Source: Streptomyces aurantiacus
Lineage (GTDB): Bacteria > Actinomycetota > Actinomycetes > Streptomycetales > Streptomycetaceae
Length of the DNA stretch: 64,000 nt
Assembly: GCF_027107535.1 (NCBI RefSeq)
Contig: NZ_CP114283.1
Span: 8,556,001 to 8,620,000, forward strand
Direction: 5' to 3'
The notes beneath the pieces are model-generated. The model worked only from the letters and a program-made list of their open reading frames with translations, searched no databases and was not told the origin of the DNA. Below are positions 1 through 64,000 of this stretch, one piece after another; position 1 is the first letter of the stretch, and each line of letters begins with the position of its first letter. Position numbers and translations under genes: made by a program.

Positions 1-723
1 GATCGGCATGGAGGAGAAGACCTCCACCCGCCGTCCGGTGCCGGGGGTGAGCCGGCGACGGGCCCGGGCCGAGACCGGCGCGAAGACCAGGTCCCGGGCT
101 CCCGGACGCCCGCCGCGCCGGTGCCACCGCACCAGCCGTTCACCCCGGGCGAGCTGGGCGACGAACTCCATGGTCGCGGTCCCGTCGTCCACGACGACGA
201 GATCGCGGGCACCGGTGATGTTCAGCAGCAGCTGCACGTACCGCGAGAAGGGGTCACCCATCACGATGCGCCGCGCGCGCCGCAGCAGGGGCGCGAGCCC
301 GCCGACCGTGTGGAAGGGCGCGGTCGCACCGCCCCGCGCCTCCTCCCACCGCACCGCGTAGCCCTCGTCGCGGGCCAGCTCGGCCATGCGCCTGAGCTGG
401 CCGCGGGTCATCGGGTCGGTGGGCGACAGGACGACGAGGGTGAGCCCGGCCCCTGCCTCGCCGGGCCTGGCCCCGCCGGACCTGCCGGACCTGCCCGCCC
501 CGCCCGGCTTTCCGGACCGGCCGAACCTGCCGGTTCCGCCGGGCCTGCCGGCCCCCAGTTCCGGGCCCGGGAGGCCGGGGGTCTCGCCCGTGATCCTGAG
601 GGCGGCCGCCCTCAGGGCGTGCGCGTGCGCCCACTCCAGGACGTTCAGGAGCTGCACCGGGCTCTCGACGAAAGCCAGGGTGGCGGGTGACTGGGGGCCG
701 GTGGACCCGGCGCGGGGACTCAT
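1..723 (-). CDS. Polysialyltransferase-like glycosyltransferase, partial (C-terminus outside window)
   Basis: The reading frame opens at ATG 723 and is still open at base 1, so only the first 241 residues are seen. The N-terminus (ATLAFVESPVQLLN, residues 14-27) and VVVDDGTATMEF further on look like bacterial sialyl/polysialyltransferases; DDG fits their (D/E)(D/E)G motif. The paired HP motif would lie in the missing part. Residues 59-85 are nine Gly-X-Y triplets (GRP GGT GRF GRS ...), a collagen-like insertion between the first strand-like segments. The gene lies 61 bp downstream of the NeuB-type gene on the same strand and probably ends that operon's visible part. The likely role is transfer of CMP-activated nonulosonic acid to a cell-wall glycopolymer. 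The family assignment is by motif only. Confidence 0.7.
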   Translation of the reverse strand, partial: MSPRAGSTGPQSPATLAFVESPVQLLNVLEWAHAHALRAAALRITGETPGLPGPELGAGRPGGTGRFGRSGKPGGAGRSGRSGGARPGEAGAGLTLVVLSPTDPMTRGQLRRMAELARDEGYAVRWEEARGGATAPFHTVGGLAPLLRRARRIVMGDPFSRYVQLLLNITGARDLVVVDDGTATMEFVAQLARGERLVRWHRRGGRPGARDLVFAPVSARARRRLTPGTGRRVEVFSSMPI

Positions 724-770
724 CGACGTACGACCGTCGCTTCCCTGGACTCGGAAGGGGTGGGAGTGGC

Positions 771-1709
771 TCAGACCGCGACCGGCTCGCCTGCGGCCGC
801 CGCGATCTCGGCCTCGGCGACGACGCCCGAGACGCGGCGCAGCTTCTTCATCGGGCCCAGCTCGGACTCGTAGACCTTCTTGACGCCGTCGCCGAGGGAG
901 GCCTCGATGGTGCGGATGTCGCGGACGAGGCGGGTCAGGCCCTGCGGCTCGACCGAGGCGGCCTGGTCGGAGCCCCACATGGCGCGGTCGAGGGTGATGT
1001 GGCGCTCGACGAAGGTGGCGCCGAGGGCGACGGCGGCGAGCGTGGTCTGCAGGCCCGTCTCGTGGCCGGAGTAGCCGATCGGGACGTTCGGGAACTCGGC
1101 CTGGAGGGTGTTGATGACGCGGAGGTTGAGCTCCTCGGCCTTGGCCGGGTACGTCGAGGTGGCGTGGCACAGCAGGATGTTCTCGCTGCCCAGTACCTCG
1201 ACGGCGTGCCGGATCTGCTTCGGCGTCGACATGCCGGTGGAGAGGATGACCGTGCGGTGGGTGGAGCGCAGCGCGCGCAGCAGCTCGTCGTCGGTGAGGG
1301 ACGCGGACGCGACCTTGTGGGCCGGGACGTCGAACTTCTCCAGGAAGGCGACGGCCTCGGTGTCCCACGGGGAGGCGAACCAGGCGATGTTCTTGCTCTT
1401 GGAGTACTCGTCGATCTGGCGGTACTCGTCCTCGCCGAACTCCACGCGGTGGCGGTAGTCGATGTAGGTCATACGGCCCCAGGGGGTGTCGCGCTCGATG
1501 TCCCACTGGTCGCGCGGGGTGCAGATCTCCGGGGTGCGCTTCTGGAACTTCACGGCGTCGCAGCCGGCCTCGGCGGCCGCGTCGATCAGCTTGAACGCGT
1601 TCTCGAGGTCGCCGTTGTGGTTGATGCCGATCTCACCGACGACGTAGACGGGGTGACCCGGGCCGGCGGTCTTCGAACCGAACGTGCGCAGACGGGAGTT
1701 GGTGCTCAT
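771..1709 (-). CDS. neuB: N-acetylneuraminate/Kdn-type synthase (NeuB family) without SAF domain
   Basis: 312 aa. It should condense phosphoenolpyruvate with a six-carbon sugar to give a nine-carbon nonulosonic acid. The TIM-barrel signature is clear: GEIGINHNGD (residues 25-34), DAVKFQKRTPE (51-61), LSTGMST, and GYSGHETG near residue 230. Usual NeuB proteins are about 345-350 aa and end with a roughly 60-residue SAF (antifreeze-like) domain. This one stops soon after the barrel (…VYESELGPMKKLRRV plus about 20 residues), so that domain is absent. ATG 1709 is preceded by AAGGAA. The gene follows the CMP-sugar synthetase by 14 bp, so the two are co-transcribed. The fused phosphatase next door suggests a phosphorylated acceptor. 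Whether the product is Kdn or Neu5Ac cannot be read from sequence. Confidence 0.88.
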   Translation of the reverse strand: MSTNSRLRTFGSKTAGPGHPVYVVGEIGINHNGDLENAFKLIDAAAEAGCDAVKFQKRTPEICTPRDQWDIERDTPWGRMTYIDYRHRVEFGEDEYRQIDEYSKSKNIAWFASPWDTEAVAFLEKFDVPAHKVASASLTDDELLRALRSTHRTVILSTGMSTPKQIRHAVEVLGSENILLCHATSTYPAKAEELNLRVINTLQAEFPNVPIGYSGHETGLQTTLAAVALGATFVERHITLDRAMWGSDQAASVEPQGLTRLVRDIRTIEASLGDGVKKVYESELGPMKKLRRVSGVVAEAEIAAAAGEPVAV

Positions 1710-1723
1710 GGTGAGGAAGTTCC

Positions 1724-3022
1724 TTACTTGTCGAGGGAGTCGAGAGAGGGGCCGAGGATCCAGCTGGCGATCTCTCGGATCGCGCCGTCGCCACCGGGGA
1801 CGGTGGTGACCGCGCGTGCGGCGCCGCGTACGACGTCGTGGGCGCTCGCGACCGCCACGGGCCAGCCGGCGAGGGCGAAGCACGGGAGGTCGTTGACGTC
1901 GTTGCCGACGTAGAGCACGCGCTCGGGCGCGATGCCCTGTTCCTCGCACCACTGCTTCAGCGCGAGGTCTTTCCGGTCGATGCCGTGCAGCACGGGGATC
2001 TTGAGCTTGCGTGCGCGGGCGGCGACGACCGGGTTCTGCTCCGTGGAAAGGATCAGCATCGACAGGCCGCTCCTGCGGAGGGCCGCGATGCCGAGTCCGT
2101 CCCCGCGGTGCACGGAGACGAACTCCTTTCCGTCGGAGTCGATCAGCACCCTGTCGTCGGTCTGGGTGCCGTCGAAGTCGAGGACGACCGCGTCGATGTC
2201 CTCGGCGGTCGGGAGGGTGCCGGGCCGGTTCGCGTCGAAGAGCGGCGCGAGGGCCCGGGCGCGGGCGAGGTCGTGCGGGTCGTCGATCTCCAGGACCCGC
2301 GCGGGGTCGGTGCGGACGAGTTCGGTCCGGCCGAAGAAGCGGTGCTTGTGCTCGCGCAGGCCGGCCGCGTCCATGGCGTAGGCGGCGCCGGTCTCCAGGA
2401 GGTCCTGGGGGCGGTCCTGGCGGCGGGGGCGGAAGGACTTGTCGTGGTTGACCCCGTAACCGCCGTCCGTGGCCGTGGTGTCGGCGACGGCCACGGGGCC
2501 GCCGACGGACCGGGTGCGCCCGGTGTCGACCGCGGCCGGGGCGTCGTCCGCGTCCCGCCAGATGAAGCCGTGGAAGGGCGCCACGGTCAGCGCGGTGTCC
2601 GCGCCGTTCTCCACGACCGCGCCCGCCACCGAGTCGATGTCCTCGCGGACGATGAACGGGCTGGTGCACTGCACGAGGAGTACGGCGTCGACGGTGGAGC
2701 CGTGCCGTGCCTCGTGGACCTCCATGGCGTGCAGGACGGCCGCCTCGGAGGTGGCGGTGTCGCCTGCGATGGCGGCGGGCCGCAGGACGACCTCGGCGCC
2801 GGCCTCGCGGGCGGCGGCGGCGATGGCCTGGTCGTCGGTGGAGACCACGACGTCCGTGACGAGCCGGGCCGCGCGGCACTCGCGCACCGCGCGGGCGACC
2901 AGCGGTACGCCGCCGACGGGGAGCAGGTTCTTGGCGGGCACGCCCTTGGACCCGCCCCGCGCGGGAATCACCGCGAGCACACGGGGCACCGGCCTCAGCC
3001 GCCCCGCTTCGGACTTGGTCAT
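1724..3022 (-). CDS. neuA: CMP-nonulosonate cytidylyltransferase fused to KdsC-like HAD phosphatase
   Basis: 432 aa, two domains. Residues about 13-250 are a CMP-sialate/CMP-Kdo synthetase type nucleotidyltransferase: VLAVIPARGGSKGVPAKN, then LLVQCTSPF, then a core rich in FG/ETGA elements. Residues about 268-432 are a HAD phosphatase with all four motifs visible: DFDGTQTDD (I), LILSTEQ (II), the lysine of GIDRKD (III) and VGNDVNDLP (IV), plus HRGDGLGI as in KdsC. An intact phosphatase next to a synthase suggests a route through a nonulosonate 9-phosphate. ATG 3022 has AGGAG 8 nt upstream. It is translated ahead of neuB. The arrangement resembles animal CMAS, whose C-terminal domain is also KdsC-like but degenerate. 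Confidence 0.88.
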   Translation of the reverse strand: MTKSEAGRLRPVPRVLAVIPARGGSKGVPAKNLLPVGGVPLVARAVRECRAARLVTDVVVSTDDQAIAAAAREAGAEVVLRPAAIAGDTATSEAAVLHAMEVHEARHGSTVDAVLLVQCTSPFIVREDIDSVAGAVVENGADTALTVAPFHGFIWRDADDAPAAVDTGRTRSVGGPVAVADTTATDGGYGVNHDKSFRPRRQDRPQDLLETGAAYAMDAAGLREHKHRFFGRTELVRTDPARVLEIDDPHDLARARALAPLFDANRPGTLPTAEDIDAVVLDFDGTQTDDRVLIDSDGKEFVSVHRGDGLGIAALRRSGLSMLILSTEQNPVVAARARKLKIPVLHGIDRKDLALKQWCEEQGIAPERVLYVGNDVNDLPCFALAGWPVAVASAHDVVRGAARAVTTVPGGDGAIREIASWILGPSLDSLDK

Positions 3023-3170
3023 TACCTGTGCTCCTTGATCGACGGTCGTGGTGCCCCGAAGGGGCGCGGGGCTGTGTCGCGGACGGCTGCGCCGGGTGGG
3101 CGCGAGGGGCCGCGACGAACCCGCGGGTTCAGGACGGCATCGGAGGCGGCACCTCCGGCGCGGGGGAACG

Positions 3171-4556
3171 TCACAGCTCCCCCATCCGCCGGATGACGGG
3201 TGCGACCCGCTGCACCCCGTGCCGGTAGGCGCCCCGCGCCGCCCGGCGCACGATCTGCCGGACCGGGCCCGGCTCCCGGTCGGCGTCGGGCGCGCCGGGC
3301 AGCGGGCTGCCGTCCGGGGCGAGGTGGTGGCGGGCGAGGATGCCGGGCAGATAGCCGGGCGCGGTGGCGGGCGTGTAGTAGGGGGCGAGACCGGGGAGTT
3401 CGTCCCGGCCGAGCAGGTCGGCGATGCGCTCGCGCGCCGCGTCGAAGGCCGTCTCGTAGGAGCCTTGCCCGGACTCCGTCCGGGAGGTGCCCCCAGCGGC
3501 GACGCCCTGCCGGGCCACCCACTCCTCGTCGGGCCGGGGCCCGTGCCCGGCGTCGAGCTGGTCCCAGGAGGCGAGGCAGCCCGAGCCCACGAAGTGGTGG
3601 TTGCCGAGCGACTCGCGCACACCGAGGTCGGTGAGGACGACGGTGGGGATCCGGCGGTGCAGGGACTCGAGGGCCGCCGTGGAGCTGATGGTGACCAGCA
3701 GGTCGGTGCGGTCGAGGACCTCACCCATGTGCCCGTACACGAGGCGGAAGTTGGCGGGCGGGCCGCCCGGGATCCGCTCCGCGAGGCGCTGGTAGGGCTG
3801 CTCCTCGATGTGCGTGGTGTGCTCGCCCGGCTTGGAGCGGAGCTTCAGCAGGACCTCGCGGTCCGGGTGCAGCCTGGCGTGCTGCACGAGCCGGTTCAGC
3901 AGGTACGTACGGTCCTTGCGGCTCTCCGGCACGGAGGGCTGCGCGGCGAAGACGACCGTGTAGGGCCTGCGCCCTTGCTTCGCAGACGGGTCGTGCTTCT
4001 CGTACGGGTCGCCGCCGAGGAACGGCAGCGCGACCTCGGTCACCGAGGAGGCGTCGGCGCCCACTCCCTCGTACACGGCGGTGAAACGGTCCGCGTCCTG
4101 GCGGGAGTTGGCGAGGACGAGGTCCGCGCCGTGCCGCAGCAGCAGCCCGTCGGCGAGCTTCTCGTAGACGACGCCGACATAGCCGGTGACGACCACGGGC
4201 CGCTTCGCGCCGCCCGTCGCGGGCCGCTCCCGCCACTGGTGGGAGAGCCCGTGCAGCATCGCCTGGACGCCGCCTCCGACGAGGGAGAGCACGACGACGT
4301 CGTACGAGGACCGTGCGCGGGACATCTCCCGCAGGAACTCCGCGGCGGTGACCTCCCGCAGGGAGTCCGCGCGGACGCCGACCTCTTCGAGCTGGCGGGC
4401 GGTGGGGGTCGCACGGCCCCGCAGGAGGTAGCCGTCGAGCCTGATGTCCGAATCGGCCGGTGCGATACGGTTCGCGGTGAGCGCGCCCCATTTCCACCGT
4501 GTGTCGGAATCGGCGAGGACGGCCACTCGCAGGGACTTCTTGGTACTTGCTGGCAC
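3171..4556 (-). CDS. Putative glycosyltransferase (DUF6716-like) of the glycopolymer cluster
   Basis: 461 aa from GTG 4556 (an in-frame TTG at 4595 would add 13 residues). It opens with a Rossmann-like segment (SLRVAVLADSDTRWKWGALT). The middle has VVLSLVGGGVQAMLHGL and GADLVLANSRQDADRF, and a GT-B-like C-terminal half has FRLVYGHMGEVLDRTDLLVTISSTAALESL. That last segment resembles the donor-binding region of UDP-sugar or CMP-glycerol type transferases. It is head of the leftward operon with neuA and neuB and divergent from the GT2 gene. GTG 4556 is chosen because a TAGCGT box ends 7 nt before it and no Shine-Dalgarno is visible. Substrate unknown; the DUF name is from memory. Confidence 0.7.
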   Translation of the reverse strand: MPASTKKSLRVAVLADSDTRWKWGALTANRIAPADSDIRLDGYLLRGRATPTARQLEEVGVRADSLREVTAAEFLREMSRARSSYDVVVLSLVGGGVQAMLHGLSHQWRERPATGGAKRPVVVTGYVGVVYEKLADGLLLRHGADLVLANSRQDADRFTAVYEGVGADASSVTEVALPFLGGDPYEKHDPSAKQGRRPYTVVFAAQPSVPESRKDRTYLLNRLVQHARLHPDREVLLKLRSKPGEHTTHIEEQPYQRLAERIPGGPPANFRLVYGHMGEVLDRTDLLVTISSTAALESLHRRIPTVVLTDLGVRESLGNHHFVGSGCLASWDQLDAGHGPRPDEEWVARQGVAAGGTSRTESGQGSYETAFDAARERIADLLGRDELPGLAPYYTPATAPGYLPGILARHHLAPDGSPLPGAPDADREPGPVRQIVRRAARGAYRHGVQRVAPVIRRMGEL

Positions 4557-4754
4557 ACCCAAGACGCTAGGAAGCCATTTCGATCCCCGGCCCAACCTGA
4601 AAGCAACAAAGGGTTAACAGCACGTCGCCGAATGGCGAATCGGCCCCGGATCGGCTTGCCAAAAGGCCTGGTTCACCATTCCGCCACGCGTCGTTCACCT
4701 GGCATCTCACCGGGGGTCAAGACGAATGCCGGGCCGCCGCCTAACGTCACGTGG
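4557..4754. promoter_or_regulatory. Divergent promoter region of the glycopolymer cluster
   Basis: 198 bp separates two divergent GTG starts. Leftward, the minus strand carries TAGCGT (4569-4564), then 7 nt, then GTG 4556. Rightward, TAACGT (4742-4747), 7 nt, then GTG 4755. Both fit a -10 box (TANNNT) with transcription starting at the start codon, giving leaderless mRNAs. No convincing -35 boxes are seen. The segment around 4600-4700 is less GC-rich than its flanks. Confidence 0.5.
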
Positions 4755-5732
4755 GTGGTCAAGCTCTCCGTCATCGTGCCGTTCTACAACGTGCAGCAAT
4801 ATGCGCCCGACACCCTGAAGAGTCTGCGTGCGAACGCACGCGACGACTTCGAATTCATTCTCGTCGACGACTGCTCCCGCGACGAGACGCCGGACATCCT
4901 CGCGCGCGCGGAGCGCGAGCTCCCGGGTGCGGTGCATGTCAGACACGAGAAGAACGGAGGGCTGGCCACCGCGCGCAACACGGGCATCGACGCGGCGCGT
5001 GGCGAGTACCTCACGTTCCTCGACGGGGACGACTGGCTCGCCCCCGGGTACTACGAGCAACTCCTCGCCTCCATCGAGGACCTGGGGTGCGACTTCGTCC
5101 GCACGGACCATGTCCAGTGCACCGCGCGGGCCCGCACCGTCCACCGTGTCCCGCACGGCAGGCGCGGCGTCGTACTGGATCCGCGCGAGGCGATCCTGCC
5201 CGCCGACCGCTCCACGTCCGTCGACTACGCGTACGCGTGGGCGGGCATCTACCACCGCCGGCTGGCCGACCGGGGCCTGCTGCACTTCACCGACGGGCTG
5301 CGCACGGCCGAGGACCGGCCGTGGATCTGGAGGCTGCACCGGGAGGCGGAATCGTTCGCCGCGGTGGGACTGCTCGGTGTGTTCTACCGGCGCGGTGTCG
5401 CCTCCTCACTGACGCAGATCGGTGACGTACGGCAACTGGATTTCATTCGCGCGTTCGACCAGGTGGTAAGGGAAACGGCGCAGGACCGGGATGCGGATAA
5501 ACTCCTGCCGAAAGCCGTCCGGACCTACTGTGCGATTATTTCCCATCATCTGGGATCCATCGAAAGGTTCGAGCCACCTGTGGCACGGAAACTGAAATCG
5601 ATGAGTGCCGTCGCATTGCGGCGTATGCCGCAGGATGTCCTCGACGACGCCCTCGACTCCATGGACATACAGCGCGCGACGCGGCTGCGCCGGCTGCGCC
5701 GCCGTCCGGCGGCCGCGGGGGTGACCGCGTGA
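4755..5732 (+). CDS. Glycosyltransferase family 2
   Basis: 325 aa. GT-A fold glycosyltransferase: LSVIVPFYNVQQY (residues 4-16), FILVDDCSRDET, GGLATARNTGIDAARGEYLTF and the metal-binding FLDGDDWL, followed by a C-terminal helical region and an Arg-rich tail. No membrane segment, so it should act on the cytoplasmic face. GTG 4755 is chosen because homology starts right there and TAACGT lies 7 nt upstream. The reading frame is open further upstream, but that part is antisense to the divergent gene. It overlaps the next gene by 4 bp (GTGA), so they are translationally coupled. It likely adds a linker or backbone sugar of the nonulosonate polymer. Confidence 0.85.
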   Translation: MVKLSVIVPFYNVQQYAPDTLKSLRANARDDFEFILVDDCSRDETPDILARAERELPGAVHVRHEKNGGLATARNTGIDAARGEYLTFLDGDDWLAPGYYEQLLASIEDLGCDFVRTDHVQCTARARTVHRVPHGRRGVVLDPREAILPADRSTSVDYAYAWAGIYHRRLADRGLLHFTDGLRTAEDRPWIWRLHREAESFAAVGLLGVFYRRGVASSLTQIGDVRQLDFIRAFDQVVRETAQDRDADKLLPKAVRTYCAIISHHLGSIERFEPPVARKLKSMSAVALRRMPQDVLDDALDSMDIQRATRLRRLRRRPAAAGVTA

Positions 5733-7063
5733 CGACCCGGATCTTCATGGCGTCGACGCTGTACGGCACGGCGACGCTCGCCGCGGCCGTCGACGCCGAC
5801 TGCTTCCGTCCCGCGGACCGGCGCGTGCTCCTCGTGTCCAACAACTCGGCGACGCCCGAGACGACACCCGGGGTCGACGAGATGCCCGGGTTCGGGCAGC
5901 TGCGCGGCCGGTTCGACGACGTGATCTCGTGGAACGAGACCATCTCCCCCTTCCACCCGGGCGGTTGGGCCCCGCGGCCCGACGACGTGCCGCTGTGGGA
6001 GCGGCATCTGCGGCTCGCCTGGGGTCTCGGCGACGACGACGTCGAGCTGGTCGTCGAGTCGATCCAGGTCAATCCGGCGCTCGGCGTCGCACAGATCTTC
6101 ACGGGCGCGCCCGTCACCGTCTACGCGGACGGCCTGATGAGCTACGGCCCCACCCGCAGCAAGATCGACCCGCTGGTCGGCACACGCATCGACCGTCTCC
6201 TCCACCTCGACCTGGTTCCGGGGCTGACACCGCTGCTGCTCACCGAGTTCGGGGTGCGGCCGGAGCTCGTTCCGACCGACGCCTTCTCGAAGGTGCTCAC
6301 CGAACTCGTCGACACCGGTGACGAGTTGCCCGCGATCGACGAACCGGCCCTGCTGCTCGGCCAGTACCTCTCCGCCCTCGGCATCCTCACCGCCGAGGAG
6401 GAGGAGGACCTCCACGTACGGATGCTCAGGGGCGCCGTCGAACTCGGGCACGAGCGGGTGGTGTTCAAACCGCACCCCAGCGCACCGGCCCGCTGGTCGC
6501 GCGCCCTGGAGAAGGAGGCCGAGCGGATCGGCGCCGACCTCACGGTGCTCGACACCCCCGTCCTCGCCGAGGTGCTCTACCAGCGGATGCGTCCCGCGCT
6601 GGTCGTCGGCTGCTTCTCGACCGCGCTGCTCACCGCCTCCGCGCTGTACGGCCTGCCCGTCGCCCGCATCGGCACCGGGCCGCTCCTGGAACGCCTCACG
6701 CCGTACGAGAACAGCAACCGCGTCCCGGTCACGATCGTGGACGCCCTGCTGCCGGAGCTGACGGACCGCGCGGCGGTCACCGAGCAGCGCCGGAGCATGG
6801 GCCCGGACGAACTGTCCGAGCTGGTACGGGCCGTGGGCTACGCCATGCAGTCCAAGATCTACCCGGACGCGCGGTCCGACGCCGAGCACTATCTGACGCG
6901 GCGTCTGGACACCCACACCTGGCGCTACTTCAAGCGACGGCGGCTCACCTCGCTGGGGCTGCCCGGGGCGGTGCCGGCCCAGCTGGCGTTCATCCCGCGC
7001 AACGCGACCGTACGGCGTGTGGCCAAACGCGCCCGTTCCCTGAAGAGGGCCACCCTGGGATGA
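5729..7063 (+). CDS. Alpha-2,8-polysialyltransferase family protein
   Basis: 444 aa. It resembles bacterial polysialyltransferase-type enzymes: TRIFMASTLYGTATLAAAV at the N-terminus, VTVYADGLMSYGPT (acidic-G motif) near residue 135, and VVFKPHPSAPA (the HP motif) near residue 250. VVGCFSTALLTASALYG follows. It presumably polymerises CMP-activated nonulosonic acid onto the wall polymer. It starts at GTG 5729 overlapping the GT2 stop and overlaps the acyltransferase start by 4 bp (ATGA). Together with the truncated gene at the left edge, the locus has two polyST-like proteins, so one may initiate and the other extend. The C-terminus is basic (RRVAKRARSLKRA), which may help membrane association. 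Confidence 0.8.
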   Translation: MTTRIFMASTLYGTATLAAAVDADCFRPADRRVLLVSNNSATPETTPGVDEMPGFGQLRGRFDDVISWNETISPFHPGGWAPRPDDVPLWERHLRLAWGLGDDDVELVVESIQVNPALGVAQIFTGAPVTVYADGLMSYGPTRSKIDPLVGTRIDRLLHLDLVPGLTPLLLTEFGVRPELVPTDAFSKVLTELVDTGDELPAIDEPALLLGQYLSALGILTAEEEEDLHVRMLRGAVELGHERVVFKPHPSAPARWSRALEKEAERIGADLTVLDTPVLAEVLYQRMRPALVVGCFSTALLTASALYGLPVARIGTGPLLERLTPYENSNRVPVTIVDALLPELTDRAAVTEQRRSMGPDELSELVRAVGYAMQSKIYPDARSDAEHYLTRRLDTHTWRYFKRRRLTSLGLPGAVPAQLAFIPRNATVRRVAKRARSLKRATLG

Positions 7064-8205
7064 GTTTCGTCGAATCGGCGCCCGCTCCGGCGTCCACCGC
7101 CGAGGCGGGCACCCTGCCCCCCGTCCCCCCTCGGATACTTCCCCAGAAGCGCGCGCCGCGGCTGCGCGCGCTCGACGGGCTGCGGCTGATCGCCGCGCTG
7201 ATGGTCGCCGTGTACCACTACGGCGGCCGGGACGGCGAGGTGAGCCGGGCCTGGGGTTCCTCGCCGCAGATCCAGTTCCCCACGCTGCACACGTGGTTCG
7301 CGTACGGCTGTCTGGGCGTGCAGATCTTCTTCGTGATCAGCGGCTTCGTGATCTGCATGAGCGGCTGGGGGCGGAGCCTGCGTTCGTTCTTCGCCTCGCG
7401 GGCCTCGCGGCTGCTGCCGTCGTACTGGGCGGCGGTCGTCCTCGTCACGGCCGTCTTCGCGCTGCCCGTGGTCGTGTACGAGGCCGTGTCGCCCAGTGAC
7501 GCGCTGGTGAACCTGACGCTCATGCAGCAACCGCTGGGCGCCGACCGGGTGCTGGGGGTCTGCTGGACGCTGTGGGCGGAGGTCCGCTTCTACGCGCTGT
7601 TCGCGCTCTGTGTGGTCCTGCCGGGCGCGACGCGGCAGCGCGTGATCCTGTTCTGCGCGGGCTGGACGCTCGCCGCGGTGATCGCCCAGGAGGCGCGGGA
7701 GCCGCTGCTCGACCTGGTCCTGATGCCCGAGTACGCGCCGTTCTTCATCGGCGGCATCGGTCTCTACCTGGTCCACCGCGACCGGCGGGACGCGTACGCG
7801 TGGGGCATCGTGGGCGTCAGCTGGCTGATCGGGCAGCACTACGCGGTGGCGCAGCTGTGGCACCCGCCCGACCCGCAGTTCTTCTCGAACCGGAGCTCGG
7901 CCGGCATCATCCTCGTCGTCACCCTCGGCTTCGTGGCGGTCGCCGCGATCGCGCTGGGCCTGCTGAACCGCGTGAACTGGCGGTGGCTGACGGTGGCCGG
8001 CGCGCTGACGTACCCCTTCTACCTGGTCCACGAGCATCTGGGCTGGGTCGCCATCAGGGCCTACCACCAGGGCCTGGGCATCCCCTCGTACGTGACGATG
8101 CCGCTGACGGTCCTGACGATGCTGGTCCTGGCCTGGCTGCTGAACCGCTATGTCGAGGACCGCTTCACCCCGCGGCTGCGCTCGGCGCTGTCGAAACCGC
8201 GCTGA
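7060..8205 (+). CDS. Acyltransferase family 3 (membrane O-acyltransferase)
   Basis: 381 aa multi-pass integral membrane protein. PRLRALDGLRLIAALMVAVYHYGG (residues 27-50) carries the family-3 signature with the catalytic-type histidine after the first helix. GVQIFFVISGFVICMSGWG and FFASRASRLLPSYWAAV follow, and about ten hydrophobic helices span the rest. Such proteins move acetyl or other acyl groups across the membrane onto exported glycans. Its 4-bp overlap with the polyST-like gene makes O-acylation of the nonulosonate polymer the simplest role. The 3' end overlaps a small opposite-strand ORF by 58 bp. Confidence 0.87.
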   Translation: MSFVESAPAPASTAEAGTLPPVPPRILPQKRAPRLRALDGLRLIAALMVAVYHYGGRDGEVSRAWGSSPQIQFPTLHTWFAYGCLGVQIFFVISGFVICMSGWGRSLRSFFASRASRLLPSYWAAVVLVTAVFALPVVVYEAVSPSDALVNLTLMQQPLGADRVLGVCWTLWAEVRFYALFALCVVLPGATRQRVILFCAGWTLAAVIAQEAREPLLDLVLMPEYAPFFIGGIGLYLVHRDRRDAYAWGIVGVSWLIGQHYAVAQLWHPPDPQFFSNRSSAGIILVVTLGFVAVAAIALGLLNRVNWRWLTVAGALTYPFYLVHEHLGWVAIRAYHQGLGIPSYVTMPLTVLTMLVLAWLLNRYVEDRFTPRLRSALSKPR

Positions 8206-8411
8206 ACGTCCTCCAGGATCTCGCCGAGCGCGTCGCCGGCCTCGTCGATGAGGTCGGCGAGCTCGGACATCCGGCGGGCGAGTTCCGCGCGGGCGGCCGG
8301 GTCGGGCACGAAGTCGGCGAGCGGCTCGGTCCGTCCGGCGGGCGCCTCGGCGGAGGGTTCCCGCCCCGTCGGTTCCCCGGCCGCCGGCGGCCGCGTCTCA
8401 GGTGATTCCAC
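8148..8411 (-). CDS. Small hypothetical acidic protein coupled to the TetR gene
   Basis: 87 aa from GTG 8411, starting 14 bp before the TetR stop. The N-terminal third is Pro/Glu-rich. Residues about 32-75 (LADFVPDPAARAELARRMSE… to …LGEILEDVQRGFDSAE) look like a long amphipathic acidic helix, unlike random antisense translation. The C-terminus overlaps the acyltransferase 3' end antisense. I do not recognise a family. It could be an artefact of GC-rich coding bias, but the helix-like composition and tail-to-head overlap with tetR argue for a real gene. Confidence 0.45.
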   Translation of the reverse strand: MESPETRPPAAGEPTGREPSAEAPAGRTEPLADFVPDPAARAELARRMSELADLIDEAGDALGEILEDVQRGFDSAERSRGVKRSST

Positions 8412-9039
8412 AGCGTGCCTCGATTCCGGTGAGCACCAGCATGAGCCCTTCCTCGAACCGCTCGTCGTAGCCCTCGAAGATCTCCGCGCCCGCGGCCGCC
8501 GACAGGGGGAACCCGGCGAGCAGTTCGGCACGTTCGGACAGGTCGTACCCCTCACGGCGCTCCCCCGGCAGGGGATGCACGCCCTGCTCCTCGGTGACGA
8601 AGCCGAGCGTGAACAGATACGCGGTGGTGGTGGCGCGCACCGCCTGCCGGAGGGTGAACCCGGCGGCCAGGAAGGCGCGCAGGTTCTCCTCCATCTGGAC
8701 GGCGTGCTCGGTGCCGGTGAAGCGGGAGCCGCTGAAGACCCTGGCGCCGTCGCGGTAGCTCAGGAGTGCCGCGCGCAGGCCTCGGTTGGCCGTCAGGAGC
8801 CGCTCGCGCCACGGGGTGTCCGGGGCGATCGGGACAGCGGCGACCATCCTGCGGTACATCTCTGTCGCCATCTCGTCCAGCAGCGCCTGTTTGTCCTTGA
8901 AGTGCCAGTACAGGGCGGGCGCCTTGACGTCCAGCTCCTTGGCGATGGCTCGCAGGCTGAGGCCGTCGAGGCCGGTCTCGTTCAGCAGACGCAGCGCCGT
9001 GTCGGCCACCAGCGCTCGGTCGATCTTTCCCACAGCCAC
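8398..9039 (-). CDS. TetR-family repressor (TetR class C-terminal domain)
   Basis: 213 aa. The N-terminal helix-turn-helix is clear (LDGLSLRAIAKELDVKAPALYWHFKDKQALLDEMA, residues about 24-58). The C-terminal region with TPWRERLLTANRGLRAALLSYRDGARVFSG resembles the ligand-binding domain of tetracycline-type repressors, suggesting a bulky polycyclic inducer. It starts at GTG 9039 with TAGGGT 6 nt upstream and no Shine-Dalgarno, so its mRNA may be leaderless. It is divergent from an FAD monooxygenase, with two matching palindromes in and beside the shared 63-bp spacer. The simplest model is repression of the monooxygenase and of itself. Confidence 0.9.
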   Translation of the reverse strand: MAVGKIDRALVADTALRLLNETGLDGLSLRAIAKELDVKAPALYWHFKDKQALLDEMATEMYRRMVAAVPIAPDTPWRERLLTANRGLRAALLSYRDGARVFSGSRFTGTEHAVQMEENLRAFLAAGFTLRQAVRATTTAYLFTLGFVTEEQGVHPLPGERREGYDLSERAELLAGFPLSAAAGAEIFEGYDERFEEGLMLVLTGIEARCGIT

Positions 9040-9066
9040 GGTCGCACCCTATCCGGCGACTGCCCC

Positions 9067-9123
9067 TTGACAGCTTAACGTTGTTAAGGGGACCCTCGGC
9101 GCATGAAACTTAACGACGTTAAG
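9067..9123. promoter_or_regulatory. Two palindromic TetR operators with a TTGACA box
   Basis: Two 15-bp palindromes, CTTAACGTTGTTAAG (9074-9088) and CTTAACGACGTTAAG (9109-9123), have centres 35 bp apart. The first begins 2 bp after a -35-like TTGACA (9067-9072). The second covers codons 3-7 of the monooxygenase. Their shared arms (CTTAAC…GTTAAG) indicate sites for one dimeric protein, most simply the adjacent TetR regulator. Confidence 0.8.
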
Positions 9124-10581
9124 GAAATGGATGGCGTTCCGGACGCCACGACGACCGACGTCCTGATCGTGGGTGCGGGGCCCACCGGGCTCGCGCTCGC
9201 CCTCGACCTCGCCCGGCGCGGGGTGCGCGCACTCGTCGTGGAGCGGTCCGCCGCGCTCTTCCCCGGCTCGCGGGGCAAGGGGATCCAGCCGCGCACGATG
9301 GAGGTCTTCGACGACCTCGGCGTACTGGAAGCGGTACGGGCGGCGGGCGGCGTGTACCCCGTCGGAATGGTCTGGCAGGACGGGCGGCGCCAGGGCGAGC
9401 ACCGCATGTTCGACCGGACGGAGGCGACGGAGGCCGAACCGTACGCGGGCGGCCCGTGGATGGTGCCGCAGTGGCGGACGCAGTCGATCCTGGCCGCGCG
9501 CCTGGCGGAGCTGGGCGGGAGCGTCACCTTCGGCCGGGAGCTGGTCGGCGTCGACCAGGACACCGACGGTGTGACGGCCCGCTTCGGCTCCGGCGCCCCG
9601 GTGCGCGCCCGCTGGGCCGTCGCCGCGGACGGCGGCCGCTCGGCCGTGCGGCGGGCCCTGGGCATCGCGATGACCGGCGAGACCGTGGACCCGGCTCCGA
9701 CCCTGGTCGCGGACATCCGGGTGACCGGGCTCGACCGCGACAACTGGCACGTCTTCCCGCCCGCCGACGGCGAGGGATTCCTGGCGATCTGCCCGCTGCC
9801 GCACACGCAGGACTTCCAGCTGGTGGGCAACTTCACGGATCCGGACACCGAGCCGGATCCGTCCCTCGACGGCATCCGCAAGCTGGTCGCCACCCGGACG
9901 CATCTCGCCCCTGACGACGTGACCGAGGTCCGCTGGGCGTCCGGCTTCCGGCCGCGTGCCGCGATGGCGGGCCGTTTCCGGGAGGGCCGGGTCTTCCTGG
10001 CGGGCGACGCGGCCCACGTCCACTCGCCCGCGGGCGGCCAGGGCCTCAACACCAGTGTCCAGGACGCCTACAACCTGGGCTGGAAGCTCGCGGCCGTACT
10101 GCGCGAGGGCGCCCCGGCCGCCCTCCTCGACTCGTACGAGGAGGAGCGGCTGCCCGTCGCCGCGCGGATGCTCGGCCTCTCCACCGGCGTCCACCGCGGC
10201 GAGGTCCGGCGCGGCGCGGCCACCCAGCAGCTCGGCCTCGGCTACCGGGGCTCCGCGCTCGCGGTGGAGACCCGCACGGACCTGCCGGAGGGCGCCCTCC
10301 AGGCGGGCGACCGGGCACCGGACGGCATCCGCGCCCAAGTACGCCTCTTCGACGCCTTCCGCGGCCCGCACTGGACACTGCTCACCGTCGGCACGGACAC
10401 CGGTGTGCCGGACCTCCCCGGCGCCCGAACGGTCCGCATCCCCGCGTACGAGGCGTACGGCACCGGGGTGTTCCTCGTCCGCCCCGACGGTCACGTGGGC
10501 TGGGCGGGCCGGACCACACACGGGCTGGCGGAGTACGCGGCACTCGTGGGACTCGGCGGCCTCGCCCGGAGCGGGGCCTAG
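9103..10581 (+). CDS. FAD-dependent aromatic monooxygenase (PHBH/MhpA-like)
   Basis: 492 aa. The FAD Rossmann motif VLIVGAGPTGLALALDLARRG is at residues 20-40. The DG motif follows (WAVAADGGRSAVRRALGI), then the GD motif near residue 300 (VFLAGDAAHVHSPAGGQGLNTSVQDAYNLGWKL). The C-terminal part is thioredoxin-like, as in group A phenol hydroxylases. These enzymes use NADPH and O2 to hydroxylate aromatic or polyketide substrates; relatives inactivate rifampicin and tetracyclines. ATG 9103 has AGGGGA 10 nt upstream; ATG 9127 is an alternative. Control by a tetracycline-repressor-type regulator suggests inducible modification of a drug-like compound, an inference. Its stop overlaps the convergent lysE-like stop by 4 bp. 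Confidence 0.9.
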   Translation: MKLNDVKEMDGVPDATTTDVLIVGAGPTGLALALDLARRGVRALVVERSAALFPGSRGKGIQPRTMEVFDDLGVLEAVRAAGGVYPVGMVWQDGRRQGEHRMFDRTEATEAEPYAGGPWMVPQWRTQSILAARLAELGGSVTFGRELVGVDQDTDGVTARFGSGAPVRARWAVAADGGRSAVRRALGIAMTGETVDPAPTLVADIRVTGLDRDNWHVFPPADGEGFLAICPLPHTQDFQLVGNFTDPDTEPDPSLDGIRKLVATRTHLAPDDVTEVRWASGFRPRAAMAGRFREGRVFLAGDAAHVHSPAGGQGLNTSVQDAYNLGWKLAAVLREGAPAALLDSYEEERLPVAARMLGLSTGVHRGEVRRGAATQQLGLGYRGSALAVETRTDLPEGALQAGDRAPDGIRAQVRLFDAFRGPHWTLLTVGTDTGVPDLPGARTVRIPAYEAYGTGVFLVRPDGHVGWAGRTTHGLAEYAALVGLGGLARSGA

Positions 10582-11231
10582 GCGGAGCTGGAGACCGAGA
10601 GCTTCACGGCGAAACCCAGGAAGAGTGCGCCGGCGGCGGAGGTGGCGCCCGCGGAGAGCCGCCTGCGCCGCCGGAAGGCCGCCGCCAGTCGGGTCCCGCC
10701 GAATATCAGCGCGCTGAGGTAGAGGAAGCTCACCAGCTGGGCGAAGGCACCGAGCACGACGAAGGACAGGGCCGGATACGCGTACCCGGGGTCCACGAAC
10801 TGCACGAAGAAGGCGACGAAGAACAGGATCGCCTTCGGGTTGAACAGACTGATGACGAGCGCCCGCCTGAAGGGCCGCTCCTCGGCGACCGGCGAGGAGA
10901 CCTCCTCCGTGCCGCCCGGTTCCCGCCGGCTCCGCCACATGTCCCGGGCGGTCCGCAGCATCCCGAAGGCCAGCCAGGCCAGATAACCGGCTCCCGCGTA
11001 CTTCACTATCCCGAACAGCAGGGCGTTGGCCTGCAGCAGCGAGGCGACACCGGCCGCCGACAGCGTCATCAGCACGGCGTCACCGCACCAGACCCCCGCG
11101 GAAGCCCGGTATCCGGTCCGGATCCCCCGCCGCGCGGCGACGGACAGCACGTACAGCGAGTTCGGCCCCGGCAGCAGCACGATCAGCACGAGCCCCACGA
11201 GATAGGCGGGGAGGTCGGTTATGCCCAGCAT
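10578..11231 (-). CDS. LysE/LeuE-type amino-acid exporter
   Basis: 217 aa with about six hydrophobic helices. The N-terminus LPAYLVGLVLIVLLPGPNSLYVLSVAARRG (residues 6-35) is the LysE/RhtB signature. ISLFNPKAILFFVAFFVQFV in the middle is the second conserved block. It should export amino acids or small metabolites across the plasma membrane. ATG 11231 is chosen because homology starts there; the frame continues upstream but that segment is unlike the family. No strong ribosome site is seen. It converges on the FAD monooxygenase and is not obviously co-regulated with it. Confidence 0.88.
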   Translation of the reverse strand: MLGITDLPAYLVGLVLIVLLPGPNSLYVLSVAARRGIRTGYRASAGVWCGDAVLMTLSAAGVASLLQANALLFGIVKYAGAGYLAWLAFGMLRTARDMWRSRREPGGTEEVSSPVAEERPFRRALVISLFNPKAILFFVAFFVQFVDPGYAYPALSFVVLGAFAQLVSFLYLSALIFGGTRLAAAFRRRRRLSAGATSAAGALFLGFAVKLSVSSSA

Positions 11232-11409
11232 GAGGTGAAGTCTCGCACGGGGGAGCTTCCTCGCGGCGTGGACGGGGCCCCGCCCGCAACAATGCCGCGT
11301 AGTTCGCAACCAGGCACGCGCGGGAACCATCTCAGGTGGCACCACGGCACATCGCCGGCGTCGTCGACGGCCCATCGAGAACCGGTTCGGTGAGCAGCGG
11401 GGGGTTCGG

Positions 11410-12273
11410 ATGCGTACACCAGGCATGTGGAGAACAGTCGCGGCGGCGACGGCGATGGCGGCGCTGGCCGCGGTGAGCGGATGCACCATCCAGACCGTCG
11501 ACCCGTCGGCGAGCGGGTCACCGGGCGGGGCGTCGTCGCCGGCCGGCCGCTCCCCCGCCGACGCGAAACCCCCGGAGCCCGCCGGCAAGAAGCCGGCCGA
11601 GAGGAGTCCCGCGCGGAAGAAGCCCGCTGAGCGGCCCGCGCCGACGGTCCTGTGGTCGCGGGGCGACCGGAGCAGGGACGTGCGGGAGCTGCAGGCCCGG
11701 CTGCGCCAGGTCCAGTGGCTGTTCGAGGGACCGACGGGGACGTACGACGCCTCGACGGTCACCGCGGTGAAGGGCTTCCAGGGGAAGCGGGGCCTGCCGA
11801 GGACCGGGAAGACGGACTCGGTGACCTGGCAGCGGCTGCTGCGGATGACGCGCGAGCCGGGCAGATGGGAGCTCTACGCGTCCGGCGGCCAGCCGGCCGC
11901 GAAGCCCGACCCTCGCTGCATGACCGGCCGGGTGCTGTGCGTCAGCAAGACCAGCCGCACCCTGCGCTGGATGATCGACGGCCGTACCGTCTCGACGATG
12001 GACGTGCGCTTCGGTTCACGGTCCACACCCACCCGCGAAGGTGTCTTCAACGTCTACTTCAAGTCGCGGCACCATGTGTCGACGCTCTACGACTCGCCCA
12101 TGCCGTACGCGATGTTCTTCAGCGGCGGCCAGGCGGTCCACTACTCCTCGGACTTCGCCGCGACGGGCTACTACGGGGCCTCGCACGGATGTGTGAACGT
12201 ACGGGACGAGGGGAAGATCGCGTCGCTGTTCGCGCAGGTGAGGAACGGCGACAAGGTCGTCGTCCACTGGTGA
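11410..12273 (+). CDS. Lipoprotein L,D-transpeptidase with peptidoglycan-binding domain
   Basis: 287 aa. A type II signal peptide ends in a lipobox (LAAVSGC, Cys near residue 25), followed by a Pro/Lys/Ala-rich linker. A peptidoglycan-binding domain spans residues about 78-140 (RDVRELQARLRQVQWLFEG … VTAVKGFQGKRGLP). A YkuD catalytic domain holds the histidine of AVHYSSDF and the motif SHGCVNVRDEG near the C-terminus (catalytic Cys in HGC). Such enzymes form 3-3 cross-links in peptidoglycan or attach proteins on the outer face of the membrane. It is monocistronic, with a strong terminator just downstream. Confidence 0.92.
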   Translation: MRTPGMWRTVAAATAMAALAAVSGCTIQTVDPSASGSPGGASSPAGRSPADAKPPEPAGKKPAERSPARKKPAERPAPTVLWSRGDRSRDVRELQARLRQVQWLFEGPTGTYDASTVTAVKGFQGKRGLPRTGKTDSVTWQRLLRMTREPGRWELYASGGQPAAKPDPRCMTGRVLCVSKTSRTLRWMIDGRTVSTMDVRFGSRSTPTREGVFNVYFKSRHHVSTLYDSPMPYAMFFSGGQAVHYSSDFAATGYYGASHGCVNVRDEGKIASLFAQVRNGDKVVVHW

Positions 12274-12297
12274 CGGCCCGGCGGCCGGAAGGGTGCG

Positions 12298-12338
12298 GGC
12301 GCGGGCGGGACCGGGGGAACGTGTCCCGCCCGCGCCTT
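12298..12338 (+). terminator. Hairpin terminator after the L,D-transpeptidase
   Basis: A perfect 14-bp stem (12298-12311 with 12323-12336) and 11-nt loop, followed by TTGT. It starts 25 bp after the stop codon. The stem is strong enough to act as a typical GC-rich actinomycete terminator with little or no U tract. Confidence 0.8.
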
Positions 12339-12611
12339 GTGCACAGAGCCGTGAGTACGGGGGGAACCCCCGGCTCGTGCGACAGCCGATGACCAGTCGG
12401 CTCGCTTACTACTGCGCCGGGGCGGCTGAAAACGTCACACCCGGGAGGCCGGGGCCGGGCTCCGGGGCGAATCCGCAGTTCAGGCACGCGACGAGGGCCT
12501 TGGGAGCCGTCGCGGGGCAGCCGGGCCGCCGACGCGGACCGGGTGGGGCGGAGGTCGCGCGGGCACACCGGCGATGTCACGGACGCCCCCGGAGGCCGAC
12601 CGGTCCGGAGG
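12339..12611. other. Intergenic region with small hairpins
   Basis: No gene seen. Two short hairpins stand out: CGGGGG/CCCCCG around 12358-12372 and AGCCGA/TCGGCT at 12384-12402. The latter could terminate leftward transcription from the membrane-protein gene. Nothing else is recognisable. Confidence 0.35.
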
Positions 12612-13784
12612 TTACGACAGGGCGCTGACGTGCGGTTCCGGGGTGCGTGCGGGGGCCTGCGGCACCGAGGGCAGGGCGGAGGCGGAGGCCGTGGGCCCGG
12701 CGGCCGCGTCGTCCCGGTGGGTCCTGGCCCCGTCGCCCCGGAGCGTGCGTGAGCCGGTGTGGCCGCGGTCGCTGCCGTCACCGTCACCGCGGCCACCGCC
12801 GCCGTCGTTGCCTCCGCGGCCACCGCCGCCGTCATCGCCGTGCCCGTCGCCCCTGCCGCTGTGGTCCCTGCCCGGATCGCCGTGCCCGGCCCGGGGGTCG
12901 CCCCAGTCGCCGGATTGGCGGCGACTCCAGTTCTGCAGGAGGTTCTTGCAGTACCTCTTGACCTGCTCGGCGCCGTGCGCCGCGTCCTCCAGGCTGCGTC
13001 TGCGCTCCGCGTCGAGGTTCTTGCCGTCGAGGTCGTCCCGGCAGGCCGACACGATCGCGGCCCAGTGCTGGGCCCGGCGGCTCTCGCGCCGGCCGTCGCC
13101 GGAGCCGGGCTGCGCGCCCGTGTCCTTGTCCCCGCGTGAGTCGCCGCGCGGGGCGGTGTTCCCGTCGGCCGGGGCGCCGGCGCTGCCTTCGGGCCGCGGG
13201 ACGTCCCGGGGCCTGTCGGGTGGCGGCGACTGGAGCGGGCGGTCCGGGGTGACGGAAACCGTCGGGGAGGCACCGGGTTCCGGTTCACCGTCGCCGAAGG
13301 CCAGAACACCGGCGGTGGCGGCCATCGCGACTCCGCCGATCATCCCGGCGGCCAGCGCGGCGGCGAGGCCGTAGCGCACCGGGCGTCCCCAGAAGGAGGG
13401 GGCGCGGCGCTCCGGCGCGGGGCGGCCGAGGTGGATGAGGCCCGCGTCCGAGGAGGCGCCCGGGGGCGGGAAGGGTGCCGAGGAGCGCGTGCGGACGGGT
13501 GGCCCGAGGCTCGCCTGCGAACCGTTCGTTCCGGTGCGGGCCTTCCGGAAGGCGGCCAACGCGGCGGCCTCGCCCGGCAGTTCGGTGCTGGTCGGCGCGG
13601 TCACGGCGGGCATCGCGCTCAGGGTGCCGAGGGCCTGCGCGAGGCGGTCGGCCTGGGCGCGGGTGGCGGCGTCGGCGGCTTCGACGGGCTCTCCGCGCAG
13701 CAGTCGTTCCGCCTTGTCGCGGTCCAGCCACCGGCCGGGGGGCCGGGTGTCGTCCCCCGGGAAGACGCAGCGCTCGTCGGACAT
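12612..13784 (-). CDS. Single-pass membrane protein of ECF-sigma module A (candidate anti-sigma/effector)
   Basis: 390 aa. The N-terminal cytoplasmic part has an acidic helical segment (DRDKAERLLRGEPVEAADAATRAQADRLAQALG), then one membrane helix (about 136-160). A Pro-rich linker leads to a domain with two cysteines 30 residues apart (SAC…KRYC). The tail of about 90 residues is rich in Gly, Asp, His and Arg. The start overlaps the sigma-factor stop (TGATG; a GTG one codon earlier is possible), so the two are translationally coupled. The same layout and Cys-pair motif recur in the protein at 14773-15606. An anti-sigma role is inferred from coupling and topology; no zinc-binding anti-sigma motif is visible. 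Confidence 0.65.
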   Translation of the reverse strand: MSDERCVFPGDDTRPPGRWLDRDKAERLLRGEPVEAADAATRAQADRLAQALGTLSAMPAVTAPTSTELPGEAAALAAFRKARTGTNGSQASLGPPVRTRSSAPFPPPGASSDAGLIHLGRPAPERRAPSFWGRPVRYGLAAALAAGMIGGVAMAATAGVLAFGDGEPEPGASPTVSVTPDRPLQSPPPDRPRDVPRPEGSAGAPADGNTAPRGDSRGDKDTGAQPGSGDGRRESRRAQHWAAIVSACRDDLDGKNLDAERRRSLEDAAHGAEQVKRYCKNLLQNWSRRQSGDWGDPRAGHGDPGRDHSGRGDGHGDDGGGGRGGNDGGGGRGDGDGSDRGHTGSRTLRGDGARTHRDDAAAGPTASASALPSVPQAPARTPEPHVSALS

Positions 13785-14458
13785 CACATGTCCTTCTGCG
13801 TCCGGATACGCGTATGCGTCACACCGGCGGACGTCACCGCGCGGGTACGCGGTTGCGCGTGCGGGGGTCTCTGCGGGGGTACCGAGCTCAGGGAGCCGGC
13901 GGATTCCGGATCCGGGCCGATCAGCTCCGCGAGCCGTTTCAGACCGCGGTGCGCCGCCGTGCGGACGGCGCCCGGCCGTTTGCCGAGGGTGTCCGCGGCG
14001 GTCTTCGCGTCGAGGCCGACGACGACACGCAGCACGACGGCCTCCGCCTGGTCCTGCGGGAGCTGGGCGATGAGGGAGAGGGTGCTGTCCGTGGCGAGGG
14101 CCTCGATGGCCTCGCCCGCGGTGTCGGACTCGGCGGCCCTGCCGGTGAGCTCGGTCTCGTCGCCGCCCGTCGCGGGGCGGCGCCCGCGCATGCGTATGTG
14201 GTCGAGGGCGCGGTTGCGGGCTATCCGGGCCGCCCAGCCGCGGAAGCGGTCGGCGTCCCCGCTGAACCGTTCGAGGTCCCGGGCTATCTGCAGCCAGGCC
14301 TCGGACGTCACGTCCTCGGCGTCCGGTTCACCGACCAGCGTCCGTACGTATCCCAGGAGCCGTGGGTGCACGGCTCGGTACACAGTCCGGAACGCGGTCT
14401 CGTCCCCGTACTGTGCGGCAAGCACCGCGGCGGTCAGCTCCGCGTCGTCCCCCAGCAC
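13784..14458 (-). CDS. ECF-type RNA polymerase sigma factor, module A
   Basis: 224 aa from GTG 14458, preceded by AAAAAGGGG; the open frame reaches 14644 but homology and the ribosome site favour this start. Region 2: FRTVYRAVHPRLLGYVRTLVGEPDAEDVTSEAWLQIARDLERF, with RFRGWAARIARNRALDHIRMRGR. Region 4: LPQDQAEAVVLRVVVGLDAKTAADTLGKRPGAVRTAAHRGLKRLAELI. Region 4 is nearly identical to that of the sigma factor at 15646-16266. A C-terminal extension of about 45 residues is Pro/Arg/Thr-rich. It directs core RNA polymerase to its own promoters; its regulon cannot be inferred here. Confidence 0.9.
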   Translation of the reverse strand: MLGDDAELTAAVLAAQYGDETAFRTVYRAVHPRLLGYVRTLVGEPDAEDVTSEAWLQIARDLERFSGDADRFRGWAARIARNRALDHIRMRGRRPATGGDETELTGRAAESDTAGEAIEALATDSTLSLIAQLPQDQAEAVVLRVVVGLDAKTAADTLGKRPGAVRTAAHRGLKRLAELIGPDPESAGSLSSVPPQRPPHAQPRTRAVTSAGVTHTRIRTQKDM

Positions 14459-14670
14459 CGCGCCCCTTTTTGTGCCCGGCCGGTGCCGCTCTCGCGGACC
14501 GGTTTCTCGCTGTCGTGGTTTCTCGTTGATGGTTGCGGTCCTGCCCCGCATCCGGCGCGAAATGCACGTTACGGCTTGAAACCGGGGCGCGTCCATGTCC
14601 GTACAACATGCAACCAACTCGTCCCGGCCCTGGGTGTGACACAAAACGCACCGCCGACGCTGAGGAAAGT

Positions 14671-14737
14671 ACGGGCCGCCGCGCGGCCCGTGCCGCGCGA
14701 CGGCCGGGGCCTCTCCTGTGGGGGGTGGCGGCCCCGG
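14671..14737 (-). terminator. Hairpins between the two ECF modules
   Basis: ACGGGCCGC/GCGGCCCGT (14671-14679 with 14683-14691, 3-nt loop) is a perfect 9-bp stem. CCGGGGCC/GGCCCCGG (14704-14711 with 14730-14737) is a second. Both lie just beyond the stop of the module B membrane protein and probably end that leftward transcript before module A. Confidence 0.65.
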
Positions 14738-14772
14738 TCGTTGCCATCGGCGTGATCGGCCCTCCCGACTCC

Positions 14773-15606
14773 TCAGCCCTTCTTGGCCTTCGGGGTCTTC
14801 GCGGGCTTTGCACTCTCCACGGCTTTCGCACTCTTGGTGGCACCCTTACCAGGGGTTTTGTCCGTTCCCGCAGATTTGCCCGGCTTCACCTTGCCGGCGC
14901 CCTTCTCACCGTTCGCCCCGGCCTGCCGGCCCGCGCAGTACGCCTCGACGTTCCCCTCACCGCCCGCGGCCTTGACCAGACGCTGCCAGGCGGTCGAGTC
15001 GAGGGCCTTGCCCCGCTTCCTGACGGAGTCGTACGCGCGGCAGTGCGCCTCGGCGTCCCCGGCGGCGGAGGGACGGCCGGATGAGTCGTCCGCACCGCCG
15101 GAGCCGCCGGCCCGCGCGGACCCGGACGGACCGGGCGAGGCCCTGCCGGGGCCCGCACCCGTGCCGGCGTCGGCGGGAGTGCTGCTCACCGGTACGGGCC
15201 CGCCCCGTTCCTCCCCCACGTCGCGCGACGCTCCGCCCGAGCCGATGCCCGCGACCGCCACCCCGCCGAGCGTGACGCTCGCCGCCAGCGCGACCAGCGT
15301 CGTCCGCACCGACCACCCGTGCCGCCGCTCGGCGTGGGGGCGCCAGTCGTCCCGGCGCCGGGTGCGTGCCGCCCCGTGCGCCCCCGCGTCGCGCGCCGCC
15401 CGAAACGCGGCGAGGGCACGCTCCTCGGCGGGGTCCGCCGCACCGCTCCCGGCGGTGGCGGGAAACACGCCCTGGCCCCACGGCTGTTCGGATCCACCGC
15501 CCGCGACCGGCCCGGCGGCCGCTTCGGGGCCCCCGGCCGGGGCGGCCCGCCCGGAGTGCGGGGCGCGGCGGTCCGGGCGGGCGTCGCCGCCCTCTCGTTC
15601 ACCCAT
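14773..15606 (-). CDS. Single-pass membrane protein of ECF-sigma module B (paralogue of module A protein)
   Basis: 277 aa from ATG 15606 (GTG 15618 possible). The N-terminus is a long low-complexity Gly/Ala/Pro segment, then EERALAAFRAARDA, comparable to AAALAAFRKARTG in the module A protein. One membrane helix follows (VRTTLVALAASVTLGGVAVAG), then a Pro/Ser/Gly linker and a small domain with two cysteines 34 residues apart (AHCRAYD…VEAYC). The tail of about 45 residues is strongly basic (KPGK, AKPAKTPKAKK), the opposite of module A's Gly/Asp-rich tail. It lies 39 bp downstream of its sigma gene. The role is probably to sense at the membrane or to restrain the sigma factor; this is inference. 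Confidence 0.65.
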   Translation of the reverse strand: MGEREGGDARPDRRAPHSGRAAPAGGPEAAAGPVAGGGSEQPWGQGVFPATAGSGAADPAEERALAAFRAARDAGAHGAARTRRRDDWRPHAERRHGWSVRTTLVALAASVTLGGVAVAGIGSGGASRDVGEERGGPVPVSSTPADAGTGAGPGRASPGPSGSARAGGSGGADDSSGRPSAAGDAEAHCRAYDSVRKRGKALDSTAWQRLVKAAGGEGNVEAYCAGRQAGANGEKGAGKVKPGKSAGTDKTPGKGATKSAKAVESAKPAKTPKAKKG

Positions 15607-15645
15607 GTCCCGTTCCACCCTCGCCGCCCAGGAGCCGCCTGCCGA

Positions 15646-16266
15646 TCATCCCGACTCCCCCAGCGTCCGGGGGCCGTCATCCGTCACACCCTCGGCGCCG
15701 AGCCGACGGGCAAGACGCTTCAGGCCCCGGTGCGCGGCGGTGCGCACCGCGCCGGGACGCTTGCCGAGGACACGGGCGGCCGTGGGTCCGTCGAGGCCGA
15801 CGACGACCCGCAGCAGCACGGCCTCGGCCTGGTCGCGCGGCAGTCGCGCGACCAGGTCGAGGGCGTGCTGCGTGCCGAGGGACTCCAGGGCCTGGTCGTG
15901 CGTGCTGTGGGGGCCGGGCAGGTCGTGCAGGTCCTGTTCGAGCGCGGACGCCCGCGGCCGCACCTTCTGCCGCCGCAGGTGATCGAGCGCCCGGTGCCGG
16001 GCGATGGTCGCGGTCCAGCCGCGGAACCCCGCCCCGTCCCCGCGGAACCGCCCGAGGTCCCTGGCGATCTCCAGCCACGCGTCGGACGCCACGTCCTCCG
16101 CGTCGTCCCCGACCAGCCCTCGCAGATACCCGAGCAGTCCGGGCTGCACGATCCGGTACGCGACCGCGAAGGCGGCCTCGTCGCCCTCCTGGGCCCGCGC
16201 GACGGCCGCGCCCAGTTCCCCGTCGGACGGCCGCCCGCGGCGGGATTCCCCTCCCTGACCCAACAC
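15646..16266 (-). CDS. ECF-type RNA polymerase sigma factor, module B
   Basis: 206 aa from GTG 16266 (adjacent TTG 16263 has the better spaced GAGGA). Region 2: FAVAYRIVQPGLLGYLRGLVGDDAEDVASDAWLEIARDLGRF. Region 4: LPRDQAEAVLLRVVVGLDGPTAARVLGKRPGAVRTAAHRGLKRLARRL. It is clearly a close paralogue of the module A sigma factor. The two sigma-plus-membrane-protein pairs are in the same order and orientation, which points to a tandem duplication of a two-gene unit. The frame is open upstream to 16371 without family similarity. Confidence 0.9.
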   Translation of the reverse strand: MLGQGGESRRGRPSDGELGAAVARAQEGDEAAFAVAYRIVQPGLLGYLRGLVGDDAEDVASDAWLEIARDLGRFRGDGAGFRGWTATIARHRALDHLRRQKVRPRASALEQDLHDLPGPHSTHDQALESLGTQHALDLVARLPRDQAEAVLLRVVVGLDGPTAARVLGKRPGAVRTAAHRGLKRLARRLGAEGVTDDGPRTLGESG

Positions 16267-16367
16267 TGTCCTCGTTCGCACCGAGTTCGTACCGAGTCCG
16301 CGCCACGCGTCACGGCTCGCCGTGCTCTGCACCCTCAAGGCCCTCTGCGTCGGGCGACACAGAAATG

Positions 16368-16862
16368 TCACAGCCCGTCAGACGCGCCGTCCGCCCCCGC
16401 GGCTCCGGCAACCTGGGCCCGCGCCCGCCCGTGCAACTGCAGATAGAACGTGCGCAGGGACTCCCGCTCCCCCAGCTCGAACCGCTTCACGACCTTGCCC
16501 AGCGGATTCCACAGCCGCCCGTCCGGCATCCGTACGCCCACCGGCCGGCCGAACAACTCCCGCTGCCCCTGGTCGAACTCGACCCACTCGGCGCCGGCCC
16601 GCCGCACCAGCACCTCCCCGGCGTACACCCCGAGCCCGAACAGCACATGGGCCACGGCCGCCTGGTCCCGGCCGCTCTTGCGCAGTCCGTCGATGACGAA
16701 GTCGACCACCCGCAGGCTCGCGACGGAGTAGTCCAACGGCAGCCGGTTGTGCGCCGTGACGTCCCGTACGAACTCCGCCGCGTGCCGCCGCATCCTCAGG
16801 TCGGCCGACAGTCTCCGGCCCGCGCGCGTGCGCTCTTCCGGCTCCGCACTCGTCCTCTCCAC
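16368..16862 (-). CDS. Conserved hypothetical protein, paralogue of the gene at 19964-20350
   Basis: 164 aa from GTG 16862, with AGGGGG 8 nt upstream. The core is LPLDYSVASLRVVDFVIDGLRKSG, then LFGLGVYAGEVLVRRAGAEWVEFD, then RMPDGRLWNPLGKVVKRFELGE. The same three blocks occur in the same order in the gene at 19964-20350 on the other side of the PGRP gene. No membrane segment or known catalytic motif is visible. I do not recognise its function. The C-terminal tail is Ala/Gly-rich. Confidence 0.7.
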   Translation of the reverse strand: MERTSAEPEERTRAGRRLSADLRMRRHAAEFVRDVTAHNRLPLDYSVASLRVVDFVIDGLRKSGRDQAAVAHVLFGLGVYAGEVLVRRAGAEWVEFDQGQRELFGRPVGVRMPDGRLWNPLGKVVKRFELGERESLRTFYLQLHGRARAQVAGAAGADGASDGL

Positions 16863-17191
16863 CGCTTGCGCCCCCTGTTCGGTCCCGTCCGGGCCGCGAG
16901 AGCCACGGCCGGTCCGCAACACCAAGCGGGGCGGGCGCCCCGAACGTCACACGCCACCGCAGTGACAAGGGTCACATGGCAAATCGCCGGAACCCGTACA
17001 ACCATCCCCTCCCTTCAAGCGTCTTGTGCATCCTTAAGTGACGTACCCCACACCACTGTTGGGTGATGTTTAGTCAGGAATTAGCGCTGAATTAAACAGC
17101 CACCCCTGTGACGGGTGGGTTTTTTTATGAGGCTTTTCTAGGGGTGGGGTATTTGAGTCGCCGGACGACCCATGCGTACAAGCCGCTGAGT
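16863..17191 (+). promoter_or_regulatory. Leader region of the PGRP gene
   Basis: This 329-bp gap holds no gene. From about 17000 it is far less GC-rich than its surroundings. It contains an intrinsic terminator in the forward orientation (17100-17126), although no forward gene lies upstream for almost 5 kb. GGGTG at 17061-17065 could pair with CACCC at 17101-17105 and compete with the terminator stem, but the match is short. Either the PGRP mRNA leader is attenuated or a short RNA starts in this gap and ends here. Confidence 0.5.
17100..17126 (+). terminator. Intrinsic terminator or attenuator upstream of the PGRP gene
   Basis: CCACCC (17100-17105), 7-nt loop, GGGTGG (17113-17118), then G and seven T (17120-17126). 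A full U tract is unusual in this GC-rich chromosome. It is oriented forward, 65 bp before the start codon at 17192. Confidence 0.75.
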
Positions 17192-19879
17192 ATGAAGCGG
17201 AGAGCGTGGCTGACGATTGGGGCCGTGGTGCTGGGCGGGGCGGGTGCCGTGACGTACGCCGTCGCGAACCCGAGCGCCGACCCGTCGGTGGACGCCGCGC
17301 GCAGCAAGCGGCCCGTGAAGGTGCACGAGCTCGCGATGCGGAGCGACGGCGCGGACCGGCGCGAGGTGGAGCGGACGAGCACCGAGCAGTTCTCGCTGCT
17401 CGGCATCTCCTGGACCGGTGCGAGGACCGAGCTCGACGGCACCGCCCAGGTACGGACCCGCAGCCTCGACACGGGCGACTGGACCGGCTGGCAGAACCTG
17501 GATCTGGAACTGCACCCCGTCGACAAGGCGGAGCCGGGCGCCAAGGAGGCGCGTGGCGCGTCCGATCCGCTCTGGGTCGGCCCGAGCGACGGCGTCGAGG
17601 CGCGTGTCGTGGCCGCCGACGGGTCGGCGAGTTCCGGTCTGCCCAAGGGACTTGAGGTCAATCTCGTGGATCCCGGCGTGACCGCGGCCGAGGCGAGGAA
17701 CAAGGCGCTGGGCACGTCCTCGGGCACCTCCCTGGACAACGCCGCCTTCGTCGCCGAGGACCCGACCGGCTCCCCGACCGCGACGGATCCGGCCTCCGGC
17801 TCCCCGTCGCCCACGGAGTCGACGAGCACGGAGCCCACGAGCGGTACCCGGGCGGCGCCCACCGAGAGCACCTCGGAGAGTGCCCCGGCCCCCGACCCGG
17901 TCCCGTCCCCGCCGCCGTCCACCGTGACGCAGCCGTTGATCGTCCCGCGCGCCCAGTGGGGTGCCGACGAGTCGATGGTCAAGGACCCGGTGGAGTACAT
18001 CGAGAAGGTCAGCGCGGTCTTCGTCCACCACACCGTCGGCACGAACGACTACAGCTGCGCCGAGTCCCCGGCGCTGGTCCGCGGCATCATGGCCTTCCAC
18101 GTGGAGGCCGAGAAGTGGAACGACCTCGGCTACAACTTCCTGGTCGACAAGTGCGGCCGGGTCTTCGAGGGCCGCGCGGGCGGCAGCGACCTGCCGGTGC
18201 GCGGCGCCCACACGTACGGCTTCAACGGCGACTCGGCGGGCATCGCCGTCCTCGGTGACTTCGAGGGTGCCGCCGCGACCGCGACCACTCCGGTGAAGCC
18301 CGCGGGCAAGCCGTCCCGTGCGGCTCTGGAGTCCGTGGCGCGCGTCGCCGCGTGGAAGCTCGGCCAGTACGGCGGCAATCCGAGCGGCCAGGTCACCCTG
18401 ACCGCCGCGGCCGACACCGGCGTGTGGAAGGCGGGCGAACAGGCCACGCTGAACACCGTCTCCGGCCACCGCGACGGCTTCGCCACCCTGTGCCCCGGCA
18501 AGAACCTGTACGCGAAGCTGGGCGAGGTCCGCCGGTACGCGTCCGGCCCCGGCAGGAACGCCGCGGTCCCGACGGCCGACTTCAACGGTGACGGCATCGG
18601 TGATGTCATCGCCGCCACGGCCAAGCAGGGCAGCGGCTGGCTCACGCTCGTGCCCGGCGGCCTGGATGGCCCCGTCTCCGCCGCCAAGGTGAAGCTCAAC
18701 CAGGGCAGCGCCGAGGTCCCGGGCGCCGCCGAGTCGGGCGACCAGTGGGGCGCGGCCACGGCCTGGGGCGACATCAACGCCGACGGCTTCGCGGACATCG
18801 CGATCGGCGCCCCCGGCGAGGACGACACGACCGGCCACGCGGACCGCGGCGCGGTGACGATCCTGTACGGCCCGAAGTTCGACACCGGCGCCGACACCAT
18901 GGCGCTGGGCGACGACTACGAGCCGGCCGCCGCGCGGTTCGGCTCGACGGTGGCGGTCGGCGACTTCAACGCCGACGGCAAGGCGGACGTCTTCACGGCG
19001 GCCACCGGAACGGGCGGCAACTGGGCGGCCCGCTTCAACGACGGCCACGAGGTCGCCGGCGACCTCACCACCGCCGACGGCGCCCTCGCGTACGCGGACG
19101 CCGCGTCCGGCGACTTCAACCGGGACGGCTACGCGGACGTGGCGCTCAACTACCGCGACGCGTCCGGCGCCGGCAAGGTCACCTGGTTCAAGGGCTCCAG
19201 GTCGCTGGGCCTGGTGAAGGTGTCCACGCTGAGCATCAAGGGCGGCCGCTCCATCGCCGCGGGCGACGTGAACGGCAACGGCTACGACGACATCGTCATC
19301 GGCCAGCCGTACACCGCCGAGTCCGGCGCCAAGGTCGGCGGCCAGGTCACGATGGTCCCGGGCACGTCCACCGGTTTCACCACCACCGGGATGACGACGA
19401 TCCACCAGGGCACCGCCGGGGTGGAGGGCGCCGCCGAGTCGGGCGACGCCATGGGCTGGTCCGTCTCCGTGGGCGACGTGGACGCCGACGGCTTCGCGGA
19501 CGTCCTCACCGGCGCCCCGAACGAGGACATCACCCGCACCAGCAACCGGTCCAACGCGGGCGCGATCTGGCTCCTCAAGGGCATCTCGTCCGGTCTCACC
19601 GGCACCGGCTCGCTCTCGTTCTCCCAGGACACGGCGGGTATCGCCGGGTCCACGGAGAAGGACGACATGCTGGGTTCGTCCGTCTCACTGACGGACTTCT
19701 CCGGCCACGGCCGCGCCCACCTGCTCATCGGCGCCGAGGGCGAGGACGCGGGCAACGGCACCCTGCTCTTCCTGCCGAGCACGGCCTCGGGCGTCTCCGT
19801 CGCCAAGTCGGCGTACTACGGCGTGACCCAGCTGGGTACGGCGGCGGGCGCGCGGCTGGGCCAGGTCCTGGCCCCGTAG
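17192..19879 (+). CDS. Secreted PGRP/N-acetylmuramoyl-L-alanine amidase with FG-GAP propeller
   Basis: 895 aa from ATG 17192. A signal peptide or N-terminal anchor (RRAWLTIGAVVLGGAGAVTYAVA) is followed by about 170 residues of unassigned sequence. A Ser/Thr/Pro linker (residues about 195-245) precedes a PGRP/amidase_2 domain: RAQWGADES, zinc-ligand VFVHHTVG, YNFLVDKCGRVFEGRAGG and the second ligand SGHRDGFATLCPG. Seven FG-GAP repeats follow (for example DFNGDGIGDVIA, DINADGFADIAIGAPGED, DVNGNGYDDIVIGQP), giving an integrin-like calcium-binding propeller. It should bind or cleave peptidoglycan outside the cell. No strong ribosome site is visible. Confidence 0.9.
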   Translation: MKRRAWLTIGAVVLGGAGAVTYAVANPSADPSVDAARSKRPVKVHELAMRSDGADRREVERTSTEQFSLLGISWTGARTELDGTAQVRTRSLDTGDWTGWQNLDLELHPVDKAEPGAKEARGASDPLWVGPSDGVEARVVAADGSASSGLPKGLEVNLVDPGVTAAEARNKALGTSSGTSLDNAAFVAEDPTGSPTATDPASGSPSPTESTSTEPTSGTRAAPTESTSESAPAPDPVPSPPPSTVTQPLIVPRAQWGADESMVKDPVEYIEKVSAVFVHHTVGTNDYSCAESPALVRGIMAFHVEAEKWNDLGYNFLVDKCGRVFEGRAGGSDLPVRGAHTYGFNGDSAGIAVLGDFEGAAATATTPVKPAGKPSRAALESVARVAAWKLGQYGGNPSGQVTLTAAADTGVWKAGEQATLNTVSGHRDGFATLCPGKNLYAKLGEVRRYASGPGRNAAVPTADFNGDGIGDVIAATAKQGSGWLTLVPGGLDGPVSAAKVKLNQGSAEVPGAAESGDQWGAATAWGDINADGFADIAIGAPGEDDTTGHADRGAVTILYGPKFDTGADTMALGDDYEPAAARFGSTVAVGDFNADGKADVFTAATGTGGNWAARFNDGHEVAGDLTTADGALAYADAASGDFNRDGYADVALNYRDASGAGKVTWFKGSRSLGLVKVSTLSIKGGRSIAAGDVNGNGYDDIVIGQPYTAESGAKVGGQVTMVPGTSTGFTTTGMTTIHQGTAGVEGAAESGDAMGWSVSVGDVDADGFADVLTGAPNEDITRTSNRSNAGAIWLLKGISSGLTGTGSLSFSQDTAGIAGSTEKDDMLGSSVSLTDFSGHGRAHLLIGAEGEDAGNGTLLFLPSTASGVSVAKSAYYGVTQLGTAAGARLGQVLAP

Positions 19880-19907
19880 CCGCCCGGCGGACGAGCAGCG
19901 ACGAACG

Positions 19908-19944
19908 AAGGCCGGGGCCCTGTGCGGAACAGGGCCCCGGCCTT
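19908..19944. terminator. Bidirectional terminator between PGRP and the convergent paralogue gene
   Basis: A perfect 16-bp stem (19908-19923 with 19929-19944) and 5-nt loop lie 28 bp after the PGRP stop and 19 bp beyond the stop of the convergent gene. On the forward strand the right arm ends in CCTT. Its symmetry suits termination from both sides. Confidence 0.85.
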
Positions 19945-19963
19945 CCGCGTGTCCGCGTGCTCC

Positions 19964-20350
19964 TCAGCCGCCCGCGTCCCGGCACAGCAGGCGCAGGGAC
20001 CCGTCCCCCTCGAAGCAGCGCCGCGCCTCGGTCACCGGATCCCAGATCCGCCCGTCGGGGGTACGCAGCAGGGGGCCCTGGCCCGAGTCCAGCCACTCGG
20101 CGCCCGTGTGACGGGCGATCACCTCACCCGCGTACGCGCCGAAGCCGCGCAGCGCGGTCTCGACGGCCGCGTACGGCGCCCCGTCCCGGCGTATCTCCTC
20201 GATCGTCCGGTCGACTCTCCACAGGCTCTGCGTGGAGTGGTCGAGGCGGAGCCCGGCGCCTTCCCGCATCGCCGCGACCGCGTCCGCCGCCCACCGGAGG
20301 GGCTTCGTCGCGGCCGCGGGCCTGGTCGGTACGGCCGGCGTGGTTCTCAT
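19964..20350 (-). CDS. Conserved hypothetical protein, paralogue of the gene at 16368-16862
   Basis: 128 aa from ATG 20350 (an in-frame GTG at 20371 would add 7 residues). It shares blocks with the protein at 16368-16862: LRLDHSTQSLWRVDRTIEEIRRDG, LRGFGAYAGEVIARHTGAEWLDSG and RTPDGRIWDPVTEARRCFEGD. The shared YAGEV…GAEW and PDGR.W.P motifs define a small family. It is soluble, with no signal peptide. Function unknown. It converges on the PGRP gene, so the two paralogues flank that gene on both sides. Confidence 0.7.
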   Translation of the reverse strand: MRTTPAVPTRPAAATKPLRWAADAVAAMREGAGLRLDHSTQSLWRVDRTIEEIRRDGAPYAAVETALRGFGAYAGEVIARHTGAEWLDSGQGPLLRTPDGRIWDPVTEARRCFEGDGSLRLLCRDAGG

Positions 20351-20531
20351 GACTGTCCACGTGGTGTCCACACCTGCGAGAGCGTGCCCCGGACGGGATT
20401 CGTCACGCCGACTCGTGGCGGTACGCCGGAGTGCCGCAGGACGGGCGCAGAGCCCTCGCAGCCCGCTCGCGCGACACCCACGGGACGGTCACAGAAGACG
20501 CGGTTCGCTGCGCCCCGGGGGGACTTCGGGG

Positions 20532-21110
20532 TTAAACCCGGCCGCGGGCCCGGCGGGAGACGACGGCGCGCAGCACGCGCCGGCCCTCCGTGGAGAGGCC
20601 GAGCGCCTGACGCAGACCGGCCACGCCGTGGGCCGACAGCAGTTCGAGGATGGTGATCTGGCGGCGCAGTTCGGCGGCGACGAGGGGTGACATGTCCTGC
20701 GTGAGGCCCTCGCGCCGGGCCGCCACCGAGGACGCGCCGTCGGAGGCGGCGTCGAGCAGGCGGTGGATCTGCAGCGCGGCCACCGAGCAGGCGTCGGCCC
20801 ACTCGCGGAGGTTCGCGCCGGTCCGCTCGACGGGGGCGGCGTCGAGCATGCGGTGCGCCAGCACGGTGGCCCGGCCCTCGGCGGACAGGTCGCCCTCGGG
20901 GGCCGGGGGAACGTCGAGTCCGGCGCGCGCCTGTTCGACGCACTCGCCCCAGTCCCGGTCCCCCTGCCCGGGCTCGGCGAGGCTCGCCCACAGGGGCCGC
21001 AGGATCTCGTCGTCGCCGCCCAACAGGGGCACGCACCTGTCCAGGCACGCCAGACCGCTGGCCGCCAGGCCTCGTTCGTCGGCCTGAGCGATCAGTTCCA
21101 CCAGGCTCAT
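20532..21110 (-). CDS. Conserved hypothetical helical protein
   Basis: 192 aa from ATG 21110, with GGGAGG about 5 nt upstream. It is predicted all-helical: SLVELIAQADERGLAASGLACLDRCVPLLGGDDEILRPLWASL at the N-terminus, a middle block EWADACSVAALQIHRLLDAASDG, and a C-terminal EGRRVLRAVVSRRARGRV. No membrane segment or catalytic motif is seen. I do not recognise the family. It stands alone between the paralogue gene and another unknown, all leftward. Confidence 0.6.
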   Translation of the reverse strand: MSLVELIAQADERGLAASGLACLDRCVPLLGGDDEILRPLWASLAEPGQGDRDWGECVEQARAGLDVPPAPEGDLSAEGRATVLAHRMLDAAPVERTGANLREWADACSVAALQIHRLLDAASDGASSVAARREGLTQDMSPLVAAELRRQITILELLSAHGVAGLRQALGLSTEGRRVLRAVVSRRARGRV

Positions 21111-21209
21111 CACGCCTCCCTCGGTGGGGCCGCCGCTGGTTGCGGAGCCCGCACTTCCCCTTACTGCGTGCACAGTGGCCGGATCGTCACACTGCGAGAT
21201 GGCCGAAAT

Positions 21210-21725
21210 CTACATGGGGATGACGCCGAGCCGGTCCAGGAACCGGAAGAAAAGCATCTCGGCCGAGGGATCCGCGTCGGAGGTGAGCACGTCGAGGACC
21301 GGTTCCTCGGACACGTCCCGGCCCGACTCCGCGGCCCAGGCGACGGCCCGTACGAGGGCGTCGTGCGGTTCCAGGAAGAAGTCGTCGACGGTCAGCCCGT
21401 CCTTGTTCCCGCCCAGGTACCCGGCCATCGCCTCCCTGTCCAGGCACGTCGTCCAGGCTCCGCTGCCCGGCGCGGCCGCCTCGACGACCACGCAGTCGCT
21501 GTCCATGACGTACCCGAAGAGCGCGGGCGCGCCCGTCTCCCCCGCCAGGTCGTTCATGTTCCCGACGTCACCGGCGGCGCCGTCGGGAGTGTTCGGGTAC
21601 TCCCACACCTGCCAGCCGTCGTCCGCCGTCTGATGCAGCGTCATGCCCGACGCCCCCGACAGCGCGCCGAGCTCCGCGAGCGGCCGCTCGCTCCTGCCGA
21701 CGACGAAATACCCCCAGTAGCCCAT
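21210..21725 (-). CDS. Conserved hypothetical protein
   Basis: 171 aa from ATG 21725, preceded by GGGGGGAG. It begins MGYWGYFVVGRSERPLAELGAL and contains GWQVWEYPNTPDGAAGDV and GAPALFGYVMDSDCVVVEAAAPGSGAWTTCLDREAMAGYLG. The C-terminus is acidic (SADPSAEMLFFRFLDRLGVIPM). It looks like a small alpha/beta cytoplasmic protein with conserved aromatic residues, a type common in Streptomyces and without known function. It has no clear operon partner. Confidence 0.6.
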   Translation of the reverse strand: MGYWGYFVVGRSERPLAELGALSGASGMTLHQTADDGWQVWEYPNTPDGAAGDVGNMNDLAGETGAPALFGYVMDSDCVVVEAAAPGSGAWTTCLDREAMAGYLGGNKDGLTVDDFFLEPHDALVRAVAWAAESGRDVSEEPVLDVLTSDADPSAEMLFFRFLDRLGVIPM

Positions 21726-21814
21726 GCCGCTCCCCCCGCCGTATCGGTTCGGCCAGCGCCGAATACACCACAAACGTACGGTAGTTCGCCACCGGTACGG
21801 GCAAGCCGCCGCAA

Positions 21815-22684
21815 CTACGCCACGGCGGCCAGGGGCCCGTGACGTGCTGTGTCGTCCTGCATACGGGTGAGCCGGAGCACCACGAGGACGGCGAGGACGG
21901 CGGCGACGATGTCGACGGCGTCCGCGAACATCACCTGGGCCACGGCGTCCCGGATCTCCCCGGGCGTCTCGGCGTCGCGGTACGCCTTGAAGCCCGCCCG
22001 GTCGGCGATCAGCGAGACGATCCAGAACGCCCACCAGACGTTGACCAGGCCGTGCGCGGCCCGGCCGCCCGGGCGGCTCGCGTCCCACACGTCCACCATG
22101 ATCCGGCGCGGGAACCAGAGGTTGACGACGGGCACGAACCAGCTCCAGCAGGTCCAGCCGCGCTTCATCCGGTGCCCGAAGGGGTTGAACACCTCGGCGT
22201 TGACCCGCGCCCGCTGGAACCAGACCAGGAAGAGGACGACGGCCACGACGAGGGCGGACGTCTGGACGAGCCCGGCCACGGTGTAGACCGAGTCCGCGCG
22301 GTCGGCGTCGGCCTGGAGCGCCGCGCTGTACCCGCCGTTCGCCAGCCGGTCCGCGACGTCGTACGTCGTGAGATCGGCCCAGAGCGCGAAGAGGTCGGTG
22401 GCGACGACCGCCCCGAGTGCCGCGGCGGCCGCCTTCCCGAGCCCGACGGGTGACCGCAGCCAGGCGGGACCGTGCGGCTGGTGCATGGGCGCCCCGCCGT
22501 ACGCCCCCGGCGCGGGAGCGGGCCCGGGAGCGGCGCCGTACGCCGGATGCGGGGGTGTGGCGGCGAACGGCGGGCCCGTGGGCGCGGGGCCCGGTCGGGC
22601 CGCCTGTGTCACTGCGCCGGCGCAGTGGGGGCAGAGCGTGCCCCCCGGCGTCGCGGCGAGCTGACGGCAGTGCGTGCAGAGCAT
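21815..22684 (-). CDS. DUF4328 membrane protein with N-terminal zinc ribbon
   Basis: 289 aa from ATG 22684. The N-terminus has a zinc-ribbon pattern (CTHCRQL…CPHC, residues 3-21), then a Pro/Gly/Ala-rich linker of about 60 residues. A four-helix membrane domain follows with the DUF4328 signature (VWFQRARVNAEVFNP, RMKRGWTCWSWFVPVVNLWFPRRIMVDVWDASRP). The function of the family is unknown. It may be a small membrane scaffold. A GC-rich gap of 142 bp with weak hairpins separates it from the terminator of the next gene. Confidence 0.8.
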   Translation of the reverse strand: MLCTHCRQLAATPGGTLCPHCAGAVTQAARPGPAPTGPPFAATPPHPAYGAAPGPAPAPGAYGGAPMHQPHGPAWLRSPVGLGKAAAAALGAVVATDLFALWADLTTYDVADRLANGGYSAALQADADRADSVYTVAGLVQTSALVVAVVLFLVWFQRARVNAEVFNPFGHRMKRGWTCWSWFVPVVNLWFPRRIMVDVWDASRPGGRAAHGLVNVWWAFWIVSLIADRAGFKAYRDAETPGEIRDAVAQVMFADAVDIVAAVLAVLVVLRLTRMQDDTARHGPLAAVA

Positions 22685-22826
22685 GGGTGAGCGGTCCCCC
22701 GGAAGTGCGTGGCCAAGGTGCCCGGCAGGGCGCCCGGAAGGAGAAGCCGGGCGGCCCCCTCCCCAGGGGTCTCGCGCGGCCTGGGGAACATACGTTTCAC
22801 GCGCCCCGCCCGTCCACTCGGAATCG

Positions 22827-22881
22827 GCCGCCGGCCCCCGGACGGCCACCGTCGAGGTGGGCGGCCGTCGGGGCCGGCGGC
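22827..22881 (-). terminator. Terminator of the hexosaminidase gene
   Basis: An approximately 20-bp stem (22827-22847 with 22863-22881), with one bulge and a 15-nt loop, begins 3 bp beyond the hexosaminidase stop codon in the leftward direction. Confidence 0.7.
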
Positions 22882-22883
22882 TC

Positions 22884-24521
22884 TCATCCCAGCTTCCCGG
22901 CCAGCCCCTTGAAGTCCGTCCACGACAGCGCCGGTTTCCGCGGGTCCCACAGTTTCTGTGTCAGCGCCCGCAGTGGCATCCGGACCCCCGCCGCCACCTG
23001 GTCCTGGGTCTGGGAGCCCGAGAGGTCGCACCAGACGGCGAAGGACGCGCCGAGGATCTGGTCGCCGTACTCCCGGGGCACCGGCGTCGTACCGCGCAGG
23101 ACGAGGGGGGTCCACTGCTCGTAGATGCGCTGTCCGGTCGGATAGACGAAGGCGTTGGGCTGCCCGAGCACGTAGTAGAGGTACTCGTCGTTGTAGTTGA
23201 TCACCTCGCGCCCGGCCCGCAGGTACTCGGCCGGCGGGCGTGCGCCGATCTCCTTGCCCGTCCAGTACGCGACGTGGATGTCGTCGGCGGCCGCCACGGT
23301 GCCCCCGGAGAAGAACCCGTCGTTCCACGCCCGCAGCGTCCGGTCGTGCCCGCGCATCGTGTCCGCCCGGTCGTTGAGCCAGCCCGTCGTCAGATCGGCG
23401 ACCCCGGCGCCCGGCCCGTACTTCGCCTTCGCGGCGGCGGCCAGCTGCGGGTAGGAGGCCGCCGGGTCCGACACCATCAGCGCCCGGTACTCGTCGGCGC
23501 CGAGGTGCCAGTACCGCCCGGGGAACAGGCCTGCGTACTCGTTCAGCAGGTCGTCCACGATCTTCGCGGACGCGGGCTTGGAGATGTCGATCGCACCCCG
23601 CGAGACGACACCCTGGGCGTTGCGCAGCTGGAGATCCGGATGCGCGTCGAGCACCGCGCCCAGATGGCCGGGCGAGTCGATCTCGGGCACGACGGTGATG
23701 TGCCGGCTCTTCGCGAGCGCGAGGATGCGGCGCACCTCCGCCTTCGTCAGATGCTCCTTCGACACGATCTCGGGATGCGAGTCGGAGGCGATCCGGAAGC
23801 CCTGGTCGTCGGAGAAGTGCAGCCCGAGCTGGTTGTACTTCAGGTCGCCCAGCTCACGGATCCGGTCCTCGATCCACCCGGCGGTGAAGTGCTTGCGTGC
23901 GATGTCCAGCATGAACCCCCGCTGCGGCTTCGCCGGCGAGTCGCGTACGACCCCCTCGGGCGCCGTGGTGTTCCCGCGGACCTCCTGCTTGAGCGTGCGT
24001 GTGCCGTAGAAGACGCCCGCCTCGGCCGTACCGGTGATCCGCACCCGCCCGTCCCCGACGGTCAGCGTGTACGACTCGGCGTTCGCGTCCTCGTCGGTGA
24101 GGCCGAGCTCCACGTCCCCGGCCCGCGCCCCGCCGGAGCCCGCGTAGGTCAGCCCCAGTTCCCCGGCGAGCAGCCGCCCCTCGTCCGCGAGGGCCTCGTC
24201 GCGAACGACGACACGCCCGCCCTTCCCGGGCCGCCAGCCGGGCCCGCGGGCCGGTACGTGTTCCCGTACGGCCGGGATCGTGCGGGGAGCCTTCGACAGC
24301 GGATACGTCCGACCGGGTGACGGAGTGGGGGTCGGGGACGGCTCCGGTGCCAGGGCGCTTCTCCCGCCGGAGGGCCGCCGCGTCGAGGGCTCGCCCGAGT
24401 CGCCGCTCGGCCAGAGCCCGACGGTCAGCGCGGTACCCGCCACGACCGCCACACCCACGCCGACCAGCAGGGGCCTCCTGCCGACCGACAGCGGCCCCCT
24501 GCGCCTGCTCCCGTTCACCAC
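22884..24521 (-). CDS. Beta-N-acetylhexosaminidase (GH20), membrane-anchored or secreted
   Basis: 545 aa. An Arg-rich N-terminus and one hydrophobic helix (RRPLLVGVGVAVVAGTALTVGLWP) form a signal anchor. A GH20b domain leads into the GH20 barrel: RGFMLDIARKHFTAGWI, LGLHFSDDQGFRI, VVPEIDSPGHLGAVL and the catalytic pair in RYWHLGADEYRAL (Asp-Glu, substrate-assisted mechanism). C-terminal FAVWCDLSGS completes the active-site region. It removes GlcNAc from chitin or peptidoglycan fragments outside the cell. The start is GTG 24521 (or the adjacent GTG 24518). It is monocistronic. Confidence 0.93.
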   Translation of the reverse strand: MVNGSRRRGPLSVGRRPLLVGVGVAVVAGTALTVGLWPSGDSGEPSTRRPSGGRSALAPEPSPTPTPSPGRTYPLSKAPRTIPAVREHVPARGPGWRPGKGGRVVVRDEALADEGRLLAGELGLTYAGSGGARAGDVELGLTDEDANAESYTLTVGDGRVRITGTAEAGVFYGTRTLKQEVRGNTTAPEGVVRDSPAKPQRGFMLDIARKHFTAGWIEDRIRELGDLKYNQLGLHFSDDQGFRIASDSHPEIVSKEHLTKAEVRRILALAKSRHITVVPEIDSPGHLGAVLDAHPDLQLRNAQGVVSRGAIDISKPASAKIVDDLLNEYAGLFPGRYWHLGADEYRALMVSDPAASYPQLAAAAKAKYGPGAGVADLTTGWLNDRADTMRGHDRTLRAWNDGFFSGGTVAAADDIHVAYWTGKEIGARPPAEYLRAGREVINYNDEYLYYVLGQPNAFVYPTGQRIYEQWTPLVLRGTTPVPREYGDQILGASFAVWCDLSGSQTQDQVAAGVRMPLRALTQKLWDPRKPALSWTDFKGLAGKLG

Positions 24522-24680
24522 AGACCACTCACCCTCCGGACCGTCCTCGTACGCTGTAGCTCCGTTGTGAACCTAAGCCCCGTCATCCGGTGCCGCCGTC
24601 CACGTCACGTTCTGAAACTCTCTCTTGCGAGTGAAGATCGGGCATCTGTCGGACAGCTCCGGTCAAGCCCCGATAGCGTG

Positions 24681-25346
24681 ATGAAACATCTCTCACTTGA
24701 CCCCCAGCCGAACCACGCGCGGCGCCCGTCCGGGCGCCGCCGAACCGCCGAGGAACCCACGCTGCCCGCGCACCGTCCTTCCCGCCTCCCCGGCCAGGCC
24801 GTCGCCACACCGGAGTCGTCCGAACCGCCGGGGCTGCCGGAGCAGACCCGCCCGGCACCGGGTCCCACCGGCCTGGAGCGGTTCAACGCCCTGCCCGCCG
24901 ACGAGGCCGAGCGCGCCCTCCTCGCCTGCTGCGGCAGCTACCGCTGGGCCCGCCGGGTCGCCGCGCACCGCCCCTACCCCGACCTGGACTCCCTGCTGGC
25001 CGCGGCCGACGAGGCGGCGTTCGACCTGACGCCCGGTGATGTCGCCGAGGCCCTGGCCTGCGAGTCCCTCACCCTCCTCCCGGACGGCGCGTACTCCGCG
25101 GCCCACACCGCCCTGAGCGCGGCCCACGCGGCGTACGAGAGCCGCTTCGGCCACGTCTTCGTGATCTGCCTGGACGACACGGCCCCGGACGAGGCCCTCG
25201 ACCAGGTCCTGGCCGGTATCCGAGCACGATTGACGAACGATCCCGACGAGGAGCGGATCCTGACGGCGGAGGAACTGCGCCGCCTGGCAAGGGGCCGCCT
25301 CGCCCGGTCCTTCAGCCCCGCCGGCAGCGACTGCGCGATCTCTTAG
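24681..25346 (+). CDS. OHCU decarboxylase-like protein lacking the catalytic histidine motif
   Basis: 221 aa from ATG 24681. The first 70 residues are Pro/Arg-rich and disordered-looking. The rest matches the OHCU decarboxylase fold: LERFNALPADEAERALLACCGSYRWARRVAAHRPYPDLDSLLAAAD, then AAHAAYESRFGHVFVICLDD and IRARLTNDPDEERILTAEELRRLARGRL. In active enzymes a histidine-containing block (HPxIG-like) follows the first region. Here the corresponding place reads EALACESLTLLPDG, with no histidine. No urate-pathway gene lies nearby. A non-catalytic or repurposed role is likely; annotation as a ureide enzyme would be unsafe. Confidence 0.75.
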   Translation: MKHLSLDPQPNHARRPSGRRRTAEEPTLPAHRPSRLPGQAVATPESSEPPGLPEQTRPAPGPTGLERFNALPADEAERALLACCGSYRWARRVAAHRPYPDLDSLLAAADEAAFDLTPGDVAEALACESLTLLPDGAYSAAHTALSAAHAAYESRFGHVFVICLDDTAPDEALDQVLAGIRARLTNDPDEERILTAEELRRLARGRLARSFSPAGSDCAIS

Positions 25347-25376
25347 GGTCGCGGGGCCGTGACCGGCCCCGCGACC
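25347..25376 (+). terminator. Terminator after the OHCU-like gene
   Basis: A perfect 13-bp stem GGTCGCGGGGCCG/CGGCCCCGCGACC (25347-25359 with 25364-25376) with a TGAC loop begins directly after the stop codon. It separates this gene from sdhC. Confidence 0.85.
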
Positions 25377-25594
25377 GCGTGTCCGGCACCGGAGCGGCGA
25401 TCCCGCCCTCCGCGGCCCGCCCGTAATAGCCCGTACGAGCCTGTTTGCCTGCCAGTTCGATCACATCGGTAGGCCCGCCGTAAACGTTCCGACAACACGT
25501 CGCTACGATGGCCAGGGCCGGTGGACCGTACCCGGCCGGGCCGACCGACATCGAAGCCGGCAGGCCCCAATCCCCGCTCCCGGAGGGTTCTTCC

Positions 25595-25975
25595 GTGCCG
25601 GCTGGAACGCTGTACCGCGGCCGGGAAGGAATGTGGTCCTGGGTGGCTCATCGAGTCACCGGCGTCCTCATCTTCTTCTTCCTGTTCGTACACGTGCTGG
25701 ACACCGCTCTCGTCCGTGTCTCCCCCGAGGACTACGACAAGGTCGTAGCCACCTACAAGACCCCGATCGTCGCGCTGCTGGAGTACGGCCTCGTCGCCGC
25801 CATCCTCTTCCACGCGCTCAACGGCCTGCGTGTGATCGCCGTCGACTTCTGGTCGAAGGGCCCGCGCTACCAGAAGCAGATGCTCTGGACCGTGGTCGGC
25901 ATCTGGGTCGTGCTGATGATCGGGGCCCTCTACCCCGTACTCGGCCACGCCGCTCGTGAAGTCTTCGGGAGCTGA
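25595..25975 (+). CDS. sdhC: Succinate dehydrogenase cytochrome b556 subunit SdhC
   Basis: 126 aa with three hydrophobic helices. The conserved heme-region elements are WSWVAHRVTGVLIFFFLFVHVLDTAL and AAILFHALNGLRVIAVDF, with histidines placed to ligate heme. It anchors complex II in the membrane and passes electrons to menaquinone. GTG 25595 has GGAGG 8 nt upstream; the frame is open further left but lacks similarity. It is first of four closely packed sdh genes. The 218 bp upstream hold a -10-like TACGAT (25504-25509) but no clear -35. Confidence 0.93.
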   Translation: MPAGTLYRGREGMWSWVAHRVTGVLIFFFLFVHVLDTALVRVSPEDYDKVVATYKTPIVALLEYGLVAAILFHALNGLRVIAVDFWSKGPRYQKQMLWTVVGIWVVLMIGALYPVLGHAAREVFGS

Positions 25976-25980
25976 CGCGA

Positions 25981-26463
25981 ATGTCCACCACTGAGAAGAC
26001 CGCATCCGGCATCGGCCCTGTCGAGGGTGAGTCCCTCTACAGCGTCGACAACCCGGCGCCCCTGATCGAGGCCCCGCGCAAGCGGACGAACAAGACCCCG
26101 AAGTCCACCCGCGGCAACTTCGAGATGGCCGCATGGCTCTTCATGCGCCTGTCCGGTGTCGTCCTCGTCGTCCTCGTCATCGGGCACCTGCTGATCCAGC
26201 TGGTTCTCGACGGCGGCGTCTCCAAGATCGGCTTCGCCTTCGTGGCGGGCCGCTGGGCCTCGCCGTTCTGGCAGACCTGGGACCTGCTGATGCTGTGGCT
26301 GGCGATGCTGCACGGCGCCAACGGCCTGCGCACGGTCATCAACGACTACGCGGAGCGCCCGAACACGCGCCTGTGGCTCAAGGGCCTGCTCTACACCGCC
26401 ACGGTGTTCACCATCCTGCTGGGCACGCTGGTGATCTTCACCTTCGACCCGAACATCCGCTAG
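25981..26463 (+). CDS. sdhD: Succinate dehydrogenase membrane anchor SdhD
   Basis: 160 aa. A polar N-terminus of about 45 residues is followed by three membrane helices: [21 protein letters not shown], a central [24 protein letters not shown] block, and [14 protein letters not shown]. Histidines in the first two helices suit heme and quinone binding. It lies 5 bp after sdhC with a GGGAGC ribosome site. With SdhC it forms the hydrophobic part of complex II. Confidence 0.93.
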
Positions 26464-26482
26464 GCACGGGGCTGCGAGAATC

Positions 26483-28237
26483 ATGAAGATCCACAAGTAC
26501 GACACCGTCATCGTCGGCGCCGGCGGCGCCGGCATGCGTGCCGCCATCGAGGCGACGAAGCGCAGCCGTACCGCCGTGCTGACGAAGCTCTACCCCACCC
26601 GCTCCCACACGGGCGCAGCGCAGGGCGGCATGGCCGCCGCGCTCGCCAACGTGGAGGAGGACAACTGGGAGTGGCACACCTTCGACACGGTCAAGGGCGG
26701 TGACTACCTGGTCGACCAGGACGCCGCCGAGATCCTGGCGAAGGAGGCCATCGACGCGGTCCTCGACCTGGAGAAGATGGGCCTGCCGTTCAACCGGACC
26801 CCGAACGGCACCATCGACCAGCGCCGTTTCGGCGGTCACTCCCGCAACCACGGCGAGGCGCCGGTCCGTCGGTCCTGCTACGCGGCGGACCGCACCGGCC
26901 ACATGATCCTCCAGACGCTGTACCAGAACTGCGTCAAGGAGGGTGTGGAGTTCTACAACGAGTTCTACGTCCTCGACCAGCTGATCACCGAGGTCGACGG
27001 CGTCAGGAAGTCCGCCGGTGTCGTCGCGTACGAGCTGGCGACCGGCGAGATCCACATCTTCCAGGCGAAGGCCGTGATCTACGCGTCCGGCGGCACCGGC
27101 AAGTTCTTCAAGGTGACGTCCAACGCGCACACGCTGACCGGTGACGGCCAGGCGGCCGTCTACCGTCGCGGGCTGCCGCTGGAGGACATGGAGTTCTTCC
27201 AGTTCCACCCGACCGGCATCTGGCGCATGGGCATCCTGCTGACGGAGGGCGCCCGCGGTGAGGGCGGCATCCTCCGCAACAAGGACGGCGAGCGCTTCAT
27301 GGAGAAGTACGCGCCGGTCATGAAGGACCTCGCGTCCCGTGACGTCGTTTCGCGCTCCATCTACACGGAGATCCGTGAGGGCCGCGGCTGCGGTCCCGAG
27401 GGCGACCACGTCTACCTCGACCTCACGCACCTCCCGCCGGAGCAGCTGGACGCCAAGCTGCCCGACATCACGGAGTTCGCCCGCACCTACCTCGGCATCG
27501 AGCCCTACACGGACCCGATCCCGATCCAGCCCACCGCGCACTACGCGATGGGCGGCATCCCGACGAACGTCGAGGGTGAGGTGCTGTCCGACAACACGAC
27601 GGTCGTGCCGGGCCTGTACGCGGCCGGTGAGGTCGCGTGCGTCTCCGTCCACGGCGCGAACCGGCTGGGCACGAACTCGCTGCTCGACATCAACGTGTTC
27701 GGGAAGCGCGCGGGCATCGCGGCCGCGGAGTACTCCGCCACGACCTCGCACGTCGAACTGCCCGAGGACCCGGCCTCGCTGGTCGTCGGCCAGATCGAGC
27801 GGCTGCGGACGTCCACGGGCAACGAGCGCGTGGCGGACATCCGCCGCGAGCTCCAGGAGACCATGGACGCCAACGTCATGGTGTTCCGCACCGAGCAGAC
27901 GATCAAGACGGCCGTCGAGAAGATCGCCGAGCTGCGCGAGCGCTACCGGAACGTGTCCGTCCAGGACAAGGGCAAACGGTTCAACACGGACCTCCTGGAG
28001 GCCGTCGAACTGGGCAACCTGCTCGACCTGGCCGAGGTCATGGCCGTCTCCGCGCTGGCCCGCAAGGAGTCGCGCGGCGGTCACTACCGCGAGGACTACC
28101 CGAACCGCGACGACGTCAACTTCATGCGCCACACCATGGCGTACCGCGAGGTCGGCGACGACGGCACCGAGTCGATCCGCCTCGACTACAAGCCGGTCGT
28201 CCAGACCCGCTACCAGCCGATGGAGCGTAAGTACTGA
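26483..28237 (+). CDS. sdhA: Succinate dehydrogenase flavoprotein SdhA
   Basis: 584 aa, the usual length. FAD-binding motif [16 protein letters not shown] at the N-terminus; [15 protein letters not shown] carries the histidine used for covalent flavin attachment. Active-site elements include [12 protein letters not shown], the HYAMGG block and [18 protein letters not shown]. It oxidises succinate to fumarate at the cytoplasmic face. It lies 19 bp after sdhD and overlaps sdhB by one base (TGATG), so SdhA and SdhB are coupled. Confidence 0.97.
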
Positions 28238-29016
28238 TGGCTACCCCCACCCTGGACAAGACGGACGGCGCCGGCAAGCCGGAGGCCGGCTTCGCCGACT
28301 CGCCGTACATCACGGCCACGTTCCGCATCCGCCGCTTCAACTCGGAGGTCTCGGGCGAGGCGACCTGGGAGGATTTCCAGCTGGAGATCGACCCCAAGGA
28401 GCGGGTCCTCGACGCCCTGCACAAGATCAAGTGGGACCAGGACGGCACACTGACGTTCCGCCGGTCCTGCGCGCACGGCATCTGCGGCTCGGACGCCATG
28501 CGGATCAACGGCAAGAACCGGCTCGCCTGCAAGACGCTGATCAAGGACCTGAGCCCCGAGAAGCCCATCACGGTCGAGCCCATCAAGGGCCTGACGGTCC
28601 TGAAGGACCTCGTCGTGGACATGGAGCCGTTCTTCCAGGCGTACCGCGACGTGATGCCGTTCCTGATCACGAAGGAGACGAACGAGCCGACGCGCGAGCG
28701 TCTGCAGACCGCCGAGGACCGTGAGCGCTTCGACGACACGACGAAGTGCATCCTCTGCGCCGCCTGCACGTCCTCGTGCCCGGTGTTCTGGAACGACGGC
28801 CAGTACTTCGGCCCGGCCGCCATCGTGAACGCCCACCGCTTCATCTTCGACTCGCGTGACGAGGCCGGGGAGCAGCGCCTGGAGATCCTCAACGACAAGG
28901 ACGGCGTGTGGCGCTGCCGCACGACGTTCAACTGCACGGACGCCTGCCCTCGCGGTATCGAGGTCACGAAGGCGATCCAGGAGGTGAAGCGGGCGCTGAT
29001 CACGCGCCGCTTCTGA
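28237..29016 (+). CDS. sdhB: Succinate dehydrogenase iron-sulfur protein SdhB
   Basis: 259 aa. All three cluster motifs are present: [2Fe-2S] in RRSCAHGICGSDAM…LAC, [4Fe-4S] in CILCAACTSSCP, and [3Fe-4S] in CRTTFNCTDACPRGIE. It carries electrons from the SdhA flavin to the membrane quinone site. It is last in the operon and is followed after 23 bp by a strong hairpin. Confidence 0.97.
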   Translation: MATPTLDKTDGAGKPEAGFADSPYITATFRIRRFNSEVSGEATWEDFQLEIDPKERVLDALHKIKWDQDGTLTFRRSCAHGICGSDAMRINGKNRLACKTLIKDLSPEKPITVEPIKGLTVLKDLVVDMEPFFQAYRDVMPFLITKETNEPTRERLQTAEDRERFDDTTKCILCAACTSSCPVFWNDGQYFGPAAIVNAHRFIFDSRDEAGEQRLEILNDKDGVWRCRTTFNCTDACPRGIEVTKAIQEVKRALITRRF

Positions 29017-29039
29017 GATCTCCCTCTGCAGGACACTGT

Positions 29040-29076
29040 GGGCCCCGTTTCCCGGTTTCGTACCGGGGCGGGGCCC
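29040..29076 (+). terminator. Terminator of the sdh operon
   Basis: GGGCCCCG/CGGGGCCC (29040-29047 with 29069-29076), with an inner CCCGG/CCGGG pairing, lies 23 bp after the sdhB stop and is followed by TCTGCC. Confidence 0.8.
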
Positions 29077-29165
29077 TCTGCCGTCTCATCCCTGCCCCGG
29101 CGCCACACGGGTGACTGCCAGGCCGCCTCCCCCGGTGCCCCCTCCCCGCGACCTAATCTGACGAC

Positions 29166-29576
29166 ATGTCAGACAAAGAGTCGTACGAACTGCTCGGCTT
29201 CGACAACGTCCTCTTCCCCGTGGGCGACCTCGACGAGGCCGTGGACTTCTACCGGCGGGCCGGTTTCGCTCTCGGGTTCCGGCTCGACGAGGCCGGGATC
29301 GCCATCCTGAAGGTCGGCAAGGAGACACCCGGGGTGCTGCTGCGCCTTGAGGAAGGGCTCGGACACCGGCCGCCACCGTGGGGATCGCCCCGGGTGTGGC
29401 TGGAGGTGCGGGACGCCAGGAGTACGGCCGACACCCTCAGGGCCGCGGACGTCCAGCCCCTCGACGCACCCCTGTCCGTGTCCACCGGCTGGACCGTCGA
29501 GTTCGCCGATCCCTGGGGGAACGTCATCGGCTTCACGGACTACAGCAAGCGGCCGGAGCTGGCCCGCGTCGGCTGA
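29166..29576 (+). CDS. VOC (glyoxalase/bleomycin-resistance fold) protein
   Basis: 136 aa, two beta-alpha-beta-beta-beta units. The first has NVLFPVGDLDEAVDFYRRAGFALGFRL and the second has RVWLEVRDARSTADTLRAADV. VEFADPWGNVIGFTDYSKRP closes the family signature. Such proteins are metal-dependent isomerases or dioxygenases, or small-molecule binding proteins; the substrate is unknown. ATG 29166 is preceded by TAATCT and 6 nt, without a ribosome site, so the mRNA may be leaderless. It is monocistronic. Confidence 0.85.
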   Translation: MSDKESYELLGFDNVLFPVGDLDEAVDFYRRAGFALGFRLDEAGIAILKVGKETPGVLLRLEEGLGHRPPPWGSPRVWLEVRDARSTADTLRAADVQPLDAPLSVSTGWTVEFADPWGNVIGFTDYSKRPELARVG

Positions 29577-29642
29577 ACCGTCCGCCGGCGCCCCTCACCC
29601 TCCCCTGAGCCGCACGTCACACAAGAGCGTGCGGACTCCGAC

Positions 29643-29703
29643 TTGAACGTGTTCAAAAACAGGTCTACATTCTTCCTCGACAGCGCGTTTTGAACGCGTT
29701 CAA
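29643..29703 (+). promoter_or_regulatory. Promoter with two palindromic operators (TTGAACGYGTTCAA)
   Basis: TTGAAC (29643-29648), a 17-bp spacer and TACATT (29666-29671) make a well-spaced -35/-10 promoter. The -35 is the left arm of palindrome TTGAACGTGTTCAA (29643-29656). A second palindrome, TTGAACGCGTTCAA (29690-29703), lies about 12 bp past the expected transcription start. Centres are 47 bp apart. The operon it drives ends with a TetR gene, the natural candidate to bind both. Confidence 0.8.
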
Positions 29704-29725
29704 GAAGTTGGGAAGGGGTGGGGAC

Positions 29726-30133
29726 ATGGACCTCACGGTCGTCGCTTACGTCATCTATCTGCTGGTCAGCGTGGCGCTGACGGTCTGGGTGGCACGGACG
29801 CTCAGCCACAACGGGCGGATCTTCCTGTCGGACGTACTGCACGGGAACGAGAAGCTCGCGGACGCCGTCAACCACCTTCTGGTGGTGGGCTTCTACCTGG
29901 TGAACCTCGGCTTCGTGGCGCTCTACCTGAACCAGGACGACGAGATCGCCGACGCCCGCGGGGTGTTCGAGGCCCTGTCGACGAAGCTCGGTGTGGTGCT
30001 CCTCGTGCTGGGCGCCATGCACCTGGGGAACGTGTACGTGCTCAACAAGATCCGGCGCCGGGGCATCATGGAGCGCGAGCAGCTGCCGCCCGTGCCGCCG
30101 CAGGGCTGGGTCGCCCCGACGGCCGGGGCGTGA
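29726..30133 (+). CDS. Small membrane protein, first gene of the TetR-controlled operon
   Basis: 135 aa from ATG 29726, with GGAAGGGGTGGGG upstream. Three hydrophobic helices: VVAYVIYLLVSVALTVWVA, VNHLLVVGFYLVNLGFVALYL, and LGVVLLVLGAMHLGNVYVL. The segment between helices 1 and 2 (LSHNGRIFLSDVLHGNEKLADAVN) is polar and conserved-looking. Function unknown. Its stop overlaps the GTG of the DCC-family gene (GTGA), so the two are coupled and may cooperate in the membrane. Confidence 0.75.
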   Translation: MDLTVVAYVIYLLVSVALTVWVARTLSHNGRIFLSDVLHGNEKLADAVNHLLVVGFYLVNLGFVALYLNQDDEIADARGVFEALSTKLGVVLLVLGAMHLGNVYVLNKIRRRGIMEREQLPPVPPQGWVAPTAGA

Positions 30134-30651
30134 CCCCGATGGCCACCGCCGCCGGCCCGGACCGGGACGCCACGCGCGTCCCGGTCCGCGGGCTCACCGT
30201 CCTGTACGACGCACAGTGCTCCCTCTGCTCCTTCCTGCGCGACTGGCTCGTCTGGCAGCGGCAGTTGGTGCGCCTGGAGCTGGTGGCCGCCGGGTCGACG
30301 GAGGCGAAACGCCGCTTCCCCGGGCTCGACCACGCCGCGACCCTCGACGAGATCACCGTGGTCGGGGATTCGGGCCAGGTCTACCGGGGCAGCGCCGCCT
30401 GGGTCGTCACCCTGTGGGCGCTCGCCGACCACCGCCCGATGTCCTACCGGCTCAGCACCCCGGCCGGGGCCCGGCTGGCACGGGGCGCGGTGCTCGCCGC
30501 CGCCAAGTGGCGCGAGGGGCAACGGGCCCGCTGGGAGGGCAAGTGGGGCGGCCGTACGTACGTCGCAGCCGACGGGTGGACGTACGACCAGGCCGTGGGC
30601 TGGACCTACGATCCGCCCGCCTGCGACAGCGGCACCTGCCCGCCTCGTTAG
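30130..30651 (+). CDS. DCC-family (DUF393) thiol-disulfide oxidoreductase-like protein
   Basis: 173 aa. The family signature VLYDAQCSLCSFLRDWLVWQ (residues about 23-42) has a CxxC pair as in thioredoxin-like DCC proteins. Later, VVGDSGQVYRGSAAWVVTLWAL and the C-terminal PACDSGTCPPR add another cysteine pair. It starts at GTG 30130, or possibly ATG 30139. DCC proteins are often encoded beside small membrane proteins, as here. A redox role is expected from the family; the partner is unknown. Confidence 0.82.
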   Translation: MTPMATAAGPDRDATRVPVRGLTVLYDAQCSLCSFLRDWLVWQRQLVRLELVAAGSTEAKRRFPGLDHAATLDEITVVGDSGQVYRGSAAWVVTLWALADHRPMSYRLSTPAGARLARGAVLAAAKWREGQRARWEGKWGGRTYVAADGWTYDQAVGWTYDPPACDSGTCPPR

Positions 30652-30661
30652 GCTCTGTCCC

Positions 30662-31435
30662 GTGCCAGCAACGAATGACAGCGCCCCCGGCCCGGACGGT
30701 CCCGCGGAGCCCGAGGTCCCCGGCCCCGCGCGGACGCCCGCCAAGAGCGAGCAGACCCGGGCCCTGATCCTGGAGACGGCGATGCGCCTGTTCCAGGAGC
30801 GGGGTTACGAGAAGACGACGATGCGGGCCATCGCCAAGGAGGCCGGGGTCTCCGTCGGCAACGCGTACTACTACTTCGCCGGCAAGGAACACCTGATCCA
30901 GGGCTTCTACGACCGGCTCGCGGCCGAGCACCGGATCGCGGTCCGTGAGGTCCTGGAGCAGGAGAAGGACCTGGAGGCGCGGATCGCCGGAGTCCTGAAG
31001 ACATGGCTGGACGTGGCGAAGCCGTACCACGAGTTCGCGGTGCAGTTCTTCAAGAACGCCGCCGATCCGGACAGCCCGCTCAGCCCGTTCTCGGCCGAGT
31101 CGGAGCACGCGCGCGAGGAGGCCATCGGGGTCTGCCGGGAGGTGCTCAGCGGCTCGAAGGCGAAGGTGCCGGAGGAACTGCGTGAGGTCCTTCCCGAGTT
31201 GCTGTGGCTCTCCCAGATGGGTCTGGTCCTGTACTGGATCTTCGACCGCACGGAGGGCCGCGAGCGCAGCTACCGCCTCGCCGAGCGCGGCGCCCGCCTC
31301 ACCTCGCTCGGCGTGACCCTGGCCCGTTTCCGAGTTCTGCGGCCCCTGGTCCGCGAGGTGCACGAACTGTTCACGGACTTCCTGCCGGGGATGACGAACG
31401 CACTGCCCGACCCCGGCAGGAAATCCGCGAGGTAG
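30662..31435 (+). CDS. TetR-family regulator
   Basis: 257 aa. After a Pro-rich N-terminus comes the helix-turn-helix: QTRALILETAMRLFQERGYEKTTMRAIAKEAGVSVGNAYYYFAGKEHLIQGF. The C-terminal domain is large and helical. It lies 10 bp after the DCC gene. TAGGCT overlaps that gene's stop and ends 7 nt before GTG 30662, so it may also be expressed from its own promoter as a leaderless mRNA. It probably represses the operon through the TTGAACGYGTTCAA sites 1 kb upstream. Confidence 0.9.
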   Translation: MPATNDSAPGPDGPAEPEVPGPARTPAKSEQTRALILETAMRLFQERGYEKTTMRAIAKEAGVSVGNAYYYFAGKEHLIQGFYDRLAAEHRIAVREVLEQEKDLEARIAGVLKTWLDVAKPYHEFAVQFFKNAADPDSPLSPFSAESEHAREEAIGVCREVLSGSKAKVPEELREVLPELLWLSQMGLVLYWIFDRTEGRERSYRLAERGARLTSLGVTLARFRVLRPLVREVHELFTDFLPGMTNALPDPGRKSAR

Positions 31436-31444
31436 CGCCTCGCG
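31426..31444. terminator. Short hairpin between convergent TetR and MMPL genes
   Basis: CGCGAGG/CCTCGCG (31426-31432 with 31438-31444) spans the TetR stop codon. The two convergent genes are only 12 bp apart, so this 7-bp stem may serve both. Confidence 0.5.
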
Positions 31445-31447
31445 CGG

Positions 31448-33874
31448 TCAGTTCACCGCGTCCAGCTCGTCCTGCGCCAGCTCCACGTCGTACACCAGCG
31501 GTTCCGTGCCGACCATCACGTGGCGGGCCCGGGACGGGTGTTCGGCGGCCGTCACGGCCAGCAGGTACGAGCCCGCGGACGGCACCGAGACGATGTACGA
31601 GCCGTCGGCCAGCGACGTCACCCGGTCGAGCTGACGGCCGCCCTTGGAGAGCAGGGTCAGCGCGGCGCCCTCCACGGGCGCGCCGTCCGGGGTGCGGACG
31701 AAGCCGTGGATCACGGTGGAACCGCCGTCGCTGTCGGGCACGCGCGCGTGGACCTCGGAGAGCTCCTCCTCCCGGGGCTCCACCGCCAGATGCGGCAGGC
31801 GCTTCTCCAGACCGGCCGGGAGCCACCAGTTGGAGTTGCCCAGAAGGTGCATCGCGGCCGGCACCAGGGCCGTACGCAGGATGAACGCGTCCAGCGCCAC
31901 CGCCGCGGCGAGCCCGATGCCCGCCATCGCGCCCTCCATGTCACCGCTGAGCACGAAGGCGGAGAACACGCAGATCATGATCAGGGCCGCGCAGTTGATG
32001 ACCCTGCTGGTCTCCGCGAGGCCGACGCGGACCGCTCGCGCGTTGTCCTTCGTGTGCACCCACTCCTCGTGCATCCGGCTCACCAGGAACACCTGGTAGT
32101 CCATCGAGAGGCCGAAGAGGAGCGAGAGCATGATGACCGGCAGGAACGCCGTGATCGGCCCCTCCTTGCCGATGCCGAGGAGTTCCGTGCCCCAGCCCCA
32201 CTGGAAGATCGCGACGAGCACCCCGAAGGACGCGGCGGCCGCGATCAGGTTCATCAGGGCCGCCGTCAGGGGCACCACCAGCGAGCGGAAGGCCACCATC
32301 AGCAGCAGGAAGCCGAGCGAGATGATCGCCGCGACGAAGTACGGCAGCCGGTCCCCCGTGACGGCCGCGAAGTCCTTGAAGACGGCGGTCACCCCGCCCA
32401 CGTGGGCCTCGGCCCCGGAGGCCGGGATCACGTCGTCGCGGAGCCGGTCGATCAGCTGGTCCGTCTTCTGCGACTGCGGTGACGTGGTGGGCACGACTTG
32501 GATCACCGTGATGCCCTCGGCGGGCGGCGCGGTGGCCACCTGGGCGACGCCCTCGGTCTTGCGGATGGCCGCGACGAGCCCGTCCGCGTCCCCGCCGTCC
32601 ACGACGACCTGGAGCGGGCCGTTGAAGCCCGGCCCGAAGCCCTCGGCCAGCAGGTCGTACGCCTGCCGTGTGGTCGTGGAGTCCTGGTGGTTGCCCTGGT
32701 CGGTGGCGCCGAGCCGGATCGACAGGACGGGCAGCGCCAGGATCAGCATCACGACCAGCGCCCCGGCGGCGATGGACCGCGGGCGCCGCTGCACGTACAT
32801 GGACCAGCGCGCGGCGAGTCCGCTCGCCTCATGCGACTCCGGGCCCGCGGCGGCCAGCCGGTGGCGCTGCCTGCGGCTGAGCACGCGCATGCCGAGCAGC
32901 CCGAGGAGCGCGGGCAGCAGGGTGACCGCGGCGAGCACGCTCAGTACGACCGTCAGCGAGGTCGCGACGACGACGCCGTCCAGGAAGCGCATGTTCATCA
33001 CCAGCATCCCGGCGAGCGCGATGCACACGGTGCCACCGGCGAACAGCACCGCCCGGCCGGAGGTGTTGAGGGCCGTGATCGCGGACTCCTCGGGCTTCAT
33101 GCCGCGCAGGATGCCCCGGCGGTGCCGCGTCACGATGAACAGGGCGTAGTCGATGCCGACGCCGAGGCCGATCAACGAGCCGAGCAGCGGCGCCACTTCG
33201 GGTACGTCGGTGACATGGCTGAGAAGGGAGGTCGCCATCAGGCCCGTGCCGAGGGCCGCGATCGCGACGACGAGCGGCAGCAGCATCGCGAACAGCGAGC
33301 CGAAGGCGAGGAAGAGGACGACCGCCGCGGCCACGATGCCGACCATCTCGGCGATGCCGGTGGGCGGTTCCTGGGTCCGGGTGATCGCCTGGCCGCCCAG
33401 TTCGACCTGGAGCCCGGCGCGTTCGGCGTCCTGAGCCGTCTCGACGACGTCCTCCACGAGCGCCTTCGGCACGCCGTTGGCCTGCTCGGTGAAGGTGATC
33501 TGGGCGTAGGCGATCCGCCCGTTCTCGCTGAACTGCGCGGCGCCCTGGGCGGCGTACGGGCTGCTGACCTCGCCGACGCCCTCCATCCGCCCGATCTTCT
33601 CGAGGGCGGGCTCGATCCGGGAGCGTACGGACGCGTCGCGGGCCGTTCCCTCGTCGACCTTCCACACCACCGTGTCGGTGTCGCCCGACCTCTCCGGGAA
33701 GGCCTTGGCCATCAGGTCGTACGCGCGCGTGGAGTCCGTGTTCGGAAGGGAGAAGGTGTCCGCGTAGTTCGTGCCCGCGGCGGAGCCCGCGAAGCCGAGC
33801 CCCAGAAATGCCCCCACCCACAGCAACAGGACCACCAGCCGGTGCCGATAGCACCACCGTGCCAATGTCGTCAC
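31448..33874 (-). CDS. MMPL-family RND transporter with C-terminal carboxypeptidase-regulatory-like domain
   Basis: 808 aa from GTG 33874. There are two halves, each with a large extracytoplasmic loop and membrane helices. LGVGIDYALFIVTRHRRG and LFGLSMDYQVFLVSRMHEEW are the paired GxxxDY proton-relay segments of MMPL proteins. After the last helix, residues about 715-800 form a separate domain (HGFVRTPDGAPVEGAALTLL … ADGSYIVSVPSAGSYLLAV) like the carboxypeptidase-regulatory or Ig-like beta-sandwich. Ordinary MMPL proteins end near the last helix. It should export lipids or hydrophobic compounds. It is divergent from the two-component system. Confidence 0.92.
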   Translation of the reverse strand: MTTLARWCYRHRLVVLLLWVGAFLGLGFAGSAAGTNYADTFSLPNTDSTRAYDLMAKAFPERSGDTDTVVWKVDEGTARDASVRSRIEPALEKIGRMEGVGEVSSPYAAQGAAQFSENGRIAYAQITFTEQANGVPKALVEDVVETAQDAERAGLQVELGGQAITRTQEPPTGIAEMVGIVAAAVVLFLAFGSLFAMLLPLVVAIAALGTGLMATSLLSHVTDVPEVAPLLGSLIGLGVGIDYALFIVTRHRRGILRGMKPEESAITALNTSGRAVLFAGGTVCIALAGMLVMNMRFLDGVVVATSLTVVLSVLAAVTLLPALLGLLGMRVLSRRQRHRLAAAGPESHEASGLAARWSMYVQRRPRSIAAGALVVMLILALPVLSIRLGATDQGNHQDSTTTRQAYDLLAEGFGPGFNGPLQVVVDGGDADGLVAAIRKTEGVAQVATAPPAEGITVIQVVPTTSPQSQKTDQLIDRLRDDVIPASGAEAHVGGVTAVFKDFAAVTGDRLPYFVAAIISLGFLLLMVAFRSLVVPLTAALMNLIAAAASFGVLVAIFQWGWGTELLGIGKEGPITAFLPVIMLSLLFGLSMDYQVFLVSRMHEEWVHTKDNARAVRVGLAETSRVINCAALIMICVFSAFVLSGDMEGAMAGIGLAAAVALDAFILRTALVPAAMHLLGNSNWWLPAGLEKRLPHLAVEPREEELSEVHARVPDSDGGSTVIHGFVRTPDGAPVEGAALTLLSKGGRQLDRVTSLADGSYIVSVPSAGSYLLAVTAAEHPSRARHVMVGTEPLVYDVELAQDELDAVN

Positions 33875-34033
33875 GCCTCAACGCTCCTTAGTTCGCGGTC
33901 GGTTGGTCCCCCAGGTCCTGCGGCTCAGCATCGGGTGCGCCGCGGGTGCGTGCACATGACCCGGCCATGACTCACAAGGAACTCCAAAGCACGACCCGGC
34001 CCCGTTGCCGGTGCGCGCGCCGATACTGGGGGC

Positions 34034-34723
34034 ATGACCGCTCATGAGGGGGCGACCGTCCTGGTCGTCGAGGACGAGCCGAGCATCGCGGACGTTCTGA
34101 CCATCGCCCTGCGCTACCACCGCTTCCAGGTGATGACGGCGGGGACCGTCCGCCAGGCGCTGACGCTGGCCGAGCGCACGCGCCCGGACGCCGCGCTCCT
34201 CGACGTGATGCTCCCCGACGGCGACGGCCGGGCGCTGGGCCGCGAACTGCGTTCGCTCCAGCCCGACCTGGCCGTGGTGTTCCTGACCGCGCGGGACGCG
34301 CCCGCGGAGATCGTCGGCGCCCTCGCCTTCGGCGACGACTACATCACCAAGCCGTTCAACATCGACGAGGTGACCGCCCGGATCACCGCCGTGCTGCGCC
34401 GCACCCGCCCGGCCGACGTCCTGCCGCAGCGCCCGCCGCTGCGCTACGGCGACCTGGAACTGGACGAGACGACGTACTCGGTGCACCGCGCCGGCCGCTC
34501 GGTCGAGCTGACTCCCACCGAGTACGCCCTGCTGCGTTTCCTCGTGCGCAACGGCGGGCGGATCGTGCCCAAGGAGCAGCTCCTGCGGCATGTCTGGCAG
34601 TACGAGCACTCGGCGGAGTCGACCGTCGTGGAGACCTACATCAGCTATCTGCGGCGCAAGCTCGAAGCCCTCGGCGCCCCGGTGATCACGACCCGGCGCG
34701 GTGTCGGATACGGCCTCGCATGA
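34034..34723 (+). CDS. OmpR/PhoB-family response regulator
   Basis: 229 aa. Receiver domain: acidic pair in LVVEDEPSIADVL, phosphorylated Asp in AALLDVMLPDGDG, Thr in VFLTARDA, Lys in DDYITKPFN. Winged-helix output domain with VELTPTEYALLRFLVRNGGRIVPKEQLLRHVW and ETYISYLRRKLE. ATG 34034 has GGGGG close upstream. It overlaps the kinase gene by 4 bp (ATGA). The divergent MMPL gene is a plausible target, inferred only from position. Confidence 0.96.
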   Translation: MTAHEGATVLVVEDEPSIADVLTIALRYHRFQVMTAGTVRQALTLAERTRPDAALLDVMLPDGDGRALGRELRSLQPDLAVVFLTARDAPAEIVGALAFGDDYITKPFNIDEVTARITAVLRRTRPADVLPQRPPLRYGDLELDETTYSVHRAGRSVELTPTEYALLRFLVRNGGRIVPKEQLLRHVWQYEHSAESTVVETYISYLRRKLEALGAPVITTRRGVGYGLA

Positions 34724-36165
34724 TCCTCCGGCACCGCCCCGGCCATGGCATCCACTCGCTGCGCGGCAAACTGACGCTGGCCAACGTGGCGCTGCTGGCG
34801 CTCGGCATCGTCATGGCGACGGCGGTGAGCCTCATGGGCATGCGGTACTACCTGCTCGACCAGGTCGACTCGGAGCTGCTCCGGATGCGGGACTCGCTGG
34901 GGAGTACGCAGCTGACCGCGCGGCAGATCGACTCGTTGAGCGCGCTGGCCTTCGTCCGCGACGGGAAGGTGCCGGAGGCGCAGGGCCCGCCGAGCGCGGA
35001 CTCCCTGTTCGCCCTGGTCGACTCGAAGGGACGCCCCCTCACGCTCCGCGGTCTCGTGCCGACGGCGAACCAGCGTGCCCTCGCGGACGCCGTGGACGAT
35101 CCCCGGGCCCTCACCGGCGACTCGGACCCGCTCGACGTGACCGTGGAGGGTGTCCCCTTCAGGGTCGTCGGTGTCGCGCTGCCCGACGGCGCCGTCGTCC
35201 TGATCGCCGGCTCGACCGACGCGCTGCACCGGGGCATGGCCAAGGCGCTCAAACTGGATCTGGCCTTCGGGGTACTGCTGTTGGGGCTGCTCGCCGTGCT
35301 GACGATGCTCAGTGTGAGCCGGCGGCTGCGGCCCCTGGAGGACATGGTGGAGACCTCGTCGGCGATCGCCGAGGGAGACCTGGCCCGCCGGGTGCCCTCC
35401 AGCCACCACCCCACCCAGGAGGTCGAACAGCTGCGGCTCGCCCTCAACTCGATGCTCCACCAGGTCGAGTCGGCGTACCGCACCCGCGAGCGGAGCACCG
35501 CCCAGCTGCGCCGCTTCGTCGCGGACGCCTCGCACGAGCTGCGTACGCCGCTGGCGGCGATCCGCGGCTACCTCCAGCTGTACGACAAGGGCATGCTGTC
35601 CGAGCCCGGCGAACGCAAGCGCGCCTGGGACCGGATGACCGGGGAGGCGGACCGCATGGGCCGTCTGGTCGACGAGCTGCTCACCCTGGCCCGCCTCGAC
35701 CAGCGGCCCGAACTGCGGTTCAAGAACGTGGACCTGAGCCGCCTGGTGCGCGACGCGGCCGAGGATCTGCGGGCCCAGCAGCCCGGCCGTCCGGTGACGG
35801 TGAGCGCCGAGGGAGCCCTCCTCGTCCGCGGGGACGAGTCGGGTCTGCGGCAGATCCTGGGCAACCTCGTGACGAACGTCCGCACGCACACCCCCGCCGG
35901 TACCCCGGTCGCCCTGGATCTGGAGAGGGCCGACGGAGTCGTACGGCTTCATGTCGCCGACGAGGGCCCGGGGCTGGCGGAGGAGGACGCCGTGCGCATC
36001 TTCGACCGCTTCTTCCGGGCGGGCGGCGGCGCGGGCAGTGGCCTGGGGATGGCCATCGTCCAGGGCGTGACCACGGCCCACGGCGGGGACGTGACGGTGC
36101 GGACGGCGCCGGGCGAGGGCCTGACGGTCACGGTGACGCTGCCGGCGCAGGCCTGCGCTCCCTGA
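34720..36165 (+). CDS. Sensor histidine kinase, partner of the response regulator
   Basis: 481 aa. Two membrane helices (about 21-43 and 180-200) bracket an extracytoplasmic sensor of about 135 residues. A HAMP linker follows, then the H-box FVADASHELRTPLAAIRGYLQLY, an N-box GNLVTNVRTHTP, G1 DEGPGL and G2 GSGLGMAIVQG. It autophosphorylates on the H-box histidine and passes the phosphate to the regulator encoded upstream. The signal sensed is unknown. Confidence 0.95.
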   Translation: MILRHRPGHGIHSLRGKLTLANVALLALGIVMATAVSLMGMRYYLLDQVDSELLRMRDSLGSTQLTARQIDSLSALAFVRDGKVPEAQGPPSADSLFALVDSKGRPLTLRGLVPTANQRALADAVDDPRALTGDSDPLDVTVEGVPFRVVGVALPDGAVVLIAGSTDALHRGMAKALKLDLAFGVLLLGLLAVLTMLSVSRRLRPLEDMVETSSAIAEGDLARRVPSSHHPTQEVEQLRLALNSMLHQVESAYRTRERSTAQLRRFVADASHELRTPLAAIRGYLQLYDKGMLSEPGERKRAWDRMTGEADRMGRLVDELLTLARLDQRPELRFKNVDLSRLVRDAAEDLRAQQPGRPVTVSAEGALLVRGDESGLRQILGNLVTNVRTHTPAGTPVALDLERADGVVRLHVADEGPGLAEEDAVRIFDRFFRAGGGAGSGLGMAIVQGVTTAHGGDVTVRTAPGEGLTVTVTLPAQACAP

Positions 36166-36250
36166 GCGACGCGGGAAACCGCGCGACCGGGTCTGCCGGC
36201 CCGCGGGCCCGTTCGTGCCCGCGAGCCCGTTCCCGCCGGGTCCGGCGGCC

Positions 36251-37612
36251 TCAGGCCTGCCTGGAGGCCAGTTCCACGACGGTGATGTCCGACGGCGCCC
36301 CCACACGCGTGGGCGGCCCCCAGGCACCCGCACCCCGCGACACGTACAGCTGCGTGTCCCCGTAGCGCTCCAGTCCCGCGAGGGTCGGATTGGCGAGGTC
36401 CGCGATGAAGTTGCCGGGCCACAGCTGCCCGCCGTGGGTGTGCCCGGAGAGCTGGAGGTCGACCCCGTGGTCCACGGCGTCATGGATCTGCACCGGCTGG
36501 TGGGCGAGCAGCACGCACGCCCGGTCACGGTCCCGGTCGCCGAGGGCCTTCACGAAGTCGGGGCCCTCGCCCTCGTCCTCCCCGGCCACGTCGTTGACGC
36601 CGGCCAGGTCGAAGTCGGCCAGCTCGGTGCGGGCGTTCTCCAGCGGGCGCATCCCCAGGTCACGCACGTGCGCGACCCACTCCTCGGCACCGGAGAAGTA
36701 CTCGTGGTTCCCGGTGACGAAGAACGTCCCGTGCCGCGCCCGCAACTGCGCGAGCGGCGCCGCGGCGGGCCCGAGGTCCTTGACGCTGCCGTCGACGAGG
36801 TCGCCCACGACCGCGATCAGGTCGGGCTGGGTGGAGTTGATCGTGTCGACGACCTTCTGGGCGAATCCGCGCCCCAGCACCGGCCCGAGGTGCACGTCGC
36901 TGACGACGGCGATCCGGTAGCCGTGAGCGGACCTCGGCAGCTTGGCCAGGGGCACGGTGACGCGCTTCACCCGGGGCCCGCGCAGGACGCCGTACGTCCC
37001 GTACCCCACGGTGCCCACGGCGGCGGCCGCGGCGGCCCCGCCCACCACACGCGACACGAACAGCCGGCGCGAGGGGCCCGTCGTCGCGGACGCCGGCCCG
37101 TCGGCGCGCCCGGGCGCGCTGCCGGACGGCGACGCGGCCGCGGACGACGGCCCGGCTCCGGCGGGGGTCCCGGACGGGGTGGAGGTGAGGGCAGGCGTGG
37201 CTGACTCGTCGGCGGACCGGTGCTCGGTCTCCCGGGCGGGCGCTCCGGCGGGCACGGGCGCGGCCTCGCGTACGTCCACCGGGTCCGCCGCGGGAGCCGG
37301 ACGCCGGTCCAGAGCCCTCCGCAGCAGCGGCCGGACGACCTCGCCGACCAGCAGCGCCAGCAGGAGGTAGATCGACAGCGCCAGCCACAGGAATCCGGGC
37401 CAGGTCAGCACCTGCTGCAGCCAGAACGGCGCACCGGTCCGCTCGGAGGCAAACCCCGCGAACATGAGTACGGGCCCGGCCACGAGGACGGCCGTGCCCA
37501 CCCGTCTGGCGGCACCCGGCCGCGCCGTGGTGTCGCGCACCATCCGGCGCCAGAGGTACCAGTGCAGCCCTGCGAACACCGCCAGGACCAGGACCAGGAA
37601 CACGATGACCAC
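36251..37612 (-). CDS. Membrane-anchored metallophosphoesterase (YkuE-like)
   Basis: 453 aa from GTG 37612, with GGGGGAG upstream. The N-terminal third has four hydrophobic helices and a long Pro/Ala/Ser-rich loop. The C-terminal catalytic domain has every calcineurin-like motif: VVSDVHLGPVLG, VVGDLVDG, VTGNHEYFSG, LAHQP and LSGHTHGGQLWPG, coordinating two metals. Family members hydrolyse phosphodiesters, including lipid-linked substrates. It lies 15 bp downstream of the SCO4848-type gene, so the two form a leftward pair. Confidence 0.92.
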   Translation of the reverse strand: MVIVFLVLVLAVFAGLHWYLWRRMVRDTTARPGAARRVGTAVLVAGPVLMFAGFASERTGAPFWLQQVLTWPGFLWLALSIYLLLALLVGEVVRPLLRRALDRRPAPAADPVDVREAAPVPAGAPARETEHRSADESATPALTSTPSGTPAGAGPSSAAASPSGSAPGRADGPASATTGPSRRLFVSRVVGGAAAAAAVGTVGYGTYGVLRGPRVKRVTVPLAKLPRSAHGYRIAVVSDVHLGPVLGRGFAQKVVDTINSTQPDLIAVVGDLVDGSVKDLGPAAAPLAQLRARHGTFFVTGNHEYFSGAEEWVAHVRDLGMRPLENARTELADFDLAGVNDVAGEDEGEGPDFVKALGDRDRDRACVLLAHQPVQIHDAVDHGVDLQLSGHTHGGQLWPGNFIADLANPTLAGLERYGDTQLYVSRGAGAWGPPTRVGAPSDITVVELASRQA

Positions 37613-37627
37613 GCGGTGACTCCCCCG

Positions 37628-37876
37628 TTATGACGATGACGTGTGGCGCAGGGCCCGGACACCGCGCAACCCGATGCCCCCGACAACCGTCCCCAAGACA
37701 AAGGAGACGACAGCGAGCGTCAGATGCAGCCAGAAGTACCCGGTCGGGTCGCCCGCGTCGTCGAAAGCGAGCCCGCTGCCGTCCTTCCACAGGTTCTTGA
37801 CGAAAGTGATCCAGATGACCCAGCTCCACACTCCGAAGGCGAGCAGGAACCAGGAAACGGGACGGCTGAGCTTCAT
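37628..37876 (-). CDS. SCO4848-family small membrane protein
   Basis: 82 aa, two membrane helices (WFLLAFGVWSWVIWITFV and YFWLHLTLAVVSFVLGTVVGGIGLRG) joined by LWKDGSGLAFDDAGDPTG. It matches my memory of the actinomycete SCO4848 family, which neighbours a D-Ala-D-Ala carboxypeptidase as here. Function unknown. The tight spacing with the metallophosphoesterase gene suggests they work together at the membrane. Confidence 0.85.
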   Translation of the reverse strand: MKLSRPVSWFLLAFGVWSWVIWITFVKNLWKDGSGLAFDDAGDPTGYFWLHLTLAVVSFVLGTVVGGIGLRGVRALRHTSSS

Positions 37877-38027
37877 GGGTTCAGTATCGCCGCCGTCGAA
37901 CGGAACCGGCGCCCGGGGTGGGGAGGACGACGGTGTGCGGAGCCGTGGCGGAAAAGAACGTGGCGGAAAGAGCCATGGTCAGGAGGGCCGCGCGACTTCA
38001 CGCCCGACGCCATGTACGTTCTCGACC

Positions 38028-39383
38028 GTGCCCGCCATGAAAAAGACCGCCAAGTCGTCCTTGCTGGTCACCTCCGCCACGCTGTTGTCGTTCTCGCTCG
38101 CGCTCACGGTGACCGCCACCGGGCCCGCCGCAGCGGACGACAAGCCGACCCCGACCCCGTCGGCGACACCCTCGGGCTCGGCATCGCCGTCGAGCAGCGC
38201 GTCGAGCGACGCGTCGACCAGTCCTTCGGCGACACCGCCGGCGAACATGTCGACCGTGGGCGGCGCCCAGCTCGGCCGGCCCGGGACCCAGGCGAACCTC
38301 GGCGCCGGCGCGCCGGTCCTCCCGAAGGGCCTGAGCGCCCGTTCCTGGATCGTCGCGGACGCCGAGTCCGGCGCGGTCCTGGCCTCGCACAACGCGCACT
38401 GGCGGCTGCCCCCGGCGAGCACCCTGAAGATGCTGTTCGCCGACACGCTGCTGCCCAAGTTCCCCAAGACGCAGAAGCACAAGGTCACGTCGTCCGACCT
38501 GGCCGGCGTCGGCGCGGGCTCCAGCATGGTGGGCATCAAGGAGGACGAGACGTACTCGGTCCACGACCTGTGGCTCGGCGTCTTCCTTCGCTCCGGCAAC
38601 GACGCCGTCCACGTCCTGTCCGCCATGAACAAGGGCGTCGACCAGACCGTCAAGGACATGAACGCGCACGCCGAGGAACTCCAGGCGCTCGACACGAACG
38701 TGGTGAGCCCGGACGGCTACGACGAGAAGCGCCAGGTGTCGTCGGCGTACGACCTGACCCTGTTCGCCCGCTCCGGCCTGCAGAGGAAGGACTTCCGGGA
38801 GTACTGCTCGACGGTCCGCGCGAAGTTCCCCGGCGAGACCAAGAAGAACAAGAAGGGCAAGACCACCCGCGGGTCCTTCGAGATCCAGAACACCAACCGG
38901 CTGATGACCGGCGACTACGGTCTCGACGCCTACAAGGGCATCGCGGGTGTGAAGAACGGCAACACGACGAACGCGGGTGCGACCTTCACGGGGGTTGCCG
39001 AGCGCGACGGCAAGGTGCTGCTCGTCACGGTGATGAACCCGGAGAAGGAGGAGCACGACGAGGTCTACAAGGAGACCGCCAAGCTCCTCGACTGGGGTTT
39101 CCAGGCGTCCGGCAAGGTCGACCCGGTGGGCGAGCTGGTGCCGCCGAAGAGCGCGGACACGGGCTCCCAGCCGGGCGCGAACGCCTCCGGTGAGGCCGGG
39201 GGTTCGGGCGACGGAGAGGCGGGCTCGGCGAAGCCGGTGGCGGCCTCGGCCGAGACGAGTGGTTCCGGTGGCGTCGGGATCGCCCTGGCGATCACCGGCG
39301 GCGTCCTCGTGCTCCTCGCCGCCGGTGTCTTCGTGATCAACCGCCGCTGGCCGCTGCCCGAGTTGATGCGTCGCCGCCGCTGA
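38028..39383 (+). CDS. D-alanyl-D-alanine carboxypeptidase (penicillin-binding protein, class A-like)
   Basis: 451 aa from GTG 38028; TACGTT ends 7 nt upstream, so the mRNA may be leaderless (ATG 38037 is an alternative). Signal peptide, then a Ser/Pro/Thr-rich linker of about 50 residues, then the serine DD-peptidase domain: nucleophile in PPASTLKML (SxxK), SGN in LRSGNDAVH, and KNG in GVKNGNTTNAG where most relatives have KTG. A Gly/Ser linker and a C-terminal helix with RRWPLPELMRRRR anchor it outside the membrane. It trims the terminal D-Ala of peptidoglycan stems. Its 3' end overlaps the convergent BrkB gene by 47 bp. Confidence 0.93.
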   Translation: MPAMKKTAKSSLLVTSATLLSFSLALTVTATGPAAADDKPTPTPSATPSGSASPSSSASSDASTSPSATPPANMSTVGGAQLGRPGTQANLGAGAPVLPKGLSARSWIVADAESGAVLASHNAHWRLPPASTLKMLFADTLLPKFPKTQKHKVTSSDLAGVGAGSSMVGIKEDETYSVHDLWLGVFLRSGNDAVHVLSAMNKGVDQTVKDMNAHAEELQALDTNVVSPDGYDEKRQVSSAYDLTLFARSGLQRKDFREYCSTVRAKFPGETKKNKKGKTTRGSFEIQNTNRLMTGDYGLDAYKGIAGVKNGNTTNAGATFTGVAERDGKVLLVTVMNPEKEEHDEVYKETAKLLDWGFQASGKVDPVGELVPPKSADTGSQPGANASGEAGGSGDGEAGSAKPVAASAETSGSGGVGIALAITGGVLVLLAAGVFVINRRWPLPELMRRRR

Positions 39384-40296
39384 CCCCCGCTGAGCCGTCC
39401 GCCCCGCCGGCCCCGTCCGTCTCGTCCGTCCCGTCCGGTGGGGACGTGTCCTCGTGCGGTGTCGCGGTCCAGGCGGCACAGAAGAGCAGCAGCTTGGACG
39501 TGAAGTTGATCCACAGCAGCAGCGCGACGGGCACACCGAACGCCCCGTACATGCTCTTCGCCGCGACTCCCTGGATATAGCCGCTGAGCAGCAGTTTCAG
39601 CAGTTCGAACCCGGCCGCGCCGATCAGCGCGGCGACGATCAGCCGTCGCCGCTCCGGCTGGACGCCGGGGAGCAGCGTCAGGAGGTACAGGAGCAGCAGG
39701 AAGGCGGCGAGGACGGCCACGGCGAACGCTGCCACCCTCAGCAGCACCCCGCCCCAGCCGCCCTCGTCGATGCCGAGCTGCCGGGTGGTCCAGCCCACGG
39801 CGGTCGACGCGAGGGTGGAGGCGGCGATCGTGACGAGTGCGGCGCCGCCGAGGCCGACGAGTACGCCGGCGTCCTTGAGTTTGTGCAGGAAGGGGTTCTC
39901 CTCCTCGTCGGGCAGCTCCCATACCGCACGCAGGCACTCGCGCATCGAGCCGACCCAGCCGATGCCGGTGAACAGCAGCAGGGCGCCCGCGATCAGTCCG
40001 ACCGTGCCGGCGTTGTCGACGAGGGCGCCGATGTCGAGCTGTTCGGCGATGCCGGGGATCTGCTCGGCGATCTTGTCCTCAAGCGTCTTCACCCCCTTCT
40101 CGTCGAGGGTCGCGGCGGCGATCGCGGCGGCCACGGTGATCAGCGGGAAGAGCGCGACGAAGCTGATGAAGGTCATCGCAGCGGCGAGCCGCGTCCACTT
40201 CACCCGGTCCAGTCGTTCGTACGAGCGCCAGGCGTGCGTGGTCATCAGCCGTGCGACCAACGGGCCCACACCGGGGAGCTTTTTCAGCCAGTCCAT
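39337..40296 (-). CDS. YihY/BrkB-family inner membrane protein
   Basis: 319 aa from ATG 40296. The family signature RLAAAMTFISFVALFPLITVAAAIAA is near residue 45, followed by six membrane helices including LIAGALLLFTGIGWVGSMRECLRAVWE and LLLLYLLTLLPGVQPERR. The C-terminal 45 residues are acidic and Gly/Ser/Thr-rich. The role is unclear; the family was once annotated as RNase BN. Its start overlaps the GtrA gene by 13 bp, tying it to the leftward run from PAP2 through UbiA and GtrA. Confidence 0.9.
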   Translation of the reverse strand: MDWLKKLPGVGPLVARLMTTHAWRSYERLDRVKWTRLAAAMTFISFVALFPLITVAAAIAAATLDEKGVKTLEDKIAEQIPGIAEQLDIGALVDNAGTVGLIAGALLLFTGIGWVGSMRECLRAVWELPDEEENPFLHKLKDAGVLVGLGGAALVTIAASTLASTAVGWTTRQLGIDEGGWGGVLLRVAAFAVAVLAAFLLLLYLLTLLPGVQPERRRLIVAALIGAAGFELLKLLLSGYIQGVAAKSMYGAFGVPVALLLWINFTSKLLLFCAAWTATPHEDTSPPDGTDETDGAGGADGSAGVSGGDASTRAAASGG

Positions 40297-40748
40297 GATC
40301 CGACTCTGCCCTCGCCTCGGAAAACCAATGTCCGGGTACCCCAAAAACGCAGGACGGTGGCGAGCACCATGCCGATTCCGGCGCCCGACACGGTGTCCGC
40401 GCGCGGGGAGGTGAACCCGAGACCGTAGTGGCTGACCAGGATGCACAGCAGCTGGACCAGGGCGCCCGCGATGTTCACGACGAAGAAGATCCCGTACTGG
40501 GAGAGGCTCCTGGAGGCGTGCCGGTAGGTGCCGAGCGCGTTGCCCGCGTAGGCGACCGAGCAGCCCGCCACGAACGACAGCGATTTGGCGGTCAGCGGGT
40601 CCAGGCCGGCCGGGCCGCGCAACCAGAGGAAGAGGGCGAGGTCGGCGGCGTACGCGAGGAGCCCGGCGGCGGCGAAGCCGAGCACTTCCGGGGCCTTGGG
40701 GCGCCGGGCCCGTGGCCGGGGGGCGTCCAGCTGCTGTGCGTGGCTCAC
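40284..40748 (-). CDS. GtrA-family membrane protein
   Basis: 154 aa, four membrane helices (EVLGFAAAGLLAYAADLALFLWL, SLSFVAGCSVAYAGNALGTYRH, FFVVNIAGALVQLLCILVSHYG, GAGIGMVLATVLRFWGTRTLVF). The GtrA fold is linked to lipid-linked sugar handling. Its GTG 40748 overlaps the UbiA stop (GTGA). In mycobacteria a GtrA protein (Rv3789) sits next to DprE1 and has been linked to arabinan assembly, so its place in this cassette is notable. Confidence 0.88.
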   Translation of the reverse strand: MSHAQQLDAPRPRARRPKAPEVLGFAAAGLLAYAADLALFLWLRGPAGLDPLTAKSLSFVAGCSVAYAGNALGTYRHASRSLSQYGIFFVVNIAGALVQLLCILVSHYGLGFTSPRADTVSGAGIGMVLATVLRFWGTRTLVFRGEGRVGSWTG

Positions 40749-41683
40749 CAGTTGGCCACCGCCAGGCCGTACATCGTGAGCCATGCCACGCCGATGACGG
40801 CGAGCGCGCGGTCGCGCAGGATCACGTCCTCCGGTTCACCGGCGGTGCCCCGGTCGGCGAAGACCGCGTACCGCAGGACGGCGAGGATGAAGGCGATCAT
40901 CGACAACTGTCTCCAGGGCAGCACGCTGGTGTGCGGCACACCGCCCTCTTCCAGGGCCCACAGGCAGTAGCCGAGGACGGCGACCGAGGCGGCGAGCTGC
41001 CAGACGAAGCGCAGGTAGCCGGTGGTGTACTCGGTGAGCAACGCGCGCGTGGCGCCCGCTTTGCCGGCCATCTGGACGGCTTCCGAGTAGCGCTTGGCGG
41101 ACACCATGAAGAGGGCGCCGAAGCCGGTCGTGATGAGGAACCAGCGGGACAGCGGGATGTCGAGCGCGACCCCTCCGATCATGGCCCGCATCAGGAATCC
41201 GGTGGTCACCACGGCGAGATCGACGACCAGGACGTGCTTGAGGCTGAGGCAGTACGCGAACTGCAGGCCCAGGTAGGCGGTCAGCAGCGCCGAGGTCACC
41301 GGCGAGCACAGGAAGGCGGCCGCGGTCGGGGCGACGAGGGCGAGCACGATGCCCACGCAGTAGGCGACCGGTACGGGCACCTGCCCGGCGGCGACCGGCC
41401 GGTGGCGCTTGACCGGGTGGGCGCGGTCGGCGTCGGCGTCCCGCGCGTCGTTGACCAGGTAGACGCTCGCCGCACAGGCCGTGAACAGTACGAACACGAG
41501 CGCGACTTGAGTGAGGGCGTGCCGTGAGAAGAGTTCGCCCGCGGCGGCCGGGGCCGCGATCACGAGCACGTTCTTGACCCACTGTTTGGGCCGGGCGGTC
41601 CTGATCAGCCCCTTCAGGAGGCCACTTTTCCGCGGAGCGGTCTGTTTCCCGCGTGTCCTCTCCAGGAGGGCCGTCTCAGCCAT
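40745..41683 (-). CDS. Decaprenyl-phosphate phosphoribosyltransferase (UbiA family)
   Basis: 312 aa with about eight membrane helices. RTARPKQWVKNVLV precedes the first Asp-rich motif YLVNDARDADADRAHPVKRHRP, typical of the DPPR-synthase branch (Rv3806c type) rather than quinone prenyltransferases. TGFLMRAMIGGVALDIPLS and SKRYSEA are further family blocks. It should transfer 5-phosphoribose from PRPP to polyprenyl phosphate. The start overlaps the PAP2 gene by 8 bp. Together with PAP2, DprE1 and DprE2 it completes an arabinose-donor pathway. Confidence 0.9.
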   Translation of the reverse strand: MAETALLERTRGKQTAPRKSGLLKGLIRTARPKQWVKNVLVIAAPAAAGELFSRHALTQVALVFVLFTACAASVYLVNDARDADADRAHPVKRHRPVAAGQVPVPVAYCVGIVLALVAPTAAAFLCSPVTSALLTAYLGLQFAYCLSLKHVLVVDLAVVTTGFLMRAMIGGVALDIPLSRWFLITTGFGALFMVSAKRYSEAVQMAGKAGATRALLTEYTTGYLRFVWQLAASVAVLGYCLWALEEGGVPHTSVLPWRQLSMIAFILAVLRYAVFADRGTAGEPEDVILRDRALAVIGVAWLTMYGLAVANW

Positions 41684-42197
41684 GGTCGCGGCCCCTTGTC
41701 ATCCAGCGGGCGCCGAGCCGGGCCGTCACCGCGCCGAGGGCGGCGCCCGCCGCCACGTCCGACGGGTAGTGGACGCCGACGACGAGCCGCGACACGCACA
41801 TCGCGGCGGCCAGTGGGGGCACCGCGCGGGCGCCGAGCGCTCCGAAGGCCACGGCGGCCGCGGCGGCGGAGCTGGCGTGCGCGCTGGGGAAGGAGTGCCG
41901 GCCCGCGGTGCGGACCAGCGGCTCGACGTGTTGGGGGCGCGGGCGGCGTACGAGTCGTTTGACGCCCATGCCGGCGAGGTGCGCGCCCGCGGTCAGGGCC
42001 GTGCCGCGCAGCCAGGCGCTTCGCCGCTCCCGGTCCACGGCGGCTCCCGCGAGGCCCGCCGCGAGCCACAGCGCACCGTGCTCGCCGGCCAGTGACAGGA
42101 CCCGCGCGGCGGCGGCGACGCTGGGGACGGCGGCGCGGGCGTGGAGGGCCGAGAGGATCCGGTGGTCCAGGTCAGGGAGCTCGTCGTGGTGATCCAT
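41676..42197 (-). CDS. PAP2-family phosphatase (DPPR phosphatase candidate)
   Basis: 173 aa. The three phosphatase motifs are complete: KRLVRRPRP, SFPSAHASS and SRLVVGVHYPSD, set among membrane helices. The mycobacterial counterpart at the same position beside DPPR synthase (Rv3807c) is proposed to remove the 5-phosphate from decaprenyl-phosphoryl-5-phosphoribose. It starts at ATG 42197 and overlaps the UbiA gene by 8 bp. It is divergent from dprE1 across a 132-bp promoter region. Confidence 0.88.
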   Translation of the reverse strand: MDHHDELPDLDHRILSALHARAAVPSVAAAARVLSLAGEHGALWLAAGLAGAAVDRERRSAWLRGTALTAGAHLAGMGVKRLVRRPRPQHVEPLVRTAGRHSFPSAHASSAAAAAVAFGALGARAVPPLAAAMCVSRLVVGVHYPSDVAAGAALGAVTARLGARWMTRGRDHG

Positions 42198-42286
42198 GGG
42201 GACTCACTGTTCACGTCAACACCGCTGGAACTCCGGCAATATTGAGCGACATCCCATTAATCACCCATTTCGGGGAGAGAAGTGAT

Positions 42287-42322
42287 GTTAGGGAACTAAC
42301 AGTCCCTTTTGGTCGATACGGT
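42287..42322 (+). promoter_or_regulatory. Putative dprE1 promoter with inverted repeat
   Basis: An inverted repeat GTTAG-GGAA-CTAAC (42287-42300) covers the expected -35 region. A -10-like TACGGT (42317-42322) ends 7 nt before ATG 42330, which would give a leaderless mRNA. The region between 42198 and 42329 must also drive the leftward PAP2-UbiA run. Confidence 0.45.
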
Positions 42323-42329
42323 CACTTGC

Positions 42330-43685
42330 ATGCCTACCGACACGGTTTCCGTCACGGGGTGGGGCCGCACCGCACCCACCGCCGCCCGCCTGGTGCGCCC
42401 CCGTACGTACGAGGAGGTCGTGGCGGCCGTGCGGGGATGCGGAACCCGCGGGGGCATCGCCCGGGGGCTGGGACGGGCGTACGGGGACGCGGCACAGAAC
42501 GCGGGCGGGGCCGTGCTCGACATGACGGCCCTGGACCGCGTCCACGCGATCGACGCGGACGGCGGGACCGTGCTGTGCGACGCCGGTGTCTCGCTGCACC
42601 GCCTGATGGAAGTCCTGCTGCCGCTGGGCTGGTTCGTGCCGGTGACCCCGGGGACCCGCTATGTGACGGTCGGCGGGGCGATCGGCGCGGACATCCACGG
42701 CAAGAACCACCACGTGGCCGGTTCCTTCGCCCGGCACGTCCTGTCCTTCGAGCTGCTGACCGCGGACGGCGAGATCCGTACGGTGAGCCCCGGTACCCCG
42801 CTGTTCGACGCCACGGCCGGTGGCATGGGCCTGACCGGTGTCATCCTCACGGCCACCGTCCGACTGCATCCGGTCGAGACGTCGTTGATGTCCGTCGACA
42901 CGGAACGGGCCACGGACCTGGACGACTTGATGGCCCGCCTCACGGCCTCCGACCACCGCTACCGCTACTCGGTCGCCTGGATCGATCTGCTGGCCCGTGG
43001 CGCGGCCGTGGGACGCTCGGTGCTGACCCGGGGCGACCACGCCCCCCTGGAGGCGCTGCCCGACGCCGCACGCGCGCGTAGAGCCCCGCTGGAGTTCCGT
43101 CCGGGGCGCCTTCCCGCGGCCCCCTCCTTCGTCCCCGAGGGCCTGCTCGGCCGTACGGCGGTCGGTCTCTTCAACGAACTCTGGTACCGCAGGGCGCCCC
43201 GCGCGCGCGGCGGTGAACTGCAGCGGATGTCCACCTTCTTCCACCCGCTCGACGGCGTGCCGCACTGGAACCGGATCTATGGGCGCGGCGGTTTCGTGCA
43301 GTACCAGTTCGTCGTCGGACACGGCGGGGAGGAGGCCCTGCGCCGGATCGTGCACCGCATCTCGCAGCGCCGCTGCCCCTCCTTCCTCGCCGTCCTGAAG
43401 CGGTTCGGTGCGGGCGACCCCGGCTGGCTGTCCTTCCCGATGCCCGGCTGGACCCTCGCGCTGGACATCCCCGCGAACCTGCCGGGGCTCGGCGGCTTCC
43501 TCGACGAGCTGGACGAGGAGGTGGCCGCGGCCGACGGGCGTGTCTACCTCGCCAAGGACTCCCGGCTGCGGCCGGAACTGCTCGCGGCGATGTATCCGCG
43601 GCTCGACGCGTTCCGGGCGCTGCGCGCGGAGTTGGACCCGCGGTCCGTCTTCACCTCCGACCTGTCCCGGCGCCTCGGGCTCTGA
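42330..43685 (+). CDS. dprE1: Decaprenylphosphoryl-beta-D-ribose 2'-oxidase (DprE1)
   Basis: 451 aa. FAD-binding oxidase of the vanillyl-alcohol oxidase type: ARGLGRAYGDAAQNAGGAVLD, VTPGTRYVTVGGAIGADIHGKNHHVAGSF and the C-terminal YLAKDSRLRPELLAAMYPR. It should oxidise the 2'-hydroxyl of polyprenyl-phosphoryl-ribose to the keto form. Around the position of Mycobacterium tuberculosis Cys387 (PGWNVCVD) this protein reads PGWTLALD, with alanine instead of cysteine. ATG 42330 is chosen over an upstream TTG because homology begins there. DprE2 follows after 54 bp. Confidence 0.93.
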   Translation: MPTDTVSVTGWGRTAPTAARLVRPRTYEEVVAAVRGCGTRGGIARGLGRAYGDAAQNAGGAVLDMTALDRVHAIDADGGTVLCDAGVSLHRLMEVLLPLGWFVPVTPGTRYVTVGGAIGADIHGKNHHVAGSFARHVLSFELLTADGEIRTVSPGTPLFDATAGGMGLTGVILTATVRLHPVETSLMSVDTERATDLDDLMARLTASDHRYRYSVAWIDLLARGAAVGRSVLTRGDHAPLEALPDAARARRAPLEFRPGRLPAAPSFVPEGLLGRTAVGLFNELWYRRAPRARGGELQRMSTFFHPLDGVPHWNRIYGRGGFVQYQFVVGHGGEEALRRIVHRISQRRCPSFLAVLKRFGAGDPGWLSFPMPGWTLALDIPANLPGLGGFLDELDEEVAAADGRVYLAKDSRLRPELLAAMYPRLDAFRALRAELDPRSVFTSDLSRRLGL

Positions 43686-43739
43686 CCTGAGCCGCCCCGC
43701 CTGCCCGGTTCTCCCACCCTCTCCCCAGGAGTTCGCTTC

Positions 43740-44495
43740 ATGAAGGACGCTTTCGGCCTCCCCCAGTCCCTGCTCGTCCTCGGCGGCACCTCCGAGATCG
43801 CGCTCGCCACGGCGCGGCGGCTGATCGCCCGCCGTACCCGCACGGTGTGGCTCGCGGGCCGCCCCTCGCCCGGCTTGGAGGCGGCCGCCGCCGGGCTGCG
43901 CGAGCTCGGCGCGGACGTGCGTACCGTCGACTTCGACGCGCTCGATCCCGACGCCCACGAGCCGGCTCTCGGCAAGGTCTTCGCGGAGGGCGACATCGAC
44001 ATGGTCCTGCTCGCGTTCGGTGTCCTCGGCGACCAGTCGCGCGACGAGAACGAGCCCGGCGCCGCCGTGCGGGTCGCACAGACGAACTACACGGGCGCCG
44101 TGTCGTCGGGGCTGGTGTGCGCGCGGGCGCTCCAGGAGCAGGGGCACGGCTCCCTGGTGGTGCTCTCGTCGGTGGCGGGCGAGCGGGCCCGCCGCGCCAA
44201 CTTCATCTACGGGTCCAGCAAGGCGGGCCTCGACGCCTTCGCCCAGGGGCTGGGGGACGCGCTGCACGGCACGGGCGTCCACGTGATGGTCGTGCGTCCC
44301 GGGTTCGTCCGCTCGAAGATGACGGAGGGGCTGGCGGAGGCCCCGCTCGCGACGACTCCCGAGGCGGTGGCCACGGCCATCGAGACGGGCCTGCGCCGAC
44401 GCTCCGAGACGGTGTGGGTGCCGGGGGTGCTGCGGGTGGTCATGTCGGCGCTGCGGCACGTACCGCGGGGGGTCTTCCGCCGCCTGCCCGTCTGA
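43740..44495 (+). CDS. dprE2: Decaprenylphosphoryl-2-keto-ribose reductase (DprE2, SDR family)
   Basis: 251 aa. The cofactor motif LVLGGTSEIALATARRLIARR is at residues about 11-31. VVLSSVAGERARRANFIYGSSKAGLDAF contains catalytic Ser, Tyr and Lys (YxxSK). It should reduce the DprE1 product with NADH, completing epimerisation to polyprenyl-phosphoryl-arabinose. AGGAG lies about 9 nt before ATG 43740. It is co-directional with dprE1, and a hairpin follows after 116 bp. Confidence 0.92.
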   Translation: MKDAFGLPQSLLVLGGTSEIALATARRLIARRTRTVWLAGRPSPGLEAAAAGLRELGADVRTVDFDALDPDAHEPALGKVFAEGDIDMVLLAFGVLGDQSRDENEPGAAVRVAQTNYTGAVSSGLVCARALQEQGHGSLVVLSSVAGERARRANFIYGSSKAGLDAFAQGLGDALHGTGVHVMVVRPGFVRSKMTEGLAEAPLATTPEAVATAIETGLRRRSETVWVPGVLRVVMSALRHVPRGVFRRLPV

Positions 44496-44611
44496 GGGCC
44501 CGGGGGCGCCGCGCCTTCAGGAGGGCAGGAGAGCGGGGATCCGTGCGAGCGGCCACCGGCGGCCCGGTCCATGTGCACCGGACTCCAGGTCCCCGGCCCC
44601 GGGACCGCGGC

Positions 44612-44635
44612 GACCGCCCGGCCCTGCGGGCGGTC
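44612..44635. terminator. Hairpin between dprE2 and the convergent RNA ligase-like gene
   Basis: GACCGCCCG/CGGGCGGTC (44612-44620 with 44627-44635) has a 6-nt loop. It lies 3 bp beyond the stop of the leftward gene at 44639 and 116 bp after dprE2, so it can serve either direction. Confidence 0.6.
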
Positions 44636-44638
44636 CGG

Positions 44639-45217
44639 TCAGCGGGCCGGGAGCGGGCCCCGCTCCACGTGCGACGCCTGCGGCGGCACGATGGCGCCCC
44701 CGAAGACGTAGTCGCGCAGCCTGCGCCACACCCCGTCGGACCCCTGCTCGTAGAGGGCGAAGCCCGTGCACGGCCACTGGGCCTCGTACTCCGCGAGCTC
44801 CTCGAAGGCGCGGTCCATCGCCTCGTCGGCGATGCCGTGCGCCACCGTGACGTGGGGGTGGTACGGGAACTGCAGCTCGCGCGCCACGGGCCCGGAGGCG
44901 TCCCGGACCTGCTTCTGCAGCCAGGTGCAGGCCTCGGCACCCTCGACCACCTGCACGAACACGACGGGTGACAGCGGACGGAACGTCCCCGTCCCGTTCA
45001 GCCGCATCGAGAAGGGGCGGCCGGCGGCCGCGACCTCGACGAGATGCGCCTCGATCGCGGGCAGCGCCGACCGGTCGACCTCGGTCGGCGGCAGCAGCGT
45101 GACGTGGGTGGGAATGCCGGAAGCCGCGGGGTCGCCGAAGCCCTCGCGCCGCTGCTGGAGCAGGCTGCCGTGTGGCTCCGGGACCGCGATCGACACACCG
45201 ATCGTTACGGTCCCCAC
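44639..45217 (-). CDS. 2'-5' RNA ligase/cyclic phosphodiesterase-like protein
   Basis: 192 aa from GTG 45217, preceded by AGGAG. It has the two HxTx motifs of the 2H phosphoesterase superfamily: PTHVTLLPPT (residues about 35-44) and HPHVTVAHGI (about 123-132). Family members cleave or ligate 2'-5' or 2',3'-cyclic phosphates in RNA or nucleotides. The C-terminus is YVFGGAIVPPQASHVERG. It is monocistronic and lies between dprE2 and trpS. Confidence 0.85.
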   Translation of the reverse strand: MGTVTIGVSIAVPEPHGSLLQQRREGFGDPAASGIPTHVTLLPPTEVDRSALPAIEAHLVEVAAAGRPFSMRLNGTGTFRPLSPVVFVQVVEGAEACTWLQKQVRDASGPVARELQFPYHPHVTVAHGIADEAMDRAFEELAEYEAQWPCTGFALYEQGSDGVWRRLRDYVFGGAIVPPQASHVERGPLPAR

Positions 45218-45385
45218 GTCGTCTCCTGTCGTTGTGTCGGTGTTCCGTCGTGCTGTTGTCCCCGGCGCACAGAGGCTGGCGCCGGTCCGGCTATCGACTG
45301 TACGGCGGTGCGGCCCCGTACAGGATGTCGTGCCGGTGTTGTCCTGGTCTCGTCCGGCCGCCGTACGGGGTTCCCTTACCACCGG

Positions 45386-47211
<1,826 letters not shown>

Positions 47212-47219
<8 letters not shown>

Positions 47220-48144
47220 CGCACACGGACCGCACGAACCGGACCAGGGGCGGGGCACGCGGTCCTCCGGTGGTGGAGGCGACCGCGGTCGGACCGGTCG
47301 TGAGCGGGGAGACGGACCGGGCCGTGAGCGGAGCTCGCGGTTGCCCGAGGAGCTGCGGGCGCTCGGGCGTTCGCTGGACAGGCCCGGGGCGGCCGGCGGC
47401 GAGTCGATGGTCGAGCAGGTCCTGGAGCGGATACTCGCCGAGCGGGTGCCGGTCCCGGTGGCCGAGCCGCCCGGACTCGCGGAGCGGCTGAGGGCGGTGC
47501 GCCGCTGGACACGGGCGCGCGGGCGCGCGCTCACCACGGGCCTGTGCGCCCTGCTGGCGGTCCTCCTGCTCACGCCTCCGGTGCGGGCGGCGGTCGTCGA
47601 CTGGTTCGACTTCGGCGGGGTCGAGGTGCGGTACGACCCGTCGGCGACCCCTTCGCACGGCGCCGAGGTGCCCGGCTGCGGCGGACCCGCCCTCACGCTG
47701 GAGGAGGCCGGCCGGCGAGCGGGCTTCGCACCCCTCGTACCCCCTGGCCTGGGGACACCGGAGGCGGTGACGGTGACCCGCGAGCCGAAGGAACGGTTCC
47801 TGATCAGTCTGTGCTGGCGCGAGCGGGGGCGGACGGTCCGGCTGGACGAGTTCCCGGCGATGCTCAGTCCCGGCTTCACCAAGCTCGTGGAGGAACAGCC
47901 GGAGTACGTGCCGCTGGGCACCGACGCGGACCTCGTCGAGCGGACCGCGCTGTGGTTCCCCGCCCCTCACCTCCTGCGCCTCTGGCTGGTGGACAGGGAC
48001 GGCGAGTTCACCCGCACCGAGCGGACAGCGGGACCCACCCTGTTGTGGACGCACGGCGGCGACATGACGCTCAGGCTGGAGGGCGTGGAATCGAAGTCCC
48101 TGGCGGTGGGCATCGCGAAGTCACTGGGCGCGTCCGCCTCCTGA
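47212..48144 (+). CDS. Membrane protein coupled to the ECF sigma factor (candidate anti-sigma factor)
   Basis: 310 aa from ATG 47212, which has a near-perfect AGGAGGTGA ribosome site; GTG 47203 is less likely. The N-terminal 100 residues are cytoplasmic, Gly/Arg-rich, then helical (ESMVEQVLERILAERVPVPVAEPPGLAERLRAVRR). One membrane helix follows (LTTGLCALLAVLLLTPPVRAAVVDWF), then an extracytoplasmic domain of about 180 residues containing LTLEEAGRRAGFAPLVPPGLG and a repeated beta-rich pattern. The overlap with the sigma gene and the topology suggest anti-sigma function. No HxxxCxxC zinc motif is present. Confidence 0.7.
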
Positions 48145-48154
48145 CGGACGCGCC
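48127..48154 (+). terminator. Hairpin across the stop codon of the anti-sigma candidate
   Basis: GGCGCGTCCG/CGGACGCGCC (48127-48136 with 48145-48154) forms a perfect 10-bp stem whose 8-nt loop contains the TGA stop. It may end the sigma/anti-sigma transcript or reduce read-through into the next gene. Confidence 0.6.
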
Positions 48155-48420
48155 GCGGACCCTCCGGCTCCGGGGTGGGATCCGGTGCGGGCCTGCCGGT
48201 CGGGCGGTGGGGGTGCTTCGGCCGGTGGCAGTGCCTCGGGCTGTTGAAGGGCTTCCCTGCTAGCGAGGGCGGCCGCACCTCTGTCCGACGGTTCTCGGCT
48301 GCTTTGACGGCCGGAATACTTCGTCGGCGCCGGTTGGGAACCCCGGCGGGTCGAGCGGTGTACCAGAAGTGACACGCAGGTGCGGGCGGCCTCATCGGGG
48401 GCCGGTTGGGGGTGGGCTGG

Positions 48421-49161
48421 ATGCGAAGTGTCCGAGCACTGGTGAAGGGGGGCCGGGGATGGGCGACGGTCTCGGGATGGGTACTGGGATTCGGCTTGGT
48501 GGTGTCGAGCGCCACGACCGCCACGGCCGGCGGCCCGACGAGTGTGCTGGTGGTCTCGCCGGAGAGCGGGCTGAGCACGGCGCTCTACACCACGAGTGAG
48601 GAGTACAGGGAGTTGGAGCGGCTCCTCGGCCAGCCGGGCAGGGGCACCAGTGAAGAGCCGCCGGGCCTGGGCGTGGGCAGCAGTCAGCAGATCAATGTCA
48701 CCTGGATGCTCCACGACGTGTCGCCGTGGCGGGTCGACCGCGTCTATCCGGACACGCGTGGCGGCAAGAAGGTCTGGATACACACAGCGGCCAACGTCCA
48801 TAAGTCGATGAACGGCTACTGGCACACGGCAGAGCAACCAGCCGCGATCCGCGCGCTGCTGAAGAAGATCGGCGTGCTGGGCAAACCGTCCGGGAAGGGC
48901 GTCGGGGACGCCTATCCGGCTCCCTGGGCATCGGAGGACGCCTCGGCGGCACCTGCCCCCGCGTCCACGGAGCAGTCCCGCACAGCCGTCGCCGCGACGG
49001 CGGACGACACCGACTGGTGGTGGGCGATACCGGGGTTGGTGACGGGAGCTGTGCTTGGCCTGGGGCTGCGGCCGTTCGTCGGACGATGGCCGGGCGTGCG
49101 GCGGCTGAGCCAGTGGAGGGAGCGGGAGACGGGGCCCCGCCAGGAGCTGAGAGATGTCTGA
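48421..49161 (+). CDS. Secreted, C-terminally anchored hypothetical protein
   Basis: 246 aa from ATG 48421, with GGGGGTGGG upstream. A signal peptide (WATVSGWVLGFGLVVSSATTATA) is followed by an extracytoplasmic domain with SVLVVSPESGLSTALYTTSEEYRELERLLG and INVTWMLHDVSPWRVDRVYPD…VWIHT. An Ala/Thr/Pro linker leads to a C-terminal helix (WWWAIPGLVTGAVLGLGL) and a basic tail. It lies 276 bp downstream of the ECF pair in the same direction and is probably a surface component or target of that system. I do not recognise the domain. Confidence 0.7.
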   Translation: MRSVRALVKGGRGWATVSGWVLGFGLVVSSATTATAGGPTSVLVVSPESGLSTALYTTSEEYRELERLLGQPGRGTSEEPPGLGVGSSQQINVTWMLHDVSPWRVDRVYPDTRGGKKVWIHTAANVHKSMNGYWHTAEQPAAIRALLKKIGVLGKPSGKGVGDAYPAPWASEDASAAPAPASTEQSRTAVAATADDTDWWWAIPGLVTGAVLGLGLRPFVGRWPGVRRLSQWRERETGPRQELRDV

Positions 49162-49179
49162 CGGGGCCGGGCTGCGGCC

Positions 49180-50625
49180 TCAGCCGAGGTCGATCTCCGG
49201 GTAGAGCGGGAAGCCGGTGAGGAGATCGGTGGCACGGTGGGAGATCTCGTCCGCGATCTTCGGGTCCAGGACGTGCTGGGCCTTGGAGGGGGCGCCCTTC
49301 GCCGTGGTGCCCGCTTCCGTGGTGGCGAGGACTCGGTCGATCAGGCCGGCGATCTCGTCCATCTCGGTGGCGCCGAGGCCCCGGGTGGTCAGCGCGGGCG
49401 TGCCGATGCGGATGCCCGAGGTGTACCAGGCGCCGTTGGGGTCGGCGGGGATGGCGTTGCGGTTGGTGACGATGCCCGACTCGAGCAGGGCGGACTCGGC
49501 CTGACGACCGGTGAGGCCGTAGGAGGAGGCGACGTCGATGAGGTTGAGGTGGTTGTCGGTGCCGCCGGTGATCAGCTTGGCGCCGCGCCGCATCAGGCCC
49601 TCGGCGAGAGCGCGGGCGTTGTCGACGACGGCCTGGGCGTACTCGCGGAACTCGGGGCGGCGGGCCTCGGCGAGCGCGACGGCCTTGGCTGCCATGACGT
49701 GCGGAAGGGGGCCGCCGAGGACCATCGGGCAGCCGCGGTCGACCTGGTCGGCGAGCGAGGAGTCACACAGGACCATGCCGCCGCGCGGGCCACGCAGCGA
49801 CTTGTGGGTGGTCGTGGTGACGATCTGGGCGTGCGGGACCGGGTCGAAGTCACCGGTGAGGACCTTGCCGGCGACGAGACCGGCGAAGTGGGCCATGTCG
49901 ACCATGAGTGTGGCGCCGACCTCGTCGGCGATCTCCCGCATGATCCGGAAGTTCACGAGACGGGGGTAGGCGGAGTAGCCGGCGACGATGATCAGTGGCT
50001 TGAACTCGCGGGCGGAGGCGCGCAGGGCCTCGTAGTCGATGAGGCCGGTCGCGGGGTCGGTGCCGTAGGAGCGCTGGTCGAACATCTTGCCGGAGATGTT
50101 CGGGCGGAAGCCGTGGGTGAGGTGGCCGCCGGCGTCCAGGGACATGCCGAGCATGCGCTGGTTGCCGAAGGCGCGGCGCAGTTCGGCCCAGTCGGCCTCG
50201 GAGAGGTCGTTGACGTTGCGGACGCCGGCGTTCTGGAGGGCGGGAGCCTCGACACGCTGGGCGAGTACGGCCCAGAAGGCGACGAGGTTGGCGTCGATGC
50301 CGGAGTGCGGCTGGGCGTAGGCGTGCTCGGCGCCGAAGAGCTCGCGGGCGTGCTCGGCGGCGAGGGCCTCGACGGTGTCGACGTTGCGGCAGCCGGCGTA
50401 GAAGCGGCGGCCGACGGTGCCTTCGGCGTACTTGTCGCTGAACCAGTTGCCCATCGCCAGCAGGGTGGCCGGGGAGGCGTAGTTCTCGGAGGCGATCAGC
50501 TTGAGCATCTCGCGCTGGTCGGCGACTTCCTGCCCGATGGCGTCGGCGACCCGGGGCTCGACGGCGCGGATCACTTCGAGGGCGCTGCGGAAGGCGGTGG
50601 ATTCGGTGGAAAGGGGCTCGGGCAT
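49180..50625 (-). CDS. glyA: Serine hydroxymethyltransferase
   Basis: 481 aa, longer than the usual 415-435. The core has [45 protein letters not shown] and the PLP lysine motif [14 protein letters not shown]. Extra length lies in an insertion around residues 130-175 ([21 protein letters not shown]…) seen in one actinomycete GlyA group. It interconverts serine and glycine with tetrahydrofolate, supplying one-carbon units. ATG 50625 has GGAGG 5 nt upstream. Its 5' leader contains a ZTP riboswitch, linking expression to folate and purine status. Confidence 0.96.
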
Positions 50626-50660
50626 GACGGCCTCCGGACGTGGCGTTCGGCGTTCACGGT

Positions 50661-50743
50661 TCGGCCCAGGCGCACGGCACACAGTTGCTGGGCCGCTCCC
50701 CGATGGTCGGTCCCATCCCAGCGCGCCAGTCACGGCCCGTGGA
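50661..50743 (-). ncRNA. ZTP (pfl motif) riboswitch upstream of glyA
   Basis: On the minus strand the leader reads GGGCCGTGACTGGCG, then a stem GCTGGG/CCCAGC enclosing GATGG/CCATC and the hallmark CGGGGAGCG. After a variable link comes CCGTGCGCCTGGGC, the pseudoknot-forming 3' block of the pfl motif. These conserved blocks, in this order, identify a ZTP/ZMP aptamer. A -10-like TACGCT (50751-50746) would start transcription almost at the aptamer. Such switches turn on one-carbon genes when the folate-stress signal ZTP rises. The 36 nt between aptamer and ATG, including the GGAGG ribosome site, would form the expression platform. Confidence 0.85.
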
Positions 50744-50751
50744 TCAGCGTA

Positions 50752-50990
50752 CCGGGCACACCCGGGAGACAGGTTCGGCCGTCCATCATGCGAGCGACGA
50801 CAGATGAAGACAGATAGGGCGTGTGAGGCCCTCGACGACCTCCTGCGAACCGCCGGGCCTCCGGGCCTGCCGGCCACCGGACCTCCGGGCTTCCGGCCGC
50901 CGGACCGCCGGGCCTCTAGGCCTCCCGGTCTCCGGGCCTGAAGAGCGAGTGACCCGGTCGGGCGGGAGGCTGCCCTGAACTTGCACCCCC
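50752..50990. other. Intergenic region with degenerate CCGGGCCT-type repeats
   Basis: No gene seen. From about 50848 to 50941 the sequence consists of imperfect 8-10 bp units such as CCGGGCCTC, CCGGACCTC and CCGGGCTTC, able to form several alternative hairpins. It separates the glyA promoter from the DMT-transporter promoter. Confidence 0.5.
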
Positions 50991-51002
50991 TACAGTCGCT
51001 TT

Positions 51003-51929
<927 letters not shown>

Positions 51930-52005
51930 TGGCGGAGCAGCAGCCTGGTCCGACCGTGCACAGGCTCGCCAGTCATCAGGCCCGTAGCCCCCTCGGTCCT
52001 TGGCT

Positions 52006-52087
52006 CCATCAGCCCCGTCGGCCCCTCGTTCCATCAGCCCCGTCGGCCCCTCGTTCCATCAGCCCCGTCGGCCCCTCGCTCCATCAG
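52006..52087. repeat. 25-bp direct repeat, three copies plus a partial fourth
   Basis: Units start at 52006, 52031 and 52056, each beginning CCATCAGCCCCGTCGG and differing only in the last two bases of the third copy. A 7-bp fourth copy starts at 52081. A degenerate copy may precede the array at about 51972. There are no spacers between units. It lies in the 225-bp gap between the convergent DMT and MocR genes, 77 bp past the first and 68 bp short of the second. Confidence 0.95.
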
Positions 52088-52154
52088 TCGCGCCTGCCCA
52101 CTGGCCGTGCCGATGCCAGCGGCACCCATGTGCACCGACCCGCACCCCGCCCCG

Positions 52155-53582
52155 TCACGGCAGAGCCCCGCACAGTGCCTCCAGGGCTCCTGGCCAGCTG
52201 CTGTCCGAGGGGGTGCCGTAGCCGACGACCAGGGCGTCCAGTGGTGGGGGCGTGGCCGCGGGGTGGCGGTAGCTGGTGAGGCCGTGGACGGCCAGGCCGT
52301 GCCAGGCGGCCGCGCGGACCACCGACCGCTCGGTGCCGGGCGGGAGCCGGAGCACCGCGTGAAATCCGGCCGCGATGCCGGTGGCCGTGACCGACGGAGC
52401 GCGGGCCGCCAGGGCCGCGACGAGCTGGTCGCGGCGACGGCGGTAGCGGAGGCGGGAGGCCCGTACATGACGGTCGTACGCGCCCGACGTGATGAACTCC
52501 GCGAGCGTCAGCTGGTCCAGGACGCCGCACGACCAGTCGGCCCCGCCCTTCGCAGCCGCGACCTCGGAAGCCAGGGCCGGCGGCAGGACCAGCCAGCCGA
52601 GGCGCAGACCGGGGGCGAGGGACTTGCTGGCGGTGCCGAAGTACACCACGTGGTCCGGGTCGAGGCCCTGGAGTGCGCCCACGGGCTGCCGGTCGTAGCG
52701 GAACTCGCCGTCGTAGTCGTCCTCCAGGATCAGCCCGCCCGTGCGGCGCGCCCAGTCGACCGCCGCGGCACGGCGGTCCGGGTGCAGCGGCACGCCCATG
52801 GGGAACTGGTGGGCGGGCGTCAGCAGCACCGCCCCTCCCGCGCCCCCCGGGCCGCCGCCCATCGCGCCGAGCCAGGACAACTCGGCGGTCCGCGTGCCCA
52901 GTTCGTCGAAGGGCAGAGGCACCGAACCCAGCCCCGCCCGTTCGATCAGGCCCCAGTGCACGTCGAGCCCGTACGACTCCACCGCCAGCGCCCGCGCGCC
53001 CCGCTGCCGCAGCACCGCTCCGAGCAGCATCAGCCCGTGGGCGAACCCGGAGCAGACAAGGATGTGTTCGGGGTCGGCGCGTACGCCGCGGGCCCGGGCG
53101 AGATAGCCCGCGAGGGCGGTGCGCAGTTCGACACGGCCGCGCGGGTCCCCGTAACCGAGGGCCTCGTTCGGTGCCGCCGTGAGTGCCCGGCGGGACGCCC
53201 TGAGCCACTCGGCGCGCGGGAACGAGGCGAGGTCCGGGGTGCCGGGGACGAGGTCGTACGCGGGCCCCCAGGACCGGCGCGGCCGCCGGGCGGCGGAGGC
53301 AGGGACCGGCACCGGCCGTTGCGCCACGCGGGTGCCCGAGCCCTGGCGCGCGGTGAGCCAGCCCTCGGCGACGAGGTCGGCGTACGCGTCGGCGACCGTG
53401 TTGCGGGCGATGCCGAGGTCGGCGGCGAGGGAGCGCGACGACGGCAGCCGGGTACCCGGCGCGAGCCGCCCGCCGCGCACCGCCTCCCGCAACGCGTCCG
53501 TGAGGCCTCTGCGCAGGCCGGAGCCGGTACGCGACAGGTCGACATGCAGGTCCACACCGAAAGTGGCCCAAGATCCAGCCAT
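52155..53582 (-). CDS. MocR/PdxR-type regulator (GntR HTH fused to aminotransferase domain)
   Basis: 475 aa. N-terminal GntR winged helix: LREAVRGGRLAPGTRLPSSRSLAADLGIARNTVADAYADLVAEGWL. The C-terminal class I aminotransferase-like domain has ILEDDYDGEFRYDR and the PLP-lysine block VVYFGTASKSLAPGLRLGWLVLP. Such regulators sense PLP or an amino-compound/PLP adduct. Start at ATG 53582; TATGGT lies 8 nt upstream on the minus strand. It is divergent from the AhpD-like gene across 47 bp, so that pair is its likely target. Confidence 0.93.
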   Translation of the reverse strand: MAGSWATFGVDLHVDLSRTGSGLRRGLTDALREAVRGGRLAPGTRLPSSRSLAADLGIARNTVADAYADLVAEGWLTARQGSGTRVAQRPVPVPASAARRPRRSWGPAYDLVPGTPDLASFPRAEWLRASRRALTAAPNEALGYGDPRGRVELRTALAGYLARARGVRADPEHILVCSGFAHGLMLLGAVLRQRGARALAVESYGLDVHWGLIERAGLGSVPLPFDELGTRTAELSWLGAMGGGPGGAGGAVLLTPAHQFPMGVPLHPDRRAAAVDWARRTGGLILEDDYDGEFRYDRQPVGALQGLDPDHVVYFGTASKSLAPGLRLGWLVLPPALASEVAAAKGGADWSCGVLDQLTLAEFITSGAYDRHVRASRLRYRRRRDQLVAALAARAPSVTATGIAAGFHAVLRLPPGTERSVVRAAAWHGLAVHGLTSYRHPAATPPPLDALVVGYGTPSDSSWPGALEALCGALP

Positions 53583-53629
53583 GGAAATGGACCATACTCC
53601 TGGGCTACTCCGCTCGTAGGGTCGACGTC

Positions 53630-54163
53630 ATGACGACCACGCAGACATCCACCGGGGCCGCGCACGGCGGCCCCCGCAAGGACACCCCCTACGCCTCCGA
53701 GGAGGCCCCCCGGCTCGAATGGGCCAAGTTCGCGCCGGAGGTCTACAAGGCCATGGTCCGGCTCGACGCGGCGGCCCGGGCGGGGCTCGACCCGGTCCTG
53801 CAGGAGCTGGTGAAGATCCGTGCCTCGCAGCTCAACCACTGCGCGTTCTGCCTCGACATGCACACGAAGGACGCGCTGGCGGCGGGCGAGAGCGTCGAGC
53901 GGATCGTCCAGCTCGGCGCGTGGGAGGAGTCCCGGCACTTCTACACGGAGAAGGAGCTCGCGGCGCTCGCGCTGACCGAGGCCGTGACGGTCCTGACGGA
54001 CGGCTTCGTCCCGGACGAGGTGTTCGAGACGGCGGCCCGGCACTTCGACGAGGCCGAGCTCTCCCAGCTGATCGCCGCGATCACGGTGATCAACGCCTGG
54101 AACCGCTTCGGTGTGACCTGCCGCCTCACGCCGGGCCACTACACGGCCGGGCAGTACAAGTGA
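53630..54163 (+). CDS. Carboxymuconolactone decarboxylase/AhpD-like protein
   Basis: 177 aa. The AhpD-fold signature ELVKIRASQLNHCAFCLDMHTKDALAAGES carries the CxxC…H redox motif, so an alkylhydroperoxidase or related thiol chemistry is likely. TEAVTVLTDGFVPDEVFETAARHFDEAEL is the usual second half. ATG 53630 is preceded by TAGGGT and 7 nt, so the mRNA is probably leaderless. It overlaps the following gene by 4 bp (GTGA) and is divergent from the MocR regulator. Confidence 0.9.
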   Translation: MTTTQTSTGAAHGGPRKDTPYASEEAPRLEWAKFAPEVYKAMVRLDAAARAGLDPVLQELVKIRASQLNHCAFCLDMHTKDALAAGESVERIVQLGAWEESRHFYTEKELAALALTEAVTVLTDGFVPDEVFETAARHFDEAELSQLIAAITVINAWNRFGVTCRLTPGHYTAGQYK

Positions 54164-54885
54164 CAGGGGCGTCGGCGGGCAAGGCCGCGGTCTTCCGCGC
54201 GCTGCACCTCGACCGCCTCCCCGGTGACCCGCTGGTCCTCCCCGGCCCCTGGGACGCGGCCAGCGCCCGTGTGTTCGTGGATGCCGGGTTCCCGGCGCTC
54301 GCCACGCCCAGTGCCGGGGTCGCGGCGTCGCTCGGGTACGAGGACGGGGCCACGCCCGCCGACGAGATGTTCGCTGCGGTCGCGCGGATCGCACGGGCCG
54401 TGGAGGTGCCGGTGTCCGCGGACGTCGAGGACGGCTACGGGCTCGCTCCGAAGGAGCTGGTGGAACGGCTCCTCGACGCGGGCGCGGTCGGCTGCAACCT
54501 GGAGGACTCCCGCGCCGGCGTCCTGCGGGACCCCGCCCGGCACGCGGAATGGCTCGCCGAGGTGCGGGCGGCCGCGGGCGACGGGCTCTTCGTCAACGCG
54601 CGCGTCGACACGTTCGCGTGCGGGATCGCGGATCCGGGACCGGCGGTGGAGCGGGCCGCGCTGTACGTCGCGGCCGGCGCCGACTGCGTGTACCCGATCG
54701 GTGTGCCGGCGGACGTGCTCCCGTTGCTGCGGGCGGGCGTCGAGGGCCCGGTCAACGCGTCGGCGACGCCGGACGGGCTCTCCGCCCGGGAGTGGGGCGA
54801 GCTGGGGGCGACCCGCATCACCTACGGGCCGGGCCTCCAGCGCGCGGCGGCCGCGGCGCTCCGGGAGATCGCCGGACGACTGTGA
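54160..54885 (+). CDS. Isocitrate lyase/PEP mutase family protein
   Basis: 241 aa from GTG 54160. LVLPGPWDAASARVFVDAGFPALATPSAGVAASLGYEDG opens the barrel. EVPVSADVEDGYGLAPKELVERLLDAGAVGCNLEDS holds the metal-binding acidic residues, and FVNARVDTFACG follows. Members cleave or rearrange C-C or P-C bonds of 2-oxo or 2-hydroxy acids; the substrate is unknown. The KKCGH-type loop of true isocitrate lyase is absent. Coupling to the AhpD-like gene and a divergent MocR regulator suggests a small catabolic unit. Confidence 0.87.
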   Translation: MTGASAGKAAVFRALHLDRLPGDPLVLPGPWDAASARVFVDAGFPALATPSAGVAASLGYEDGATPADEMFAAVARIARAVEVPVSADVEDGYGLAPKELVERLLDAGAVGCNLEDSRAGVLRDPARHAEWLAEVRAAAGDGLFVNARVDTFACGIADPGPAVERAALYVAAGADCVYPIGVPADVLPLLRAGVEGPVNASATPDGLSAREWGELGATRITYGPGLQRAAAAALREIAGRL

Positions 54886-54892
54886 CCGCACT

Positions 54893-54928
54893 GATGTCCG
54901 GGCCCCCGGTCATGAGGGCCCGGACATC
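54893..54928 (+). terminator. Terminator after the PEP-mutase-like gene
   Basis: A perfect 13-bp stem GATGTCCGGGCCC/GGGCCCGGACATC (54893-54905 with 54916-54928) with a 10-nt loop begins 7 bp after the stop codon. Confidence 0.85.
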
Positions 54929-54965
54929 GGCGGGTCTGCCCGTCCGGTGACGGCTGCTCGGCCGA

Positions 54966-54993
54966 CGGCCATCGGTCGGCGGCCATCGGTCGG
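54966..54993. repeat. 14-bp direct repeat, two copies
   Basis: CGGCCATCGGTCGG occurs twice in tandem (54966-54979 and 54980-54993), followed by a partial CGGCCGG. It lies between a terminator and the stop of the binding-protein gene. Confidence 0.85.
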
Positions 54994-55006
54994 CGGCCGG
55001 TGAGGG

Positions 55007-56002
55007 CTATCCGGCCAGCCAGGACTTCCACGTCGACTCATGGCCCCGTACCCACTTCTGCGCCGCGTCCTCCGGCGACAGCTTCTGGTCCGCGATCATG
55101 AGGGAGACCTCGTTCTGGTCCTCGGTCGTCCACTTGAACTTCTCCAGGAAGGCGGCGGCCTCGCCACCGGACTTCGCGAAGTCCGAGTTGAGGTACTTGC
55201 GCAGCGGGGTGTGCGGATAGGCGCAGGCGACCGCCTCCGGGTCCGCGTCGCAGCCCTCCTTGTAGGCGGGCAGCTTCACCTCCGTCATGGGCACCTTCTT
55301 GAACAGCCACTGCGGCGAGTACCAGTAGGTGAGGAAGGGCTTCTTCTCCTTGGCGAACTGCCGCATCTGGGTGATCTGCGCCGCCTCCGAACCGGCGAAC
55401 ACCACCTGGTAGTCGAGGTCCAGGTTCTTCACCAGGGCCTTGTCGTTCGTGACGTAGGAGGGCGAGCCGTCGAGCAGCTGCCCCTTGCCGCCGCTCTCGG
55501 CGGTGCGCAGCTGGTCGGCGTACTTGTTGAGGTTCTTCCAGTTCGTCACGTCGGGGTGCTGCTTGGCGAAGTACGTCGGGACGAACCAGCCGATGTGTCC
55601 GGTGACGCCGAGGCCGCCGCCGTCCTCGATCGTCTTCTTGTCCTTGATGTACCGCTGCTCCTGCTCGGGGTGGCCCCAGTCCTCCAGGATCGCGTCGACC
55701 CGGCCCTGGCTGAGGGCGTCCCACGCGGGGACCTCGTCGACCTGGACGGTGTCGACGCGGTAGCCGAGTTCGTGCTCCAGCAGGTACTGGGCGACGGCCA
55801 CGTTGGCCTGCGCGCCGACCCAGGACTGCACCGACAGGGTCACGGTCTTCGAGCCCTGCGCGTTGGCGAAGGGTGAGGCCTGCTTGGTCATGTCGGCGGC
55901 TCCGCAGCCGGTCAGCACCAGCAGGGAGCAGCCGACGGCCAGAGCGCCCGTCAGTCGCGTACCACCGGTCGTGCGGCTACCACCGCTCGTGCGTGTACGC
56001 AT
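55007..56002 (-). CDS. Glycine betaine/choline ABC transporter substrate-binding lipoprotein
   Basis: 331 aa. A signal peptide ends in a lipobox (SLLVLTGC, Cys near residue 33). The OpuAC/ProX-type domain includes VTLSVQSWVGAQANVAVAQYLLEHELGYRV, the Trp in VPAWDALSQGRVDAILEDWGHPE and MRQFAKEKKPFLTYWYSPQWLFKKVP, whose aromatic residues suit a quaternary-ammonium cage. It captures choline or betaine outside the membrane. It is last in the leftward operon, one base after the permease stop. Confidence 0.9.
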   Translation of the reverse strand: MRTRTSGGSRTTGGTRLTGALAVGCSLLVLTGCGAADMTKQASPFANAQGSKTVTLSVQSWVGAQANVAVAQYLLEHELGYRVDTVQVDEVPAWDALSQGRVDAILEDWGHPEQEQRYIKDKKTIEDGGGLGVTGHIGWFVPTYFAKQHPDVTNWKNLNKYADQLRTAESGGKGQLLDGSPSYVTNDKALVKNLDLDYQVVFAGSEAAQITQMRQFAKEKKPFLTYWYSPQWLFKKVPMTEVKLPAYKEGCDADPEAVACAYPHTPLRKYLNSDFAKSGGEAAAFLEKFKWTTEDQNEVSLMIADQKLSPEDAAQKWVRGHESTWKSWLAG

Positions 56003-56003
56003 C

Positions 56004-57946
56004 TCAGGCTCCCTTCTTCGTTCGGCGGTCCGTCGGCTGGGTCACCCGGTCGAGCATCAGGCCGAGGCAGACGATCGCCGCGCCGGCCACCAGGCCGGTG
56101 GCCAGGTCGCCCTGGGCGAGCCCGAACACGACGTCGTAGCCGAGCGCTCCGCCGCCGACCAGGCCGCCGATGATGACGACGGCGAGGACCAGGACGACGC
56201 CCTGGTTCACGGCGAGCAGCAGGGCGGGGCGGGCCAACGGCAGCTGGACCTGGCGCAGTTGCTGCCAGCTCGTCGCGCCCAGGGAGCGTGAGGACTCCAT
56301 GGCCGCCGGGTCCACCTGGCGCAGGCCCTGCGTGGTGATGCGGACGACGGCGGGCAGCGCGTAGACGACCGCCGCGGCGACCGCGGGGGCGCGGCCGACG
56401 CCGAAGAGGGCCACGACGGGGATGAGGTACACGAACTGAGGCATCGTCTGGAAGACGTCCAGGACGGGACGCAGGAGCCGCTCGCAGCGTTCGCTCCTGG
56501 CCGCGGCGACGGCGGTGCCGAAGCCGAGGACGAGCGTGACGGCGACCGCCGCGAGGACCTGCGACAGGGTGTCGAGGGAGGGTTCCCACACGCCGAGCAC
56601 GCCGATCGCGGCCATCGCGAGGACCGCGGTCAGGGCGGTGCGCCAGGTGCCGATCAGCCAGGCGAGCGCGGCGACGATCAGCAGGACCGACCACCAGGGC
56701 AGCCACTGCAGGCCGTCGCGCAGCGGGTCCAGGACCCAGGTGGTGAAGTGGGCCGCCCAGTCGGCGGTGCCGCCCACGTAGGGGACGCCGGAGTAGAGGT
56801 GGTCGGTCATCCAGTCGACGGCGCGGTTCACCGGCTCGGCGATGCCCACGACCCAGGTCTCGGGCCAGTCGAGCCGGCCGGTCAGGCGTCCGGCGACCGC
56901 GACGGCCAGTGCCGCGACGGCCGCGTAGGCCCAGCCGGTCCAGCGGGGACCGCTCTGGCCGAGCCCCTCCCCCGCCGCGCACGTCACCCGGTCGAGGACC
57001 ACGGCGAGCAGCACGATCGGGATGCCCGCGGCGAGGGCGGCGCCCACGTCGACCGAGGCGAGTGCCTGGTAGACGCGGTCTCCGAGGCCGCCCGCGCCGA
57101 TGACGGACGCGATGACGGCCATCGAGAGGGCCATCATGATCGTCTGGTTGAGGCCGAGCAGGAGTTCCTTGCGGGCGAGCGGCAGCCTGGCCGTGAGGAG
57201 CCGCTGGCGGGCGGTGGTGCCCAGGGACTCGACGGCCTCCATCACTCCGGCGTCAGCGCCGCGCAGTCCGAGCGCGGTGAGGCGGGCCATGGGCGGGGCG
57301 GCGTACACGACGGTGGCGAGCACCGCGGCCGGGACGCCGATGCCGAAGACGAGGACGACCGGCAGGAGGTACGCGAAGGCCGGGAGCACCTGCATGGTGT
57401 CCAGCACGGGGCGCAGCGCGCGGTACGTGCGGTCGGAGAGTCCGGCGGCGAGGCCGAGCAGCGCGCCGAGCCCGACGGACACGAGGACCGCGACGACCAT
57501 GAGTGCGAGCGTCTGCATGGTGGGGACCCACATGCCGAGCAGCCCGCAGGTCAGGAACGCGACGGCGGTGCCGAGCGCCAGCCGCACTCCGGCGACCCGC
57601 CAGGCCACGAGCGCGGCCACGGCCGTGACGCCCGCCCAGCCCGCGGCGAGCAGGACGAGGTAGACGGCCCGTACGGAGAGGACGACCGCGTTGGAGACGT
57701 ATCCGAAGAAGTAGAGGAACAGCGGGTGGCTGTCACGGTTGTCGATGATCCAGTCGCTGGCCCTGCCGAGGGGTTCGGAGAGGTCGACGGTGAGGGCGTT
57801 GGGCCAGGCGCCGCTCGCCCAGCGGGCGTCGGCCAGCGGGACGAGGACGGCTGCCGCGACGGCGAGCAGGAGGAGCTTGCCGGCGGCCGGGTGCTTGAGG
57901 AGGCCGGGCAGGGCGGTCCGGGGAGCGGGTGCGGTGACGGTGGCCA

Positions 57947-57947
<1 letters not shown>
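56004..57947 (-). CDS. Glycine betaine/choline ABC permease, two permease domains in one chain
   Basis: 647 aa. Two homologous permease units occur in tandem. The first (about residues 60-320) has LRPVLDTMQVLPAFAYLLPVVLVFGIG, RLPLARKELLLGLNQTIMMALSMAVIASVIGAGGLG. The second (about 400-635) has LRPVLDVFQTMPQFVYLIPVVALFGVG, QLPLARPALLLAVNQGVVLVLAVVIIGGLVGGGALG. Each contains an EAA-type loop for the ATPase. One polypeptide could thus form the complete membrane channel. It begins one base before the ATPase stop ends. Confidence 0.92.
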
Positions 57948-59160
<1,213 letters not shown>

Positions 59161-59161
<1 letters not shown>

Positions 59162-60690
59162 CACGCACCACCTCCCAGCAGGTCCGCGCACTTCTCGCCG
59201 ACCATGAGCACCCCGATCATCGGGTTCACGGCGGGCATCGTCGGGAAGACGGAGGCGTCGGCGATCCGGATGTTCTCCAGACCGCGGATGCGCAGCTCGG
59301 GGTCGACGACGGCGAGCTCGTCGTCCGGCGCGCCCATGCGGCAGGTGCCCGCCGGGTGGTACACGGTGTGGGCGACCTTCCGCGCGTACTCGCCGAGTTC
59401 CTCGTCCTCGGTGACGTCGGGTCCGGGGCACACCTCGCGCTTGAGCCAGTGCGCGAGGGGCTCTGACTTCGCGATCTCGCGCGCGATCCTGATGCCGTCG
59501 ACGAGGGTGCGGCCGTCGTAGTCGTCCTCGTCCGTGAAGTAACGGAAGTCGAGGGCGGGCTTCTCGGCCGGGTCGGCGCTCGTCAGGTACAGCCGGCCGC
59601 GGCTGCGCGGCTTGGGGATGTTCGGGGTCATCGAGACGCCGTGCGCGGGCCGTTCGTAGCCGAGGCGCTCCGGGTTGTCCGTGAACGGGACCTGGTAGAA
59701 GTGGAACATCAGGTCGGGGCCTGCCTGTTCGGGGTCCCGCCGCACGAAGAGGCCCGCGTCGGAGTCCATCGCGGAGTTCTCGGGGATCGGCCCGTCGGTC
59801 TCCCAGACGATGACCGACTCGGGGTGGTCGAGGAGGTTCTCGCCGACGCCCGGCAGGTCGTGGACGACGGGGATGCCGAGCTTTTCGAGGTCCTCGCGCG
59901 GTCCGATGCCGGAGTGCATGAGCAGCCGGGGCGAGTCGACGGCGCCGGCGCACAGCAGTACCTCGTTGCGGGCGCGTACGAGCAGTTCCTCGCCGTCCTT
60001 CGTGCGGACGTGCACACCGCGGGCCCGGGTCCCGTCCAGTTCCAGCTTGTGGGCCCAGGTCTCCAGGAGGAGGTGGAGGTTGGGCCGCCGGTCCATGACG
60101 GGGTGCAGGTACGCGACGGACGCGCTCGAGCGCTTGTTGTTCTCGGGGTGGTAGGCGAGGTCGAAGAAGCCGACGCCCTCGGTGAACGGCTTCTTGTTGA
60201 ACCCCTCCACGCGCGGTACGCCGAGCGCGGACTGCGCCGCGTCCACGAAGTCGCGGGCGATGGCGTTCCGGTCCTTCTCGTCGACCGGGACGATGTTGTT
60301 GAGCAGGCGCGGGAAGTAGGTCTCCATGGGGGCCGCGCCCCAGCCCTCGGCGCCCGCCGCCTCCCACTCGTCCCAGTCGGACGGCAGCGGCTTGAACGCG
60401 ATGAGGGTGTTGTGCGAGGAGCATCCGCCGAGGACACGGGCACGGCTGTGCCGGATGTGCGAGTTGCCGCGTGGCTGCTCGGTCGTCGGGTAGTCGTAGT
60501 CCAGTTCCCCACCGAGGAGGCCCATCCAGCGGCGCAGGGTCAGGACGTCGTCGCGGTCGACGTCGCTGGGCCCGCCCTCGATGACGGCGACGGTGACGTC
60601 GGGGTCCTCGGTGAGACGGGAGGCTATGACGGATCCGGCGGTGCCGCCGCCGATGACGACGTAGTCGTACGTGTTCTCATTTTCGGGCAT
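59161..60690 (-). CDS. betA: GMC-family choline dehydrogenase
   Basis: 509 aa from ATG 60690, with GGAG 9 nt upstream. FAD motif [19 protein letters not shown] signature [19 protein letters not shown], and [20 protein letters not shown]. The C-terminal catalytic block contains [11 protein letters not shown] and [23 protein letters not shown]. It likely oxidises choline to betaine aldehyde. It lies between the aldehyde dehydrogenase and the ABC transporter in one operon, so the set both imports and oxidises choline. Confidence 0.9.
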
Positions 60691-60750
60691 GGCGTGGCGC
60701 TCCAAGGTGCCTTGTGCGGTGGGGGGTTGGAGGGGGGCGGGGCCGGGGGG

Positions 60751-62262
60751 TCAGCCCGCGAACCACCGGACCGGCTTCGGTGCGAGGTTCTGGTACACGT
60801 GCTTCGTCTCGCGGTACTCGGCGAGCCCGGCGGGTCCGAGCTCGCGCCCGACGCCGCTCTTGCCGAAACCGCCCCACTCCGCCTGCGGAAGGTAGGGGTG
60901 GAAGTCGTTGATCCAGACGGTGCCGTGCCGCAGCCGTCCGGCGACGCGCCGGGCGCGGCCCGCGTCGGCGGTCCAGACGCCTCCGGCGAGTCCGTACTCC
61001 GTGTCGTTGGCGAGTGCGACGGCCTCGTCCTCGGTGCGGAAGGTCTCGACCGTCAGGACGGGCCCGAACACCTCTTCGCGTACGACGCGCATGTCGCGGT
61101 GGCACTGGTCGAGGACGGTCGGCTCGTAGAAGTAGCCGGTGGCGGGGCGGACGGCGGACGGCTCGGGACGGGCGCCGCCGGTCCGCAGCACCGCTCCCTC
61201 CGCGAGGGCGGCGGCCACGTAGGCCTCGGTCTTCTCGCGCTGTTCGGCGGAGACGAGCGGCCCGCACTCGACGCCCTCCTCGGTGCCGCGTCCGAGGCGG
61301 ATGAGCTCGGCCCGCCGCACCAGTTCGGTGACGAAGCGGTCGCGCACCGACTCCTCGATGATGAGCCGGGAGCCCGCCGAGCAGACCTGGCCGCTGTGGA
61401 TGAACGCGGCGTTGAGGGCCTGGTCGACGGCGGTGTCGAAGCCCTCCTCCGTGGCGCAGGCGTCGGCGAAGACGACGTTGGGGTTCTTGCCGCCGAGTTC
61501 GAGGGCGACCTTCTTGACGGTGAGGGCGGCGGCCTGCGCGACCTTCGTGCCGCTGATGAGACCGCCGGTGAAGGAGACGAGGTCGACGTCCGGGTGCTCG
61601 GCGAGGCGGGCGCCGACGCTGTGCCCGGGGCCGGTGACGATGTTGGCGACTCCTGCGGGCAGCCCGGCCTCGACCAGCAGCTCGATCAGGGCGACCGTGG
61701 TCAGCGGAGTGATCTCGCTGGGCTTGACGACGAAGGTGTCCCCCGCCGCGAGCGCGGGTGCGATCTTCCAACTGGCCTGCAGCAGCGGGTAGTTCCAGGG
61801 GGTGATCATCGCGCAGACGCCGAGGGGCTCGTGCACGACGACGCTGTGGATGTCGTCCGAGCCGGCGTCGACGACCCGCCCGCCGCCCTCTCCGACGACG
61901 AGGTCGGCGAAGTACCGGAAGGCGTCGGCGACGCAGTCGATGTCGACGCGCCCCTCCTCCAGCGTCTTGCCGGCGTCCCGGCTCTCCAGGAGCCCGAGCC
62001 GCTCGCGGTCACGGACGAGGAGGTCGGCGACACGGCGCAGGAGGGCGGCCCGCTCCGTGACGGGCGTCCGTGGCCACGTTCCGTGGTCGAAGGCGTGCCG
62101 GGCGGCCTCGACGGCTGCGTCGGTGTCCGGCACTCCGCCTTCGGAGACCGTGGCGAACGGCTTCGCGTCCGCCGGGTCGAGGATGTCCCGTGTGGCTCCT
62201 GAGGCGGCCGCACGCCACTCTCCGCCCACATGAATCGTCTGCTGCGCCTGGTGTCCCGACAT
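60751..62262 (-). CDS. betB: Betaine-aldehyde dehydrogenase family protein
   Basis: 503 aa. Cofactor and substrate motifs: ITPWNYPLLQASWKIAPALAAGDTFVVKPSEITPLT, glutamate in ALELGGKNPNVVFADA, catalytic cysteine in AFIHSGQVCSAGSRLIIEE, and PFGPVLTVETF-like EVFGPVLTVETFRTEDEA. It oxidises betaine aldehyde to glycine betaine with NAD(P). ATG 62262 begins the leftward operon. The 226-bp spacer to the divergent MarR-GNAT gene contains ACACGCGTGT (62304-62313) and the larger palindrome at 62468. Confidence 0.92.
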   Translation of the reverse strand: MSGHQAQQTIHVGGEWRAAASGATRDILDPADAKPFATVSEGGVPDTDAAVEAARHAFDHGTWPRTPVTERAALLRRVADLLVRDRERLGLLESRDAGKTLEEGRVDIDCVADAFRYFADLVVGEGGGRVVDAGSDDIHSVVVHEPLGVCAMITPWNYPLLQASWKIAPALAAGDTFVVKPSEITPLTTVALIELLVEAGLPAGVANIVTGPGHSVGARLAEHPDVDLVSFTGGLISGTKVAQAAALTVKKVALELGGKNPNVVFADACATEEGFDTAVDQALNAAFIHSGQVCSAGSRLIIEESVRDRFVTELVRRAELIRLGRGTEEGVECGPLVSAEQREKTEAYVAAALAEGAVLRTGGARPEPSAVRPATGYFYEPTVLDQCHRDMRVVREEVFGPVLTVETFRTEDEAVALANDTEYGLAGGVWTADAGRARRVAGRLRHGTVWINDFHPYLPQAEWGGFGKSGVGRELGPAGLAEYRETKHVYQNLAPKPVRWFAG

Positions 62263-62467
62263 GATCGGTGTTGCCTTCCGTTCCTGAGCGGTGCCCCTGT
62301 GTCACACGCGTGTCACTCTCGGGGGCCGTGAGCACATGCCCCCAAGTCCGGAATGCATGCACACCTCGTGACGAGAAGTGCGCGGGATCACTGAAAAATC
62401 AGTCGAAACAAGGCTAAAAACTGACAGACGACCGCTATGAATCAGTCCCATGGACACCTCGCTTTCC

Positions 62468-62483
62468 TTTGACTAAAGTCAAA
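62468..62483. promoter_or_regulatory. Palindromic operator at the MarR-GNAT start
   Basis: TTTGACTAAAGTCAAA is a 16-bp inverted repeat with 7-bp arms, ending 5 bp before the MarR-GNAT start codon. It contains a -10-like TAAAGT (62473-62478). This position fits autoregulation by the MarR-type protein and possible co-control of the divergent betaine operon. Confidence 0.75.
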
Positions 62484-62488
62484 GAACC

Positions 62489-63376
62489 ATGAGGCAAAAG
62501 TCAGCGTCGGTGTCCGCGGCGCAGGTGAGGACCCTGCGGCGCTTCAACCGGTACTTCACCCGCCGGATCGGCGTGCTCGACGATCACTACCTCGGGCAGG
62601 ACCGGCCGCTCGGTGAGGCCCGGCTGCTCTTCGAGATCGGGGCGGGGGCGTCACTGAAGGAGCTCAGAACCCGGCTCGGGCTGGATGCCGGGTATCTGAG
62701 CCGGATGGTGCGCGCGCTTGAGAGGCAGGAACTCGTGCGGGTCACCGTGCACCCGGCGGACAGCAGGCTGCGACTCGCGGAGCTCACGGAGACCGGGCGG
62801 GCGGAGCTCGCGGAGCAGAACAGACGGGCCGACGGGCTGGCCGAGGGCCTGCTCCGCGGGCTGAGCGCGGAGCAGCGCGGGCGGCTGACCGAGGCGGTCG
62901 CGGTGGCCGAGCGGCTGCTGCGGCTGGCCGCCGTCGAGGTCAGGGCCGTGGACGCCGTGTCGGCGGACGCACGCGCCTGCCTGGCCGGGTTCGCCGCCGA
63001 ACTCGACGAGCGGTTCCCGGAGGGATACGACACGGCGGACCTCGTACCACCCGAGGAGATCGCCGTCCTCCTCGTCGCGTACGAGGAGGAGCGTGCCGTC
63101 GGCTGCGGGGCGCTGTGCGCGCTCGACGCCGGGACGGCCGAGATCCGGCACCTCTGGATCCATCCGGACGCCCGGGGACTCGGCCTCGGGCGCCGGCTGC
63201 TGACCGACCTGGAGCGCACGGCCGCGGGGCGCGGGCATCACGTCGTACGCCTCGACACGCACGCGGTCCTCACGGAGGCCGCGGCGATGTACCGCACGAG
63301 CGGGTACGCCGAGATTCCCGCGTACGACGACAACCCGCACGCCGGGTACTGGTTCGAGAAGCGGCTGCGCGGCTGA
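62489..63376 (+). CDS. MarR-type HTH fused to GNAT acetyltransferase
   Basis: 295 aa. Residues about 1-150 are a MarR winged-helix protein: LRRFNRYFTRRIGVLDDHYLG, LKELRTRLGLDAGYLSRMVRALERQELVRVTVHPADSRLRLAELTETGRAEL. Residues about 155-295 are a GNAT acetyltransferase with the acetyl-CoA loop HLWIHPDARGLGLGRRLLTDLERTA and a C-terminal AMYRTSGYAEIPAYDDNPHAGYWFEKRL. Such fusions may sense acetyl-CoA or a small substrate to change DNA binding. It is divergent from the choline/betaine operon, with a palindrome just before its start. Confidence 0.9.
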   Translation: MRQKSASVSAAQVRTLRRFNRYFTRRIGVLDDHYLGQDRPLGEARLLFEIGAGASLKELRTRLGLDAGYLSRMVRALERQELVRVTVHPADSRLRLAELTETGRAELAEQNRRADGLAEGLLRGLSAEQRGRLTEAVAVAERLLRLAAVEVRAVDAVSADARACLAGFAAELDERFPEGYDTADLVPPEEIAVLLVAYEEERAVGCGALCALDAGTAEIRHLWIHPDARGLGLGRRLLTDLERTAAGRGHHVVRLDTHAVLTEAAAMYRTSGYAEIPAYDDNPHAGYWFEKRLRG

Positions 63377-63406
63377 CCCGGGCCGCCGGGCGGTCGGCCC
63401 GACCCC

Positions 63407-63742
63407 CTACTCGGCCGAGCGCACCGCCTCCGCCTCCTTCGCCATCTGCACGGCCTGGAGGAGCGAGAGCCCCGGTGCCTCCCGGCGCAGCGCCTTGATC
63501 GCGTGGACGGAGTCGTACGAGTCCGTGATCCCGGCCGCCTCCATCCGCTCCCGCACCCAGCGGGCCCGCAGACCGGCGTCCGGAGTCGCGGCGGCCCGCT
63601 CGACGAGCGCCGCCGCCCGTTCCAGCCCGGGCCGCTCCTCCGGTGAGGCTTCCTCGAGCGCACGGCGAACGGCCGCGGCGATGACGTCGGCGTCCCGCAG
63701 GACGAGGACGTGAAGGTCTTGTTCCCTGGATCGTCCGAACAT
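63407..63742 (-). CDS. Small hypothetical helical protein
   Basis: 111 aa from ATG 63742; the frame extends to 63778 via a TTG. It is rich in charged helices: LRDADVIAAAVRRALEEASPEERPGLERAAALVERAAATPDAGLRARWVRERMEAAGITD, then KALRREAPGLSLLQAVQMAKEAEAVRSAE. It has no membrane segment or cysteines. I do not recognise it. It is convergent with the MarR-GNAT gene, 30 bp away. Confidence 0.6.
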   Translation of the reverse strand: MFGRSREQDLHVLVLRDADVIAAAVRRALEEASPEERPGLERAAALVERAAATPDAGLRARWVRERMEAAGITDSYDSVHAIKALRREAPGLSLLQAVQMAKEAEAVRSAE

Positions 63743-64000
63743 GGAGCCATGCTCGACGGGCGTCTCCCCGCGGAGCAAGGCAGTTGAGCAGTTTCTGAGC
63801 CGACGGCCCAGCCGTCCGCCCCGGCCTCACCGACCGGCTGATCCCTGTGCCACGGCAGTTCCGACTGGTTGCTCGACGCGACGGTGCACGCGCGCGTTCC
63901 TCGATCTGGCCGCACTCGTCGTCGGGGACGGAACGCACTGATCCCCGGGCGGGCGCCCGGGGATCAGCGGCAGAACGGTGTTCGGACGGCGAACGGTGCT
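63743..64000. other. Right-edge region without a recognised gene
   Basis: No convincing coding sequence is seen between 63743 and 64000. A 66-codon forward frame ending at 63941 lacks protein-like composition. The only clear element is the hairpin at 63938-63967, which may end transcription of a gene lying beyond the window. Confidence 0.4.
63938..63967. terminator. Strong hairpin near the right edge
   Basis: CTGATCCCCGGGC/GCCCGGGGATCAG (63938-63950 with 63955-63967) is a perfect 13-bp stem with a 4-nt loop. No adjacent gene in the window explains it. Confidence 0.75.

Follow-up and report, generated by a model that had tools for sequence, protein, structure and literature searches.

In mycobacteria and corynebacteria, the DPA pathway is encoded by Rv3806c, Rv3807c, dprE1, dprE2 and Rv3789. 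Among the best 80 of 539 AftB matches, UbiA and PAP2 lay beside AftB in all 29 mycobacterial loci, and neither DprE1 nor DprE2 was found within the flanks (up to 10 kb) fetched from these loci. For Streptomyces, the earlier published look, as far as its accessible text goes, concerned one species, S. somaliensis. Among open PMC papers, we found none on a polyprenyl-P-arabinose pathway in Streptomyces.

We analysed a 64,000-nt window of the Streptomyces aurantiacus genome (GCF_027107535.1, NZ_CP114283.1, 8,556,001-8,620,000); feature coordinates are window positions. Unlike the described systems, genes for GtrA, a UbiA-type DPPR synthase, PAP2, DprE1 and DprE2 are contiguous here, at 40284-44495, in two divergent arms (Table 1). 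Profile scores and solved relatives bore out the original prediction that these five genes are real and adjacent. The start it gave for the cassette, 39337, belongs to the neighbouring YihY/BrkB gene. Its comparison with mycobacteria is only approximate as regards the arrangement of the genes.

Table 1. Features of the cassette and its flanks (window positions)
Feature	Position	Strand	Evidence
YihY/BrkB membrane protein, outside cassette, left flank of conserved site	39337..40446	-	PF03631 162 bits
GtrA-family membrane protein, candidate helper/flippase for polyprenyl-phosphoryl sugar	40284..40784	-	PF04138 73 bits, cut-off 26
UbiA-type DPPR synthase (polyprenyl-phosphate 5-phosphoribosyltransferase)	40745..41683	-	NF008978 436 bits, cut-off 207
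PAP2-family phosphatase, presumed polyprenyl-phosphoryl-ribose-5-phosphate phosphatase	41676..42197	-	PF01569 64 bits, cut-off 27
Gap between divergent ubiA and dprE1 arms, presumed promoter region	42198..42329	.	gene orientation and sequence
DprE1, polyprenyl-phosphoryl-beta-D-ribose 2'-oxidase	42309..43685 (ORF as listed)	+	NF053785 692 bits, cut-off 500
DprE2, polyprenyl-phosphoryl-2-keto-erythro-pentofuranose reductase (SDR)	43740..44495	+	NF053786 382 bits, cut-off 250
LigT-like 2'-5' RNA ligase-fold protein, outside cassette, right flank	44639-45382	-	PF13563 100 bits
TrpS, outside cassette, right flank	45386-46681	-	identity read from sequence

UbiA, DprE1 and DprE2 all scored far above the NCBIfam equivalog cut-offs. 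UbiA matched the solved decaprenyl-phosphate phosphoribosyltransferase 8j8j (E 1.8e-81), with NDxRDxxxD...HPxKRxRP common to both, and DprE1 matched the solved mycobacterial enzyme 4aut (E 4.6e-124); the true start of DprE1 is probably the ATG at 42330 rather than 42309. PAP2 showed a superfamily match, with zero equivalog models above cut-off, and its role is presumably that of Rv3807c. No sigma-70-type promoter match was found in the gap between the two arms, which may nevertheless serve as a promoter region. With the three equivalogs, their catalytic positions kept and PAP2 and GtrA alongside, the locus resembles the DPA pathway, and sequence comparison supports the predicted complete polyprenyl-phosphoryl-arabinose pathway.

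Conservation and stepwise loss of the cassette

In most loci examined, the cassette has trpS next to it and occupies a conserved place in the chromosome. The LigT-like/TrpS right flank (44639-46681) was likewise conserved, and the YihY/BrkB flank in L031-L033, L036-L050 and 20 loci with DprE2 only. We classified 150 Streptomyces genomes by score, with lower limits of 470 bits for DprE1 and 345 bits for UbiA: 56 had UbiA, DprE1 and DprE2 (hereafter full-cassette genomes), 26 had DprE1 and DprE2, 26 had DprE2 only, 41 had none and 1 had UbiA alone. G147, in which DprE1 is split over two contigs, was counted as DprE2-only; dprE1 is degenerate in G004 and G076; and UbiA and DprE1 lie on separate contigs in G008, G014 and G099, which have the full set. 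UbiA exceeded the NF008978 cut-off in 57 of the 150 genomes, and 78 of the 82 genomes with DprE1 had it above the curated cut-off. In loci fetched from other actinomycete families, the three genes lay within 20 kb of one another in 18 of 20. Because 56 of 150 genomes of the genus hold the three genes and 18 of 20 loci from other families keep them close together, the cassette is more than a chance arrangement. Ten proteins neighbouring UbiA at class level were scanned: one was AftD (L224) and four matched the MmpA family model. There was no AftB match in L221-L240.

Partial loci were at one chromosomal site, some with deletion remnants. In loci with DprE1 and DprE2, GtrA was gone together with UbiA and PAP2, and remnants of the GtrA C-terminus were left in L137 and L140. 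A divergent UbiA family (158-189 bits, L112-L125) was considered as a substitute DPPR synthase in DprE1+DprE2 genomes and was not accepted, though it may still have that role: it belongs to a different recurrent cluster and is also present in genomes without DprE1.

We compared DprE1 residues in 48 distinct full-cassette genomes of the 56 (G008, G014, G027, G036, G045, G058, G085 and G094 were left out), using Mtb residue numbers and the catalytic roles that we take those residues to have. All 14 checked positions, among them 58, 130, 132, 331, 333, 364 and 416, were invariant (44-48 genomes with data per position). In contrast to the known pathway, all 44 full-cassette genomes with data at the place of Cys387 have Ala there. 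Ser144, Tyr157 and Lys161 of DprE2 were found in all 6 full-cassette copies checked, and dN/dS was low in full-cassette genomes. Where UbiA was gone, the active site of DprE1 decayed, in at least five lineages. Such repeated loss followed by decay amounts to a natural test of pathway dependence: since the DprE1 site is intact with UbiA and decays without it, the cassette apparently functions as a single pathway, and since decay comes after the loss of UbiA, intact cassettes appear to be under selection now. The surviving orphan DprE2 raises a clear question of enzymology.

Arabinosyltransferase homologs and teichoic-acid loci

Unlike in the described DPA systems, the arabinogalactan enzymes Emb, AftA and GlfT2 had no match in the genome of S. 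aurantiacus. Emb arabinosyltransferases (PF04602) and the priming transferase AftA (PF12250) gave 0 matches there (Corynebacterium glutamicum was positive as a control for Emb); in the genus, AftA was present in 2 of 150 genomes, G022 and G122, both full-cassette. The galactan polymerase GlfT2 (PF17994) was found in 0 of 150 genomes including this one, with C. glutamicum or Lactococcus lactis positive as control (one of the two above cut-off).

Homologs of AftB and AftD were present on the same contig, 7.0-7.3 Mb from the cassette. The original statement that no arabinosyltransferase lies in the window is uncontradicted among the subset of window genes scanned but does not extend to the genome, and the genome search it proposed for EmbA/AftA/AftB-like enzymes yielded the AftB homolog alone of these. 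This homolog (G000:C2:1257770-1259539) matched solved 9dlf in two stretches (E 4.9e-69), covering the GT-C part and the C-terminal region, with the DD motif conserved; PF26371 is carried by the relatives listed. These features are shared with AftB, the terminal beta-(1->2)-arabinofuranosyltransferase. At 264 bits against the NF041481 equivalog cut-off of 1050, it is a homolog, not an equivalog; a shortened AftB in the mycobacterial-type locus L219 likewise fell below this cut-off (575 bits). AftB was present in 16 of 150 Streptomyces genomes, and all 16 were among the 56 with the full cassette; the Fisher and hypergeometric values for such associations treat the genomes as unrelated. The AftD homolog resembles the alpha-(1->3)-arabinofuranosyltransferase AftD in PF11847 (750 bits), CBM_AftD (56.5 bits) and a match to solved 6wbx over residues 29-1372, but lies apart from the cassette. 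Unlike AftB in Streptomyces, AftD was not limited to donor-pathway genomes, occurring in 33/56 full-cassette, 14/26 DprE1+DprE2, 3/26 DprE2-only and 11/41 'none' genomes.

Named-genome AftB loci were drawn from the best 80 of 539 AftB matches. Within this set, AftB was beside ubiA in 0 of 31 Streptomyces loci, whereas all the mycobacterial loci had the two together. In 10 of the 31 its neighbours were instead teichoic-acid (TagF) genes, and in nine of these ten it occupied the slot held in S. aurantiacus by an unnamed GT-C protein, X9; in the other 21, by the same test, the two TagF homologs were not near AftB. S. viridochromogenes DSM 40736 is one of the named species whose AftB stands in the teichoic-acid locus. 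In the S. aurantiacus genome, X9 rather than AftB sits in the teichoic-acid locus, and no teichoic-acid gene was found in the 9 kb fetched around AftB. The AftB/X9 loci contain homologs of TagF and TagGH.

X9 differs from ArnT, PglB and other GT-C enzymes in that neither Pfam nor NCBIfam assigns it to a family and its sequence matches none of the solved GT-C proteins; its predicted model has a GT-C fold, with oligosaccharyltransferases and ArnT as the best structural matches. Wherever an organism was named for one of the 120 best X9 homologs (of 446), it was Streptomyces. By tblastn, X9 was found in 12 of 14 loci versus 1 of 7 DprE1-less loci; another DprE1-less locus gave a match of 48 residues. 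X9 was also present in 8/26 DprE1+DprE2 genomes, as well as in 5 genomes that lack a strong DprE1. Because both AftD and X9 occur outside full-cassette genomes, neither is strictly donor-dependent, and 8 of the 56 full-cassette genomes had none of AftB, AftD and X9. From its position and co-occurrence, X9 may use the polyprenyl-phosphoryl-arabinose donor. Two other genes of the teichoic-acid locus were rejected as markers: for the GT87 gene, DprE1 was present in 27 of 52 genomes with a close homolog (>400 bits) versus 55 of 98 others, without association, and the PMT_2 gene (10/14 versus 5/7) gave no contrast.

Proposed pathway and alternatives

The cassette probably makes polyprenyl-P-arabinofuranose, with which GT-C enzymes would arabinosylate a glycopolymer of the cell surface, wall teichoic acid being the likeliest. 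UbiA would join PRPP to polyprenyl phosphate and PAP2 would take off the 5-phosphate; DprE1 would then oxidise and DprE2 reduce C2 (ribo to arabino), giving polyprenyl-phosphoryl-beta-D-arabinofuranose as in mycobacteria. GtrA may assist in bringing the lipid to the outer face, where the AftB homolog, or X9 as its positional counterpart, would move arabinofuranose onto wall teichoic acid, with the AftD homolog for branching. At the level of sequence, this proposal draws on the identities of the enzymes and their intact active sites, on the co-loss and co-occurrence of the genes, on the placement of AftB and X9 in teichoic-acid loci and on the GT-C fold of the modelled X9; what the reactions yield, what PAP2 and GtrA do, which donor X9 uses and which polymer is the acceptor we infer.

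It is unlikely that the donor feeds a lipoglycan (e.g. lipoarabinomannan-like) instead, with transfer by AftD and GT87-type GT-C enzymes. The frequency of AftD in full-cassette genomes, the GT4 glycosyltransferase near AftD in S. aurantiacus (L249) and GT87-type homologs in 133 of 150 genomes would suit such a polymer, but it is AftB rather than AftD that co-occurs strictly, AftB and X9 lie with TagF and TagGH homologs, and the genome lacks an Emb match. Arabinofuranosylated pilins and polyketides are known, GT-C enzymes glycosylate proteins too, and the modelled X9 is structurally closest to oligosaccharyltransferases and ArnT; nevertheless, a donor that serves secreted proteins or some natural product and stands in a wall context by coincidence is quite improbable given the conserved trpS site of the cassette in most loci and the teichoic-acid loci around AftB and X9. 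A vestigial pathway from an arabinan-bearing ancestor, being lost and serving no current glycan, would agree with the stepwise losses, the gene remnants and the missing Emb (this genome) and GlfT2 (all 150), but is very improbable against a DprE1 active site that is invariant in the 48 full-cassette genomes examined, low dN/dS and decay that follows UbiA loss.

Donor genes together with arabinose-transferring enzymes whose relatives stand in teichoic-acid clusters thus suggest an arabinose-decorated wall polymer, of which we found no description for Streptomyces. An arabinose-containing glycan had been predicted as the likely sink, which these data support; the acceptor had been left unidentified, and the AftB/X9 evidence now points to wall teichoic acid. 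More tentatively, it is possible that many Streptomyces arabinofuranosylate wall teichoic acids, the GT-C slot of the locus being filled either by an AftB homolog or by a member of the X9 family, which would be an undescribed group of arabinofuranosyltransferases, and the trpS-site cassette supplying the donor to both; that the cassette has been repeatedly dismantled from the yihY side; and that the genes for DprE1 and DprE2 outlast the supply of their substrate, perhaps in new roles. If true, arabinofuranose would be a wall component beyond the mycolate bacteria, on a different backbone, and Streptomyces, being harmless and genetically tractable, would lend themselves to work on DPA enzymes and to the search for the acceptor and for what X9 does.

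A link between the cassette and a nonulosonate polymer, also proposed originally, found no support, as nothing was seen connecting those genes with the cassette. The nonulosonate genes themselves are genuine and encode, at about 0.8-7.1 kb, NeuB, a cytidylyltransferase, a DUF6716 glycosyltransferase and a polysialyltransferase-like protein.

The cassette and its distribution

As originally predicted, gtrA, ubiA, PAP2, dprE1 and dprE2 are adjacent. In profile searches, UbiA (DPPR synthase), DprE1 and DprE2 exceeded their NCBIfam equivalog cut-offs (436 bits vs 207, 692 vs 500 and 382 vs 250, respectively); PAP2 and GtrA are named at Pfam family level only. The nearest solved protein of UbiA is a decaprenyl-phosphate phosphoribosyltransferase, and that of DprE1 is mycobacterial DprE1. 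The span first assigned to the cassette (39337..44495) contains it but starts with a YihY gene; the cassette proper is 40284-44495. At 771-8205 of the window there are nonulosonate genes encoding NeuB, a cytidylyltransferase, a DUF6716 glycosyltransferase and a polysialyltransferase-like protein; an acyltransferase gene comes next.

Coordinates of the cassette, arabinosyltransferase homologs and teichoic-acid locus of the source genome (G000; C2, contig; cassette in window positions)
Feature	Position	Strand	Remarks
gtrA, ubiA, PAP2		minus	left arm of cassette
gap	42198-42329		short, between divergent arms
dprE1	42309-43685	plus	right arm of cassette
dprE2		plus	right arm of cassette
AftD homolog	G000:C2:1614148-1618659	minus	1503 aa; PF11847 750 bits; 6wbx E 2.5e-141
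AftB homolog	G000:C2:1257770-1259539	minus	589 aa; AftB the sole PDB match
Teichoic-acid locus	G000:C2:935-955 kb		whole locus
Two TagF-type proteins			teichoic-acid locus; PF04464 364 and 425 bits
TagGH-type ABC genes, a GT2, a GT87			teichoic-acid locus
PMT_2-like protein			teichoic-acid locus; score below its cut-off
X9	G000:C2:947667-948974	minus	teichoic-acid locus

Among 150 Streptomyces genomes, the source included, DprE1 (counted from 470 bits up) was found in 82, in 78 of them above the cut-off; UbiA and DprE2 were above cut-off in 57 and 108. The three genes form nested sets: 56 genomes possess all of them (full), 26 DprE1 and DprE2, 26 DprE2 only, and 41 none. The single exception, G060, has UbiA alone (L126, G060:C10:256242-257144), the sole case in 150 of UbiA above the DPPR cut-off without strong DprE1 or DprE2, in a neighbourhood unlike the cassette's.

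Across the class Actinomycetes, UbiA was above cut-off in 98 of 296 genomes and, at the E-value threshold used, present in 99 genomes and 46 of 114 genera. In loci of other actinomycete families, UbiA and DprE1 lay within 20 kb in 19/20, and all three genes in 18/20. The predicted donor pathway thus extends beyond mycolic-acid bacteria. We found no report of the Streptomyces donor pathway, its genus-wide history or a teichoic-acid link in the open PMC literature.

Four loci of other families (L224, L225, L238, L240) encode proteins that match the MmpA family model (NF053599; 414-469 bits against a cut-off of 210) near DprE2 or UbiA, and L224 has AftD close to the cassette as well. L112-L125 represent another, divergent UbiA family (158-189 bits to the DPPR model). 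It recurs in a different cluster, whose other members (named by eye) are GT2-like proteins, an epimerase-like protein and a protein with 8 TM segments, in genomes with and without DprE1.

Chromosomal site and history of the cassette

We compared the 20-kb surroundings of 20 DprE1 matches picked to cover close and divergent ones. The whole cassette lies between yihY and ligT-trpS in L031-L033 and at another site in L034 and L035; L036-L050 have dprE1-dprE2 at the yihY/ligT-trpS site, with no ubiA, PAP2 or gtrA within 20 kb. The flanks were kept in all nine further UbiA-less loci (L137-L145), three of which retain pieces of UbiA and GtrA (L137), GtrA (L140) or UbiA and PAP2 (L144). A degenerate dprE1 adjoins dprE2 in L146 and L147, and dprE2 is interrupted in L218. 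All partial genomes inspected showed the same site (24/26 DprE1+DprE2, 22/26 DprE2-only). A quick-method tree of flanking proteins (50 rows) required 8 changes for the DprE1+DprE2 state and 9 for DprE2-only; in each case, at least 7 fell on starred branches. The gene remnants and nested gene sets point to loss rather than gain.

DprE1 and DprE2 with and without UbiA

Fourteen DprE1 positions in or near the active site, by Mtb numbering and roles, showed no difference among full genomes (48 distinct genomes of 56; 44-48 read per position). In 24 UbiA-less DprE1s, Lys132 (Mtb 134), among the earliest positions lost, was kept in 2, Tyr58 in 7, Gln331 in 10, Lys364 in 15, Lys416 in 18 and His130 in 19. 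M. smegmatis and 35 full rows (32 distinct genomes) have 150 positions in common; of these, the older UbiA-less clade (16) kept a mean of 84.5%, and five presumably recent ubiA losses 97.6%. On the DprE1 tree, 7 state changes are required, and starred branches force 5 of them; UbiA loss and DprE1 decay therefore occurred more than once. The most frequent replacements (K to R, Y to C or H, Q to R, W to R, H to R) are compatible with single AT-to-GC transitions and may reflect relaxed constraint combined with base bias more than a new function held in common.

Pairwise dN/dS on hand-picked near pairs was 0.12-0.23 (full) vs 0.18-0.50 (UbiA-less) for DprE1, and 0.12-0.17 (full), 0.03-0.30 (DprE1+DprE2) and 0.26-0.39 (DprE2-only) for DprE2. 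The Ser, Tyr and Lys of DprE2 were kept in 23, 24 and 24 of 24 in the DprE1+DprE2 set, and in 21, 19 and 22 of 22 in the DprE2-only set, which includes L146 and L147. These results suggest that selection maintains the intact cassette as one unit and that DprE2 left on its own probably retains activity on some substrate, which may be another one in UbiA-less genomes. Without the cassette's DPPR synthase, orphan DprE1 with a decayed active site and orphan DprE2 whose catalytic residues are largely kept persist at the trpS site (L036-L050, L137-L147, L199-L218).

Residue 384 of DprE1, which corresponds to mycobacterial Cys387, the covalent benzothiazinone target, is Ala in all 44 full-cassette Streptomyces genomes with data.

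Arabinosyltransferases and teichoic-acid loci

The genome search for GT-C arabinosyltransferases proposed with the original prediction yielded one AftB and one AftD homolog but neither Emb nor AftA in the source genome. In the genus sample, AftA matched in 2/150 genomes and GlfT2 in 0/150. Since Emb, AftA and GlfT2 are missing from the source genome, the predicted glycan system is, by these markers, not mycobacterial arabinogalactan. One review gives the wall polymers of S. coelicolor as a Kdn teichulosonic acid and a minor polydiglycosylphosphate, with no mention of arabinose in the relevant passages (PMC7831098).

Some Streptomyces proteins carry the database label 'terminal beta-(1->2)-arabinofuranosyltransferase'; thus, such genes are already on record. 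With part of an AftB (536 aa) from L219, a locus of mycobacterial type, as query, AftB matched in 16/150 genomes, all 16 within the 56 full ones (kinship not corrected), of which it reaches only these 16. AftD was found in 61/150: 33/56 full, 14/26 DprE1+DprE2, 3/26 DprE2-only and 11/41 none. Eight of the 56 full genomes lack all three of AftB, AftD and X9, an unnamed GT-C candidate; conversely, AftD and X9 occur in some genomes that do not have the donor pathway.

In G088 and G138, the cassette is at a locus with teichoic-acid-type genes, with AftB inside, ~16 kb from the cassette; the flanks match those of the source genome's own teichoic-acid locus, which contains X9 but not AftB. Among teichoic-acid loci chosen for having the GT87 gene, tblastn detected X9 in 12/14 full-cassette vs 1/7 DprE1-less ones; one DprE1-less locus gave a 48-residue match, perhaps a remnant. 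X9 matches no Pfam or NCBIfam family. Its predicted model (pLDDT 84.8) has structural matches to PglB, ArnT, AftA, AftD, EmbB and AftB, a common GT-C fold that gives no indication of the donor of X9.

Named genomes were scanned independently; the best 80 of 539 AftB loci comprised 31 Streptomyces, 29 mycobacterial and 20 others. Of the 31 Streptomyces loci, 10 had both TagF proteins within 10 kb of AftB; in the other 21, AftB was not near both. The gene Y12 directly follows AftB in 9 of these 10 TagF-associated loci, where X9 itself was not found, and follows X9 in several teichoic-acid loci; judged by this gene order, AftB and X9 are positional alternatives. Y12 (L182:6614-8191), a 526-aa membrane protein with no Pfam match, and its relatives come after X9 or AftB in a large number of teichoic-acid loci. 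Several observations count against the proposed link of the donor pathway to wall teichoic acid: the 21 loci in which AftB is not near both TagF genes, the full genomes without AftB or without any of AftB, AftD and X9, the occurrence of AftD and X9 apart from the donor pathway, and the position of the source genome's AftB outside its teichoic-acid locus.

Among the same best 80 of 539 loci, fifteen (L257-L259, L263, L266, L269, L272, L277, L282, L285, L286, L289, L291, L307, L327) place AftB homologs in Embleya, Allokutzneria, Amycolatopsis, Nonomuraea, Actinomycetospora, Streptosporangium and one strain of Streptosporangiaceae, as well as in MAGs with the labels Myxococcales, Thermomicrobiales and Chloroflexi.
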